From Neckera pumila (lineage: Eukaryota; Streptophyta; Bryopsida; Hypnales; Neckeraceae): a stretch of DNA of 64,000 bases. The DNA lies in assembly GCA_963969595.1 (NCBI GenBank), contig OZ018415.1, positions 8,246,001 through 8,310,000 on the forward strand. Direction: 5' to 3'. The position numbers and the translations under genes are program-made. Shown here piece after piece: positions 1-64,000 of this stretch (position 1 is its first letter; each line of letters opens with the position of its first letter). A model generated the notes under the pieces. It saw nothing but the letters and a program-made list of their open reading frames with translations. It searched no databases and was not told the DNA's origin.

Positions 1-1829
1 CAATATGATAGATATATGTTCTCAAGCTTTGGAATTCTACAAAGTTTCTATGGTATGAACAAATGAACAAATGGAAGGTGCATTTCTTAACATGCTATGT
101 GCTTTATGGATGCAGGTGATGACAAAAATGTTCACCAATTGCTGCCCCCTAATGTGAGGTGTGCTTTTGTACAAGTTTTTTGGGGTGAGGACATTTGGGA
201 CTTTCTAGGATTTATCCGGTTGTTTGTTTGTGATGTTTTCGTTCTTGTTTCTGTGGTGGAAGTGGAATCAGACTCAAGAATTAATTTACAGGTTCATCTT
301 TCAAAGAGAGGATTGTAATCTTTGTTTAATTGTATTCTTGTGGAAGAGTTGCTCTAACATTGCAAGAGAGACCTTTATAAAATGTGTGGTTAGCTTCTTG
401 TTGCAAGAATCTTATCTTTGTATATGAGTTTCCTATGCCAATTCAAAATGAGATCGAGGTTGTAGAATACTCTAATCGTTGTAAGTTAAAATAATTGTGA
501 TAAACATTCACCGATGCCATTAACCATTGATAAACTGCACCCAATTTGCTGGTCAAAGCCCATGCAATTGTATGAAAACATCAATTGTTGTTACTAATAG
601 GGATTGTATAGGGCATGTTCTTAACAATTATAGTATCCTCTTGCTTATTAAAACCTTTGTCATAATTTAAAAAAATATCTACATTACGTCAATCTTCATT
701 TCCATTCATTTTTGTTGAGTCCAGTCAAGTGCATTTCTTCAGACAAGAATCAATTTGGGAGGTGATCTATGTGTAGAACCATTTCATTGGAAACTTTTGA
801 TTATTTCACTTTCAATAGCATTTTTGCAAATTCGTGTTTTCGGTTTTCTATAATCAAGTGGAGGTATAGAAAATATGCCAAAGCAATTCTTCCACAAGTA
901 TAATCTTGTGGAAGAGTTGCTCTAACAAATTTTCTATAATCAAATGGATATTTTGTCGATCCAAACTAATTGAACCCTTATAGACTCAATTTTTTAATCA
1001 ATTCAAATATTAGATATGTAGAATAAGAGATGCCAAGGTTCACTTGGAATTAGATAACATGTAAATTCATCCAACTTTCAAACTAGCATAAATCCCTAAA
1101 TGCCAAAGGCCTGTTTGGGGCTTCCTGGAATTTGCTTTAAATTGAACTAAATGCCAACATTTTGATAAATTGTATCAATTTTTTTTTAATTCTAACGGTA
1201 CAAATTCAAACTAGACATGTTAGAGATCTCAGAGGAAAAGAAAACACAACAATATCACTTATATAATGAAAGATTATAAGGTTTGACCATGAGGGTGCTA
1301 AAATTGCAAAAATCTTTCAATCTTCATTACACAAGTCAAATCTAAAAAGTTGATGGCCAAAAAAATATGAGGTTAAAGGTCCTAACTTGTATAACCCCGG
1401 GGAGATCACTGTTAATTTCTTAGAAAACTACGTGAGTTAAAAGATAGGGTCCATTTAATTCAAAGGGTACAAAATTTATATAATTTGTAGGGCTACTATA
1501 GGATCCATGAAATTCTAAATGCTCTATTATATATAAGTTAGGCTATGTAAAAATATCATACTATTATTTTTTTTTAATAAGTTAGCCTTAACAAATTGGG
1601 GCCTTTAAAAATTTTCATATTACAGTAAGTTTAGATGTGAACAAATAATTTTGTGTAAATAAAAAATTTATATAATCCAATAAATCTAGAGATTTTTTTT
1701 TGAGAGATTTGTTTCTGCTATCCAGTCTGTCCACACTAATTTCTCCTTAAATGCGCCAACAATGATCCAAGAAAAAAGCAATGAGCTATTCAATGAAAGC
1801 TATAAGACCCGTTAAGGATTTTTCTAGGG
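1..1829. other. AT-rich intergenic DNA, no gene supported
   Basis: I see no sustained reading frame. One possible exon remnant lies near 117-163 on the plus strand: an acceptor-like TGCAG precedes a short frame reading GDDKNVHQLLPPNV, which runs into a GTG-type donor. It is too short to assign. A GGCCTGTTTGGGGC string near 1109 resembles PIF/Harbinger-type element ends, but no matching second end was found. The rest is AT-rich with poly-A and poly-T runs. Confidence 0.5.
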
Positions 1830-2234
1830 TTGTGGTTTGTTCACTTCATTGCGGCTAGGGTTCGGGAGGACGAGAACTTGTTGTCTTGCACCTTTTGGTC
1901 TTCTAGTGCAACTATGTGTCTACAACAGATAGGATTTTTGCGATTGTTTTCATTCTTTCTTGCAGTTTATGGTTGCACGGCGGTTTTTTGGAGCTGGGTT
2001 TTTGTGTTGGCCACAAGTTTTTGGTGTTGCATTTGGCTAGGGTTTAGTATTGCTTTAGTCTTTGGTTTAATGACTTCAACGCTTGCATTTGGCGCAGCTA
2101 TTCTTGCATTTGGATGCAGCTTCGTGTTTGGGCAAAATACCCTTGCTTTCGATGCAAGTTCAATCCAACCTTTGGGAGCAGAGTGGCGATATTACGATTT
2201 GGTTATTCCAAGTAGACTGAGGTGCGCCGATTGA
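1830..2234 (+). pseudogene. Phe-Gly-rich nucleoporin-like fragment (5' part)
   Basis: The frame carries a tract of FG dipeptides at short intervals: VFGLM, LAFGAA, LAFGCS, FVFGQN. This is the texture of the FG-repeat region of plant NUP98-type nucleoporins, which line the nuclear pore channel. An overlapping frame just upstream holds more FG words (FGAG, VFGVAFG), so at least one indel separates them. The upstream half of the ORF is hydrophobic and does not look nucleoporin-like. No autoproteolytic or other NUP98 domain is visible. A second FG-rich fragment sits at 4264-4790, about 2 kb downstream on the same strand, so both may derive from one broken gene. The match rests on composition and spacing only; a chance hydrophobic frame is the alternative. 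Confidence 0.4.
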
Positions 2235-3010
2235 CTTACAAGAAGTTCAATGCTGTGCTTTGATGTTATTCTGTTGGAAGGCATTTTACGATCTTTGAGT
2301 TCTACACTATGTGAGTTTCCTTTTCGTGTCTATCTGTATTTGTAACCTTGCTCTATGTGTTCTTTGTGTACAGCAGTGACTATTTGGATCAACAGAGAGG
2401 GGGTGTAACTTGTATAAGGTTTAGAGCTGACCAACGAGAATACCTCTTGCTTCTTGTAAAACCTACCTCTTCCTTTGAGTTGGTGTCTTTTGAAGTATTA
2501 ATGAATTTTTGATGTTTACTTTGTGCCACGGCTTTGTGAATATGATTACTTGTTTTGAATACCTATTGATTGCACCAATGCTGCAGATCACATGCCTTTG
2601 GTAACTTCATTTAGTAGTCTACTTTGTTATTTTTTCAAATCCACCACACTCATATTGCTTTGCACTTTCCTTGCCGGTTGTGTAGTAATGGCTTGGGATA
2701 CACAATATTGCAATTAGAGAGTGTGGCATATTTTCCTATTCCAACTGCTATTTTTTTCATAGATGTAGATTATTAGATCATCATCTAAATGTTCATAGTA
2801 GGATGCAACTGTAATACAATAAGATTGATTTTGGAGATGTAATCGATTTTTTCTTGAGTCTTGTAGGCTTGTTTGCATATTTGTTCTACAGTTGGACCTA
2901 ATCAACTACGGCGCATCCAACTGTTGGAAGCAGCAACACCACCTTGTGGATAGAGTTATCTCAAATGAATATGGAATCGATCTTCAATACAAGCTGATCA
3001 TTGGAGCAAA

Positions 3011-3174
3011 GGTACGAGCTCAACTTTTCAAATCTTGTGTCCTACCTTGAGTTTTGAAAGTCGTGCATGCGAAGGTATGAATTCAAGGCTTTTCAAATCC
3101 TTTGTCCTACCTTGAGTTTTTAAGAGTCATGCAGGGTTGCCAAAGGTACAAGTTCAACTTTTTGAATCCTTTGC
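3011..3174. repeat. Short direct repeat, about 2.4 copies of a 63-71 bp unit
   Basis: Copies begin at 3011, 3074 and 3145, each with GGTA followed by a TTCAA-containing stretch. The first two also share TTTGTCCTACCTTGAGTTTT-like sequence. The third copy is cut off near 3174. The repeat lies between the two FG-rich fragments and has no coding potential that I can see. Confidence 0.7.
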
Positions 3175-3726
3175 TCTTTGTGTGCGTTTGGGCTCTTGCT
3201 CTTGCCCTCTCACTGTCGAAGATTTCACGGTTGTCATTGGGCGTTGCTTCATTTTTTGGATCAAATATGCTAAAACCATCAAATTGCACCATTTGCTTCA
3301 ATATTTATTTTAATTGTTTTTTGTTTAGTGTTGGTTTGGGCACCAACTAAAGTGTGTCGAGTTTGCCCAATATCAAAGCTTCTTCCGAGATATTTATATC
3401 ACCACTCACTTCTTACTACGGGAGACTCGGTTAGAAGCGTCGATTTAAGTTGCTTGTTGGTATGTGAATTTTAGAATTCAATGCTAAAAATTCACTCTAA
3501 AATCATGCTAAAAATTGACTCTAAAATTTGTGGCTATGGATATCTAGAGCTGTGGCATGGAAATTAAACCTTAACTTGGCTTTGAAATTACACAATGAAA
3601 ATGTAAGCAATCTTGAAGATTGTGAATAGGTAAATTAATGGGTGTGAGTATTTTAAGATTATGTATTGGCACCATCAACTGATTCAGCTTCCTTTGTGAT
3701 ACAGTAGAAAACTGGCCGACAGAAAT

Positions 3727-3905
3727 CTCCATAAGCTGAAATCAGCTGAATTAAAAAATAATAATATGAAAAATTTAAAACTAAAATTAAAAAAAAAAAA
3801 TTTTAAAAAAATTTTAATTTTAAGAAAAAAAAATTTAGAAATTTAAAATGAAATTTAAAATTTAAAATTTAAAATTTAAAATTTAAAATTAAATTAATAA
3901 ATAAA
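3727..3905. repeat. AT-only low-complexity tract with (TTTAAAA)-type repeats
   Basis: The tract is almost pure A/T. Near 3845-3890 it becomes a regular short tandem repeat of TTTAAAA-like units. It probably arose by slippage. The surrounding 2235-4263 has no other feature I can support apart from the direct repeat at 3011-3174. Confidence 0.75.
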
Positions 3906-4263
3906 AATTATATTAAAATGTTTTAGAGTATGTAAATTTATGCAACTTCTTTACTAATGGACTATTGATTAATGGCCACCCTTGATTTTGTTTAATGCTT
4001 CTGCTAATTTTTAAATATGTAAATTTATGCAATTTCTTTATTAATTTTGGTGACACTAAGTGATCCCCATTTGAATTATACTTCTTGCGACATGATCAAT
4101 GGGATTGGTCATTTTTAGATGGTCGTTATTATGACCTTGACCTTTAAGAACTGGAATATTTATATTTTGCGGGTGTGTAGTTGGAGTGTGAATAGGTTTT
4201 TGCAAAGGAGATTTGTATTTAGGACGTAGCTGAAGTTGGCTACTCACTCACAACTTCACCAAA

Positions 4264-4790
4264 CATGCTTATTTATTCAAGGAACAACGATGGAGGATTG
4301 TTTAGAGCATCAACTTTTGGGTCTTAGCCTTTTGGACCAAGTCCTGCTCCATTGTTTGGGTCGAATTTGTTTGGCAACACAAGCACTCTTAGTTCATTGT
4401 TTGATCAAATAAAGCCCACGCGGCTAACGCAGTCATTGGTATGATTCTTATATACTTTTCATGCTTGACAAGTTTTGGATTTGGTTGTGTGGCTTATGAT
4501 ATTTGCTATGTTACCAACTCTAGCAGCAACAATAGCAGTAATAAGGAAACTAATATTGTGACATTCATACTTGGAATTTCATGTGAGTTTGTATTAGGTT
4601 TAGGTCAAATTTTAGCATGCTTGTATTATTTTTAGACTCAACAATTTACTTTTGTTTTCTCTTAATTTTGTGTTATATGGTGTAGTGGATTCTAGCCACC
4701 ATCTTTATTTCGCGGATTTGGACCAATTCCTGCTGACCACACCCCTGCGCAAACTAATAAGAATTTGCAAACTCCTCAATAAGGTAGAAT
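4264..4790 (+). pseudogene. Phe-Gly-rich nucleoporin-like fragment, two probable exons
   Basis: About 4280-4440 reads as a Ser/Thr/Pro-rich frame with FG words (STFGS, PFGPSP, LFGSNLFG, SSLFDQ) and one stop codon after STFGS. It ends beside GTATGATT, a plausible donor. About 4697-4785 follows an acceptor-like TTCTAG and reads PPSLFRGFGPIPADHTP, ending at AAG/GTAGAA, a plausible donor. The composition is that of the NUP98-type FG region of the nuclear pore. The stop codon and missing domains mark it as broken. It lies directly upstream of the transposon-like frame at 5141, so capture by that element is possible but not shown. Confidence 0.45.
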
Positions 4791-5140
4791 CCTCAAAACC
4801 TAAGATAGTCATGTGGTTCTAATTTGAGTTCCTTTAGCACATTCAATCAATTATGATTTATTGGTTTTATAAGCCAATTTTGTTTTCTTTGGATATAGTT
4901 ACATTTTCTTAGGAATTGGTTTTTTAATGTCTATTGGTATTTTTTGTTTGGTCTTGTGATTGTGACGTTTTAGAGGTTTTGCTTTGGTCCTACGACAGAT
5001 GCTGCCAATCATTTTGCAATGGTGTTTTTTTGGATATACCTTATTTTTTGGTTTTGCTATTTTTTATGTATGTAAATTGTTGCCTAGTTTAGGCTATACT
5101 CAATGTTTGTAAATGTTGGTGGTCAAGGTTAGGGTGCATA

Positions 5141-8100
5141 ATGTCATTTAAGGTTAAACTATTCTCCTTAGAGCACAAATGGAGCATTCCAGAGAAGATT
5201 GGTCCGATTATTGCAAAGGAAGGCGAGTCCTATGCCAACCTCCAGATCAGGTTGGAAGATGCAGATGTGGTAGATTGGCCATTCCTATTTTGGGATGTAG
5301 AAGACAAAGTGAAGATTAACATGAAGCTTGAGAAGCTGAACACCATCTTGCCAGAGATGTATGTCATTTCCATGGAGTCTGAGGCTACTGATGTTTGTAA
5401 GTGTCGTCGTGTCGAGGAAGAATCCTTTGTCTTCGAATCGGTTCCATCTGAGGCTACAGAAGTTGAGGGTGTTGTTTGCTAAGATGTTGCTGTTGAGGGT
5501 GTTGCTTGTGAAGATGCTGCTATTGAAGGTATTCCAATAAATCCAGCAGCTTGCTCTAGGGTCAGTTATTCAGAATCTAGATCATTGCCCAAATCGCTTT
5601 TAATTCCAAAAGAAGTTATGGAATTATATTTTAAAAGGGAGGAGAAATTGAGGAATGATCTTAAGCAGATTTTCCTTGAAGACCACAATTGGTCCTTGAA
5701 GTCTTGGGATTAAGATGGGGTTGGAATCCTCAAGGTTTATTGTGAGGGCTGCAAAGATATTGGAAGTAGAAGTGGTGGTCATACAAAAATCATTGCTTCG
5801 AATTTGTTCTCAAATTTTTGCAAAAGCCATTTAATGTCAAATGGACACATATGTAGTTGGTGTAGAAGGAAGGGTGTAGATTTTTGTAATCACCCTCAGT
5901 CAGCTACATAAAAAGGAAAGACAATCATGTTGACTGCTGCAGATCACAAAGTTTTGATAGATGAGGGTGTCAAAGCTGTAGATGGTGTCAATCAGAGTGT
6001 TTTATCTGACCCTACTCCCTTTGTGGTGGTTGGAGACCCTGATTGTGCTAAGGCTAAAAGCTTCTGGTTTAAGGTTAAGTGCACTTACTGTGGGGATTTT
6101 TTTCAATTATGTCTTTTCAAAAAAACCTTGAAGCTAACCTTAGGAACCACCTTGGTGGTACAAAACACAAGAAAGCATTAGAAGACGCTCATAATGCCAA
6201 GAACACAAATCCAACATTGACCAATGGCAAGAAAGGAAGGCTAGCTCAAAAATCAAGTGGTGTTGTCAATTTAAACCAGAAAAATATGCATGCATGGTTC
6301 AAAAGTGGTGGAGGCGGTAATCAAGAAGGTGAATCTCCCTTGTTGGACTGTTTTTATTTGCTTGGATTAATGTGTTGGGGGTTTAAAGGACCTACTTGTG
6401 TTTATGCTGGCAATACTTATGTTGTGGATCATTTGCTTGATGACCCACATCCTGGTGTCAAGTGGTATCCTAAACCCCATCTTCTTCATTCATTTCAAAT
6501 AGATGACAAGTCTGTCAATGTGAAAGGTACATTTAGGCATAAAGAATGTGCTCGGTTTAGTACATCTAGCAATTCCTTCCCTGATTTCTGCTGCAGTTTT
6601 TGTAGTCGAATTTGGTTGGAGCAGGATTTCAAGATGCGTGTAGTACGTGAGGATAGAGCCTTAGAAAAGGGGGGTACTAGAGATACAGACTAGGGACGCA
6701 GATTGGGATATTTGCAAGTGAATGAATTGTCAAGTCATAGTAGGGTAATCACTAAGAAATTGAGGCTTGAAAAAATGTATCATTGGGCAGCAAAAGCATG
6801 CATTGTGCAATTGAGGGTTAAAAGGCCTACCTTAAAAGAGATTGCAAAAGAAGCCTCTAGTCAACATAATTTGGTTAAATTTTGTAATGACATCATTTTT
6901 GCTCATAGGTCAGGGGCATTTGGGGGAAAGCCTGCTTTTTGGGATTTCATAAGGGATGTTGCATCCAACCTAAATAGGGATAAACAGGGATATAGGTTCT
7001 CAAGTAATACAAAGTCCTTTGGCCAAGCTATGAAAATATATGAGGGAAGGAGAATGTGTGATCTGTTCTCACTAAACTTTTCTGGTCCAACATTTAATAC
7101 AATAAAAAGGGAAAATAAGAAGGGTGTGCAATTCATTCCTGGAGAGCATGCCAAGATTTTTGCCTCAGTGGCAGAAATATACAAAGATGAAAAGGACCTC
7201 CATGGGATTGTAGTACCAGTACCTGTTATACTAGCAGAAGATGAAATAAAGGGTAAATCAAGGGTCACTTGGGAGCAGAAATTTGATACCTTGGCTGGGC
7301 TTTGTGGGTTAATGGCAGATCATGTATGTAAGTCATCATTTAAGCCATCCATAGGGGCTAAAGAGGTTGGATATAATAAGATTTTTGATAGTTTTCGTAC
7401 TTATAAGGTGGGAGGGTTTGCTAGGATGATTGTAGTAAATCCACTACATGACAGATTGCCGCGACTTGTATTGGTGGTTTGCAATACATGTAATTGTTTT
7501 GACTCCTCATGGGTTTGAAAGCATTAGGGATTGATTGACCAATTCTGGGATAAAGAGTGCAAGGAATCAGTTGGGCCAATTGTAGGCCATGCAAGTGACA
7601 GTGATTCATGAAGGCGCCAGTTGATGTTGGAGGATTATAAGATTACATATGGAGCACAATTGAAGGTGAATTGGGATGGTTGGCTGTTGATAACATGATT
7701 AGATGATATGGGTGATGCATTTGGTCTTCATGACCAAGGCTACATCCACAACAGGAAGAAGTTAGTGAATCCAATGGATTCCCCTGTAAGAATCCTCCAA
7801 CTAGGTGGTAATGTTGCTTGTCTTCAACATTTAGATCTTGTTAATAACAAATTCACATTTGATGAACATGGGCTAAAGAAAGAAGATATAGATAGGAGGG
7901 ACAAGCAAAATTGGGCATCTGCCCAATGCATTTGCCAAAGAAAGACCCGGATATGCTTAGCTAAATTGAAGACTACACTTGATGTTCATCTAGAGTGCAC
8001 TTTGGATACAGAGATGTACTTGGAAGTATGTGCAGATTACATAGATATTTTTGCTTCTCCTTCACTTGATTTGAGATCCAGGATAGTTCTTGTTGCAAAA

Positions 8101-9625
8101 GTTTCTTTCTTTTTCCACCTTTGGAAGCTTTGGCTCCAACATGGTGACCATTCAATTTTTGGAAATTCTCAAAAACCTAATGCATCTGAGAACTTTGTGT
8201 CTCAGCAATGTTTTATTGATGTGCAGCTCTCTTGTCATTTTGTGGTTTTATTAGTAACTCACTTTAGGGACAAATATCCCCATTTGCCGGCCCCTCTCCA
8301 TCTTATAGGTAGTGATTCTTGTGAAATCTTTTTCTCTAAAATTGGTGGCATGGTAGGGTTAGAAACGGCTTATGATTTTCATGACTTGGTGGATGCGACA
8401 AATACTTTGAATTGATTGGCAGGTATTGAGTATGGCAACAATGGGTTGAAGTTTGGACGGGTGCACAACAAGATGGAGAATGTGTGGGCCAAACTGCACC
8501 CTTTAGAGGTTGCTGAAACTCCTTGTGACTTGGGAGACTATAGTCTTATTAATGAAGATGAACAAGTCATTATAGCATTACAAGCGGGCTTTAGAGAAGC
8601 CCAAAAATTCTTGCAAATATTGAATATGGCCCCTTCAAGTCTAGCCAAAAAAAAAGAATGGTTTCTGACCCCATGGAAGTTTGAAAAAGCTGACAATAAA
8701 CACTTAGCATTTGTGCCAAGCAGATCACCTATTGTTGGTGAAGATGGTGACTCAGAGGTCCTTTGAGAGGCCCTACAGATGCCACCCATTGTGGATTCTG
8801 AAGATCATGGTGGGAATTTTGACCGTAATTCTGTCCTTGAAGATGTTTTAGAAGATGAACTTGTAGATGACAGTCTTGATTCTTTGGCATTACTTGAAAA
8901 TGAGACCTGTGATGTTTTCAATGAAATGCTAGACTCTCAAGAAGTGCAAGTGTCTACTATGGTTATCCCAGACTAGATTGTGCCTGTAGTTGAATTTGGA
9001 GGTTGTCAAATTTATAAATCTACTCTAGTGTCACAATTGAATGGAAATCCTTTTCTTTCCAAGGATAGGTGACAAGGGTGCGTAATTCAATTTATTTTAA
9101 TAATAGTGAAGACTACATTTTAGCTGCTACTTCTACTAACACATGCCTATTAGGACTTGGTTCTGATTGTGGTGGTTTTTTTTAAAAAGAAGCACCTTAA
9201 CAAAGTCTTCTACTGTAAAGTCTGCTTTGAAAAGGAAAAGGGGGCAAGGTACACAAAATGGGGCACCTTCTAGTATACTTCAGGGTGTAGATGAAGGAAC
9301 TTGGTGGGTCGGTCGGGTTCAAAAAATGAGAAGACAAGTTGGGACAAAGTGGGTCTTATCTAGACAACCTATTGACCTCATGAATTGACCTGTTCAAACC
9401 AACAAGAAAGGTATTTCTTCACCCTCTTCTATGCTACTACTTAATTGGTTTAGCAAGGCCCCTAGACATTTGAAATATAAGTACGACCATTCAGACCACA
9501 AATGGATAGATGTGGATTCCATAATTTCAATTGTAACTTTAACATATAATGCAAATTCTAAATTTTTTTCATTAGATCAAGAGGATGCAGCTTCTCTTAA
9601 CGATTTTGTAGTTGTAAGAAAATAA
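5141..9625 (+). pseudogene. Decayed transposon-like ORF, two zinc fingers plus transposase-like acidic core, unnamed family
   Basis: One protein frame can be followed for nearly 4.5 kb. It uses frame 2 from 5141, shifts to frame 1 at a T-run near 6100, and passes through frame 3 near 9075 back to frame 2 near 9167. Stops interrupt it at 5480, 5711, 5909, 6691, 7516, 7525, 7609, 7696, 8413, 8764, 8974 and 9070. The order is: an acidic N-terminal region rich in DW and FWDVED words (5141-5482); two zinc-finger-like modules (about 5740-5860 and 6085-6180), each with CxxC and later H-x5-H, like U1/BED fingers; a helical region; then GHASDSDS (7585-7608) followed by an Arg stretch and LMLEDY; then IGSDSCEIFFS (8305-8337); and an acidic tail. 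The spaced Asp and Glu around these motifs, and the E-x-F-F-S word, resemble RNase H-fold transposases of the P-element/THAP9 or hAT type. The start is the first Met of the coherent frame. I do not recognise the family; an abandoned multicopy host gene is the alternative. Confidence 0.65.
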
Positions 9626-10010
9626 ATTCTATTAAGGGAGTCTTATATTGCTTTATTGCCTTCTTCCATGTTAATGAAATGCTGATTATTTTGTGTTAAT
9701 GTTAATTGCTTGGTCTTATGATTGTAATTTCCAAATATTCTTATTTTGTATCTTTAAGGTTAACATTTAATGTTAATGTTAAAGTATGAACTAAGGTTCT
9801 TCAAATTGGGTGAAAGAATCACAAGTATAATGTATGTTAAAAAATTGGAAAAGTCATTTATGCTATTTTTCTTTCTTTATTAGGTTATAAATTGTTTTTT
9901 TATGCTTAAATTGGAGTTAAGGTTTTAAGTAAAAGATTATGGAATGTTGTATCTAAAATAGGTGAGCAGTTTTGGGTTTAAAATTGTGTTAGGCTATGCT
10001 TTTAATATAA
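9626..10010. other. AT-rich 3' flank of the transposon-like ORF
   Basis: There is no reading frame of note. The sequence is AT-rich, with TTAATGTTAATG-type short repeats near 9690-9780. It could be the 3' untranslated part of the preceding element, but no terminal inverted repeat was identified. Confidence 0.4.
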
Positions 10011-10526
10011 ATTATCATGTGTTTAATAAGTTGGATCCTAAACAATTGCAATCATATATCCAAATTTAATATATGCTCTCCTTGCTTGTCATGTTCTTAT
10101 GTGATTGCATATTTTCATGTTGTACTACTTGGTGCTTTGCATAGTTTTAATGTCATAAGTGTTTGATGTTTGGCTAATGTTGCTTGTTCCTCTCTATACT
10201 AGGTTGCTTAAAATACATGGCATTGAATTTACAAAACTAGAGTTGAATTGCATATTCTTACTTGTTAAAATTATCACGTGTATAAATAAATTGGATCCTA
10301 AACTATTGCAAATGCATATATATACAGATTGAATATATGCTCTCCTTACTTGTCATGTTCTTGTGTGAAATACAAATTTTCATGTTGTACTACTTGGTGT
10401 TTTTCATAGTTTTAATGTCATGAGTGTTTGATGTTTGGCTAATATTGCTTGTTCTTCTTTATACTAGGTTGTTTAGAATTTATGGTATAGAATTTACAAA
10501 ACTAAGGTTGAATTGTACATTCTTGT
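10011..10526. repeat. Tandem duplication of a unit of about 258 bp
   Basis: Two adjacent diverged copies, about 10011-10261 and 10269-10526, share the same ordered words: TTGGATCCTAAAC, ATATATGCTCTCCTT, CATGTTGTACTACTTGGTG, GTGTTTGATGTTTGGCTAAT and ACTAGGTTG. Neither copy has a long reading frame. The unit lies 3' of the transposon-like ORF and may be duplicated downstream sequence of that element. Confidence 0.8.
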
Positions 10527-11489
10527 TATCATCTAAAATTGTACATTTGTATCATGGCATTGCATATATCAACAGAATTAAGTATAAATGAAAGACATTG
10601 GCTTTATGGTTTATATTGTATGTATCTGAAAAAATTAGATACATATATTTTATATATAAGATAGCCCAATTATAAAACTTGCCTAAAGAATTTCTAAAAA
10701 ATCATGGGGTAATGAAAATACACCTCTTATAGCTTTTTATATAAAAAAAGGATCATTTTAAATAAAATAATGAAGGTAAATAGCCCTACATCAAATACCC
10801 TCTTAACTCAGGTGTATACCTTAAATTACAAGGAGTGATCTCCTTGGGTGTATAACCCTGATCAATTTATGGCTTCTTAAAATCTATTCCACAATTTTTT
10901 TAAATGAATTTTAAATGTGATTTTTTCTCCAAGATCTAGTGTAATTGAGGCTCATTTCCAAGAGCTCTCAACACTACGGGAAGTCAAGATTGCAATGGAT
11001 ACCCTTGTACAAAAACTTGAATTTAAAAATGACTATCATTTATTTTCAAGATTAGATTTTTGGTGCTATAATTAGACTTCAAGAAGAACTTTTAAAAAAT
11101 ATAAACTACTAAGTATAGAAAATTGGTTAGATTTTATTTAACTTCAAAATTTTGCAAACACCAGATTTGGGTGCCTTAGGCATTTAGGGGATAAAACAAA
11201 GTAAAATGTCCTCCCATAGACTAAGCTGCAATTTTTCCAATCCAAATGTACATTTGATCTGAAATCCCTTCTAAATTATTTAAGTTTTTATTATTATTCA
11301 TTTTGCAACTAAAATGAGAATGTTGAACAAAAAATAGGAAATTTAACAGTCAACACCACAAAAATCAATTGATTTTTAGACAAATATATTATATTTGTCT
11401 TCTTCAATCAACAAAATGGATTACAAGAAGCTCTAATATCTTTGAAGCACATTGAAGTTCATTGAATGTCTCTAAAGATATCAATGTTA
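10527..11489. other. AT-rich intergenic DNA
   Basis: I see no reading frame, RNA gene or repeat that I can support. Short homopolymer runs and AT-rich text fill the interval between the tandem duplication and the nested foldback elements. Confidence 0.5.
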
Positions 11490-12307
11490 TTAACCCCTAA
11501 GAGCTCAAACGACCATTTTTTGGTCGCTGCCCGACTTTGGGCAAAAATTTTGGGCAAAAAAAAAAAAAAAAATTCTTTTTTTTTTTTTGAAAAAGATTGG
11601 GTTGTCTATCAATATTTATACTCAAAACTCAAATTGCTACAGTCAAACAAAAAATATAAGAGAAATAGCACAAAATGTCTAGATTTGCCTAGTGTTGAAA
11701 AATTTACTATTTGGGAAAAGTATTGGTATTCTCATTACTACATCACAAAGTTTAGACCCTACGGTTTGTCAACAGTTATCATGTGGTTATTGTTGCTTCA
11801 TAGGTTTGCATGTTAATTACAATTTACCGCATCATTACAATGCATTACTTTGCATTGCTATCGCATTGTTACAATGCATTACTTGCAACTGCATCATAAC
11901 AATGCAAAGTGATGCATCATAATGATGCGATAAATTATAATTAACGTGCAAACCCATGAAACAACAATAACCACATGATATTTGTTGACAAACCGTAGGG
12001 TCCAAACTTTGTGATGTAGATCTCATGCATTTTTTCACAAATCAATAGAAACCACAATTTTGACCAATCAAAAAAAAATTCAAATGCTAAAAATAGAAAT
12101 TATATTTTTGATGAATTTTTGAAGTTATATCTTCAAAATTCAGTTTAAAAAACTCTAAAAATAATTTTATAATTTTGACCGTATAGATGCTTTCTACTTT
12201 TTGTACTTCACATTATCTTCTTTGATGCAAACTTCAAAAAAGTTTTAGAACTTATATTTTATAACACATTCGTATTTTGTCCAAATCCCTTGGGCTTTTA
12301 GGGGTTA
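11490..12307. mobile_element. Non-autonomous element with TTAACCCCTAARAGC terminal inverted repeats
   Basis: The left end reads TTAACCCCTAAGAGC and the right end is its inverse, GCTTTTAGGGGTTAA, with one mismatch, about 0.8 kb apart. There is no coding frame, so if it is a transposon it is non-autonomous. The target duplication is ambiguous because both flanks are AT-rich. A second foldback element at 11739-12018 lies inside it, giving a nested pair. The superfamily is not assigned. Confidence 0.55.
11739..12018. mobile_element. Foldback MITE nested inside another element
   Basis: Long inverted arms of roughly 110 bp begin CATCACAAAGTTT at the left and end with the inverse AAACTTTGTGATG at the right. 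Each is flanked by TA, as in Tc1/mariner-like (Stowaway-type) insertions. The arms share CCCTACGGTTTGTCAACA and a TCATGTGGTTATTGTTG block with few mismatches. The centre is rich in TGCAT/ATGCA words and can pair further. It has no coding capacity. A transcript through it would form a long hairpin. Confidence 0.75.
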
Positions 12308-14786
12308 AATAGTATTAGTAATAATTTATTGTGAATAAAATAATGACATATCATAAAAACACCATAAATCTATAATTATTTAATAGTTTTATATAATATC
12401 ATTTTTATATGTTTTATTAAAGCATATACAAGATTATTTAGATTATGGGTTTTTAAAGGCTAATTTCTATATAGCCACATCATTTTCCTAATCTATGTTG
12501 ATACAATCATGTTCAAATTCCTCACTACAAAATTTCTTAATATCGTCAAATGTACATTGATGAGTTGGTTGTTTTACTTGTAAAGGATAAAGGAATAAAC
12601 TACATTGAAAGTATCATAAAGAGCGGTACATCAAATCCATCAATCCACTATGATATCTAGATCCCACAACAATTAGTTGGGATCAACTTTGCAAAGAATC
12701 TAAGGGAAGTATTTCCCTCACTATGTACTAAGCATTTTATAAAATGCAAAATTCTAGATACATTTTGGGTGAACATCAAAAACAAATTAGCTTTTGAATG
12801 ATATAGGCTATCCATTCTCTTTGGAAAAAATATTGTTAAATTTTAAGAAAGTAGATTGGTTTAATTACAAAGTTATTAAACTTTGTAGAGTAGAGGATGC
12901 AAATATTTAGCTACTTCAATATAAAGATATATGTTCTTTACATTTTATTAAGAATTTAAGAAAAAACATCTTATAGGTACTAGAATAAAATTATGATACC
13001 AGATTTGATAGATTTTTAAGCTAGTACTGTAGAGAAAAAAGAAAAGAAACAAAAAACTAATCAATCTTTGTATATATAATCGCAAGTGATTAAAGTTTTT
13101 ATATTTGTTTAACTCCTAAATGCCTTAATTGACCAATTCCATTGTCATATGTAGCAAGATCATTTCTAAACTCAATTTAGCCATTCAAATTACATGCTAG
13201 CTCTAATTGTGTATATCATAGTTCAAAGACTCCCCCTTCCAACTCATAGGAAATTTTGAAGTAGCAAGAATATAGTCAAGGCTTACAATAACATCAAGCA
13301 CAACAACTCATTAAACAAAATTGATGACAAACTGCTATTGAGCTTGATTTATAATAACATTGTTCAACAAACATATACAAGATTTTCTCATTACAAAGAC
13401 TTTTACTATTAGTTTAATATGATTGTTATCTATCGATGTAATTAAGCACCCTACAATCCCTACAAAGTACATAGTAGTATTTCTTGTACATCCTTGACAA
13501 TCAATTTTAAGATGCACTATCAAGCTAAAATTAAAAAATTATTAAATTTTGGTTATTTTTACAAGTGAAACTTTATTTATTTTATATACACTTGTTGTTT
13601 TTTCAAAATTCTGGTGGAACAAAAATTGTTGTGATTTTTTTAAGTGAAAATGAATTCATGTTAATAATGTTGCATGTTGGAATAATTTGGGATTTAGACA
13701 AGAAAAGAAGGTTAAAATGAAAAATAATATGTTATAATTTAAGTTACAAAATCATATTTTAGTGTAGAAAATGCAGATGAAAAACAAACAAGATTGAGCT
13801 CTTAGTATCTTTGCATTCAAGAATACACCATTCTTAGACCTTGTCTAAATGTTACTTCAATTTGTTTAAAGTAATGTGCTCCAAAAATGTCCATCTTCTT
13901 CAAATTGATCCTATAATTAACTTTGGAATAGATATGAAGTAGTCCTTAAATTCACCTCTTCACTATTGAGTGAATTACAGATAAAATATTATTTATTGCA
14001 AGAGACAATCATTTTCCTTGCCTTCCTTGTACTCTTTACAAGTTGAAAGGGAACGGATTTAGAAAAACCTACGGTTAGAAATAGGTGCATACTACAAAAA
14101 TCTTTGAAAACTCATAACTATTTCTACAATGGTCCAAAAAAATTGAAATGACTTGTGTTAGATGTCAATTCCATTTTTCTTGCTACAAGATTTTTGATAC
14201 AAGATTTTTGATGAAAATTTTTTCTAGGAGATTTTGCAAAAAGGCAATCAGCTCTCAAATGGTTGCTTTTTTTGACAAAAAAAAGAGACGTTCAATTGCA
14301 CTCCGTCTATACGTAATGACTATTAATGAAACTACCTCAGAAATAGCTCATGACAAAATGGCATCTAGTTATCACCCAGATTCTAACACTTCACAAGAAT
14401 GATTGTGCACAGTCATCAATCCGTTTAATATTTACAATTCCATTTCAAAATGAACTGGGAACTACACATTTTTACCACAAACATAGTTGTCAAAAGAAAT
14501 GATAGTGCATGATGCATGTCAGCTTGCTCAGGTCTATACAACCCCTCTTTACACAAAACTACAGAGCATACACGCTAGCTTCCAGTAGAACTGCAGCTCC
14601 ATTGCTTTCAAGCCTCCTTGTGCTGCATGCGCCTTGCCCTCATCCTTGATTCTGAAGTGCTGATATGCCTCAGAGCAGGTGACCAACTCTTCTGATCATG
14701 CACACTGACAAACAATATAGTAATTTAGAAGATGAGGAAAATAAATTGTGTAGTCTTTGTGAATAACAATCCTAGAACCTAACCTA
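12308..14786. other. AT-rich intergenic DNA, no gene supported
   Basis: Scattered short frames include one at 14148-14402, which is Phe/Lys-rich and matches nothing I know. None shows codon structure, splice context or domain motifs. No RNA gene or clear repeat was identified. Confidence 0.45.
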
Positions 14787-15122
14787 ACAATTGTGTTTGG
14801 CACTCCTTCTGTGGGCAGGGTTGCTAAAGTATGAGCAGGGAGCGTTGAGCAATGAGCGATGAATGTTGAGCATTCAGAAATTTTTGAAGAATTTGTGGAA
14901 AATCTATAATTTCTTACCATAAGGGTTTTTGGTCCATGATTTATTTTAAAGCATAAAGCTATAGATGCACTCAAAGAGGGTGAATGGAGATGAATGGAGA
15001 TGAATGGAGTTGGATGAATTATTTTTTAGTTGGCTTTATTGAATGAAATACATTTGTTCATGACATTGGATGAAAATGAGTTTGGATGATTAATGGATGA
15101 TTGGGACTATGAAACCATTTGT
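14787..15122 (+). repeat. Dispersed repeat sharing one terminus with 33650-34005
   Basis: The interval starts near a TGTTTGGCACTCC string and carries GCTAAAGTATGAGC followed by GAGCGTTGAGCAATGAGCG. On the minus strand at 34005-33925 the same order appears as TTGTTTAGTACC, GCTAAAGTGTGAGC and GCGTTAAGCATTGAG. Both copies also contain GGATGAATGG-type short repeats (near 14980-15020 and 33655-33700). The ends resemble PIF-type termini (GTTTGG-like), but target duplications were not fixed. It is probably a MITE family. Confidence 0.4.
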
Positions 15123-16588
15123 TTTAAATAAATGTCACTTATCAAACATCTTAAATCCAAGGTTTAGGTGTTTTAAAAAAAATTAAGGACCCATGCTTAT
15201 ATGGTATTTTTAAACCATTTTAGGGTGAAGGTACCACATCTAATTAAAATTCAAAATTCTTTTTAAACATTTTTGAAATTCACCAAATTCATTTTGATGC
15301 TAACACAAATATTTACTATCTCTTATTACATGTTTGCATAGAAAAAAATACCATGTTGCTAACAGAAAGAAATAGATTAAATCCACAGAAATTTCTAATA
15401 ATTGACAACAATAACCATTAGCTCTTGAAACGGATGCTTTTTTTATTACCATTCTAAAGATCATCGAAATGCAAAATAATTTAAGAATATGATAAAGTGC
15501 AAGAATGTAGTGGCCCTTTTAGTCTCACTATATGACATTAGAAAATCAAGTAACAACAATAGTCTTTTAAACAAGATCAATTTGACCCAATGCCACATAT
15601 AAGAGAAGAATGATCACTGGCTTCACTACTATCACTATATGAAAGCCTTGGTGTCTCAACATCTGCTTCAAGGTCTAAAAATTTCTTGACAGAAGTATTG
15701 TATGAACGATGTTTGGCAACAGAAATGGGTCATGGAGCCTCTGCCATAACTGTTGCTAAAGTCTCGATGTAACATGGCAAACTCTTTGGACTAAGAACAG
15801 GCGAGAGCACCAAATGCTTGAGAAGATTGCCTCTACAAGATGCAATGATTAAATAATTAGAAACTTTGAACAAATTAAAAGACATTGCACAATAAAAAAA
15901 AATAAATACATGCCTAAAAGCATCAACAAACTTACTTACAGCAACGTCGTTTTTGAGGCCTTGTAGAAGGTTTGACAATGTCCTCGTCATCAGAATCATT
16001 CAGCACTATAGGTAAAGGCCGTTTAGTTTGAACGGTGGTAGTAGAAGTAGGAAGGATGATCAAAGATTGAAGAAGACCTTTAAAATCTCACTATCGCTCT
16101 CCAAGGCCATCAAATAATGTCCAATATTGCGGCATGCATAGATAGAGGCCCCTATTCATTGAATGCAATGTCATTAGTTGCACCAAATATATTATATACA
16201 ATGTAAAAAATACATAGTTTGAATAATAAAAAATAATGACTAATGAAAAGTACCTGTAGATGCATAACAATTCAATACCACATCACCAGGTTTTGAAGAT
16301 GCCTCGATTAGTAGCTGTACAAATACAGGGGCTTTCTCACGGGCACCTCTCCACGGAATTGTACCATTCATGAGCTGAGTTTGCAAGGAGGTGTAATTGT
16401 GGAGAAGGTCAACTTCTTCAAGATTTGTACCCGCATCACTAAGCTGTTGGTTTATAGTGATAGAAAACTTGGATACCACCGATGTTTCCTCCCATTGTCT
16501 TCGTACAAATAAGAGGATCTGAAAGTGTTGTGACTGCAAGGGATAAACAAACATGATATTTAGTATTTGACTAATACAATGTTACTAG

Positions 16589-16838
16589 CACTATACCAAA
16601 ATGTGGTAAAAAGAGCCGCAGTCAAAATTCATTGCAGTATTTTTTTTCTACAGTGCTGTACATGCTGTTGATTATTGCTGCAACTTTCTTTTTGCATTTT
16701 CTAACTCGATTTCTGGAATTCGAAGGCGTGTAATGTACCATTGGAAAGATATTAATCAACAGCATGTACAACACTGTGGAGAAAAAAAACTGCAATGAAT
16801 TTTGACTGCGGCTCTTTTTACCACATTTTGGTATAGTG
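16589..16838. mobile_element. CACTA-type foldback MITE in intron 10 of the methyltransferase pseudogene
   Basis: The 250-bp element starts CACTATACCAAAATGTGG and ends with the exact inverse. Its arms of about 85 bp are nearly identical, and both ends abut TAG (16586-16588 and 16839-16841). CACTA ends with a 3-bp target duplication are the hallmark of the En/Spm (CACTA) superfamily. It has no coding capacity and could form a strong hairpin. The near-perfect arms suggest it is younger than the decay of the host exons. Confidence 0.85.
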
Positions 16839-18459
16839 TAGAAGTTATTCAAAACATCAAAAACTACAAATGAGAAAAAATTTAGTAAAACTCACCCAAC
16901 GTTTGGATTTTTTGAAACTCGAAAGCTTCATCTCATTCACACCCATCCAAGAGTCAAATAGACGAAAACCATATGTATCGGCACGTTCAATGGTAAATTC
17001 CTTTACCTTGCTATTCTCCGGATGGAACAATAAAATTGCTCCATCATCATGAACAAACTCCGAAGCAAATTCAAAGATGGGTCAATAACCTCTTCTTGAT
17101 TCAACACGTTCCAAGCAGGAATATTAGAAGGCGGAATGGAGAGATTGGGGACCGGTAGTCCATCCGGGATATCGGCAACAATCAAATCAAAGCATGCAAT
17201 AGGGCTTACGGAGCCTCCAAGAGTTTGCACTCGGTCCCTACCAACCTTGTCAATAAAAAATGCACACCGTAAGTTAGATGTATGAATAAACTGCAATATC
17301 ATGCTAATAATTTAATGTGAAATGAAAGAAATTAATCATAACAAGGCTAGAGAATGTAGACCTTACCTTTTGGGCAAAATCAAGCATTTCATTCCATGTT
17401 GATGCATTGTCCCCCATCTTCTCCTTAATATTGAGCATTGCAGAAATTGATGATGATAGAATTAGAGTTTGAAGCTCAACACCATGTCTGTCAGGTTGAA
17501 TTGCGGATTTAGCAATGTACTCTAATAAAGCAAAGACATCTGTCGTAATAGACATGAGAGTATGAGGGCAATGAGATCAGGCCGTATCATTGACTTCCAA
17601 AGTGCTAGGAGGCACAAAAGAAGGAGTAGGTACAAAAGTTGAAGTTGGAACAGATGAATTAGGGGTGTCGTCTTTTGTGGTTGTCTCTTTTGCCGTCATC
17701 TTTGTAGCCTTCTTCTCCTTTGGCTTACACCCCTTCTTCACCGGTGCAACTTCTTCAACCTCCTCTTCATCAAGAGACTCTTCTTGTAAACTTATTTTGG
17801 GATGGTCTTTAGCAGCCTCTTTCTCAGATGCTTCAAGTGCTGGGGCAAAAATCCTTGGACACTCTAGATACCAAGGACACGCTTGGAGCTTTTGAACAGA
17901 AAATCCTCGTTGTTGAATCAAAATAAACATACAACCCTTCAAAGAAGTATCAAGCCATCCTCTAAACAATTTGGGCATGAATTTTTGCTCAATTCCACCT
18001 TTTAGAATGAGCTCTCGTTTGAAATATCTGCAATCATAGAATAAATGTGAATGTGTGACTATTACAATGACAAAGATGCACATGCATTTTTGATGATTTT
18101 GTAAAACAATTAAGATGTACAAAACCGAAGGCAACTAAAATAAAAGATATACTTGTATAGAATCCTCCTTATAACCACATTTGTGCCTTCTTGGTCTTTG
18201 AAAGGAGTAGATCGTGAATACTAAGAGTCTTTCTTGAACAACCACCAAAAAGCATGATCCCACAACACAATGCGCCATGTCTTCACATAATCTCCAATTG
18301 AATCCAACTCATCGTTGGCATTCCATTGAACTACAATACTTTCAGACTTGATGATGCTTGTGAATTTTGCTTTGGCTACTTCCTCCAACTATAAGAAAAT
18401 TCAAAATATAAGTATGAAGACATTATGAAGGCAAATTATATCATAATAGTATGGTACAA

Positions 18460-18566
18460 AACTATACTAACACGTGGTAAAAAGAACTGCAGCGTATACA
18501 ACAATGTGAAAGAAAAGACTATAATGAATTGTGACTACAGTTCTTTTTACCACACTTTGGTATGGT
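18460..18566. mobile_element. Internally deleted, degenerate copy of the same CACTA-type MITE, intron 7
   Basis: The left end ACTATACTAACACGTGGTAA and right end ACCACACTTTGGTATGG match the termini of the 16589-16838 element with several substitutions. The internal part keeps only a right-hand segment (ACAACAATGTG then AATGAATTGTGACTACAG). It is an older member of the family in another intron of the same pseudogene. Confidence 0.7.
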
Positions 18567-20420
18567 AAAAAAACTTAGAAACTTGTAAAATATAAATACT
18601 TATCATGTGAATGAAAGATAATGTTGATCACATACCTCAGCCCAAAATGAAGCTTTACAGAGTCAAGTCTCTAAAGTCGTTGTGTTGAAACCAAGGGCGG
18701 GAAATCTGAAACCCTCCCTAGAAGTCTCACTTGAGTTCCACCACTTAAGCCAACAAACCTTGTGGTTTGGTTGAACTTGGTATGTAGAAATCCTTTGAAG
18801 TTTCTCCAAGGACATCTCAGGCTTTTTGTTGGCACTGTAATGCAAGTTTATCTAAAATTGAAAAGACAAAAATATAGTAAAAATCAAGTCCAAAAATAAT
18901 CATGTAAAGAAAGAAAGCAAGTGGACATAATAATATACCTCTTCTAAAAATCCAACACCATTTTTTGGATTTGCAATAGCAGATTGTTTATCAAACTTCG
19001 TTCAAAATCCTTTGATAGCTACAGTGGCGGCTTGAGTCATGGCCTCATAGACACCCCTCAGAGTTTGTTCTTCCAATTGAGTCATCTCATAGTAAGTTTG
19101 CACAGTCACATCTGAAATAGTAGCAATTTCTTGCTGCACATGAAAAACATGAATCTGAAACTAATATAAAACAAATTTTACAAATCACAATAAAGAAATA
19201 GAAAAATTTTAAAAACAAAAAATACTCACCCAATGAAGGAATTGTATGAAGACGGAAGATGTCAATGGATACCAAGCACCTGGTAGCTTTCGGGTCTCAC
19301 ATTTCTTGTAATCCTCATCACTTAGAAGCCCCTTGAACTCTTCCAATTGCAAGTTGCCATAGGTACTCATTCTGTGCAATTGTTGAACCAAGTTGCTTTT
19401 GACATGGGAGTGCTCCGTAGACCTGCAAATATCAATGGAAACAGAATGTAAAATGAATGAATATGAAAGTATAGAATATTACAATACAATTGAAGAAGCG
19501 ATAAAATAAAATAATTTTTTTAAAAAAAACATTGGAACTCACCAATTGATGTCATTCATAGCCTCCAATAGAATGCATGTATGGCCTTCGGACACCAATA
19601 ACATACAATCAACATGCAAATGCCACTTGTGATCATAACGATGCATTCTATGGATGTAAGCATATCAAGCTGCCAATCTGTGATTGCCATCCCATACAAA
19701 AAACATGTGATTTGACAAATATGAGATGGTTGGTTCAGAACTCAACCAACGCTCAAATTGGTCATTCTTGTGTATCCAGTGTTCATCCCATGTCTCTATG
19801 ATCTCAGGTGTCACTAACTTGGAAGCTCCTTTGTCATTTGTTGTTGATACATAAAGTACACAATCACCTTGTCGATATCCATGAACAAACTCAGCCTCCA
19901 ATCGTTTCACTTGACTTTGAAGGAGAGGATGGACCAACGGAAGCCTAATCATCCTACACAAAGGAATATCCAATTGGTACCTTGAATGACCACCATTGAA
20001 GAGCATGTTGTTGATGACCGCATTGGAATCCAATTTCTGACCATTTCGCATGTCTTCTTCCACCTCATCTACCGTCTGCCCTTCAAAAAGTAGATCATCA
20101 TTTTGAATATCAATGGTGCTGTCAACCTACAAGCAACAGAAAATTGAATTCAAGTTATAATAAACATTAAGAAGTCATAGGAAATAAAAACAAATAAAAT
20201 AACAGCTATAACACTAAAACAATCATAGAAGTTATCATACAAACATAAATAGAAATGCATCTAACCTGAGGATTGCCAACCACAAGCTGAGAATCATCAT
20301 TGGTGACTAGCTCCAACCGTTCTATTTGTGGAAGCCCTCTATTGATGTCCATGAAGCTCTATTTTGAGAAAACAAGAAGAAGAATTTTTTACATCTATAT
20401 TAAAAATCAGCCTAAATATT

Positions 20421-21224
20421 AACCTCGTTAACAAGGTCACATTTTCAGCCCAAAGCAAGCATCGGCAAAATACATTTCAAACCTAAGACTGAAGTTTAGA
20501 TTCTCTAAATAGATCTTTAGAAAACCTGAAAAAGAGACCTCGTTAACGAGGTCAATTTTTCCAATGTAATTCAGCACTCCATAGCAAGAACTAAGAAGCC
20601 TAAATTTGAAATTGAAACCATATGAGTGATCTCTAAAAAAACCCTGAAAACTAACCTCGTTAACGAGGTCACATTTTGCAATCTATTTTAGCAGCCTAGA
20701 AATCAAATCGAAACTATCTTTGTCATCTCCCAAAACCGTGAAAAAGTGACCTCGTTGACGAGGTTACATTTTGCAATCTATTTTTGCAGTCTACAGAAAA
20801 AATGTGAAGCCTAAAATCAAAACTAAACTATCTTTTTCTTCTCCTAAAACCCTGAAAAGGTGACCTCGTTAACGAGGTCAGATTTTCCTATCTATTTTAG
20901 CAACCTTATGAAAAAAAGCGAACCCTACACTGGAAACTAAAAATGTCTTAGTGATTTTAGAAATCTTGGAAAAGACGAAAAGTGACCTCGTTAACGAGGT
21001 CACATTTTCCAATCTAATTCAACAATCTGTAGAAAGAATTTCAAATTATGCATCAAAATTTGAAACCGTCTTAGTAAGACTGTAAAGAACCCAAGAATTT
21101 GACCTTGTTAATGAGGTCAAGTTTCAAACCTTAAAACTGCAATCTTACGAAAATCATACATGAAAACCAAAATCGTTTGACTGATCTCCTAAATCCACGA
21201 AAAAATGACCTCGTCAACGAGGTC
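20421..21224. repeat. Tandem array of eight 18-bp palindromes, period about 115 bp, in intron 2
   Basis: GACCTCGTTAACGAGGTC or a close variant occurs at 20421, 20536, 20653, 20748, 20862, 20984, 21101 and 21207, spaced 95-122 bp. Each is followed by a short AT-rich block, often ACATTTT then CAATCTA, and later an AAACCCTGAAAA-like block just before the next palindrome. The whole unit is therefore repeated, not only the palindrome. Changes within the palindrome are often paired, or avoid the GTTAAC core. The array fills most of the intron between exons 2 and 3. It could be an intronic minisatellite or a protein-binding array. Confidence 0.9.
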
Positions 21225-22261
21225 AAGTTTATAGCCTGAAAAAGGAGTGTTCAAAAATGGCACCTCTTGAGGATCTGTAGGAACTTGAACTTCCATCGCA
21301 TCGACGCCTACAATGCTGTCGGAGACACCCTCCCCACCTTCGCCGCGCGCCTCTCCATCCTTGCGCAGCATGCCACTTTGTAACTTCATTGCGAAAACAA
21401 CCTTAAGCAAAAATACAGCAATGAAAAAGGAAGAGAACAATACCAAAGCAAACCAAAGACCAGCCCGTAGCGTCGGTCTTTGGTCTCAAAAAAAAACAAA
21501 AAAACAAACAAAGAAGAGATTGGTAGATATAGGCCAAAGTAATCTTTCAAATAAAATCTGCAATTTCAAAGATTTTTGGTTCAAGTTTTTTACACGCATA
21601 GATTATGACCTCACAAGTAACCCCAAATTTTTTCAGATTTTTTGAAGTTATGAGGAATTTTACAAAAATCCGCAAAGTCTCCTAAAAATACTTGGGCAAG
21701 ATTTGGCCGAAAATCAGCCAATTCTGAAGATTTCAAAAAAGATTCCAAGATGCTAAATTGGTTTTTAGGCCATAAAACATTCAAAAACTCTTCGATTTTT
21801 CCGTGCTATATACGGTTGGAATCATCTCCTCGAAATACATGAAATGAAATTTGGTGTTAAATTCACTTCTAACAAAAAGTATTTAACACATACACTCAAC
21901 TCCTCACAGTCTAATGGTTCTAGTCCTAGCAATGAATACATGAACTTACCAACTCTGCGCTGATTACTAGGGACATGTTCTTTTCTAGTATACTCAGTTG
22001 GCATACGTCCACTTCAATTTCATCAACAGTGCCAAGCTTGGCAATATCCATTCCTTCACTATTTTGTGTCAGACTATACTTCTGTTCAAAAGGTGCATCT
22101 TCAACCCCATCATCCTCATACGACAAGGTCCAAACAATGCTACTAATCTCACCACCATTGGATTTCTGCAAGTGTCTAAACATCTTTGATTTCTCTAGCT
22201 GTTTCTTACTAGAAAAGCAAAGTCCTGCCTTACGTCTCTTTCTATGAGAATCCTTCGGCAT

Positions 22262-22879
22262 CCCTCCAACCAAAAAAATCCAAGAAAGCAAACTCAACTT
22301 TTTCATTGGCAACATCACAATCTCTTCGATATATAGCATTCTTCAAGTCTAATGAATGTATTCTCATCCAATTCATTATAGCTTCTCAAAACAAAACATC
22401 TATTGACTATGATATAAACAGTCAATAAGATCATCCGTTCTTTGCTCAACTGCTTCATAATTACTTTTACATTAAAAAAGCCTCCATTTGGGGCCTTCTA
22501 ATCACCCTTTGATGTGAATGTGGCGTGTGAGTGTTTTGAATCCCACCCTATATTCTAACATACACAATCAAGTTCTATGAATAAATCTAAGTCCATGGGT
22601 GATTGGTTTGTAGCAAACAAGTTGCCTTCCAAGCAATGGAGCTTTTTTACCACAAAGGTGAATAACTAATAGAAGTTGGATAGAAGTTTGATTTAATTCT
22701 AGGTTGTTTCTTATCTTGACACTTTGACCCAATTATAAATGTTTTAGTTTTGTCTAGTTTGTTATTAAGTTAAGTCTGACTCAAGGATTGTATGGGTTTT
22801 AATCTAAATGCGTTTTGTTGTAATTGTAATTTTACTTTTCTTATTGAATTCAAGTTTTTATTCTATTCTCTCTTTGTTA
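22262..22879. other. Region upstream of the ParB-methyltransferase pseudogene
   Basis: This would hold the promoter of the minus-strand pseudogene. A TATATATC string lies near 22330 on the plus strand, but I cannot fix a TATA box. No other gene or element is supported. Confidence 0.35.
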
Positions 22880-23330
22880 ACCAACCTCTATCTAATTTCT
22901 ACTTTGTCTTCTACTTTGGTTAAAGAATTAAGGATTAGTTCAAGTTTTCAAGGTAATTGATAAATTTTGACGGATTTAGCAGTTCATTAAAATTTATCCT
23001 AAGTTTTTATCTATCCTTAAAGTTTAATGTTTGGTTTTCAAAAGGTCTTTACCTATTTTTACTGAAATCGTCTCACTTTCTTCTAAATTTTCTACCTTGG
23101 TTAATTTACTAGATTCAGGTTGTAAGATTCTTGGTAAATTTTGACCGATTAACGGTTCATCAAAATTTACCTTAGGTTTTTTATCCCTCTAGTTAAATTA
23201 TTTTAATTTTTTTCGTAAATTTCCTACCTTCGTTAAAGATTCAATTACTTAAAGTTAAAAAGTTTTAGTAAATTTTGACCGATTAACAATTCCTCAAAAT
23301 TTACTCTAACTTTTACCTATTCTTGAGATA
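22880..23330. repeat. Degenerate tandem repeat, about three copies of a 135-165 bp unit
   Basis: Each copy contains TAAATTTTGACCGATTAAC-like sequence followed closely by TCAAAATTTA, so an imperfect dyad recurs near 22967, 23133 and 23271. CTACCTTNGTTAA-type words precede each dyad. No coding frame is present. Confidence 0.6.
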
Positions 23331-26188
23331 AATTTAAAGTACTAATTACTGTTAACTTTTTCCCTACTAATCCCTTCCGGTAAGTTTTGGTTTAAATTAT
23401 TGATCAATTTTACGACAAGTTGTGGTAAAATTCCGATGGTTAATTTCTTTTTTACTTCTACTGGGTTGGTTAAATTAATTTGACCTAGTGGTTAATTTCT
23501 TTTATTGTGGAAGTAAAACCAAGGTTAATCTTTTTAATCCAAAGTAAAGGTTGTTTAGGTGAAATTAGATTTCACCTAATTCTTATTTACTTGGGAAGAA
23601 AAAAAACTTAACTTGAGTTTAATTCCTTTTGGGGTTCTATTTTAAATCTCTAATGTTGTAAATTTCCTTCTCAATTTCCTACTCTAATTTAGATCCTAAA
23701 TTCCTTTAGAATATCCTTTGGATAATTTCCCAATTTTCATTCATTTCTTACGTGGATTTCATTTTCTCACTACTTTTTCAATCTTTATCGGATTTTTATG
23801 TTTAATATCTTTTCGGAAAGTTAAGAGAATTTCCTACTTAATTTTGAGTTCTGATTTGACTAATTAAATTATTCTAAGGTCTGATTCCAAGTCCTACTTT
23901 CGGCTCTAGGTTTTTAAAGCAAATCTAGCTTAATTGAAAATCAAAACGCAATTAGAGAGTTGAAATTAGGCTCGTACCTTGAAATCGTAGATGGTTTCAT
24001 GTTCCATTTGGTTGGCAAAATCCATCCTCCGTTGGTGCGCTCCCTCCGTTGTCGTATTGAGAGGAGCGCGTTTTGGGAATACGCAAAGTATCTGGTTGCA
24101 ACTGGCACTAGTTAGTCATTGACTTCAAATAATCTTCAAGTCTTCTAGTCTTCAATCTTCTCTTCGTTCTTCAGCCTTCAAACTCCTCCCTGTTGGCCTA
24201 TCCTGTATTGGCTCTAAACGGGTCAGGATTCGGTCAGGTAGGTAATAAGAACCACAGGCCTCGGACGGGTAAAACGGGACAGCATAACACGAGATGCCGT
24301 CCGAATGATGGGCTCCTAAAATTCAAACTCCCGGTGACCAACTCTAACTAGGCTTTTAGCTTTCACCGTGAGAATAAACAGATTCGACCATGTGGGTGAT
24401 TAAATCCCACCGTCTCCACAAACACAAAATGAGGCTAAGCATTGGTTTAACCCAAGCCGCCCGCAACAACAAAAGTTTACAATAAAAGACAAGCCACAAG
24501 CCACAACACACAAATTCTCCTCCAACTCCAACTTCAAATCTTCACTCCAACTTCAATTTCAAAGCTAAACTTTGAATGAACGCCACCAATGCTCCACAAC
24601 TCCAAATAGAATGAATGATGGCTCTTTGTAAAGCTAATAAAATTTCCAATACTTTCACCAAATTTCAACTCATTCAAATATTCTCTCCAATATCTATGAT
24701 TGCCCAAAGTTTCGGCCTCTAAAAGTGAGGGCAGCAGACCCTCCTTCACTTCAACACTCACAACTCACTCATAAATGCTCCAAATACAACAAATGATAGC
24801 TATTTGAAAAGCTAACAAAATTCTCAACAACTTCTCAAAATTTCATTGCAAAATAAAATCTGTCCGTCTTCTATGGTTGGTCAAAGTCTCAGCCCCTTCA
24901 ATTGGGAGGCAGCAGACCTTCCTCCACTCAAACTAGCACAAATCTCCACTCACAACTTCAATTCAAGTAAGAAAAGACCTCTTCCAATCACCACATCATA
25001 ATACACAACTCCTCTAATTTTCATTGAAAAACCCTCCTCTCCAAAACATAACACAACAACACAAGAAAAAAACTCCCTCCTAAAACAATTGGTTTTCCCT
25101 TTACTCCCAACAGGAGAGACGATGAAAAGTCCTCTTTTTTTATCACCTATCTCCACTCTAACTTCACTCTATCTCTTTATCTTTTACTTTTCCATTCTAT
25201 CTTCACCTTATCTTATCTCTAACTTCACTCTATCCACTCTATCTACGAAATAAAGAACTAAAATCTACATATATCTAGTAGAGGTAAAAAAAACTAGAGC
25301 TCTAATTTCTTGAGACTCAGAAAAAAACCCCTCTAGTTCGACATAGTATAATCTAAATAAAACACAAAGAAAAAAAATTTCAAATGAGATGAAGCTACCT
25401 CAAATGACTTCAACTTCTTTATGATGCAACAAACATTAAAACCTATCTAAATCATATATATATACATAATCTACATAATGTCTGCATTTGCAACACGACA
25501 CCGTTCTTCGTATATGTTCGATTTTTTATATTTGGAAATTAATACAATGTGGAATTTTTTCCACTTTCTACTTTGTTCCAAGTAGTTCTTAACTTTTATG
25601 CTAATTTCCTAATTTTCTTGTCCCATTTTATGCTATTTTTCCTTTTGTTTTCTATTGTTTTCTTTTCTTTTTCTTTAAGTCCTAATTTTCAAAGGCAATC
25701 TTTGAAAATCTAATTCTAATTGGAAGTCTAAGTAAGACCAACTAAGCTTTTTAAACTTACTCTAATTTAGCTAATTCTAGAACTCTTCCAAGTCAATTGA
25801 TTCTTTATCTTGTTTTTTATGTATTGACTTTGGAATTCTAATCTAAACTATGGCAAAAAAGTCAAGCTAGAGTATCCTTTGAGATTTTGGTTACTTCTCC
25901 ACAGCTTGGGACTTTGAGCTTCTAATACTTGTTTCCCATCTCTGAATCGTGATGAGTGTGTGTTTCGCTTGAATTTTGGTTACAATTCTGTAACAGGGCT
26001 TGATTTTCCAGACTCTGGAGCTTCCTGGAGCACCCTGTAATCACCTTGCAAGCTCTTTGTGAGTATGAGGCTGGTCAACCTTCACCTCTCGACCAAGCAT
26101 TTGATTTCTTGTTAACCTGGTCTTTATAAACTCTGAATCAGAGTTCCCACTCAATCTGGATCTCTCTGGATGTGATCCTTTCTTCTCA
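23331..26188. other. Gene-poor, pyrimidine-rich interval
   Basis: I see no coherent gene. A patch near 24050-24430 has higher GC with words such as CGGACGGGTAAAACGGGACA. It could be part of an old LTR element, but I found neither paired LTRs nor reverse-transcriptase motifs. Short frames at 24534-24761 and 24950-25156 (minus) lack recognisable motifs. Confidence 0.4.
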
Positions 26189-26570
26189 AATCTGAAATTT
26201 TCGTAGAAGACGGCTTTCTCTCACTCTGGACCTTCTTTTACAAAATCTGCAATTTTATGAAGGCACCACCCTTTCTGACTCTGGTTTCTTACTGACTTAA
26301 TCTTCCTTTCTAAAAATCTGAATTTTTTATAAGGAAGAAATTTTTCTCACTCTATCTCGCCCTCTCTGGCTTGTCCTTTTTTCTTTCCAAGATCTGAATT
26401 TTATAAGATAGAATCTTACCCCCTCTGGACTCTCTCTGGGGCTTGACCCTTTTGCAAAAACCTGAAATTTTATGAAAGCCGAGTTTTCACTCACTCTGGA
26501 CCCTTTCTGATTTAGCCTTCCTTCTTAAAATCTGAAATTTTTGGAAAGGATGGATCTCTCTCTCTCTTCG
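26189..26570. repeat. Degenerate tandem repeat, about six copies of a 65-75 bp unit
   Basis: Each copy begins with AAATCTGAAATTTT or a variant, continues with a purine-rich stretch, and ends with CTCACTCTGGACC or CTCTGGNTT followed by a pyrimidine run. Copies start near 26189, 26237, 26311, 26390, 26457 and 26528. It appears noncoding. Confidence 0.65.
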
Positions 26571-29362
26571 GTTGTTAAATTCTAATGCCAAAGTGAAAAA
26601 GATTATCACTCACTAGCCTAATTCAGTCTTGCTTAAGTAGAGAAATTTAAAAGAAAATCAAGGTTCTGGGCCCCCGTGGGTGTCCTCCCAGTTTTAATTA
26701 GTTGATGATGTATGTGAGATGGGTTGGTGACTCCAGTACTCTGATCAAATGGAGGCGGCCTGACAGCCCGTACTGGATGCCTTCGTTGAGCTTATACTCG
26801 GCTCCTTGCTTGGTACTCTAAATCTGACTACTGGCTGGGCGGGCTGATACCCGATTCTCGGTGGCTTCTTGGTTCCGACAGCTGGCTGGTTCGGACTGTT
26901 TGGCAACTGGACTACTTTGAATATTTGGTTTGGAATTCCAAACCTTAACAACTAGGCGGTTGATGCCACAAACTGGGGTCCCTCAAGGGACCCTTTAACT
27001 GAAAACTAAACTGGATTTTTGGGTTCTATTTCTAAGAACTATCACACCACTCTTTTTATGATTTTTTGAGGACTTTCTAAAATTCTATCTAGGGACGAAG
27101 CTTCGCCATCCTGGAGGGTATTTCTTCCAAAGTTTGACAAGATAAGTTTTAAATTGAAAATGTTATTTACTAAAAGTTATGTCTAAGGGCGAAGCTTCGC
27201 CGTATTGGGGGGTATGGCCCAAATTCCGGACAAAATCCCACTTAGCGGTTAGTATGAGGGTTGGATCTCACCCAACTCACTCTAAAAAATATAAAAGACT
27301 CTTGGACCACTTCTTCCAACGTCTAGGCTTCAGGGGGAATTTGCAACAACCAAAGAGGTGTGAAATTCCTCACCAAAAAAAAGCTTGGTGGGAAGTTTGT
27401 TAGTAGACAACAAAAAAAACACAAAATCTAAGGATTCCAACTAATGGCATCGCCGAGATTTGGTTGGAATATCTTTGGTGTTAGTACTAAAATCAAAATG
27501 AAGAAAGAAAACACAAAACACGTGTTAGCAGTGGTTCAAAGGGACCCAACATCCTTTGAATGGCACCAAAATCAACAAAAGGGGAGTTCAAGACTCCAAA
27601 TGCATAAAAAGCAAGGTTTTTGGTTCCAGACCAAAAACTCAACAATTGCCAACGATTTTGGTAGAATAACAAAGAGGAAAATCTAGAGCCTCGTGTCGAC
27701 TCTTCAAACAAAATAAAGAAAAAAGGGGTGCAAAGGGAGTTGGTGGGAGCCCTTTTATACTTTTTTGGGGCTCCCATTAACCTCCTTTTACTCTAAATAA
27801 TATCTACGTAAACTAAAATAATATCTAAGTAAATTAAAATGACTAACTACTACGCCTAATTCTATCCTACAGCTGAATGGGCTATATCTTTTGGAAAAAA
27901 GCTCCAAATGGAAAACGGTCTGCGGCGTTGGCTCCAGAAGACCCTTTTTAGTCTAGGGACCCCCTAATCCCCTACTCCTAAGTCGATTTTCTTCATAAGA
28001 GATAGTGTTTTCCAACCTAGTGAAAAAGGTGGAAAATCCAACTCTTGGAGTTTATAACTTTTGCTGATTCTAACTAGCCAGGGTTGTCTGGAAGGTCCAA
28101 GAATGTCAAAAAAGAGTTGTTGTTGACTTAATTTGGACTTTGTCAGCTCGTGATTCGCCGGTCCATCCGCGGAATGTTTTGGAATTCCGTTAAATTCCGT
28201 TAGCGCCGCCGGTTTGGATAGTTATTGATGTCGGAATGTTGTGAAACTTGATTAGACTCTTATTCAAACTAAAATACACTATCCTAATTTTTAATGGGGT
28301 TTTACCATTACCAGATTAATTTCTATGAAATTCTTAATCCGTGGTAATTTTGGTTGACTTCCCAAGGAGTCATCTTCTGCAATTTGGAAAATTACCAAAT
28401 AATTTGGGTAGCTTCTAGGAAGTTCCCAAACCCTTTCTGCAAAATTCCTACCCAAATTGGTACTTATTCAAGGAGAAATAAATTCCTATCTCCTGATTTC
28501 AATTCCTTTACAAAGGAATCTTCCTCGTATGATGGAATCTTGGCAATCCCTCTTCGCCATTACGCTCCTGGCATGTTTCTAAGTTAGAAACACCTCTCTC
28601 CATGTCGCGGTCGCCTCCTCGTGATTTTCTATGAATTTTGGCTTAAAAAGTCCTGCGGGGCAACTATTTACCAATATTTTCTTTCAAGCTCGATTTTCAT
28701 CCAAACTCCTCTCATGGGCTTTCTAAGTTACTGGTAAACTATAATGACTTATATTTACTATTTTTAGCCAATTCACTATTTGTGTGCATCTTCGTGGTAA
28801 AAACTCTTTGTAAATTCTATCAATATTCTAATATTTGGGTGTAGGTTGGAATTAGAACTCTCCCAATTCCTATTTGGGCTTTCATTTATCCATTTCTACT
28901 ACTAGAATTTAAGAAAGAGCACATATTTGAATGGTTTTGATGCTTTTTGGGTTTTCATCTCAACAAGTATTATTCTATTTCAATTATTCACAAAGTAATA
29001 TAACTGGTCAATTTGATAACAATTTACTCATTAAAATGAGTAAAAAGCAAAAAATTTTAGACTTTGAGTTCCAGGTGACAACCTTGGGACTCACATGGCG
29101 CTATCTACAATTCATAATTTCAAAGATCGGGTACTGGTAACTAAATTAAAAAATCAATTGTTGGCCGTGTATAAAATCTTTAAATACAATGCTCTCAATT
29201 CAAATTTCAAATTTCAAATTATCAAAATCCTACATAAAAAAGCTCAAATCCATATCCACTACCTTTTTGTCTTCTACCTATTATCGCTAGAAACCTTCGG
29301 GATTCTGTCAATAGTTCCATGTAAGCAATGACATTCTGTAGGAATTTGTAGATTGTATACAC
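26571..29362. other. Gene-poor interval with a short direct repeat
   Basis: A pair of similar segments at about 27092 and 27186 share an AGGG(A)CGAAGCTTCGCC word, palindromic at its centre, followed by GGGGTAT-like sequence. Patches of higher GC occur near 26680-26990 and 27900-28230. The frames at 26745-26951 (minus) and 27179-27777 have no motifs I recognise. No LTR, RNA gene or transposase motif was found. Confidence 0.4.
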
Positions 29363-32300
29363 ATGCCAGTATGGACATGGCACTTTGTTCATGGTGATGA
29401 GTCCAACATTCCAATTTCTTTTCCTTGTAGCGATGGTGGTAGTGCATGGGTATCTATTTTGATTCTTAGTGTATGCTTCAATTTAGAGTTGTCATCTCTA
29501 TGGATGGAAGAAGAGCTATTTGATTTTCAGGGACTTCAAGGTACATCTACAGTCATGCTACTAAAGATCAAAATAGACTCTGGAGATGGCTGGAGGCTTT
29601 CTCCAAGCAAGTACCATGCTTTTGGCACTCCTAAGTTCACTAGATCGATGTCAACCGCAATTCTCACACCTAGATCTGCTACTTCTACTGTTCAAATGTC
29701 TTGGGGAACTCAGGTGAAAGTAGAGTCTTCAAGTCATAGCCATATTGATCTTACAGAGTCTTCGGGCGATGATGCTGTAATTTTCATTGATGCAAGTCGC
29801 AAGCTATCTACCATATCCAAAAAGTGTACACACTATTCAAAGTACGGATGATATTCAACATGATAGCATGTTGCATCCTTCAGTTTATGAGAGGGCATCC
29901 AAGTTTGTGAGCGTCTTAGAATGCCTTAAAGATATGCAAAGTCGTCCGTGTGCACGAAATGAACTGAAGTTTTTAAATCTCAGTACAATTCGTTGTGAAT
30001 CTGTACGACATCTTCCTCAATCATTTAATGGAGACGTTCTTTTTGAATTACCTCCTCTTCTTTCTTCGACATCTCCTTTTGGAAGTCGGCCCAATTCAAC
30101 TTCCTCATTTTTTGTAGGTTGACAACTAGAAGGCATGGACCGTAAATTTGATGGCTACAATTGGATACCCACACACACTACAAACATTTCAAACGACTTT
30201 GGTTTGAAGTTCCGCTATTCCTTATGTGTGGGTCACCTAGTTTGCAAAAACAAAGCCTGCCCTAGACTACCCCGAAGTGGCAGCAAAAACGAGACAGAAT
30301 GGGAGGGGTCATCACCTAGTGTCTTCCTTGTAGGAGAGTAGTCTCCATCAAAGTCTACTCTTGTATATCGAATATGCAAAGAAGTTCCTTTCTACAAAGC
30401 TTCATGCCCTTGTTGGATGTATAGGGTCTTGAACTCTTTAGGCCTTTCTAGAGCTTATATCCACGTTAAAATTCATAATCATCCTGTGGGTAGAGACATG
30501 TGTCGTGATTCTATTGATCGAACAACCTCTTTGATTGGTGAAGAGGTATCAAGGACGCCTACAACAACAAATTCGGCCAACAATTTGCTGCTAGTAAGGA
30601 ATTTCTTGCATCTGAATTGTTTGGAGAAGAGCTCGGAGAAGAGGGATTACAAGATGCTCGAAAGCCACTTTGCAGAGAGGCCCTTGAGGCAGTCATGGAT
30701 AAATTTTGAATACTCAGTTCACCGAGTATTCGAAATACCATCTCTAATTTTAATTACAGTACAAGTGGAGGACCCATTGACAACATTATTTCATTGAAAA
30801 TGAAGAGTACTTATTCGTTTATTCAAGATAGTGTATTTCCAGGCCAAGGTAAAGAAAAGGTTTACCTTTTTAAGATGTCTAAAGAAGGCCCGGGAAGTGG
30901 AGTTGATTTGGTAAGGCGAATGCAATCGGGGGGAGACTTGCAAAATTCTTGGTGCATGTTTGATCATGTAAAGAGGGTGAAAGGATGGACATCAATGGCT
31001 GCTCATGTATACGACCCTGAGTTTTGTCGGGTTCAAACTATTTGCGTTTGCGACATAATGAGCGAGGATGCTCAATCCCAAGAACAAATGTGGAGATCCC
31101 TTAATTCAATCATGGCACGCCACGGGATTCTTCTCCACAGTTCAAGGATTTTATGGCTGACAATGCGATGGCAAACTGGCATGCTGTTTGGATGGTGTAT
31201 GAAAGTGGCAACAAGCAAGAGCCCATGCAAGATCGAGAGCGCTCTTGTCTACTTCATTGGACAACTTCACTAAATAGACACACAGAAAAACTCATTTGAC
31301 TTGAATTCCAAGAAACTCACAAGAAACTTTGCAAACAATACAAGGATGCAAAAACAATGGCAGAAGCAGAAGAAAGATACCTGGGAATTAAGGATTGGTG
31401 GCTTTCTTCAAGGGCTGCATCAGAGGATTCTCTTCGACAACTAGATGATTAGTTGGGTTTCTGGCACTTCCAATATTGACAGTGGGGTGGATTCTTAGAG
31501 TTGGTAAGATACATGCCTCCTTCCATTTCAATTTTTCTACTTAATTGTTCAACTTCTATTCATGAAGTAGCTGTTTTACTGTCCTAAATGTATATGTGGT
31601 TTCTATTTGATTCTTTCATTCACATCTACTGAATTTGTACAAATCTGATTTGAACATATGAAATTCTTAGAACTTAAATGACACTTTTAGAATCAAGGGA
31701 GCCTTATATTGTTACTTTAAATTGTTGTTACTGGTACAGAACTTGAATTTAAAAGAACTGGCCGAAATGCCTTCATGCAACTTGGCTGAGACAGTTCACA
31801 ACAAATGGTTGCAAATGTCTGGGAAGAGGGAAATATGCTTGTACGTCACCACTACTGATGACATGATGCGGGCTATACAACAATCGACTAATTATTGGGC
31901 ATACCTCCAAGGGTATGCATCTAGAACTGGTCCCCACTTAGATGAACTTCGTCTACGAGCTACAAGATGAACCAGAAATCCAGCAAACTTTACTGAAGCT
32001 GCTGCCAAACTACCAGATGCTTGTCTATTCACCACAAGAATTCTCCACTTGGAAGGGGAAGAAGTATTTGGTTCTTCAAAGCACAAACTAAACCTATCAC
32101 CTAGATCAGATAGTGATTCTTACCGCCACGATACAGTGAACTTTTCTGCACCCAAAGTTCAAACTCGGTCAACTAGAGCGCGCACTGAAGCAGGCGCATC
32201 AATGCCAACGCCAATACCACGGTTGACAGAGGAAGGACAACCAAGCACACTATGTCCCCATGCTACCAAGGTACTTGAAACAAACTGCAACCTTGCTTTG

Positions 32301-33266
32301 TGGCATATTGCTAGATGCAAAAAAGAAGGAAAAACTTCTTATGGAGTTCAAGTTGGGATGAAGAAGAAATGTAGGGCCAAGATAAATAAATCAAGCAAGA
32401 GTGAAACAACAGCACCTACCTACAACGGCCGCATGACAGAATATGGAACCAAGGCCATCATCAACTTTAATCTCTGGTTTTGTGCAGATGACCTTATGCG
32501 TTGTACAGGAGGCTCTAAGGTCAAGTGGATTCACGACTGGCCTCCTTTGCCAAATGTGTGGCCTATTGCATGTGGAACACATCTTACCAAATCAAAGATC
32601 CTTTCTCTGGAGGAAGCAGGCTTTCAATTACAAACTAAAGAGCTAGGCGAAGCAACACTCCATCTCTTTAATGAAGAGTATACAGATGGAGGTGTATCTT
32701 TCCTTCATTCAAAACAACCAAATAGCAATTTGCAACCATCTAACGGTGATATACATCCGACGAAGCAATTGGGTAGGACCATACAACGTAATCCTAATGC
32801 ACCTACAATCGACCATCGCAACAAATGGGAGACAGCACGAAACCTGAAAGCTGTTGTTCAATCCGCAGTCGTTATTCCATATCCTGGCTATGGAAGAGTG
32901 ATAACTCTACTGTCCGACATCTTTCCCAACTAGAAGGTCTATCGAGTCATAATTTCAGACTTTCCTACTTGTACCTGTGAAGACTTCATCACCATGAGTA
33001 CAGCTGCACTTGGTAGTAGGAAATCCTGGGTAAACTGCAAGCATTTGTATTATGTTTTTAGGTTCATTTACAAGGCAAATTCTGAGGACAATAAGTACAT
33101 ACATGCACCAAATTTGAGCTTTGATGAAATGAAGTTCCTTCTTGTAGGTAGCAATCTATAAGATGTTGTATGTTTATCTTGTAATATTAGGTTGAAAAAC
33201 TACTTTTGTTTAGAAATGGATACAGAATGGCCCATTGAAGTAGTTGACACGTATGCTAAATCCTAA
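29363..33266 (+). pseudogene. MULE-like transposase pseudogene with C-terminal SWIM zinc finger
   Basis: Three exons are inferred: about 29363-31503, 31740-33147 and 33214-33266. The introns are 31504-31739 (GTAAGA donor, GGTACAG acceptor) and 33148-33213. The last exon joins in phase and ends in TAA. Domain order: a Ser/Thr-rich N-terminal region; a Cys/His cluster from about 30200 to 30490 (LCVGHLVC, later IHVKIHNHPV), like the WRKY/GCM1-type finger of MULE transposases; a central core with HVYDPEFC and then FMADNAMANWHAV in a shifted frame near 31150; a linker; and a SWIM zinc finger at about 32955-33060 (PTCTCEDF then VNCKHLYYVF, the CxC...CxH pattern). Breaks include frame changes near 29800, 30580 and 31130, and stops near 30120, 30340, 31290, 31450, 31970 and 32931. 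Mutator-like transposases cut and paste DNA using an RNase H-fold core. The core is called from context rather than a clear DDE triad. Confidence 0.72.
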
Positions 33267-33649
33267 TTAGTTTAAGGTGGAAATAGTTTATAGCAGCTTA
33301 AAGACAATTGAAATGATTTGTAAAACCATAAACATAAAAAAAATACATAAAAAAAGGCTAAATTTAGCCAACAAAAAATTGTAGGAAGAAATGTTACAAT
33401 TCTACAAATGAATCTCGAAAGTGCTACTAGATTCCAAGGAGAACTTTTCATAATGAAACAACATTGTACAACCAATTGTTGCATATTTCTAATTGAAATT
33501 TCCAAGAGTTTCTTAGTTACAAAGAATACAACCAATCTCAGAATAGTTAACATCAACAATGCAAACTTCAAAAAATTTGTAAATTATTATTTTTACAAAA
33601 AAAAAAAGTTCATTTTTTTAAGACATGTTACAAATATGTAAAGAAAGTT
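33267..33649. other. AT-rich interval between transposase pseudogenes
   Basis: The sequence is AT-rich with poly-A and poly-T runs. No gene is supported. It may hold the 3' end of the MULE-like element, whose terminal repeats I could not identify. Confidence 0.4.
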
Positions 33650-34005
33650 TTGGGAGGATGGATGATGAATGGATGACATGAATGAAGCTCATTCATTCAT
33701 CAAATCTATAGTTGAAAAATCATCTACTTGTAGGAAATGCTAGTCCTTCATTTATGCCAATTCATGCAACATTTAAATGTAAAATTCATTATTTTCAATA
33801 AAAAATGCAATTTCTTGGATATATTTTTTTATTTTTGTTTTTTGACATTTCTATATTTAGATCTAACAACCCTATTTATTACTCTGACATGTTTATTTTT
33901 AGTAAAATTCCTTGCAGTGAGGGCTCAAATCTAATTGCTCGTCACTCAATGCTTAACGCTCACACTTTAGCACCGTTGCTTCTCTGGGTACTAAACAAGC
34001 CGCCA
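33650..34005 (-). repeat. Dispersed repeat, inverted relative of 14787-15122
   Basis: Read on the minus strand, it begins near GGCTTGTTTAGTACCCAGAG and carries GCTAAAGTGTGAGC and GCGTTAAGCATTGAG. It ends in ATTCATCATCCATCC-type short repeats. The order matches the element at 14787-15122. It lies just downstream of the PIF/Harbinger pseudogene and may instead be part of that element's 3' end. Confidence 0.4.
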
Positions 34006-34154
34006 TATGCCTAAATCTAGGATAAACATTAAGGTGGAGTTTATAGAAGTAGTTAATTGACAATCACTTAATAAGTTAGAGAAGATTCAATTACAATCAA
34101 TATACTCTTTAATTGCAAAAAATGGCAACCAATTGGGTTCCACCAACTTACCTT

Positions 34155-36322
34155 TCAATGTATCCTAGTGCCTTTAATGTCCCAAAGATGATCAATCAAA
34201 TCAGCTCATAATTTGTAATGCATATGAGTACTCTCAATTTCTTTTGATCCTTGAGTATATTATTCAAAAGTGAACCCCCTACGCATGTATGGATGTAGAA
34301 TGTCGTTGTACATAGCTTGAATATTCATGTTGTTTGTCTTAAATGATCATATTGTGAAGCACAATGCATGCATACATAATGTCGTGAATGGTTTGCATGT
34401 CCCATTGTTGCATTGGATTTGCAAATTTGGATTGTAGGACACCAAAGGCCCTTTCAACATCTTTTCTGACTCCTTCCATCATTGCAAAATGATTGTGCTT
34501 TTCATCTTGAGGTTCATGAATTGTTTGCACAAAGCAAGCCCATTGTGGATAGATCCCATCTGCCAACAAGTAATATCAAGAATAGACATGTCCATTTATT
34601 GTAAAGGTCAAGTCATTGCCAACACCAGAAAGTAGATCACAAAGAAGAAGAAAGCGATCAAGCACATTAATGTCATTATTGCCCCTCGGCAATCCAAAAA
34701 ATGCATGCCAAATCCATAAGGATTGAACAGCCACAGCTTCAAGAATGATACTTCAATTTTTGTCCTTGTCTTGAAATTGCCCCTGCCCTGCCACTGGACA
34801 ATTTTTCTAATTCCATTGCATACAATCCAATGATGCAAACATCCCCGAAAAATCTCTAGCCTTATTAATCTGGAAATGTTTTTGGTAATCTTCACGGGTT
34901 GGCGATCTCAAGTATTGCTCTTGGAAAGAAGAGCGGACGCAACAAACAAACCTTTTCATCGCTTCCATGGCTGTGCTCTCTCCAATGCAACAATACTCGT
35001 TTGTTGCATCAACTGCAACACCATAAGCTAACATGCATAGGGCAGCTATGATCTTCTAAATGGTACTCAAACTTAGGACTCCTAGTGCATCATATTTCTG
35101 GACAAAATATGAATCATGAGCCACAACAGCATCCATGATTTGGTAAAATAGAGCCTTAGACATTTGATATCGCCGTCTGGACAAAGCTTCTCCATATACA
35201 GGGCTTTCGGAGAAATAATCATTGAACATACAATCATGTCCTTCCGCTCTGTCTCTTTCCAAATTTGCAGCTCGTCCAGGGTGTCAACCTCCATGCTTCC
35301 TCCTCTGCACATGACAAGTGGTCCTTTGCTGTTAGTGATTTGATCTAGTATGCAAATAAAGGGATTTCATTCCTAAGTAGAATTGCAAATTTTGTAAAGA
35401 TGGCGGATTTCAATCACTCGTCACGGTTGTTACACTCCTACAAATTAATGTAGAGATCAAAGGCAGACCTAATTTTTGAGCTCCTCTCACTTGCACGTCA
35501 CAGTTTTGGCACTGTGAACCTCGTCCTTAAAAATTACGAACATACAAGCAAATTGTGAATATAAGAGGAAGCAAATGGATAGCAGTTTGGAAGCTTTGAG
35601 ATGCACAAAGATCACAAACTTTGTTACAATTGGGATATAATAAGCATTTGCATCAAGCAATGTTATCCATTTGCAAATGGCTTGGACTAATATCAATGCC
35701 TGCAATCAACTTGTTTGCTTGTTGAAAATTGCTTGTACTACCCTAAACCTAAACTGACATTGGGTTGTTTTTTCTGCTTCTCAATTAGTCGAAACAACAT
35801 TCTAATGGGTGTTTTTTTTAAATTGAATTTTTGTTGATTCAAATGTTCAATGAAATTTCTTGTAATATTAACTGAAATTGAATAGAAATTTTTTGAGATT
35901 TTAATTGAAATGTTAATTTTTTGACATTGAACAAAACTTTTCAACTATACTTATTAATGGTTTTCAAATGGGTGCTTCCATTGCTTACTAGCTTACATGT
36001 ATGCTAATTGGCCCTTTCATTATTTCATCCTACTTGCCAAATAAGAAAATGGATGCAGCTTAACATATTCTTAGAATTTGATTAACTAATTGTCTATAGA
36101 CTCAATTTATATCAAGATCAAATATCGGAAAGAACAACCAGCTTACAAGCAGAAAAGGAACTACAATGACATCGAATTAGAACAAAATCACGCAACTACG
36201 AAGGCGACTCATTCGATCATCAGAAGTCAAATTCTTACTTGCGGGGGCTCTTCATTGATAGTTGCTTGAAGCTAATCCATAATCATCGCAGCAGAAAGCT
36301 CGTCCTTGGAATCATCTTCCAT
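34155..36322 (-). pseudogene. PIF/Harbinger transposase (DDE_Tnp_4-type nuclease) pseudogene
   Basis: Exon 1 (36322-36239) starts MEDDSKDELSAAMIMD and ends at a GTAAGA donor. Exon 2 (from 35304, after TGTGCAG) continues in phase to a TGA at 34157. Exon 2 carries the Harbinger order: a GRAANLERDRAEGHD N-terminus; SPVYGEALSRRRYQMSK; YDALGVLSLSTI; IGESTAMEAMKRFV; the first catalytic Asp in SLDCMQW; the second in GLPRGNNDINVLD; LADGIYPQW; and the catalytic Glu in RKDVERAFGVL. All three DDE residues remain. Stops at 36274 (exon 1) and 35286, 35055, 34806, 34746, 34578 and 34338 (exon 2), plus a frameshift near 34260, inactivate it. The C-terminus ADLIDHLWDIKGT is recovered in the shifted frame. 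It would cut and paste its own DNA at TTA/TAA targets. The partner Myb-like ORF was not seen. Confidence 0.88.
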
Positions 36323-36552
36323 TACGCAATCAATAAGTGCTTGCTATTCCGCCACAGTTGCTACAAATGCTTCAAAGAGGGAGCGGCCGTTGCAAAAAGG
36401 TTTCACTGCAACCAAACATCACCGATGACGCAAAGAGAAGTTAGATATGCGTTGGCGAGGGGTTAAGCATGGGTGGTCCGTGAAAAGGGGGGACGCAACT
36501 GAAACCTTTTTGCAAAAGAACTCTCCAAAAGGCCTATCCCATCCCTGCTCAT

Positions 36553-36576
36553 GTTAGTGTGGTGGAGGTGCTCTAA
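36553..36576 (-). repeat. Probable 5' terminus of the Harbinger element with TAA target flank
   Basis: On the minus strand the element would begin GAGCACCTCCACCACACTAA at 36573. It is flanked by TAA at 36574-36576, the usual PIF/Harbinger target. The matching opposite end was not located below 34155, so the boundary is provisional. Confidence 0.4.
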
Positions 36577-39500
36577 GGGACTTGCATTGTACACAAGCAT
36601 TTGAACCTGAAGTTAAGATCGAAAAACATTCTCCACAAATTCTCTTGGAGTAGTAGATGTAACCATTGCTCACACATCCCTTCAACCTTGGACATCATGA
36701 TCCAAGCAAAAAACTCAAGATCACTAAGAAATGATCATACTAAAGCGATTAACATACAAATTGTGTGAATTCAAAGGACTAATGATGAGATCAATACTAA
36801 TCTGTATGTCAAAATCTCATCCAATAGCAAAGAATTTCTTAAGCACTCTTAATGTTGATGCATTCAAATTCAATCCACTCTATAGGTACTAAGCATCCAA
36901 CAACTCCTTTATAGCCATTCTGCATGGAGATTGGCATTATAGAACATTGTTGTTACACCCTAAGTCCTAAACCAAAAGTGAAAATCTCCCATGTCATTTG
37001 AATACCAATTCAAAATTGGGCGAGATGCAATTCAAAAATCGATTGTTTCACATACTACATGGCAAATTTGCAAGTGGAAGAACAAAAACTAATATTAACC
37101 CAATTAAAGCTAGAACATTGTTACCTTCAAACCCTAAATCCTAAATTCAAAATTTGAAATTTGTCATCTCAAATCTCTAGAATACCAATTTCATGTGCAC
37201 AACTTGTAATTCACAAACTGTGAGTGTTTTTCACCGTTAGGTAAAAACCGTCCACAAATTTGGGCCGGAAGAAGAGTGTATAGAACCTCTAAACTAAATT
37301 CGCCTCTAAACAATGGACTCCTACAAGTGACGTGACAAAATTGTGCCTCAATGACACTACTTTGGGAGGGGCAGCTCTTGTCTTTTCCTCCCAAATACCT
37401 TTTAACACTTTTCCACACCAAATTGAGCCATGGATTAAAAGGAGATTCCTCCTAGGGCAAAATCTACCTCAAATGTGCAAATGAAGGCCTCAAATTGCCT
37501 AAAATGGATCCATCAAATTAATTCTAGCACACCTTCAATAGACCAACACTCCATTTCTCACACATCCCATTGCATTTATTCCTTCCATTTAGTGTTTTCC
37601 ATGCAATGTTAAAGAACTTTCTTCTCTAACCTTCAAAATGTGCTTTTTATGTCAATCAATTGATCCTTCAAACCCTAATTTTGATTCAATTAGAGTAGCT
37701 CTTCCACATATGCCCCAAACCCTAAAAATTCACTCCCATGCACCCTCCAACATCCAATTTAGCAACATATGCATTCACAAACTCTTTCCATGATTCAATG
37801 CAATGCAAGCATTCTATAAGAATTGGGCAAAGTTCCATCAAAAACTTCAAATTGGACTTCTTCCTAAGGTAGCAAACCTCCTATTGGAAAAATGTCTGCT
37901 ATGGATTCTCCTGAGCTTCAAATGGCGCAAGAATGGTCTCTTTGAAAAGCTAACCTCCTCATCTTGCTTCCCTCTAAAATTCAGCTTCTCGCGCTTCACC
38001 AATTTCCTGCAATCGCTGTCCAAAGTTGCAGCTCAAAAAATCGTGCAGTAGCAGACCTCCCGCCACAAAATCTATCACCACTACCATGTTTGAGCTTCAA
38101 ATCAGGAAACACTAATCTTGATCAAAAATTGAATTGAAGATGCAGCTCCGCTCTAAATTTCAGCTCCTATTTTGAAGTCTATTATCCATGGCAGCTCGTC
38201 AAAGTTGGTTGTCCTTCCAAGTCTTCCAACCTCACTCTTCCTTCTTCCCTCAAACCAACTTCCCACCTGACCTTGGTAAGTTAGCTTTTTCACCCATCTC
38301 CCCTCATGAAATGATGAAACCTACTCGACAAATTGTCCTAACATTAGTCTTAAGTCATTTCTCTAATCTCCTAACATTTTTTTCCATAATTTTTCTTCCA
38401 AGCTCTCAAAATATACATACACACAAGAAGTTGAGAGAGAAAGAGAGAGCCAAAACCTAATTTTGCCTATATCGTGTAAAACGCACCAAATTAGTGAAAA
38501 TTGCGCCAATTTAATGGAAAACCTCCTAAATTACTGTTTTTTCCCCAATTTTATTGTTTTTGTTCTATTTTAGTGTTCCTATCACTACTCTTGTATTCTA
38601 ATAGTAGTTTAAAGTTTACTAACTTCTTTTGTGTTTCATATTTATTATTTTTAGTAGTTTTAAATCCCTATTTTTTCCCTAGACTTTTCCCATTATTTTT
38701 TTATAATTGCATTATGAGATTTTTCACCCTAAATTCCTAAAGTTCCTATCCCTATATCATGGAAACTCCCTAATTTGTAGTCATGGCTTATTCTAAAGTA
38801 CTAACACTTCTAGACTTGGAAATTCTTACATAATGTTTCTATTTTCTACAATCTATGTATTTACATACTATGGCAAATTTGAAAATAGAAAAACAAAATT
38901 GATGGTTGCACACTGAAGAAAGCCAAAAGGATTAGACATTAGAGAAAATTTTAGGCCTCCGGAGGGCTGTTCCACAGCTCTCAAAAGTACCCTAAAATAG
39001 TATTTTTTGGGGCTAAAAAATTTGTCTTTTTCCCTATTTTTGCACAGCTGAAACTATAGTAATCGTGGCGCAGGAACCTAGATTTTCAAGTAAAAAATTA
39101 GTATTTTTTTTCTTAAAAATTTTAATTAAATTTTTTTTTTAAACTTAAGAAATTTAAAAAAAAAATTTAATCTTAAGAAGTTTTTTTAAAAAAAAGACCG
39201 AAATTTGATTGTTTCAGGGAGCAGTTAGCCAAATTGACTACTCCCCAGGGGACTTTTTGAGATTGACATGCCAAGCTTGAAATAGCTTGGCATAGCTTGG
39301 CATAGCTTTTTTCTCTAATGAAAAACATCAAGTAGCTTACTACATCCCCAGTTGAGATCAAAAAATAGCAACTGAAGTAGCTTCTGCACACAAGTTGCTT
39401 TCAACAACTTGCACACAAGCTACTGACGAGGAATCTAATTCTAAGCTATCTTCACAAAATCTTCTTATGGTACAAAGATAAGATGGAAAGCTAATGCGTT

Positions 39501-41814
39501 GCTGTGTTCAATGCTCATTTTTAGTGGAAAATTGAAAACCAGTGGGTGATTTATTATGTGGAATTGTAGCCTTAACTTTCCTGCTTTAAGCAAATCATGC
39601 TTCAAACATGATATTGTCATTTTTGCAAATTGCCCAACAAATCAGGAATCAATTTTCAAATTTTGCATTTAATCTTGGAAAAGTTTGTAATTGGACAATC
39701 ATTTTGGGATAGAGGGAATAAATGATTTAATTCACACTATGGGGAGTTTAATGTCAATTTCATTGTAAGTCTAGCTTTTGTGAAATAGCAATGATTTGTG
39801 AAATGATTTGTAGAATAGCAAGATTTTATCAAAACAATTGCACCACTATAAATCTATATTCAAAAATACATAACTAGTTGTAGTTTGAAAGTCAAATAGA
39901 AAAATTTACTTACAATACAATTATATCAATTCTACAAAAACTAGGCATGCTGCACTTTAATATTGAACTCTATATAGTAGAAATTTTATTTTCAAATGAG
40001 ATATTTAGTACATAAAAAGAATGTATATATTCTATTATTGCTATTGATGAGGCAAAATTCTTTAAATGATACTATTAACAATGGTAAAATTGTCAATTGT
40101 GTCTTATTTGATCTATCATCTTAACAAACATATATACTAAGGTAGGAGGTCCATAAATCAATCAAGTTCTAAATGCATTCTATATCTAGATTTGAGTTAC
40201 ATGTTCCTTGAATATCTATTATTGTTGTTGATGAGGTAGATAGGCTTAAAGGACTGGTTTAGATCCTCAAGACTATCTTATAGTAAAAGAAATGGTTATA
40301 CACACCAATAAAGAAGAATCAAAGAAGAATCCAATTGTAGTCTTTGTTATAATAATACTTAATCTAATTTCATCCTCTATCATCCCAATGTAAGAAAATG
40401 GCCAATTTACTTTCAAGTACAAATAGACATTATATAAAATAGAAAAGGCAAGATTTCGATTAGGCTACATATTTATGATTTCATTAAAAGTGAATGAATA
40501 CAAATATACAACTATGAAGATTACAAATGGCAAATATGAAGTATTTGACTTCACTCAACTTTCTACAAGTTTGAGCGTCGCTTCTAGACATCTTTTTTGG
40601 ACTACTTAGATGGCACAAATTTAATATTCATAAAAAAGTTATACATTTAAAAAATAATAATAACAATTGATTATTTCTTTTTTTTACAAGTGTCATTTGA
40701 AATATGGAAAATTTTCAAAAAATCAACTATTTGATAGAAGTAAAGTTATCTATTCTCCTAATAAGTAACAAAGTACCAAGTAATCGTCTAGTACCTTATA
40801 ATTATTTTTGTTCATTTTTGAAGAGGATGCTAACATGTCCACTACCAATATTATAGTAGAGCGATGTTTTTCTATTCTTTGTTTTTAAACAAAACTTAAT
40901 AAAAAGGGCAATATAGATTTGAACCTTTTTTGGCAAAATAAACAATGTCATAGACAAAGAATCTAGATCCACATAAGATCTTCATTTTTTGTAAATTGAC
41001 ATTTTTCTTTCCATTCCTAGGTGAATTGCTTCACAACCTTGAACAAAAATCATGAAGTACGAAGTCACCCACTGACTAAGCCGCTAATTCATGTAGCTAA
41101 AGAAGATAATTATGAAAAAATTCAATTTCTACAAAACTTGGATGTACTTTGATGATTTCATTGATCATTTTTTCATATAAATATCAAACAAATTTGACGA
41201 AATAAGAGTACTTTACCCTATTACCAACATTATTAACCAAAAATGATCTAGTTTAAGATTGGCCAGATAGATTCATTCTTTGTCTGAATTGTTTCTTTTG
41301 TAATCTCAAATGTCATCCATTGAAACCGAAACGTCCACAACCTCCTTTCAAGATTTAGATATAAACTCAAATTACATAACATTATAGACTAATGTTAAGA
41401 ACCTCCCTTTGCTAAGAGTAAGAAAATCTTCACCAAATTCATTGAAGAAATGATAGGGTGTCCATTTGCAACGTTCCACATCACTAATTTCAATGAATTT
41501 GGAAACAACCACATGGAGAGCTTCACAATTAGAACTCCCCTTGTTGTTATGTATACAAAAGAGTGAAATTAGGTTGCCTTGACAATTAGGTTGCCTTATC
41601 CAGAGAAGTTATTTCATGACTCATTGCTTATCTTTGTGAAGACGCATGCAACTTTCTAAACCTGGGCCAAGAATTGAAGCACCAACCCATGCAACATATA
41701 TGTTTCTTGCATTACTGCATTCTTCTACAATAACAATATGTATTTATAAAGTGTAGAATGCCAAGAAATTAGTGAGGAGGAACCTAATTTCACTATTTTG
41801 TTGTAGAGAATTAC
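36577..41814. other. Long interval without a supported gene
   Basis: AT-rich DNA with many short frames, none with motifs. AT-only tracts occur near 39090-39195. A short tandem AGCTTGGCATAGCTTGGCAT string is at 39281-39307. Text near 38940-39080 and 39210-39310 has the look of LTR-element edges, but no second LTR or polymerase motif was found. Confidence 0.4.
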
Positions 41815-42450
41815 TTGAAAGGGTGCAAATTGGCCCCCATGGTGCCAACGAAAAAAGGTGACCATTGCACCTTCCCCTTCTTCTTCGTCTTCGTCTTCAT
41901 GGCTTCCGCGGTACCGGTCCCCATGTCCTGGCACCCCAAAGCCCTTCTCCCTTCGAGAGCGCGCGGCTTTGCAACTGCCGCCCGAGCTCCTTCGGCCGCA
42001 GTTCAGGAATGGCGCCCATGGATGCGCTTGCACGGCCGGTTGCTTCGAAGGTCGAGATGGCGACCACGTACAAATCAAACTTAACTTATGATTTTTTCTA
42101 CCAAGTTCTCCTCCATCTGCCAAGTTTGGACATCTGTCGACATGGGGTTGGCATGCAACTGGCGCGACCCTAACTTCCGAGGACGACACCCGGTGAGTGC
42201 ACCTCCTTCCACTTCCTCGGGCTGTGCAGGCCTCGGAACACTTGGCAAGGTCAAATTGGAATTCGATCGGATGCAGGCCCAAAGGGTGACGATCGAACCC
42301 GGATTTGACACGCTAACGTACGCTAACGTACACGCTAACTTTAGTAGGAGTGACCACCTTCTCTTAATCGACATTCTAGCTAGAGCACTAGCTACCACCA
42401 TTGAATTGGAATTGATTGAAAGGAAGCTAAGCTGCACTTGTCGACATTGA
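41815..42450 (+). other. GC-rich island with a possible organelle-targeted gene remnant
   Basis: GC content rises sharply against the AT-rich surroundings, and CpG-rich words appear. A frame from the Met at 41899 reads MASAVPVPMSWHP then SRARGFATAARAP. It is Ala/Arg/Ser-rich and lacks acidic residues, like a chloroplast or mitochondrial transit peptide. Around 42247-42390 another frame gives KVKLEFDRMQAQRV and FDTLTYANV, faintly like a pentatricopeptide (PPR) helix pair. A similar VKLEFDHM word recurs near 42570. Together these suggest the broken 5' part of an organelle-targeted, possibly PPR-like gene. The alternative is a GC-rich mobile-element fragment; several frames are open simply because GC is high. 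Confidence 0.3.
42308..42336. repeat. Short tandem repeat of a CGCTAACGTA-like unit
   Basis: Three adjacent imperfect copies of a 10-12 bp unit containing GCTAACGTA lie inside the GC-rich island. It is probably slippage-derived and interrupts the PPR-like frame's downstream part. Confidence 0.6.
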
Positions 42451-42689
42451 AAATTTATGTTCGAGTAGGGAAACCTTGGTGGGAGGAGTAAAGAGGTTTG
42501 CGTGTACGCATTTGGTTGGAATTGAAGCTCATAGTAAGAATTGGCTAACTGGGAAGCCCGCCGTGGACAGGTGATCGAAGCCGTGAAGCTAGAATTCGAT
42601 CACATGCTTTTCGTGAAAGTTGCAGTAATGAATCAATACTGACTGACATCAAGGACGTGGGCGGGGTTATTTTGTACGGTCGGCGAAAG

Positions 42690-42886
42690 CATTTGAGAAG
42701 CTGTTGAAGAAAGGAAGAAAGCCCAGGCAACACCCAGAATGTTTTCAGAATCATGTCACCAGGGATTTGGAGACGAAGGCGTGGCGTCCTGCAACAAAAG
42801 TACCCTATTACCGTGGAGTCTCCGGTGACGTGATTGCAGTAAGTGCTCCCCGGCCCCCTACTGTTAAATTAAAGGAGATGGTGTGA
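42690..42886 (+). other. Possible exon with a consensus donor
   Basis: A frame reading AFEKLLKKGRKPRQHPE and later AWRPATKVPYYRGVSGDVI ends at GCA/GTAAGTGC (near 42840), a strong donor match. It lies 3' of the GC-rich island and may belong to the same remnant. I recognise no domain, and no acceptor was fixed. A chance ORF is possible. Confidence 0.25.
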
Positions 42887-45800
42887 TGACATAGTATTGT
42901 TGCTATTCCAAACGCCATTTTTCCATTTTTCCATTTCTATTCTAGAACGGGTATAGATTTCAGACCGCACGGTCTAAACGTGAAAGTGCCACGTTTGTGG
43001 AATACCGCCATTTTAACGAAATATCGGTTTGTAACAAATTTGTGGAGTGCAAGACTTGTATTGGTGTACAAATGTACTGATATTTCTACGAAAAGCATTA
43101 AGTTTTCAAGCTGAGCTAGAACTGTAACTACTAATTAACCGAACATTCGGAACAACCTGTACTGTCTACGTACGTACCGGCACTGAGCTCTCAAGTAATT
43201 AAATGTCTGGAACCTGTTGACACCAATATTCGTTGTTTTTAATCAAGTTCTGGAATTTAAAGCCTGTGCTAGTTTTAGTTAGAACGTAGTCAACGTACGT
43301 CCGTATGTGATGAATTGATCTGGAACTGGGGTATCAACGGGGGTGTTTATGATTTCACTGTTTGACTAGTTGGAACATGGATGCCGTTTTCTTCAGGCAG
43401 CTAATCCAGATGTCTCTCCAAATGGCGTTTGCCCATAGGCAGACTGTTGAATGATAGCAGTCGAGTGTAAGAGTTTCATACTACTTTAACCAGTGACTCA
43501 CTCAGGCTTTCTCAGACTTCTTCACTCTGTAATTATGCAAGGCTAGACGTCACTACATTCCCACAATAAATGGCTAAAGGTACAATATTCTGAAATTGTC
43601 TCTGCACGCTTTTTTAAGTATATGAAACCTTTCACTCCCCCAATTCAAACTCCTCTAAAGTAATGGTACGTTCTGAGTCTTGTGACGACGCTTAAAAGAT
43701 GCACTTAATATGCGACACTTTAGAATTTTTGAAGTCTTACTTTGAAAATTCGCCAAATTTACAAAAATCCTCCAAGTAATAAGCCATACATTTTCTTGAG
43801 AATTTATGATTTCCATTCATTTAATGACAAGAAAAAGTTACTTCTAATGTTAATTTTGCCTCCATCTATGCACATGAGTATAAATGACCAATTTTAGATC
43901 TAGATCCACCTTAACCTCCAGTACATAAAAGACCAACAAGCTTTACATGTTCTAGCTATAAACAAGTCCCCATCTGCATGGTTAATAACGTTATTTTGTC
44001 TCGTTTGAGTGATGGTCAGAAGTTGTGTTGTGACTGCTAAATTGCTTCTGCAATTTTTTTGTATTATCAATTTCCCTTAAATTGACCACTGATGGCACCA
44101 AAGATTGTGCCATACATCTAGACAAATACATTACACAGCCTTAAAAACTATTAAACTGTATAGATTATAGATTTACTTTTGGCGCTGCGCATCCTGAAAA
44201 GTGATGTTGTAGTGGAATGATACCAATTTATCATACTTGAAGATTTGTCCAGTGTGATTGTGTGAAATCCCAAGAGGGTCGAACATTCTGCGTGGTGTTA
44301 TTTCTTCTTTCATGCTATGAGTGGAAGCTGATAAGTTGCTTCAGATTGCAGGTTAGTTTAATGCTTACTGTGCTATCAGTTAATTCACCACATGGTCATA
44401 TTCGTTGTTTGAGTGGCCCGAGCGAGTCCTCGTATTCAGAGTTGGACGTACTTGAAGTCCCAAGTCTTCGAGCTTTGGGGATAAATTTTGGTGTTCAGAA
44501 ATACATCAAAGACCATTTTGGCAGTTGAAAAATCCGTCCGTAGGAAGTCACTGAGAGAAATCTTGCTTTTTGAGCACCTGTTATTTCAATTTGTGATCTG
44601 GGACTCTAGGAGGTGGTACTCAATGGTATTGCTTATTATAAAGACTCATTTAATTAAATACTAGCTCTTAATTCCTCTTTCTCTCTCACACAGCTACAGT
44701 AGAATGCCGAGAAATCTTGAGTTTCGGCGGAATGTCAAGACTTTTGAGCTCGGATCGGATGAGAAGTGTCACAGAGGCTAGTAGGCCTGTAGGTTCAGGA
44801 TGCCGTCAGGAACTAGAATAGTACCATTTTTAGATTTTTGAACTCTACGGTCTCAGATTTCTGACATTTTTTCAAGCTATCGCAAGTTCCGGGATTGTCA
44901 TTCCCCATTGCCCTTATTCTCATCCTTAATTTCTAGTGGCGAGTGCAAAATCCTCTAGGAATCGTCTGATATTGCCGTAAGGGAAGCAACGAGAATCTCC
45001 TTATACATCTTAGTCGTCCAACTTTAAACCTACTTGAATCGTCAGTTTCTTTAAATTGTCACATTTCTGACATCAGAAATTGCGACATTCATTTGCAGAA
45101 AACTAGGACTGCCATGGTATAGATAATGTAAGTTTCAGGTTGTGTGCCCTGAAAATCTGAAATGTGCCAAATGATGGGGAATTATGCCAGTGTCTTGAAA
45201 TTGGCGTTTTAGTTGAGCACTCGAAAGTCCCAACTTTCAGCCCTGGAACGTCACGTTTAGGCTCACTGAAATTTACCAAAATAACCAATTTGACCAGATC
45301 CACTAGTGAAATTCGCAAAGTCTGGGATAGGAGAATACTTTCAGAACACGAACAGAGAGAAGAGAATTTATTTTAGGAGTTTCAATTCCAGTGTTCCTGA
45401 GTCCTGACCACCTTGCTTCCACGCTTTGGATGTTTCTGGAACCACACATTTGTCACGGGATCGCGGGGACTGGTGCTCGGATTAGCAATACCCGGCCATT
45501 CTTCATGATGTGGGCCACTTTTGACTGGAATCGGTGTGAATTCTGAAGACTGATCGAGTTGTTGTTCCTGGCCCCTTCTAGTTCTGGCGTTGTTCAAGTT
45601 CTCACTTGCGCCAGTTAATCTCAGTCTCGGATAGGAGAAGAAATTTAGTAAAGCTGAGATATTCAGAGTCATATATATTACAATGCCTGTTTAGAGCTCT
45701 AAAATTGGCTGAGAGCTCTAAAAACTAGGGTAGTTATAGATCTGAGGGTTCAGTCGCAGTACTGCACCAAATATTACTGAAAATTGCTGTCTTAACAGTC

Positions 45801-46557
45801 ATGTGAGGTACATAAACATGTGGAGATGCGATATTTTCCACATTCAGACATCGATCGATCTGATGCCAGTATTTTCTTGTGAAGGAATAGACTGTGCTTG
45901 TGTGTGCAGGTGCAGCAAGCACACAACTATGAAATCCTGGCGACTTGAACTCGTATCAATCCACCTAAATCGCCAGATGTTTCGGCATTAGTACCTCTAC
46001 GGTATGTACGCAAGTAGGCAACTGGGCACGTAGATTAATTATCTCATTTATTTCATTTAAACTTCAGTAATAGTGCGACAACATTTTTGTTTACCTTGTA
46101 GACTGGTAAGTAGGACCGGCTTGCGGCTTTAAAAGTTCACTTGCATGCACTCGTTGCCGTATTCTGGGAACACTTGCGCAATGAGCTGCAATAGAATTCT
46201 GAAGTTCTAATTGTCTGATTTTGGCGTATATCCAGAAGCGTCGGTATACTGTTGCTGTGGTCGAAGAATCGAAGACCGAGCTTCTTCATCAATGGGGTAT
46301 AGTAAAGTAATTGTGTTTCCGTAACGTACGAGAGAATTCTCCCTAGTGTGGACCACATTTATTTCGAGCGATGCTTTATTTGCCATTCCACCTGTTCAGA
46401 ATCGAACGGTTCGATGCAACATTATTCATGTACAGTACTTCTATGTTTCGACGACAGTGAGGGGTCCAATATATTTCAAAACCGACACACGTAGTGTAAC
46501 GCTTACTGTACGGCAAAATTACAAGCAAGCTAGCAAAGGGAATCAGGGATGGTACTT
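42887..46557. other. Interval of near-average GC without a supported gene
   Basis: The sequence is more complex than the AT-rich tracts elsewhere but shows no recognisable domain. Two frames are noted without function: 44262-44528 (plus), ending near LRALGINFGVQKYIKDHFGS, and 45382-45672 (minus), Pro/Ser/Arg-rich, ending near KRGSKVVRTQEHWN. Either could be a terminal exon or chance. Confidence 0.35.
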
Positions 46558-46817
46558 TCGAATTTTGGACAATATTTTGAAGTACTTTATTGCGTTGAGG
46601 AATTGAGGGATAGCATCTGATTCTTTGCAGGAATTGTGTATTTGCCGAGAGTTTGGTCCCTCAGTTCAAAAAAGATTCTTAGAAGATAAAAATTCTAAGA
46701 GGAAATTTCTGTGAACTGAGGGATTAGACCCTTGGCACGTGTGTCATTCATGTAAAGAATCAGATACTATCTTTAATTCCTCAATGCATGTACTTTAGAA
46801 TATTGTCAATAATTTCG
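46558..46817. mobile_element. Foldback MITE, about 260 bp
   Basis: Two inverted arms of about 125 bp pair over almost the whole length: 46558-46688 with 46692-46817. Shared words include ATCTGATTCTTT, TTGAGGAATT and CCCTCAGTTCA, with their inverses in the other arm. The spacer is only a few bases. There is no coding capacity and the target duplication is not clear. It resembles snap-back MITEs that feed small-RNA hairpins. Confidence 0.75.
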
Positions 46818-49685
46818 TCATCAATGAATTCAGCAAGAATAGAAGGTACAACCTCTAAAGCAGGTACTTTACGACATGCCCTTCTTTGTTCTTGTTTTGC
46901 CCCAAAGTGTCGTTCCTTTCACTGTTTCTCAGTGATTCGATAAATCTAGCTGTCAGTCCATGAGTGGTGCATCAAAAGTTTCCCATTGAGAACTGTCTGG
47001 GAAGGCTCTGGCTCTATTCTGCTTGTTACTGCAATGAATCTTCTGTCGTTTTTTGTTGGAAGAAAAGACAAAAGGAAAGAAGAAAACGTTTGCTCACTTT
47101 GCTGTTGATAAGTCCAATTAGTAATTAAGACAAAACGTCACCCCAGAAGGCCAGAAGCTAAGTGTACTGCAGGAGAGTACTACTGTGACTTGTTGCACAG
47201 AGGGGGCTCTTCAGTCTTCACAAGAGGCTCATGGGTTCATCAGCCGACTGATTAACTGGACCGGCGAGTTGCTCCCGTGGTCCCATCAGGGTCAGTTAGC
47301 AATTTGTATTGTACTGGACAGTACCATCAGCCAGCTGCTAAAGGTACCGACATGGAGAGGTTGATAAGCACAAGTTCTGTAAGTGTGTTTTATTTTGTCA
47401 TATTTGTTAAAATTATGGCTATCTCTAACCTCAGATCTCTAATTTTCTTGAGCAGAATCAGCAGATGAAGGGACAATCACTATAGACAACCGACCAAAGT
47501 ACAAGCTTGATGCACTTGTAGGTCACAATTTTGACGCTTCAGAAGCATGCCAAATTAGAGAAATTTGACAAAGTGTCTTGAGAGGTTACGGACTTCTCAA
47601 CCATGGACAGAGCTACAGACACCGGGTTGCTTGGCAGGATCTGAGAGAACTTTTACAATAATCTCAAAAGTTATTTCGTAGTTATTGGAAGAATGCTACA
47701 ATGAATCTTCAGCATTACAGTTGATTATGAAGCAGGCACTCAGGTTTTAAAGTTCCAGGAAATTCAGTTTGCAATTATTTCTTAGTGTTCATGGTGGTTG
47801 GGAAGTTATAACTCAATTTCAAGCTAAGCATGCATACTGTATAGTAGTTACAAAGCTAAGACCGGCGTTTGAGACAGCAATTTTAATGATGTCCAAATGT
47901 TTATCGATTTCATTGAAGACTTGATGAGGTTGCAGCTCAAGAACACAGGAAATTAAAAACGAACAGAGAATAACAGTTCAAATTCTAGATAGTGAAAAAG
48001 CAGTCCGAAAACTCCGAATCTGGAATCACTTGACTATTACTAGTGACAATGCAGCTAATTTGTTCCTGCATGTAAGTTAGACAAGCCTATGACCATGCAA
48101 ACTAGCAATCTCAATATCTTGGGGTCAACTCTGAGAGGGGCACATATTTTGCAGAGGTGTGAGCTTGTTTCAAAAATCAAACCCTAGTGGAATTATAATT
48201 TTTTTATTAAAATTGAAATTTCTGCAAAATTCTAAAAAGATTTGCCCTAAAACTACAAAACCATTCATAGAGTGGAGTCATGAACATCCTATAAGATAAA
48301 AATTGCAGTCAGAACTAGGAGTTTGTTCTAATGCCATTGCTAAAAGTTTTTAATTTTCTTCCCACATAAAGACAAATGTGAGAAATAGCAAGAGCAATTG
48401 AAAGTACATTTTCTTCAATAAAGTATGAATTTATTATGAATTTTTGAAGTATTTTGTCCAAAAGAGTCTCTGGATTACTTCAAAACCAACAAAGATTGTA
48501 TCTATAATGCTCATCTTATTCACTTGAAGCAGTCACAATGTTTTCTAACATGAAAGGCCTAAAAAAGTCATCTCCTATAATGAATTTACACAGAAGTTTC
48601 TAATGAGGTCACTATTCACTTCATTATTGTCACCTAGCTAAGACATTGATTGTGGCTCAGATCTTCGTTATTGTAAAAAAGCTATAATGGAATCAAATCC
48701 TAGGAATCTACTATGGGTCTTCTAATTGCAAGGTGTTGCTCTATCTTAAACAATCCATAACCACTCTCCTATGTCTCCAATGGTACTTAAGAATTCACCA
48801 TTAAAGGATTGATATTTTATCCCTAATTGGCGTTAATGCCGTGATTTTATCAAAAAATGAATGGATTTTGATGATTTTCTAGATGGAATTGGGGCCAAAA
48901 GTAGAGTGATAGAATTATGTAGTGAATGAAAATGGGTTGGACTACCTTAAATTGGAAGCAAATTTTTCAAATTTGAAGTGCTTTAAACTCCACATACAAA
49001 AGCCTTGAGATAGATTTAGCCATCGCAATTGAAGCATTTCCTTGGAGAAAATGAGGATTGGAGAGGCCATTGAAATTGGTAAAAAGCTTTCTCAAACACT
49101 CAAGCAAATCTCATATTTGTTACTTCCTAACAGACAAGGGAGTTTATTGTAGGAATTGATGATTTTTGGTGCTTGTGGATACATTCTATGAAAATAGACA
49201 ACATCTAAACATCCACCATGATTTTTGAAGAATCGATTGTAGGATCTTATATTTAATCAATTTAAATCAAATGTGAAAAAATCAACTCAATTTGACTAAT
49301 ACAACACTTGAGGTTGTGAAATTCTGTAGGCAATATATGATTGTACTGTACTAGCAATGTGTGCTTATTCATTTGTACCTCCAAAAGCTTCCATTGAAGA
49401 TATAAAGGCAAAATTGTTATTAAAGAGTATAGTAACATCTGTAGGAGACAATACAAAAGAATCAATTCAAAATCCAAAGTATTGCTATTAAAAACAAGTC
49501 TTTGCAAACCAAAAAAAAACTTGTAGAGAATATACAATTGGAGAGTTCAAAATTCAAGATTAATTGCCTATCATTTTTCATTGGCCCTTATGGGATGACT
49601 TTGCCTTTAAGTCAATCTTCACAAACTCCTCAATAATGATTCCTCGAAGGGAAAGACACCTTTTATTCATTGCAAAAATACAGGG
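46818..49685. other. Mostly unrecognised DNA with one possible exon pair
   Basis: Near 47277-47382 a short frame (VSNLYCTGQYHQPAAKGTD, then MERLISTSS) ends at TCT/GTAAGTG, a good donor. An acceptor-like TTCTTGAGCAG at 47446-47456 is followed by a few codons to a stop. This could be the end of a gene or chance. Nothing else is supported to 49685. Confidence 0.3.
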
Positions 49686-50251
49686 CACAGGGTGTGCACT
49701 TAATGTATCTAATCCAAACTACGTGCGACCAAAACTTTGTACCCCCTATATTATATCCTAAAATTTAAATTAATGAAAACAAAAAAAATATGAATATATT
49801 TTCCTAATTTGAAAGTTTATGTTTTGAATTATTGATATTTTTATTTGCTAATGATAATTAGTGACAAATTTTTGAAATAAATAGATACACTGCAGAATTG
49901 AAAAATAACTTTCACACCCCTATATTATATCCTAAAAAATTGTCTAAAAAATGAACAAAAAATTCCTATAAACAACTCTCTATTGAAAGCTCATTTTGAG
50001 CTGAATATTGATGCAACGGTCATCTAAATGTGTTTTCTATAAATATTTGAGTGGAAAAATATACCATTTTAGGTTCATTTTCAACCTCTTCTAAAAATCA
50101 TTCTATATTTCATTTGAGTTGGAAATTTTGGCAATAGAAACCTATAGTCATTACCAAACAATGCTCAAAATTTTAGGTTGAAATTATAGTTTACTAGAAA
50201 CCACTTGTTCGCACGTGGTTTGTAGTAGTAGAACCAAGTGCCCTCCCCGAG
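49686..50251 (+). mobile_element. hAT-like MITE with an 8-bp target duplication (copy 1)
   Basis: The 566-bp element is flanked on both sides by ATACAGGG (49678-49685 and 50252-50259), an 8-bp target duplication as made by hAT transposases. Its ends, CACAGGGTGTGCACTTAATG and CCAAGTGCCCTCCCCGAG, form short imperfect inverted repeats around GGGCACTT. It has no coding frame. A second copy in the opposite orientation is at 61353-61925. Confidence 0.8.
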
Positions 50252-50674
50252 ATACAGGGAGAGTCTGCCAATCTTTACATTTTCAAAACATTTCATAACA
50301 ATTTCATTGTTTCAAAATGCAAGTAGCTTCAAATCACTTGAATTTGGTGTCACTGGCAAAAAAGATAACATCTACTATACTTGCAATTCGTAGTGAGTCT
50401 ATGATGTGGAAAAATACATAGTAGATACATGGGCTCGTAATTAGCTTCGGACCATCTACCATATTTTTCACAGAAAGAATTCAATACTTGATTTAGAATT
50501 ATGTGCAAACATTTCAAGTTAAGACATAAAATGTTAAAAAGAAAAAAAATCCATCTAAAAAAAATAGCAATAGTAAACCAACTGCAACATTTGGGCTAGA
50601 TGCCAATTCCGTTTCCCTTCCTTTTAAAAATTGTTTCAAGCAGTTTAGCTTCCCCAGAATGCAATCAGCTACTT

Positions 50675-53150
50675 ATTAAAACATCGCTTGACGAGTAGAT
50701 TACCTCGATCCACATCTTCCTGACTACTTTTCAAACACCTACCTGAGCTACAGTACTTCTGTTATTGTCAGTGGGTGCCGGAAGGAATCTCAGCTCATAT
50801 AAATCCATGTAAGTTAAAGCACAGTGCTAGTATTATATGGTCCACGAATTTCAGAGGCCCATTACTGGGACCCTCCTTCGCCTCGCAAGTCGCAACCATC
50901 AGTCCACTTCCTGTAATTGCAAGTTTGCAACCACACACTCACTCCGGACGGCGAAGTACCGCAGTTTGTCCTTGCCTTCAGTTGGGGCCAAAATGCAGGA
51001 GTTGATCGAAGTAAAGCCACAAATGGTAATGAATAACTAAAGAGTGGCTACCGCATATTGTTCTAGAGTAGCCTTGTCCAACACGGAGTCTGATAATATC
51101 TGAACTAGGAGCCAGACACATGATGAAATATCTGCCGGACTGCCTCCCTCCCAATGCGGCGGAATGTCGAGCATCTTCACGATGCTGGAACCCAGTGTGT
51201 GTGTTTTTCCACATTTTCTACGGAGCGCCTGTTGCTCTTTTTCGAAAGTGGAACTCGACCCCCTTTGGGTAATGAGAGCATCTGCACCAACCGACTCAAG
51301 AAAAGTTTGGCCCTCGATTTACTGTATGACAAGTTGGCAACCATGTTGGGCCTCCCTAGCAGCTCACAATGTTCTCAAGGGAGGAATCAACTTCTTTATA
51401 AGTTAGTACCAAACAATGTTAGAGATACATCGAATCTAATCATAATACTCTCAAGAATGGATGTAGTGACCATAATTTGACTATTATGGACCTTGGCTTG
51501 TTTTTATGGAGCTTGCTCAAATTGTACCTGTAGCAATAGCCTGGGTGGGGGGCCTCTATCTATGTGGGCCCCTGAAGAGTTGTTGAGGCTACATATATGT
51601 TTGAAGTAGAAGTGTACAAAGAAAAACCGCTCTTACATGTCAAGATTTGCAACCTACAATACTATTTGCATTTTTTTGGCTGCCCAAGAGCACTAGTTGT
51701 TTAAAAACTGCATTGAAGTGTTAAAAAAACATTGTAGAATTATAATTGTGTCTAGAGATATGGAGGAATATGATACAATTTTAATTTTATATAATTGCCA
51801 ACTACATTTGGATAACTGGATCTTATTTGTACCAAGAAAACTTTAAGGTCCAACTTTCTTGATATTCCTTCATATAATAGTGTAGAACAAGTAGAAATAA
51901 GAACCATCTAAATATGTTGCAAGACTTTGGTGATACAATAAGGCAACAATAGTCTAGCTTAGGGTGGATCCTGAAGAACAAATGACATTGACAACCATTA
52001 AACAACATTAACAAAAAAGGAAAAGAAAAAGGATTACATGAATTAGTTGCAGTGAGGTTCTCAACAAATACTTCTGTTGTGTTGGCAACGTCAATAGTCA
52101 TTGAGTCCAAAAAATCCTTTGGAATGACTACCAAAGCCTACAAATTGCCCATGTTTGGTAATAGATTCTTGAGACAAAAGTTTAAGGGCTGACAAAAAAA
52201 AGCTCGAGGCACCATGATTGCGGGAGATCTAATGTATTGCTACTTTAGCTCTTAGTCTTGACATCTTCCAACACTTGTGTAGAGAGTTCACCTTGAAACC
52301 CAAAAAATGGAGTATACAAAAGGCAACTATAATTGCTACATGCTTAGAACAAAAATTGCACGTAAATGAAAACCTAAGGTAAAATAAACTTAGAATTGCG
52401 AAATAGAATCGGGCTTTTGAAATAAAGACTAGTGAGACAATAGGGCTTGCAAATTCACAAGAAGGTCACAGACTTGCAATGAATACATTTGGTGACAACA
52501 TTCTTTTAAGCAACAAGTGTTCTTAAAATGAGATGATTGAATGGCCAAGATTGGTTGTGGAGACATTGTTCAATTTGTTTCTCGTACATTGCACCATCAT
52601 TTTGAAGCCACCTACGCCAATTATTACACATAAAAACAATGAAATCTAGAATGCCTGCTAGTCACCATATACATGAGTACATTGATAATATCCAACTAAT
52701 TTCAAGTAGTGGAGCTTATAATTGAAAGAAACGAAAATTAGTGGAGGACTAATGCACTATACATAGATGTAGAATGGGCAATCATTCCCTCCTTTAGTGT
52801 TTCCAAGCAAATAGTATCTGAGAAAATATGTGGATTTCAAAAGTGTAGTGATTGTTTTTAGAGCATGTTTGGTGCACAATGAACTCCACCGCAACATGGC
52901 TCAACACAACTAGGGCATTCAAAAGTCTCACTTAGCATAAGAGGCCATCATGTCCATTGCTCACCACGGCAATGCACCCTAACCTCACTACTAGTAGACA
53001 ATATATATGCATTAGGATACTTGTCTCTACCATGGTGGGATTTTTTGGCAATTTGTTGCCAGATTTCAACTCCCTCTGACACATTTCCACCACTATGCTT
53101 GGCTCCCTCCAAATATTCATCAGCATACGGAGGGTACACATAGGCTCCAT
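50675..53150 (-). repeat. Left arm of a large inverted repeat (unit copy 1)
   Basis: Read on the minus strand, this arm is colinear with 60075-63955 on the plus strand. Matched landmarks include GACGTTGCCAACACAAC with 62173-62190, CTTCAAAATGATGG with 60613-60630, TACTTGAAATTAGTT with 60500-60515, and ATTGTCTACTAGTAGTGAGG with 60190-60210. Similarity by eye is roughly 75-90 percent, highest in the outer 700 bp. Remnant coding frames run on the minus strand (53157-52900 and 51310-51041). The outer edge is near TTATTAAAA at 50673-50683. It could be a transposable unit inserted twice or an old inverted duplication. Confidence 0.8.
51041..51310 (-). pseudogene. Conserved unassigned reading frame in the left arm
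   Basis: The frame reads VGADALITQRGSSSTFEKEQ, then KMLDIPPHWEGGSPADISSC and VLDKATLEQYAVATL before a stop. The right arm has the same frame at about 63395-63635, with conservative or silent differences, a two-codon gap region and one extra stop. Preservation of the frame between diverged copies suggests this was once protein coding. A nearby frame, KDKLRYFAVRSECVVA, is also shared (around 50925-50975 and 63690-63745). I recognise no family; the frame looks like the middle or end of a larger protein. An overlapping plus-strand frame is probably its shadow. Confidence 0.45.
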
Positions 53151-53157
53151 TGTTCAT
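52900..53157 (-). pseudogene. Cys-containing coding remnant at the inner end of the left arm
   Basis: The frame reads MNNGAYVYPPYADEYLEGAK, then VEIWQQIAKKSHHGRDKYPN and VRVHCRGEQW. After a stop it continues in the same frame as ETFECPSCVEPCCGGVHCAPN. The last stretch has a dense Cys/His cluster that could bind zinc. The right arm shows a more degraded version around 60170-60330. The function is unknown. Its position at the start of the minus-strand unit suggests it is the N-terminal part of the same protein as the frame at 51041-51310. Confidence 0.4.
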
Positions 53158-53741
53158 CTATAGTGAGAAAGAAAAAAAACTAGTCTCTAGACTACTATAA
53201 AAAAACAACCTAGTTTCTACTCCAGTCTTTACATTCTTGCACTAGACTAGTATAAAAATGTGTGGAGAAAATTCCAAAAACTTTGACTACGTGAATTGCA
53301 AGATATTTGCATTTGAAGTGAAGAAATCTATTTCTTTTGTACCTTACTTGCCTAGATTGTAAGGCATTCAATCTTCTTAGCTTAAAGTTTTTGCACTCTA
53401 CATATTGAATTAAAAAAACTTGATGTTGAAAAATTGAATTGAATGTCCAGGAAAAAAATTCAAAAAGCACATACTTCATTTTATTCTTTAAAATTGTTAA
53501 GTAGCAGTAGGTCAGGTCTGAGATTGAATGAAAAACTAAATCACTAATAGTTCTATGAATCCTCTAAGTTATTTTTTCAAGAAGATGCTTAGATCGCTCA
53601 AAAAACAAGATTGTCCATAACTTTCTCATCACTAGTCCAAATAGAATGAATTAAATCTTTCTATGTAGATAAGAGTATTTTCTATGAGAAACACAATTCT
53701 ATTGACTTTTTGCAATTTTTTGGTTTCTATCCAATGAACCC

Positions 53742-53842
53742 TGTTTTAGGAACCTTACAGCAACCCCACTGCAACACACTAAAATGACTCTCTGTTTTAG
53801 GAACCTTACAGCAATCCCACTGCAATACACTAAAGTGACTCT
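53742..53842. repeat. Direct tandem repeat, two copies of a 51-bp unit
   Basis: CTGTTTTAGGAACCTTACAG begins at 53742 and again at 53792, each followed by CAAYCCCACTGCAAYACACT. About 20 bp further on, 53862-53893 is a small dyad built on ATTGATCTT, two copies of CTAAGATCTT-like sequence, and AAGATCAAT. It is probably slippage-derived. Confidence 0.75.
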
Positions 53843-56800
53843 CTATATGTTTTGTACCATTGATCTTCTAAGATCTTCTAAGATCAATGATGCAAAACAT
53901 TTGAAGTGTTGCTTCAACGTGTTGGAGTGGGGCTACTCTGAGGATAGAAACACTTTTGCTTTAAGGCTCTGATTGAAATATATTCTCAAAAAAGCTTATG
54001 TGTTTTCTTATCTTCAAAAAAAGTGTAAGAAAATCATGATGAAAATTGGGACCACAGGAACATACCCAAAATTCTTTTTGTCTCCAAAGGGGACAAGGGG
54101 ACTTTAGAAGTTAAGCAATAAATTGAAAAGAGTATCAATCTCAATCTTTTTGTCTAATATCCCTACCATTGTTCTTCTATCTCAATCTCATCTTTGGTCT
54201 CTCTTTCATTTTTGGTTAGTGATGCAAACTTGTGAACAGATCTGTCAATGCACTTCTCTCCTACATTCTTCATTGTTTCTTGAGGTTTCAGCTCGTGACA
54301 ATAGTACGATAATTTGCCTACTGCACTTGACTAAGACTAGGGGAAACATCCACCAAGTCTACTGAATAATGTTATGGATTGTCCACAATCTCACAAGAAC
54401 TATAAAAGTTACCCCCAAAAACAACGTATCTCAAGTTTGTTGAACTTTTCTCATTATCTTCCCTAACGGGACACAACGAAAAGCTTCAAGAAAAATGCAG
54501 GGATAGAGGCTACATTTGTGTAACCCCATCTAAGCGAGTAACGTACACGCACAGTCAAGTCTGTGAAAACTGTTTGACGTTTACAAAGAGTCTCAATTCA
54601 GTACAGGCAGATTCTGCGAACACATTCGAACTTATATATCTCTGTCGTCAGACAGGATAGCAAGTGTTCAAATTCTGACTGAGAAAACTTCAGAATGTGA
54701 AATATCTTTCATTAATCCACAAAAATCTTGCACTGTTGTAAAGGTGCCTTATATCAAGCCTTACAAAAACACATTCGTAACCATTGACATATGTTCTAAG
54801 CATCCCGAGCATTGGAGAGTATCACAGACTAACAAGAGCCTTTAGCGCGTGGAATTTCTGCAGCCAGACCCCTGTAGGCAAAGACTGATGTAGCCGCTCT
54901 TCAGCCCCACGCACATGAAAATGGATTCGAATCCTGCTCTTCAAACTTCGTAAATTCCCGCAGAAAGCTAAGCCCTGCGATTACATTAAGCACTACTCTC
55001 AAATACCCAGGCAGCCTCATCAGAAAGACGTGTCAGCTTATCATAGAAATGCTGGAATAACCCAGATGTCTGATTACAACCAAATCTGTAGCTACCTCAT
55101 CCGAATTGCAAACAATCTAGAGGGTTGGCGTCAGGGCATGGAGAATGCGCGCATTCACCTAGACTGCTTTTAACAGACCTTTTTTAGGAAGCAAACTGGT
55201 ACATTGTAAATTGATCACAGAGGGTTAAGATGAGGGTAAGGGTTAAGCTTTGCAATACCAAGTTTTCTTCCTTCTGAATCCTCTGAGATGCGGACATGGA
55301 CTGCCTGGTAGGGCACTCCTTCAGTTCAGTAACAAGTCCCTTGGTTGCACACAGCTTGGCACGAAATTCTAAGCTCTTTCCGGGACAACTAACGGTAACA
55401 GAAAAGAACCCAAAATGTTCACCAAAAATCTTACCACCAACTTGCATCAAGAGAAGGAGCGTAGACCAACTATGGCGACTTCCTGCAGTCACCGCAGTCG
55501 GTAGAACAAGCTAATAACTGACGCCAAACAAGACGAAAACCCTGACTGCAGTAATTTGAAACTCGAGCAGGTGTCCTAACAAACGAAACTCCTTCACAGC
55601 AAATCGACGGTTTTACGCTATCAAGTACACTAACCCCAAGATTACACCACCAGACGCTTAGATTGACAAATGAAACGGGACTGCGAAGCTAGCGACATAG
55701 CCGAGCGTTGTAAAGTGGCTAAGCACGAAGAAACCACACAACCACAAAGAAAAACCAAAATTGAGCATCTCAGCACTTGCAACATTTGCAGCAACTGCAC
55801 CCAAGACCAGTGGTAACGGACTGAGGAAGAGCTTCGTGCCAGACTGTGGCTTCCAAGGGGCGGCACTTGGAATGCACCCTACCAGTGAGAGCTTCGACTG
55901 ACTAGCTGCAACGGTGATCACAACTCTGAGTTGCTTCAAAATTGGCTGGCTGGCTGGCTATAAAAGTATCATCACGGCCACAACTGGAACCCGAGACCCC
56001 TGAAGCTCGTGGTTACCGATCTGAGAAACATGGCTTTAAGTAGGCTTCTACAGTAGCTAGCAAACCAGCCGCAACAAGAGGAAGCCTAGCAGCCCTAGCT
56101 CCAAACTGAGGTCTGCAACCCGAGGACGACCGGGACCAGGGTCCGGTCTTCTGGCATGACGTGAATCTTTCCTTCTAAGGCAGAGTCATTGAAGCTAAGT
56201 TAATTAACTACTGTAAGTTATCACTGCAACCACCCTACCAATCTTTTCTGCCAGGCCGGGCCTCTGGCGTGACTCCCCATGCCCTTGAAAGCGATGGAGG
56301 CTGGACTTGCTAGTCACCGGAGAAGGCTGGACTTTGTCAAAACCTGGAAACTCGGGTTCAAGGCGCAAAAGATGGAGATTTTTTAAAAGAGAAAAGCCAC
56401 TAGAATTGCTGTGCGGTGATCGATACGCCCACTGCCACTGGGGCTTTTGCGACTGATTTTATCTGCGGGTTCGAACTTTGAAAGGACAGTGGACATGATG
56501 AAATGGGTGAGGACGGACCCACGGCAGCCAACTTGCTTTTGAACAACGTGACAGGTAATGGCTGGGCTCAGATAACTTAGATTTCTCAGTCATTGCTTGG
56601 CAAAGCGCCAGCCGATAGTGTTCCTCTGTCCTGGTTGGTCTAGCAGGCTATTGTTTGGAACCGTGGTGCTGCATCAGAAACGTGCCTCACGCAAAGGTAG
56701 GAGGTCCAGAAAGCGTGCGGTCAACGCATTTTGGGGGAAGCTAAAACTCTTTGAAATATTTTTCAGTAAATTTTCAGAGAAAGAAAAATGGAAGTGGCAT

Positions 56801-58209
56801 CTTTCATATTTATTGAACTTTTGTGGAATTAGTTATGAATTTTGAACATGAAACCCAGTGGTCATTATAAGCATCCATTTCCTAAAATGTACATTATTGG
56901 TACGTTGATGGTGCATTGAAAAAAGCAAAATGTACCTTTGCGACATAGGACACTTTTAGAGCCTAGTCAATTTTAGGGCTAGTCAGATGCAACTCTAGTT
57001 AGAGAATGGATACACTATCCATTTTTTTTTCTTTAAATATGTTTTGGCGCATGTTATCTAAGATATTTGAAAGTCCTGGTGTGGATTGGTTGGTAAACGA
57101 CTCTTTGGCTCACATTGAATACATGTCAATCTTTTTTGGGAATGACCATATTGATCTCATAGTTGTTGGAGTACAGTAATTTAATTCAAGTAAAGCCTTT
57201 GTAAACTTTGAAGTAGCTAGTGTGCCATAGGACATAGAATTTAGGGAGGATGAATGTTTTGAAAAGTGTACTTCATTCAATTAATATTGTAGTTGGAGAG
57301 CAACTAAATTTGTCAATTATTTTTTTTTTAAACATTATCAAGAAATCATTATTTTAAAAATAAAAATTTACATAAGAAAACATGTAGCTATGCTGCAAGA
57401 GGCCTTTATCCCCAATGCACTAAAAACGTGGATTTAAAATGGCAAAGGTGATAAAGGAATAATGTAGAACTAGAAAGGGAAGGTGATGAAGAAGTAGTGT
57501 CTTTCTCTCTCTTCATTTCTATAGTTTTTATAGTGGTTTGTTTTTTTAGTAAGGTTTGAAAAGCTCCCCCACAATAGCTTCTGTCAATGCATTCAAAGCT
57601 TCCTTTTCTTTTTGTGGTCTGAAGCCAACAAAGAATTTTGGGGGAGTTTTCAAAGAAGTAAATTTATGTTTCTACAACGAACCTTTTGTTCTCCTTTGAT
57701 ATTCATTGCGGAAGAAATCGTATACAAGGTGGATTAACTACACCCAACATTGCACCTTGCCTAAACCTACCATCATCAATTTGTGTACATCTCCAAAATC
57801 AATGCTCACCTATGTGGAAGAAACGATTTTTTCAACTTCTTACTACCAAAAAAACCTTAAACTCTTTGTAACTTTTGCATACAGTATTCAAATGTAGCAT
57901 TCTTTAGTGCATTAATTGGAACCTCCTTTCACTTGTCATTAGCAAATATAAAAATTTGACCAGTCTGCATGAATATATTAAGTTATCAAACTGAGTTGGG
58001 ACCGAGTAAGTTAACTGTGAGTCTGCATGCAGAAAATATCTGACTGGGTAGGCTGGCAGCGGCAACGGAGCCATCACCGATTCACCGTCATTCTTCGGCA
58101 TCAACTGGACTGCAGTTAATAGTGACCATTTATTTTTCTTAAACCTTGAAAGACCCTTGGGTCCCTCTGTACGACCCATGTTCAGCCTTATGACTTCAAC
58201 TGTGGTTTA

Positions 58210-58250
58210 ATATATGGTGGAGGCACCCAAAACTGTCAAAATAAGGAATT
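58210..58250 (+). repeat. Short repeat shared with the right window edge
   Basis: GGTGGAGGCACCCAAAACTG, followed by TCAAAATAAGGAATTC, closely matches 63965-64000 (GGTGAAAGCACCCCAAACCG, then TCAATATTAAGTAATTC) in the same orientation. It may mark the end of a repeat family that continues beyond the window. Confidence 0.4.
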
Positions 58251-58796
58251 CAACATAAAAATAATATTTCTGCAATATTGGCGAGTGAAAATCATGAATA
58301 TTAAAAAAAAAATAGATTTTTCGGTTGTAGTATGTAATTTTTATGATTTTTCAAAGTGTTGACTCCCTAGACCACTAAAACTGTCCCATAGGTCTACCTT
58401 GAACCAAAATCTGTAAAAATCAGCTATTAGCAAATGAGAAATAAATATGTCTTTCAAATGTGTCACCTAATTTGAATTAAGCATTTGTAGGACACTTTAA
58501 TGGATGCTTATGGACAGATTTGGTGACAATCTAGGATTCAAGAATGGGGGCAGGGACGGGAATGGGTGTTTCTACCTTATGAACTAGTGTGCCTTGAGTT
58601 GTTGCCATAGCCAAAATAAATGTAAAAGTAAATTTTTAATTTATCTTAATTCATTAAAACTTTGAAATTCAATATCTTTCACACTGTAGGTTCAAACGCC
58701 ACAAAGTAAAGCCTATGCAATCCTCCTCATAGAGAGCTTTCTCATGGTAGCAAGAATGGAACTGGGGGACGAATAGTCCGGGAGATCTTATTGTAA

Positions 58797-58837
58797 CAAA
58801 CAAAACAAACAAACAAAACAAAACAAAACAAAACAAA
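58797..58837. repeat. (AAACA)n microsatellite
   Basis: The run consists of AAACA and AAAC units, about 41 bp in total. It is noncoding. Confidence 0.85.
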
Positions 58838-60074
58838 GAGCCTAACTTAAGATTTGGAATTAAGGTATGGATTTTGATATATATTATTATGTACATACTA
58901 TAATGATCATTAATTTACTTTGTACTAAAGAGTATTTGGTCAATGTTTTTTCTAATCAAATACCACTATTAAATTTTAAGATACACTATACAGCCGCAAA
59001 GGGCTTTCAGACTGTTCAAGGGATAAAGGGGCTTTAGACTCCATCTAAGATGGATAGTCATCAAATCGCCACTGTCTAGTTATTATTATTAGACTAGTCA
59101 GATTTTCATATTTTCTTGTTGAGAAGGGAAAGGAAATTTCAACGCACAAAAAAATGTGACATTTGGATATCATATGCAAAAGTTAGAAAAGGGCAAAGTT
59201 ATTTTTAATAGAGTTTCTAAAAGTGTTTCTTCCTCATGAATAATTGAATGCAGTTCAACATGAAGATATAGTTTTATCATTTATGTGTATCCAAATTCAT
59301 TTACCTTAGTTTTATGTCAAATGCACACAAAAATACTATTGCAACTAGAATTAAGCTCCCAAGACATTTAAAATTAATCTTAAAAGGATACAAAGGCCAA
59401 AAGTGTATGATGGATAATTTTCAAGATTATTGTAGGAATAAAGAATGCACTTATTGGCTTAAAAATTAAATCATTTTTGACAAAGTTCCTTAGTAACAGG
59501 GTTTGTCTTTTTAAGATTAGGCAAATAAACTTACATACATTTAAAAGTAGAATTGGATGTCATATTCTGCTTTAGAAAAATTTATAGTTTGTAACTTTTG
59601 GAAATCAAAAATTTAATTCCCAATCTTTCTACATATTTCTTCAGAAATTTTTGCCAACTAATAATTTGGATTTTCTTCTTGCAACTATTGCATAGTCACA
59701 TGCAAAAGTCTAAAATTCTTTTATCCATTAGAAGAGATTTGAGGACTCTAAAAGACTGCAAGTTATCTTGCGTTCCCAGACTACGAGAATGCAGGATAAT
59801 TGCTGGTTGCTGTAGTTGAGAAAGTGCCACATCATATTTGAAAATTAAAAAAAAAAAAATTGGCCTAAAATGATGTTTGGGAGAAAAAAAAAATTTAATT
59901 TCTTTTTGAATTTTTTTTTCTAACAGCCTATACTGGCTGTTTACAAATCTAGCTAGATTGGAGAACAGGCCTGAAACGGCCCTCCAATGCCCTCAGATCT
60001 CTTCTAATGTTTTTACAAGGTTTGGCCCAAATTCTTGTAAATGGAAATTTTTCCTAATTTCTAAATGAAGAATA

Positions 60075-63000
60075 AAGTAGTTCAGCAATGGTATATCTTG
60101 GGGGCAAATTTTTTCTTCAAAAAAAATAGTATAGGAAATTCCATTGAAGAACTAAATTATCACTTGAAACAGGCGTCTTAGTGCATACATATTATCTATT
60201 AATAATGAAGCTAGGGTGCTACATCGCCTCGATGAATAATAAATAGGATGGCACGTCTTACGCCTAGCAAGAATTTTGAATGACAAAATTGTATTGAGTC
60301 ACGTTGCAGTAGAGGTATTTGTGCTCCAAATATCCTTCAAAAACAATTGCTTCACCTTTGAAATCCGCAAATTTATTTAGGGGTCACTTGCTTGGCAACA
60401 CTAATAGAATGAATGATTGCCCAATCATTCTACACCCATGTGATTATATGAAGTGCATTAATCCTCTACTACTCTTAATTTCTTTTAGTTATGAGCTTCA
60501 CTACTTGAAATTAGTTAGATGTCATCAATGTACTCTTGTAGATTTTAAATAGTGGGTGTCCTATATTTCATTGTTTTTGTATATAAATATGTAATCAATT
60601 GTCATGGGCGACTTCAAAATGATGGCATAATGTAGAAAAAACAAATTGAACAACGTCTCTACAATCAGCCAAGTCTAGTAGTGCAGTCATCTCATGTCAA
60701 GAACAATGACTGTTCAAAAGAAAGTTGTCATTGAACGTATTTGTTGCAAGTCCATGACCTTCTTCTAAATTTGCAAGCTCTATTGTCTCAATGGTTTGCA
60801 TTCCAAAGATATATCCGATTTTGCCTTGCAATTTTGGATTTCGTTATAAGAGAATCAGGGTCTCAACATGCTTGGTACTTTTGACTTGGAAATTAATTGT
60901 TTGGTGTGTAGAAAAGGAATATTTCCATTTGTAAGGTCTTTGTCACACATTTCCATTAAGCATGTAGCGCAATGGAGTGTTGGCATTACAGGCTGAGTTG
61001 GCAACAATTCACTCGTGTCCAACCTATGTGGCAACGACTGTGTGTGCCTGTCGTATACAAACATGGTCCATGTTGGCAAGTTGCCACTTCAAGCAATGAA
61101 GATGTCAAATTGAATAGTATATATATTGTTTGTGGACAATCCTAACGTGCAATACAACTATTGGCAACAATGCTTATTTTATATACTCAAAGGATAAGCA
61201 AATGATGCCATTGTTGTATATTGTTTTTCAATAACTTGCTATTACTTATGGCAAATTGGCAATGCCTCCAAAAGTTGATGTCATTGCCTAAAACTCTACA
61301 CTGTACACAACTATGTTGGCATTATTTGCTAATTTTTGGAGTATCCTTTTGGCTTGGGGAGGGCACTTGGTTCTACTACTACAAACCATGTGCAAACAAG
61401 TTGTATTAATAAACTATAATTTCAACCTAAAATTTTGAGCATTGTTTGGTAATGACTATAGGTTTCTATTGCCAAAATTTCCAACTCAAATGAAATATGG
61501 AATGATTTCTAGAAGAGGTTGAAAATGAACCTAGAATGGCATATTTTTCCACTCAAATATTTATAGAGAACACATTTAGATGACCGTTGCATCAATATTC
61601 AACTCAAAATGAGCTTTCAATAGAGAGTTATTTTGAGGAATTTTTTGTTCATTTTTTAGACAATTTTTTAGGATATAATATAGGGGTGTGAAAGTTATTT
61701 TTCAGTTTTGTAGTGTATCTATTTACTTCAAAAATTTGTAACTGATTATCATTAGCAAATAAAAATATCAATAATTCAAAACATAAACTTTTCAAATTAG
61801 GAAAATATATTCATCTTTTTTTTGTTTTCATTTATTTAAATTTTAGGATATAATATAGAGGGTACCAAATTTTGATTGCATGTAGTTTGGATTAGATACA
61901 CTAAGTGCCCCCCCCCCCCCCCGTGCCTTTTGGATATTAGCCAATTCCAAGTTGGGCATCTCTAGACCCCAATTCTCCTCTAATGACTTCACCTTAGTGT
62001 CACAACTCTCTGTGCAAGAATTGAAAGATGTCAAGAGAGTTAGGGCAATGATACATTGGATCTCTTTTAACGATACTTTGAGCTCATCCATATCAACCAC
62101 TATACTTTTGTCTCAAGGATCTATCACCAAGCACAAGCAATCTAGAGACTTTGGCATTCACACTAGAGCATATTCTGGATTCAATGACTATTGATGTTGC
62201 CAATACAACAAAAGTATAGATTTGTCTAGAAGCCTCACCGCAAGTAATTCCTATAACTTGTTTTCTATCAATTTTTTGTTAGTGTTGTTTAATTGTTGTT
62301 AATGTCATTTGTTCTTTGGGATCCATCCCCTAGCTAGACTGTTGCTGCCTTATTGCATCATCAAAGTCTTGCAACATACTTGGAGGATTCCAATTTACAC
62401 TGTAATTGGATTGATGTCACTTGGTGACTTGCTCAACTCTAAAGATGGGATCTTTTAGTTGGTTATTAATATAACATTTCTCTATTTGCTTTATACTACT
62501 ACATAAAGGAATGCCAAGAAAGTTGAACTTTGAAGTTCTTTTGGTATAAGCAAGGCCTAAATGGAGTTGGCAATTATAAAAAATTAAAAGTGTATCAAAT
62601 GCTTTAATTTTTGTCTCTGGATACAATTATAATTCTACTACTACAGTGTTTCTTAGACACTTTAGTACATGCTGAATGGATAATTTTCAATTGGTCTTGT
62701 AGTGCTTTTTGTGTATATTGTTTGGATTCTATTATTATGTTTGTATAGATGATAAACAACAACTATGACAATTATTGTGCAATTAACTTGTTTGCAAGAA
62801 GAAACGACTTTCTTTAAGTTGGGTATTATTAGATAGCTTGTCTTTGGAATCAAAATCCAGTTGAATCACCGTTGAATGCGTCTAAAAATATTTTTGGACC
62901 ACAAATTTCAATTTGATTTTGTGTTCCTCAATTGCAGAAGGAACTCATAGTTTTTAACCCAGCATCTATTGCTAAAAAAATGTGACTCCTATTGTAGGCT

Positions 63001-63955
63001 GCAAGTCTTGATACATAGGAGCATTCGCATTCATGCTCTAAACAAGTAGCCTCAATAACTTTCTAAGGGCCTACATGGAAAAAGGTCCCCTACCTAGGCT
63101 CTTGCAATGTGTATAATTTGAGTAGGCTCTATAAGAACAAGTCTAGGTACGTAACAATGAAAGCCTAGTGCAACCATTCCAGAGTGTAGATGCAGCATAT
63201 CTCTAACATTGTTTGGTAACTTCTGTTTGGTTCCCTACTTCATAGCATTGTGAATTGCTACGGAGGCACCACATGGATGTTTGGAGTTGGGCAAAGGTAG
63301 ACAAGGATGGGCAACTCCTTTTTGAGCAAACAGATAGAAACAAAGAGAGCACTTGCCCTCAATGTCATAAATTGAGGACGACTTTTCTCGAATGTAGGTG
63401 CAGATGCTCTCATTACCCAAAGGGGGTCGAGTTCCACTTTCGAAAAAGAGCAACAGGCGCTCCGTAGAAAATGTGGAAGAACACACACACTGGGTTCCAG
63501 CATCTTGAAGATGCTCGACATTCCGCCCCATTGGGGCAGATATTTCATCATGTGTCTGGCTCCTAGTTTAGATATTATCAGACTCCATGTTGGACAAGGC
63601 TAGTCTAGAACAATATGCGGTAGCCACTCTTTAATTATTCATTACCATTTGTGGCTTAACTTCGATTCCTGCATTTCTGCCCCAACTGAGAGGCAAGGAC
63701 AAACTGCGGTACTTCGCCGTCCGGAGTGAGTGTGTGGTTGCAATTGCAAGAGATGGTTGTGACGCGAGGGTCCCAATAATGGGCCTCTGAAATTCGTGGA
63801 CCATATAATACTAGCACTGTGCTTTACATGGATTTATATGAGCTGAGATTCCTTCCGGCACCCACTGACAATAACAGAAGTACTGTAGCTCGGGTAGGTG
63901 TTTGAAAAGTAGTCAGGAAGATGTGGATCGAGGTAGTCTGCTCGTCAAGCGACCT
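60075..63955 (+). repeat. Right arm of the large inverted repeat (unit copy 2)
   Basis: This arm is colinear with the minus strand of 50675-53150. It is longer because about 950 bp, including the hAT-like MITE at 61353-61925, is inserted between its 60075-60980 and 61934-63955 parts. The extra sequence near 63250-63380, including a CPQCHKLRTTFLECRCRC frame, has no clear partner in the left arm. Coding remnants are on the plus strand and more degraded. The outer edge is near the TTTTAATAA at 63954-63962. Confidence 0.78.
61353..61925 (-). mobile_element. hAT-like MITE with an 8-bp target duplication (copy 2)
   Basis: The 573-bp element is flanked by CCTTTTGG at 61345-61352 and 61926-61933. 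It is the reverse-oriented relative of 49686-50251, sharing the ends (GGGGAGGGCACTTGG and CACTAAGTGCCCCC) and the whole AT-rich interior, including GGTTGAAAATGAACCTAGAA-like text. A C-run of about 17 bases at 61907-61922 has expanded inside its right end. It has no coding frame. Its position at the break in the right arm indicates it inserted after the arms formed. Confidence 0.8.
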
Positions 63956-64000
63956 TTTAATAAGGTGAAAGCACCCCAAACCGTCAATATTAAGTAATTC

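Follow-up and report, generated by a model that had tools for sequence, protein, structure and literature searches.

The window analysed in this work, a stretch of 64,000 nucleotides from Neckera pumila (C8:8246001-8310000 of a 339.5-Mb assembly in 18 contigs), carries a 13-exon ParB-methylase-like gene which belongs to large, high-copy DNA transposons with terminal inverted repeats (TIRs). We consider it probable that this is an accessory gene of these elements and that its protein is a DNA-binding factor acting on its own element. The copy in the window is an old, broken member of the family with a nested insert and two divergent genes. Its features are compiled in Table 1.

Table 1. Positions of the transposon copy and its parts within the window.
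Feature	Position	Strand	Basis or remark
Complete transposon copy (about 19.2 kb, nested insert included)	14816..33978		homology end, TIR pair, near-target-site duplication
Target-site duplication candidate	14806..14815	+	10 bp, 1 mismatch to partner; slack search, both ends
TIR, end adjoining the ParB-methylase gene	14815..14876	+	62 bp; 69% identity with 33918-33979 in reverse complement
ParB-methylase-like accessory gene	15577..22261	-	13 exons; pseudogene in the window copy
Exon 11, putative methylase motif I (SAM site)	16254..16533	-	profile matches and copy alignment
Exon 10, putative methylase motif IV position (VADIPDG)	16896..17290	-	motif read
Exon 4, WDGNHR motif in the ParB-like region	19543..20126	-	motif only
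Intron 2 with 8 palindromes of type TGACCTCGTTAACGAGGTCA	20359..21263	-	also in 4/4 relatives (A1-A4)
Nested insertion, 6.6 kb	22525..29096		absent from 4/4 relatives (A1-A4)
Transposase-like gene remnant, strand opposite the ParB-methylase gene	29408..33158	+	pieces with 29-53% identity to minus-strand ORFs of B1 (12.2-kb element)
TIR, transposase end	33918..33979	-	partner of the 14815..14876 repeat
Target-site duplication candidate, partner	33979..33988	+	slack search, both ends

The gene is real, yet broken in the window copy. It runs over about 1250 codons, all of its 12 introns have GT-AG borders, and GC content is 0.417 in the exons versus 0.302 in the introns; exon-intron boundaries were picked by eye to preserve the frame. 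When the openness of each exon was compared with 500 shuffles, no shuffle was as open as exons 1, 4 and 9, and five were as open as exon 11. The corresponding numbers were 23 (exon 8), 31 (exon 5), 56 (exon 10), 64 (exon 6), 84 (exon 7), 119 (exon 2), 153 (exon 13), 237 (exon 3) and 299 (exon 12), and openness of several short exons is indistinguishable from that of shuffles. Six in-frame stops (exons 4, 6, 7, 8, 9 and 13) and two frame breaks (exons 10 and 12) were present. A previous sequence-only reading of the locus had the coordinates, strand, exon count, introns and quoted motifs of this gene right; it gave no account of the extent of the breakage. In protein searches, neither a long query of the window gene (E<=0.001) nor a 401-aa C-terminal query (E<=10) retrieved a relative. 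Intron 10 contains a foldback MITE-like repeat (window 16585-16841), and a related arm pair lies in intron 7 (18461-18566). Near the exon 10-11 region, a stretch of approximately 340 bp aligns also in inverted orientation between copies A1, A3 and A4; this stretch is perhaps the intron MITE.

A search of the genome with the exon 4 region gave 395 first-look candidates, and all 150 that were scored matched at E<=5.5e-21. Ten copies were retrieved with 20 kb around each and are designated A1 to A4 and B1 to B6. Copies B1 to B6 have one block of approximately 12.16 kb in common, with common ends, and show 97.9-99.1% identity for the nine pairs listed. By eye, both ends of the B copies begin with inverted ...GTGAGCGG, and perfect 10-bp target duplications flank four of the six copies, while no matching duplication was found by eye in the other two. 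The multiplied family and the mobile element proposed from the window sequence are thus both borne out. The methylase block contains one stop each in B4 and B5 (in B5 at motif I) and none in the other four B copies. Apparently, this cut-and-paste transposon family has in part been recently active. The A2 segment (L029/L030) holds, beside its A-type copy, an additional ParB-methylase copy of B-like type in inverted orientation, and consists of nested or adjacent elements.

On its minus strand, B1 has long ORFs of 506, 382 and 371 aa; scans of the 506- and 382-aa ORFs gave no Pfam match at E<=1. A SWIM-like CxC..CxH run in the transposase-like gene of the element, together with the length of the target duplication, suggests that the putative transposase may be of the Mutator-like class. 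Transposase-like homology was found near the ParB-methylase-like gene in 10/10 fetched copies, as fragments in A1 to A4. This finding bears on the idea that a host gene family with a role unrelated to transposition has been captured by, or hitch-hikes in, transposons of the Pack type. Such an origin would fit the introns and the many diverged genome matches that are stop-free in the exon searched; given the transposase-like homology in every fetched copy, fragmentary in the older ones, and the algal parallel in which the gene is a transposon gene (PMC12477816), we regard it as very unlikely. Contamination with bacterial or phage DNA, for which the bacterial type of the architecture could be cited, has a negligible probability. 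It is refuted by the 12 introns, by the location in a chromosome-scale contig and by the many dispersed copies, and two pattern-based contig scans, with a reach of close relatives only, gave no relative.

In the window, the limits of the element were determined by comparison with the A copies, which are 87-96% identical to it in the main blocks and run straight across the nested insertion. Within the window, homology breaks off at position 14816 for A3 and at 14840 for A1, and earlier for A4 and A2. The TIR pair of the window was detected in a comparison (E 7e-4) where it ranked third among 195 rows, with AT-rich ones ahead of it, and the 10-bp flanks match at nine of ten positions when slack is allowed around both ends, a match for which no control was run. 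An exact-seed scan of the window for TIRs and target duplications gave nothing above shuffles because the TIRs have diverged. Based on the homology end in A3, the TIRs, the flanks and the transposase-like pieces, the element therefore extends from about 14816 to 33978.

A broken plus-strand transposase of approximately 1500 aa (5137-9630) was rejected as partner of the ParB-methylase-like gene since it lies outside the element, which ends at about 14816. The protein collection yielded 40 relatives of it at E<=0.01, the one with an organism name coming from the liverwort Calypogeia fissa, which would suggest a bryophyte host. None of four family members scanned matched Pfam. An alignment-based model of one relative (pLDDT 82) matches the P element transposase of Drosophila with E 7.5e-9 and TM 0.68 to the target. 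Elsewhere in the window are a remnant of a Plant_tran (PF04827) transposase (34810-35055, minus strand; E 1.5e-6) and an inverted repeat pair (49696-51306 and 61353-63964) with pieces 88-94% identical.

The putative assignment of the N-terminal half to ParB is at the level of a motif. The GxxR box II motif is present as DGNHR in the window and as EGNHR in B1. The pattern DG[NHQE][HGRQ]R..A, composed after the gene had been seen, has a single occurrence among the 127,996 residues of the window's six-frame translation, and this lies within the ParB-methylase-like gene. The profile match that a ParB domain had led the sequence-only reading to expect was not obtained, as neither the window gene nor the B exon matched PF02195 at E<=1, which leaves the DGNHR motif. 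In an hmmsearch with a phage ParB profile, 254 of 3000 shuffles scored as well as the ParB-like part. An hhalign comparison gave a probability of 2.3%, reached by 0/60 shuffles, with only 14 columns aligned, and the single-sequence fold (mean pLDDT 36) was unusable.

For the methylase half, repeated profile matches weakly suggest a beta-type (permuted) methylase. The C-terminal 256 residues matched PF01555 at motif I with E 0.0011, a sub-threshold hit of 19.4 bits versus a cut-off of 26.7; the same residues matched the CcrM model (E 0.0084) and the MboIIA and DpnA chains (E 0.02-0.026). PHROG profiles matched the methylase half as well (PHROG 6952, E 7.8e-5; another profile, E 6.8e-4), and a ParB-methylase profile built from nine phage proteins, selected among 293 records with a query coverage of 80% or more, scored 12.3 bits, a value reached by none of 3000 shuffles. 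The hhalign probability was 66% (0/60 shuffles). A B1 ORF that includes intron sequence did not match PF01555. The beta-class methylase proposed earlier thus holds at a weak level, with the order of motif IV before motif I as described, while PF01555 stays below its cut-off.

The consensus of motif IV in beta-class amino-methyltransferases is D-P-P-aromatic. Tyrosine occupies the aromatic position in 9/9 phage ParB-methylases fetched. In the transposon family, motif IV reads [D/N]-x-P-[D/E/K/N], with its position kept and without an aromatic residue, in all 16 copies examined (window, A1 to A4, B1 to B6 and five distant copies). These copies make up a small fraction of the family and represent at most seven groups, as two of the distant ones look similar. 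A decay model, run before the other copies were seen, indicated that three changes in motif IV (DIPD) after breakage of the gene are unlikely (P 0.013-0.023 at 4-5% decay). The model suggests that the odd motif predates the breakage, which agrees with the lack of the aromatic residue in 16/16 copies. The motif I aspartate is kept in 13 of the 14 copies where motif I aligned, the window having asparagine; no motif I alignment was obtained for L049 and the A2 gene itself. With motif I retained and the aromatic residue of motif IV gone, SAM binding by the methylase-derived part has probably persisted, and ordinary base methylation probably has not.

These observations also bear on a self-marking function, in which the protein would still mark the transposon with 6mA or 4mC, a role proposed for the Ectocarpus element. 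The beta-class motif order and the conserved SAM motif agree with it, and the authors of PMC12477816 suggest it for the algal relatives. The uniform lack of the motif IV aromatic residue and the improbability of its loss after breakage argue against it, and we judge self-marking unlikely. An active methylase is less probable than an accessory protein that binds DNA.

Intron 2 of the window gene contains eight 20-base palindromes at a spacing of about 95-122 bases. Eight or nine palindromes were found in each of A1 to A4, so that the array is present in five of five copies of this subfamily, and it was not present in 6/6 B copies; the family therefore does not need it. Measured ungapped, the palindrome cores are 89% alike as compared to 34-54% for windows starting at least 20 bases away. 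With gaps, TRF reported 80% matches between adjacent units of one array part. Between dispersed copies, divergence was 6.7% in cores versus 4.8% in spacers; it was 2.8% versus 4.0% without CpG columns, and 22% versus 26% in CpG columns. Shielding of the palindromes from decay was not supported, as cores decay no slower than spacers between dispersed copies. The palindrome core was therefore kept during formation of the array, and not visibly after the copies had scattered. Use of the palindromes in the manner of parS would be a guess.

The array might instead be an ordinary minisatellite and the ParB label wrong, the protein being another nuclear factor. This explanation is doubtful but carries some weight, for it accords with the missing ParB profile match, the neutral decay of the cores between copies and the absence of the array from the B copies. 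It is opposed by retention of the GNHR motif in the distant B subfamily, by the single occurrence of the motif pattern in the window, and by a domain order that matches phage fusions.

Phage-enriched ParB-PF01555 fusions are listed in PMC12704722, and Bce_0392 is a ParB-methylase fusion with PF02195 and PF01555 (PMC5512222). The gene described here resembles such phage and bacterial fusions in domain order and beta-class motif order. The latter differ in their length (397-466 aa in the nine fetched), in the motif IV tyrosine and in the lack of a long central region, and the one scanned clearly matched both PF02195 and PF01555. The N4CMT protein of bdelloid rotifers is likewise a eukaryotic PF01555-type protein with introns, but carries a chromodomain and reportedly deposits 4mC (PMC8885841); the main text of that paper does not mention ParB. 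Among the closest known systems is the Ectocarpus element Sola1-1_Ec32, on which a 1104-aa ParB-like plus N4/N6 methylase gene lies opposite the transposase (PMC12477816). Both are two-domain proteins of similar length encoded on giant DNA transposons and transcribed opposite the transposase. Host and element are different, however, and the degenerate motif IV and the palindrome array of one subfamily set the present case apart, as far as the published description of Sola1-1_Ec32 allows comparison. For green and red algal cases, PMC12477816 cites Iyer 2011 and Petroll 2025.

In Arabidopsis, Mutator-like elements of the VANDAL type encode the accessory protein VANC, which counteracts silencing and binds short motifs repeated within its own element. 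Like VANC, the ParB-methylase-like protein would be the product of an accessory gene on a TIR transposon with clustered short motifs in the element; VANC is not known to have a ParB or methylase part. According to the reading we favour, the gene, which in the copies fetched is transcribed divergently from the transposase-like gene, most likely encodes a protein that binds the element's own DNA and thereby aids movement or escape from silencing. Its methylase-derived part would probably retain SAM binding without the usual base methylation, activity having presumably been lost. In one subfamily the intron-2 palindromes may be the sites of the protein, and its function would resemble that of VANC. 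A more specific version is distinctly unlikely: a ParB-type clamp joined to a SAM-binding, catalytically retired methylase would load on the intron palindromes, as bacterial ParB does on parS, and keep the element accessible or direct the transposase in a land-plant transposon family.

A gene of this kind, lying opposite the transposase of an algal transposon, has already been published (PMC12477816); among the titles listed from the open-licence literature, no land-plant case of a transposon-borne ParB-methylase gene appeared. New are the plant-like host, the many copies, the intron array of eight to nine palindromes, seen in 5/5 copies of a single subfamily, and the motif IV without aromatic residue in all copies examined. 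ParB-methylase accessory genes on transposons, reported for algae, are thus also present at high copy number in a plant-like nuclear genome, and the family includes very similar full-length copies which are amenable to testing. The alteration of motif IV across all copies examined is an argument that the fold of the methylase has been kept for a role other than ordinary base methylation, and the altered catalytic motif makes the idea that the element marks itself directly testable.
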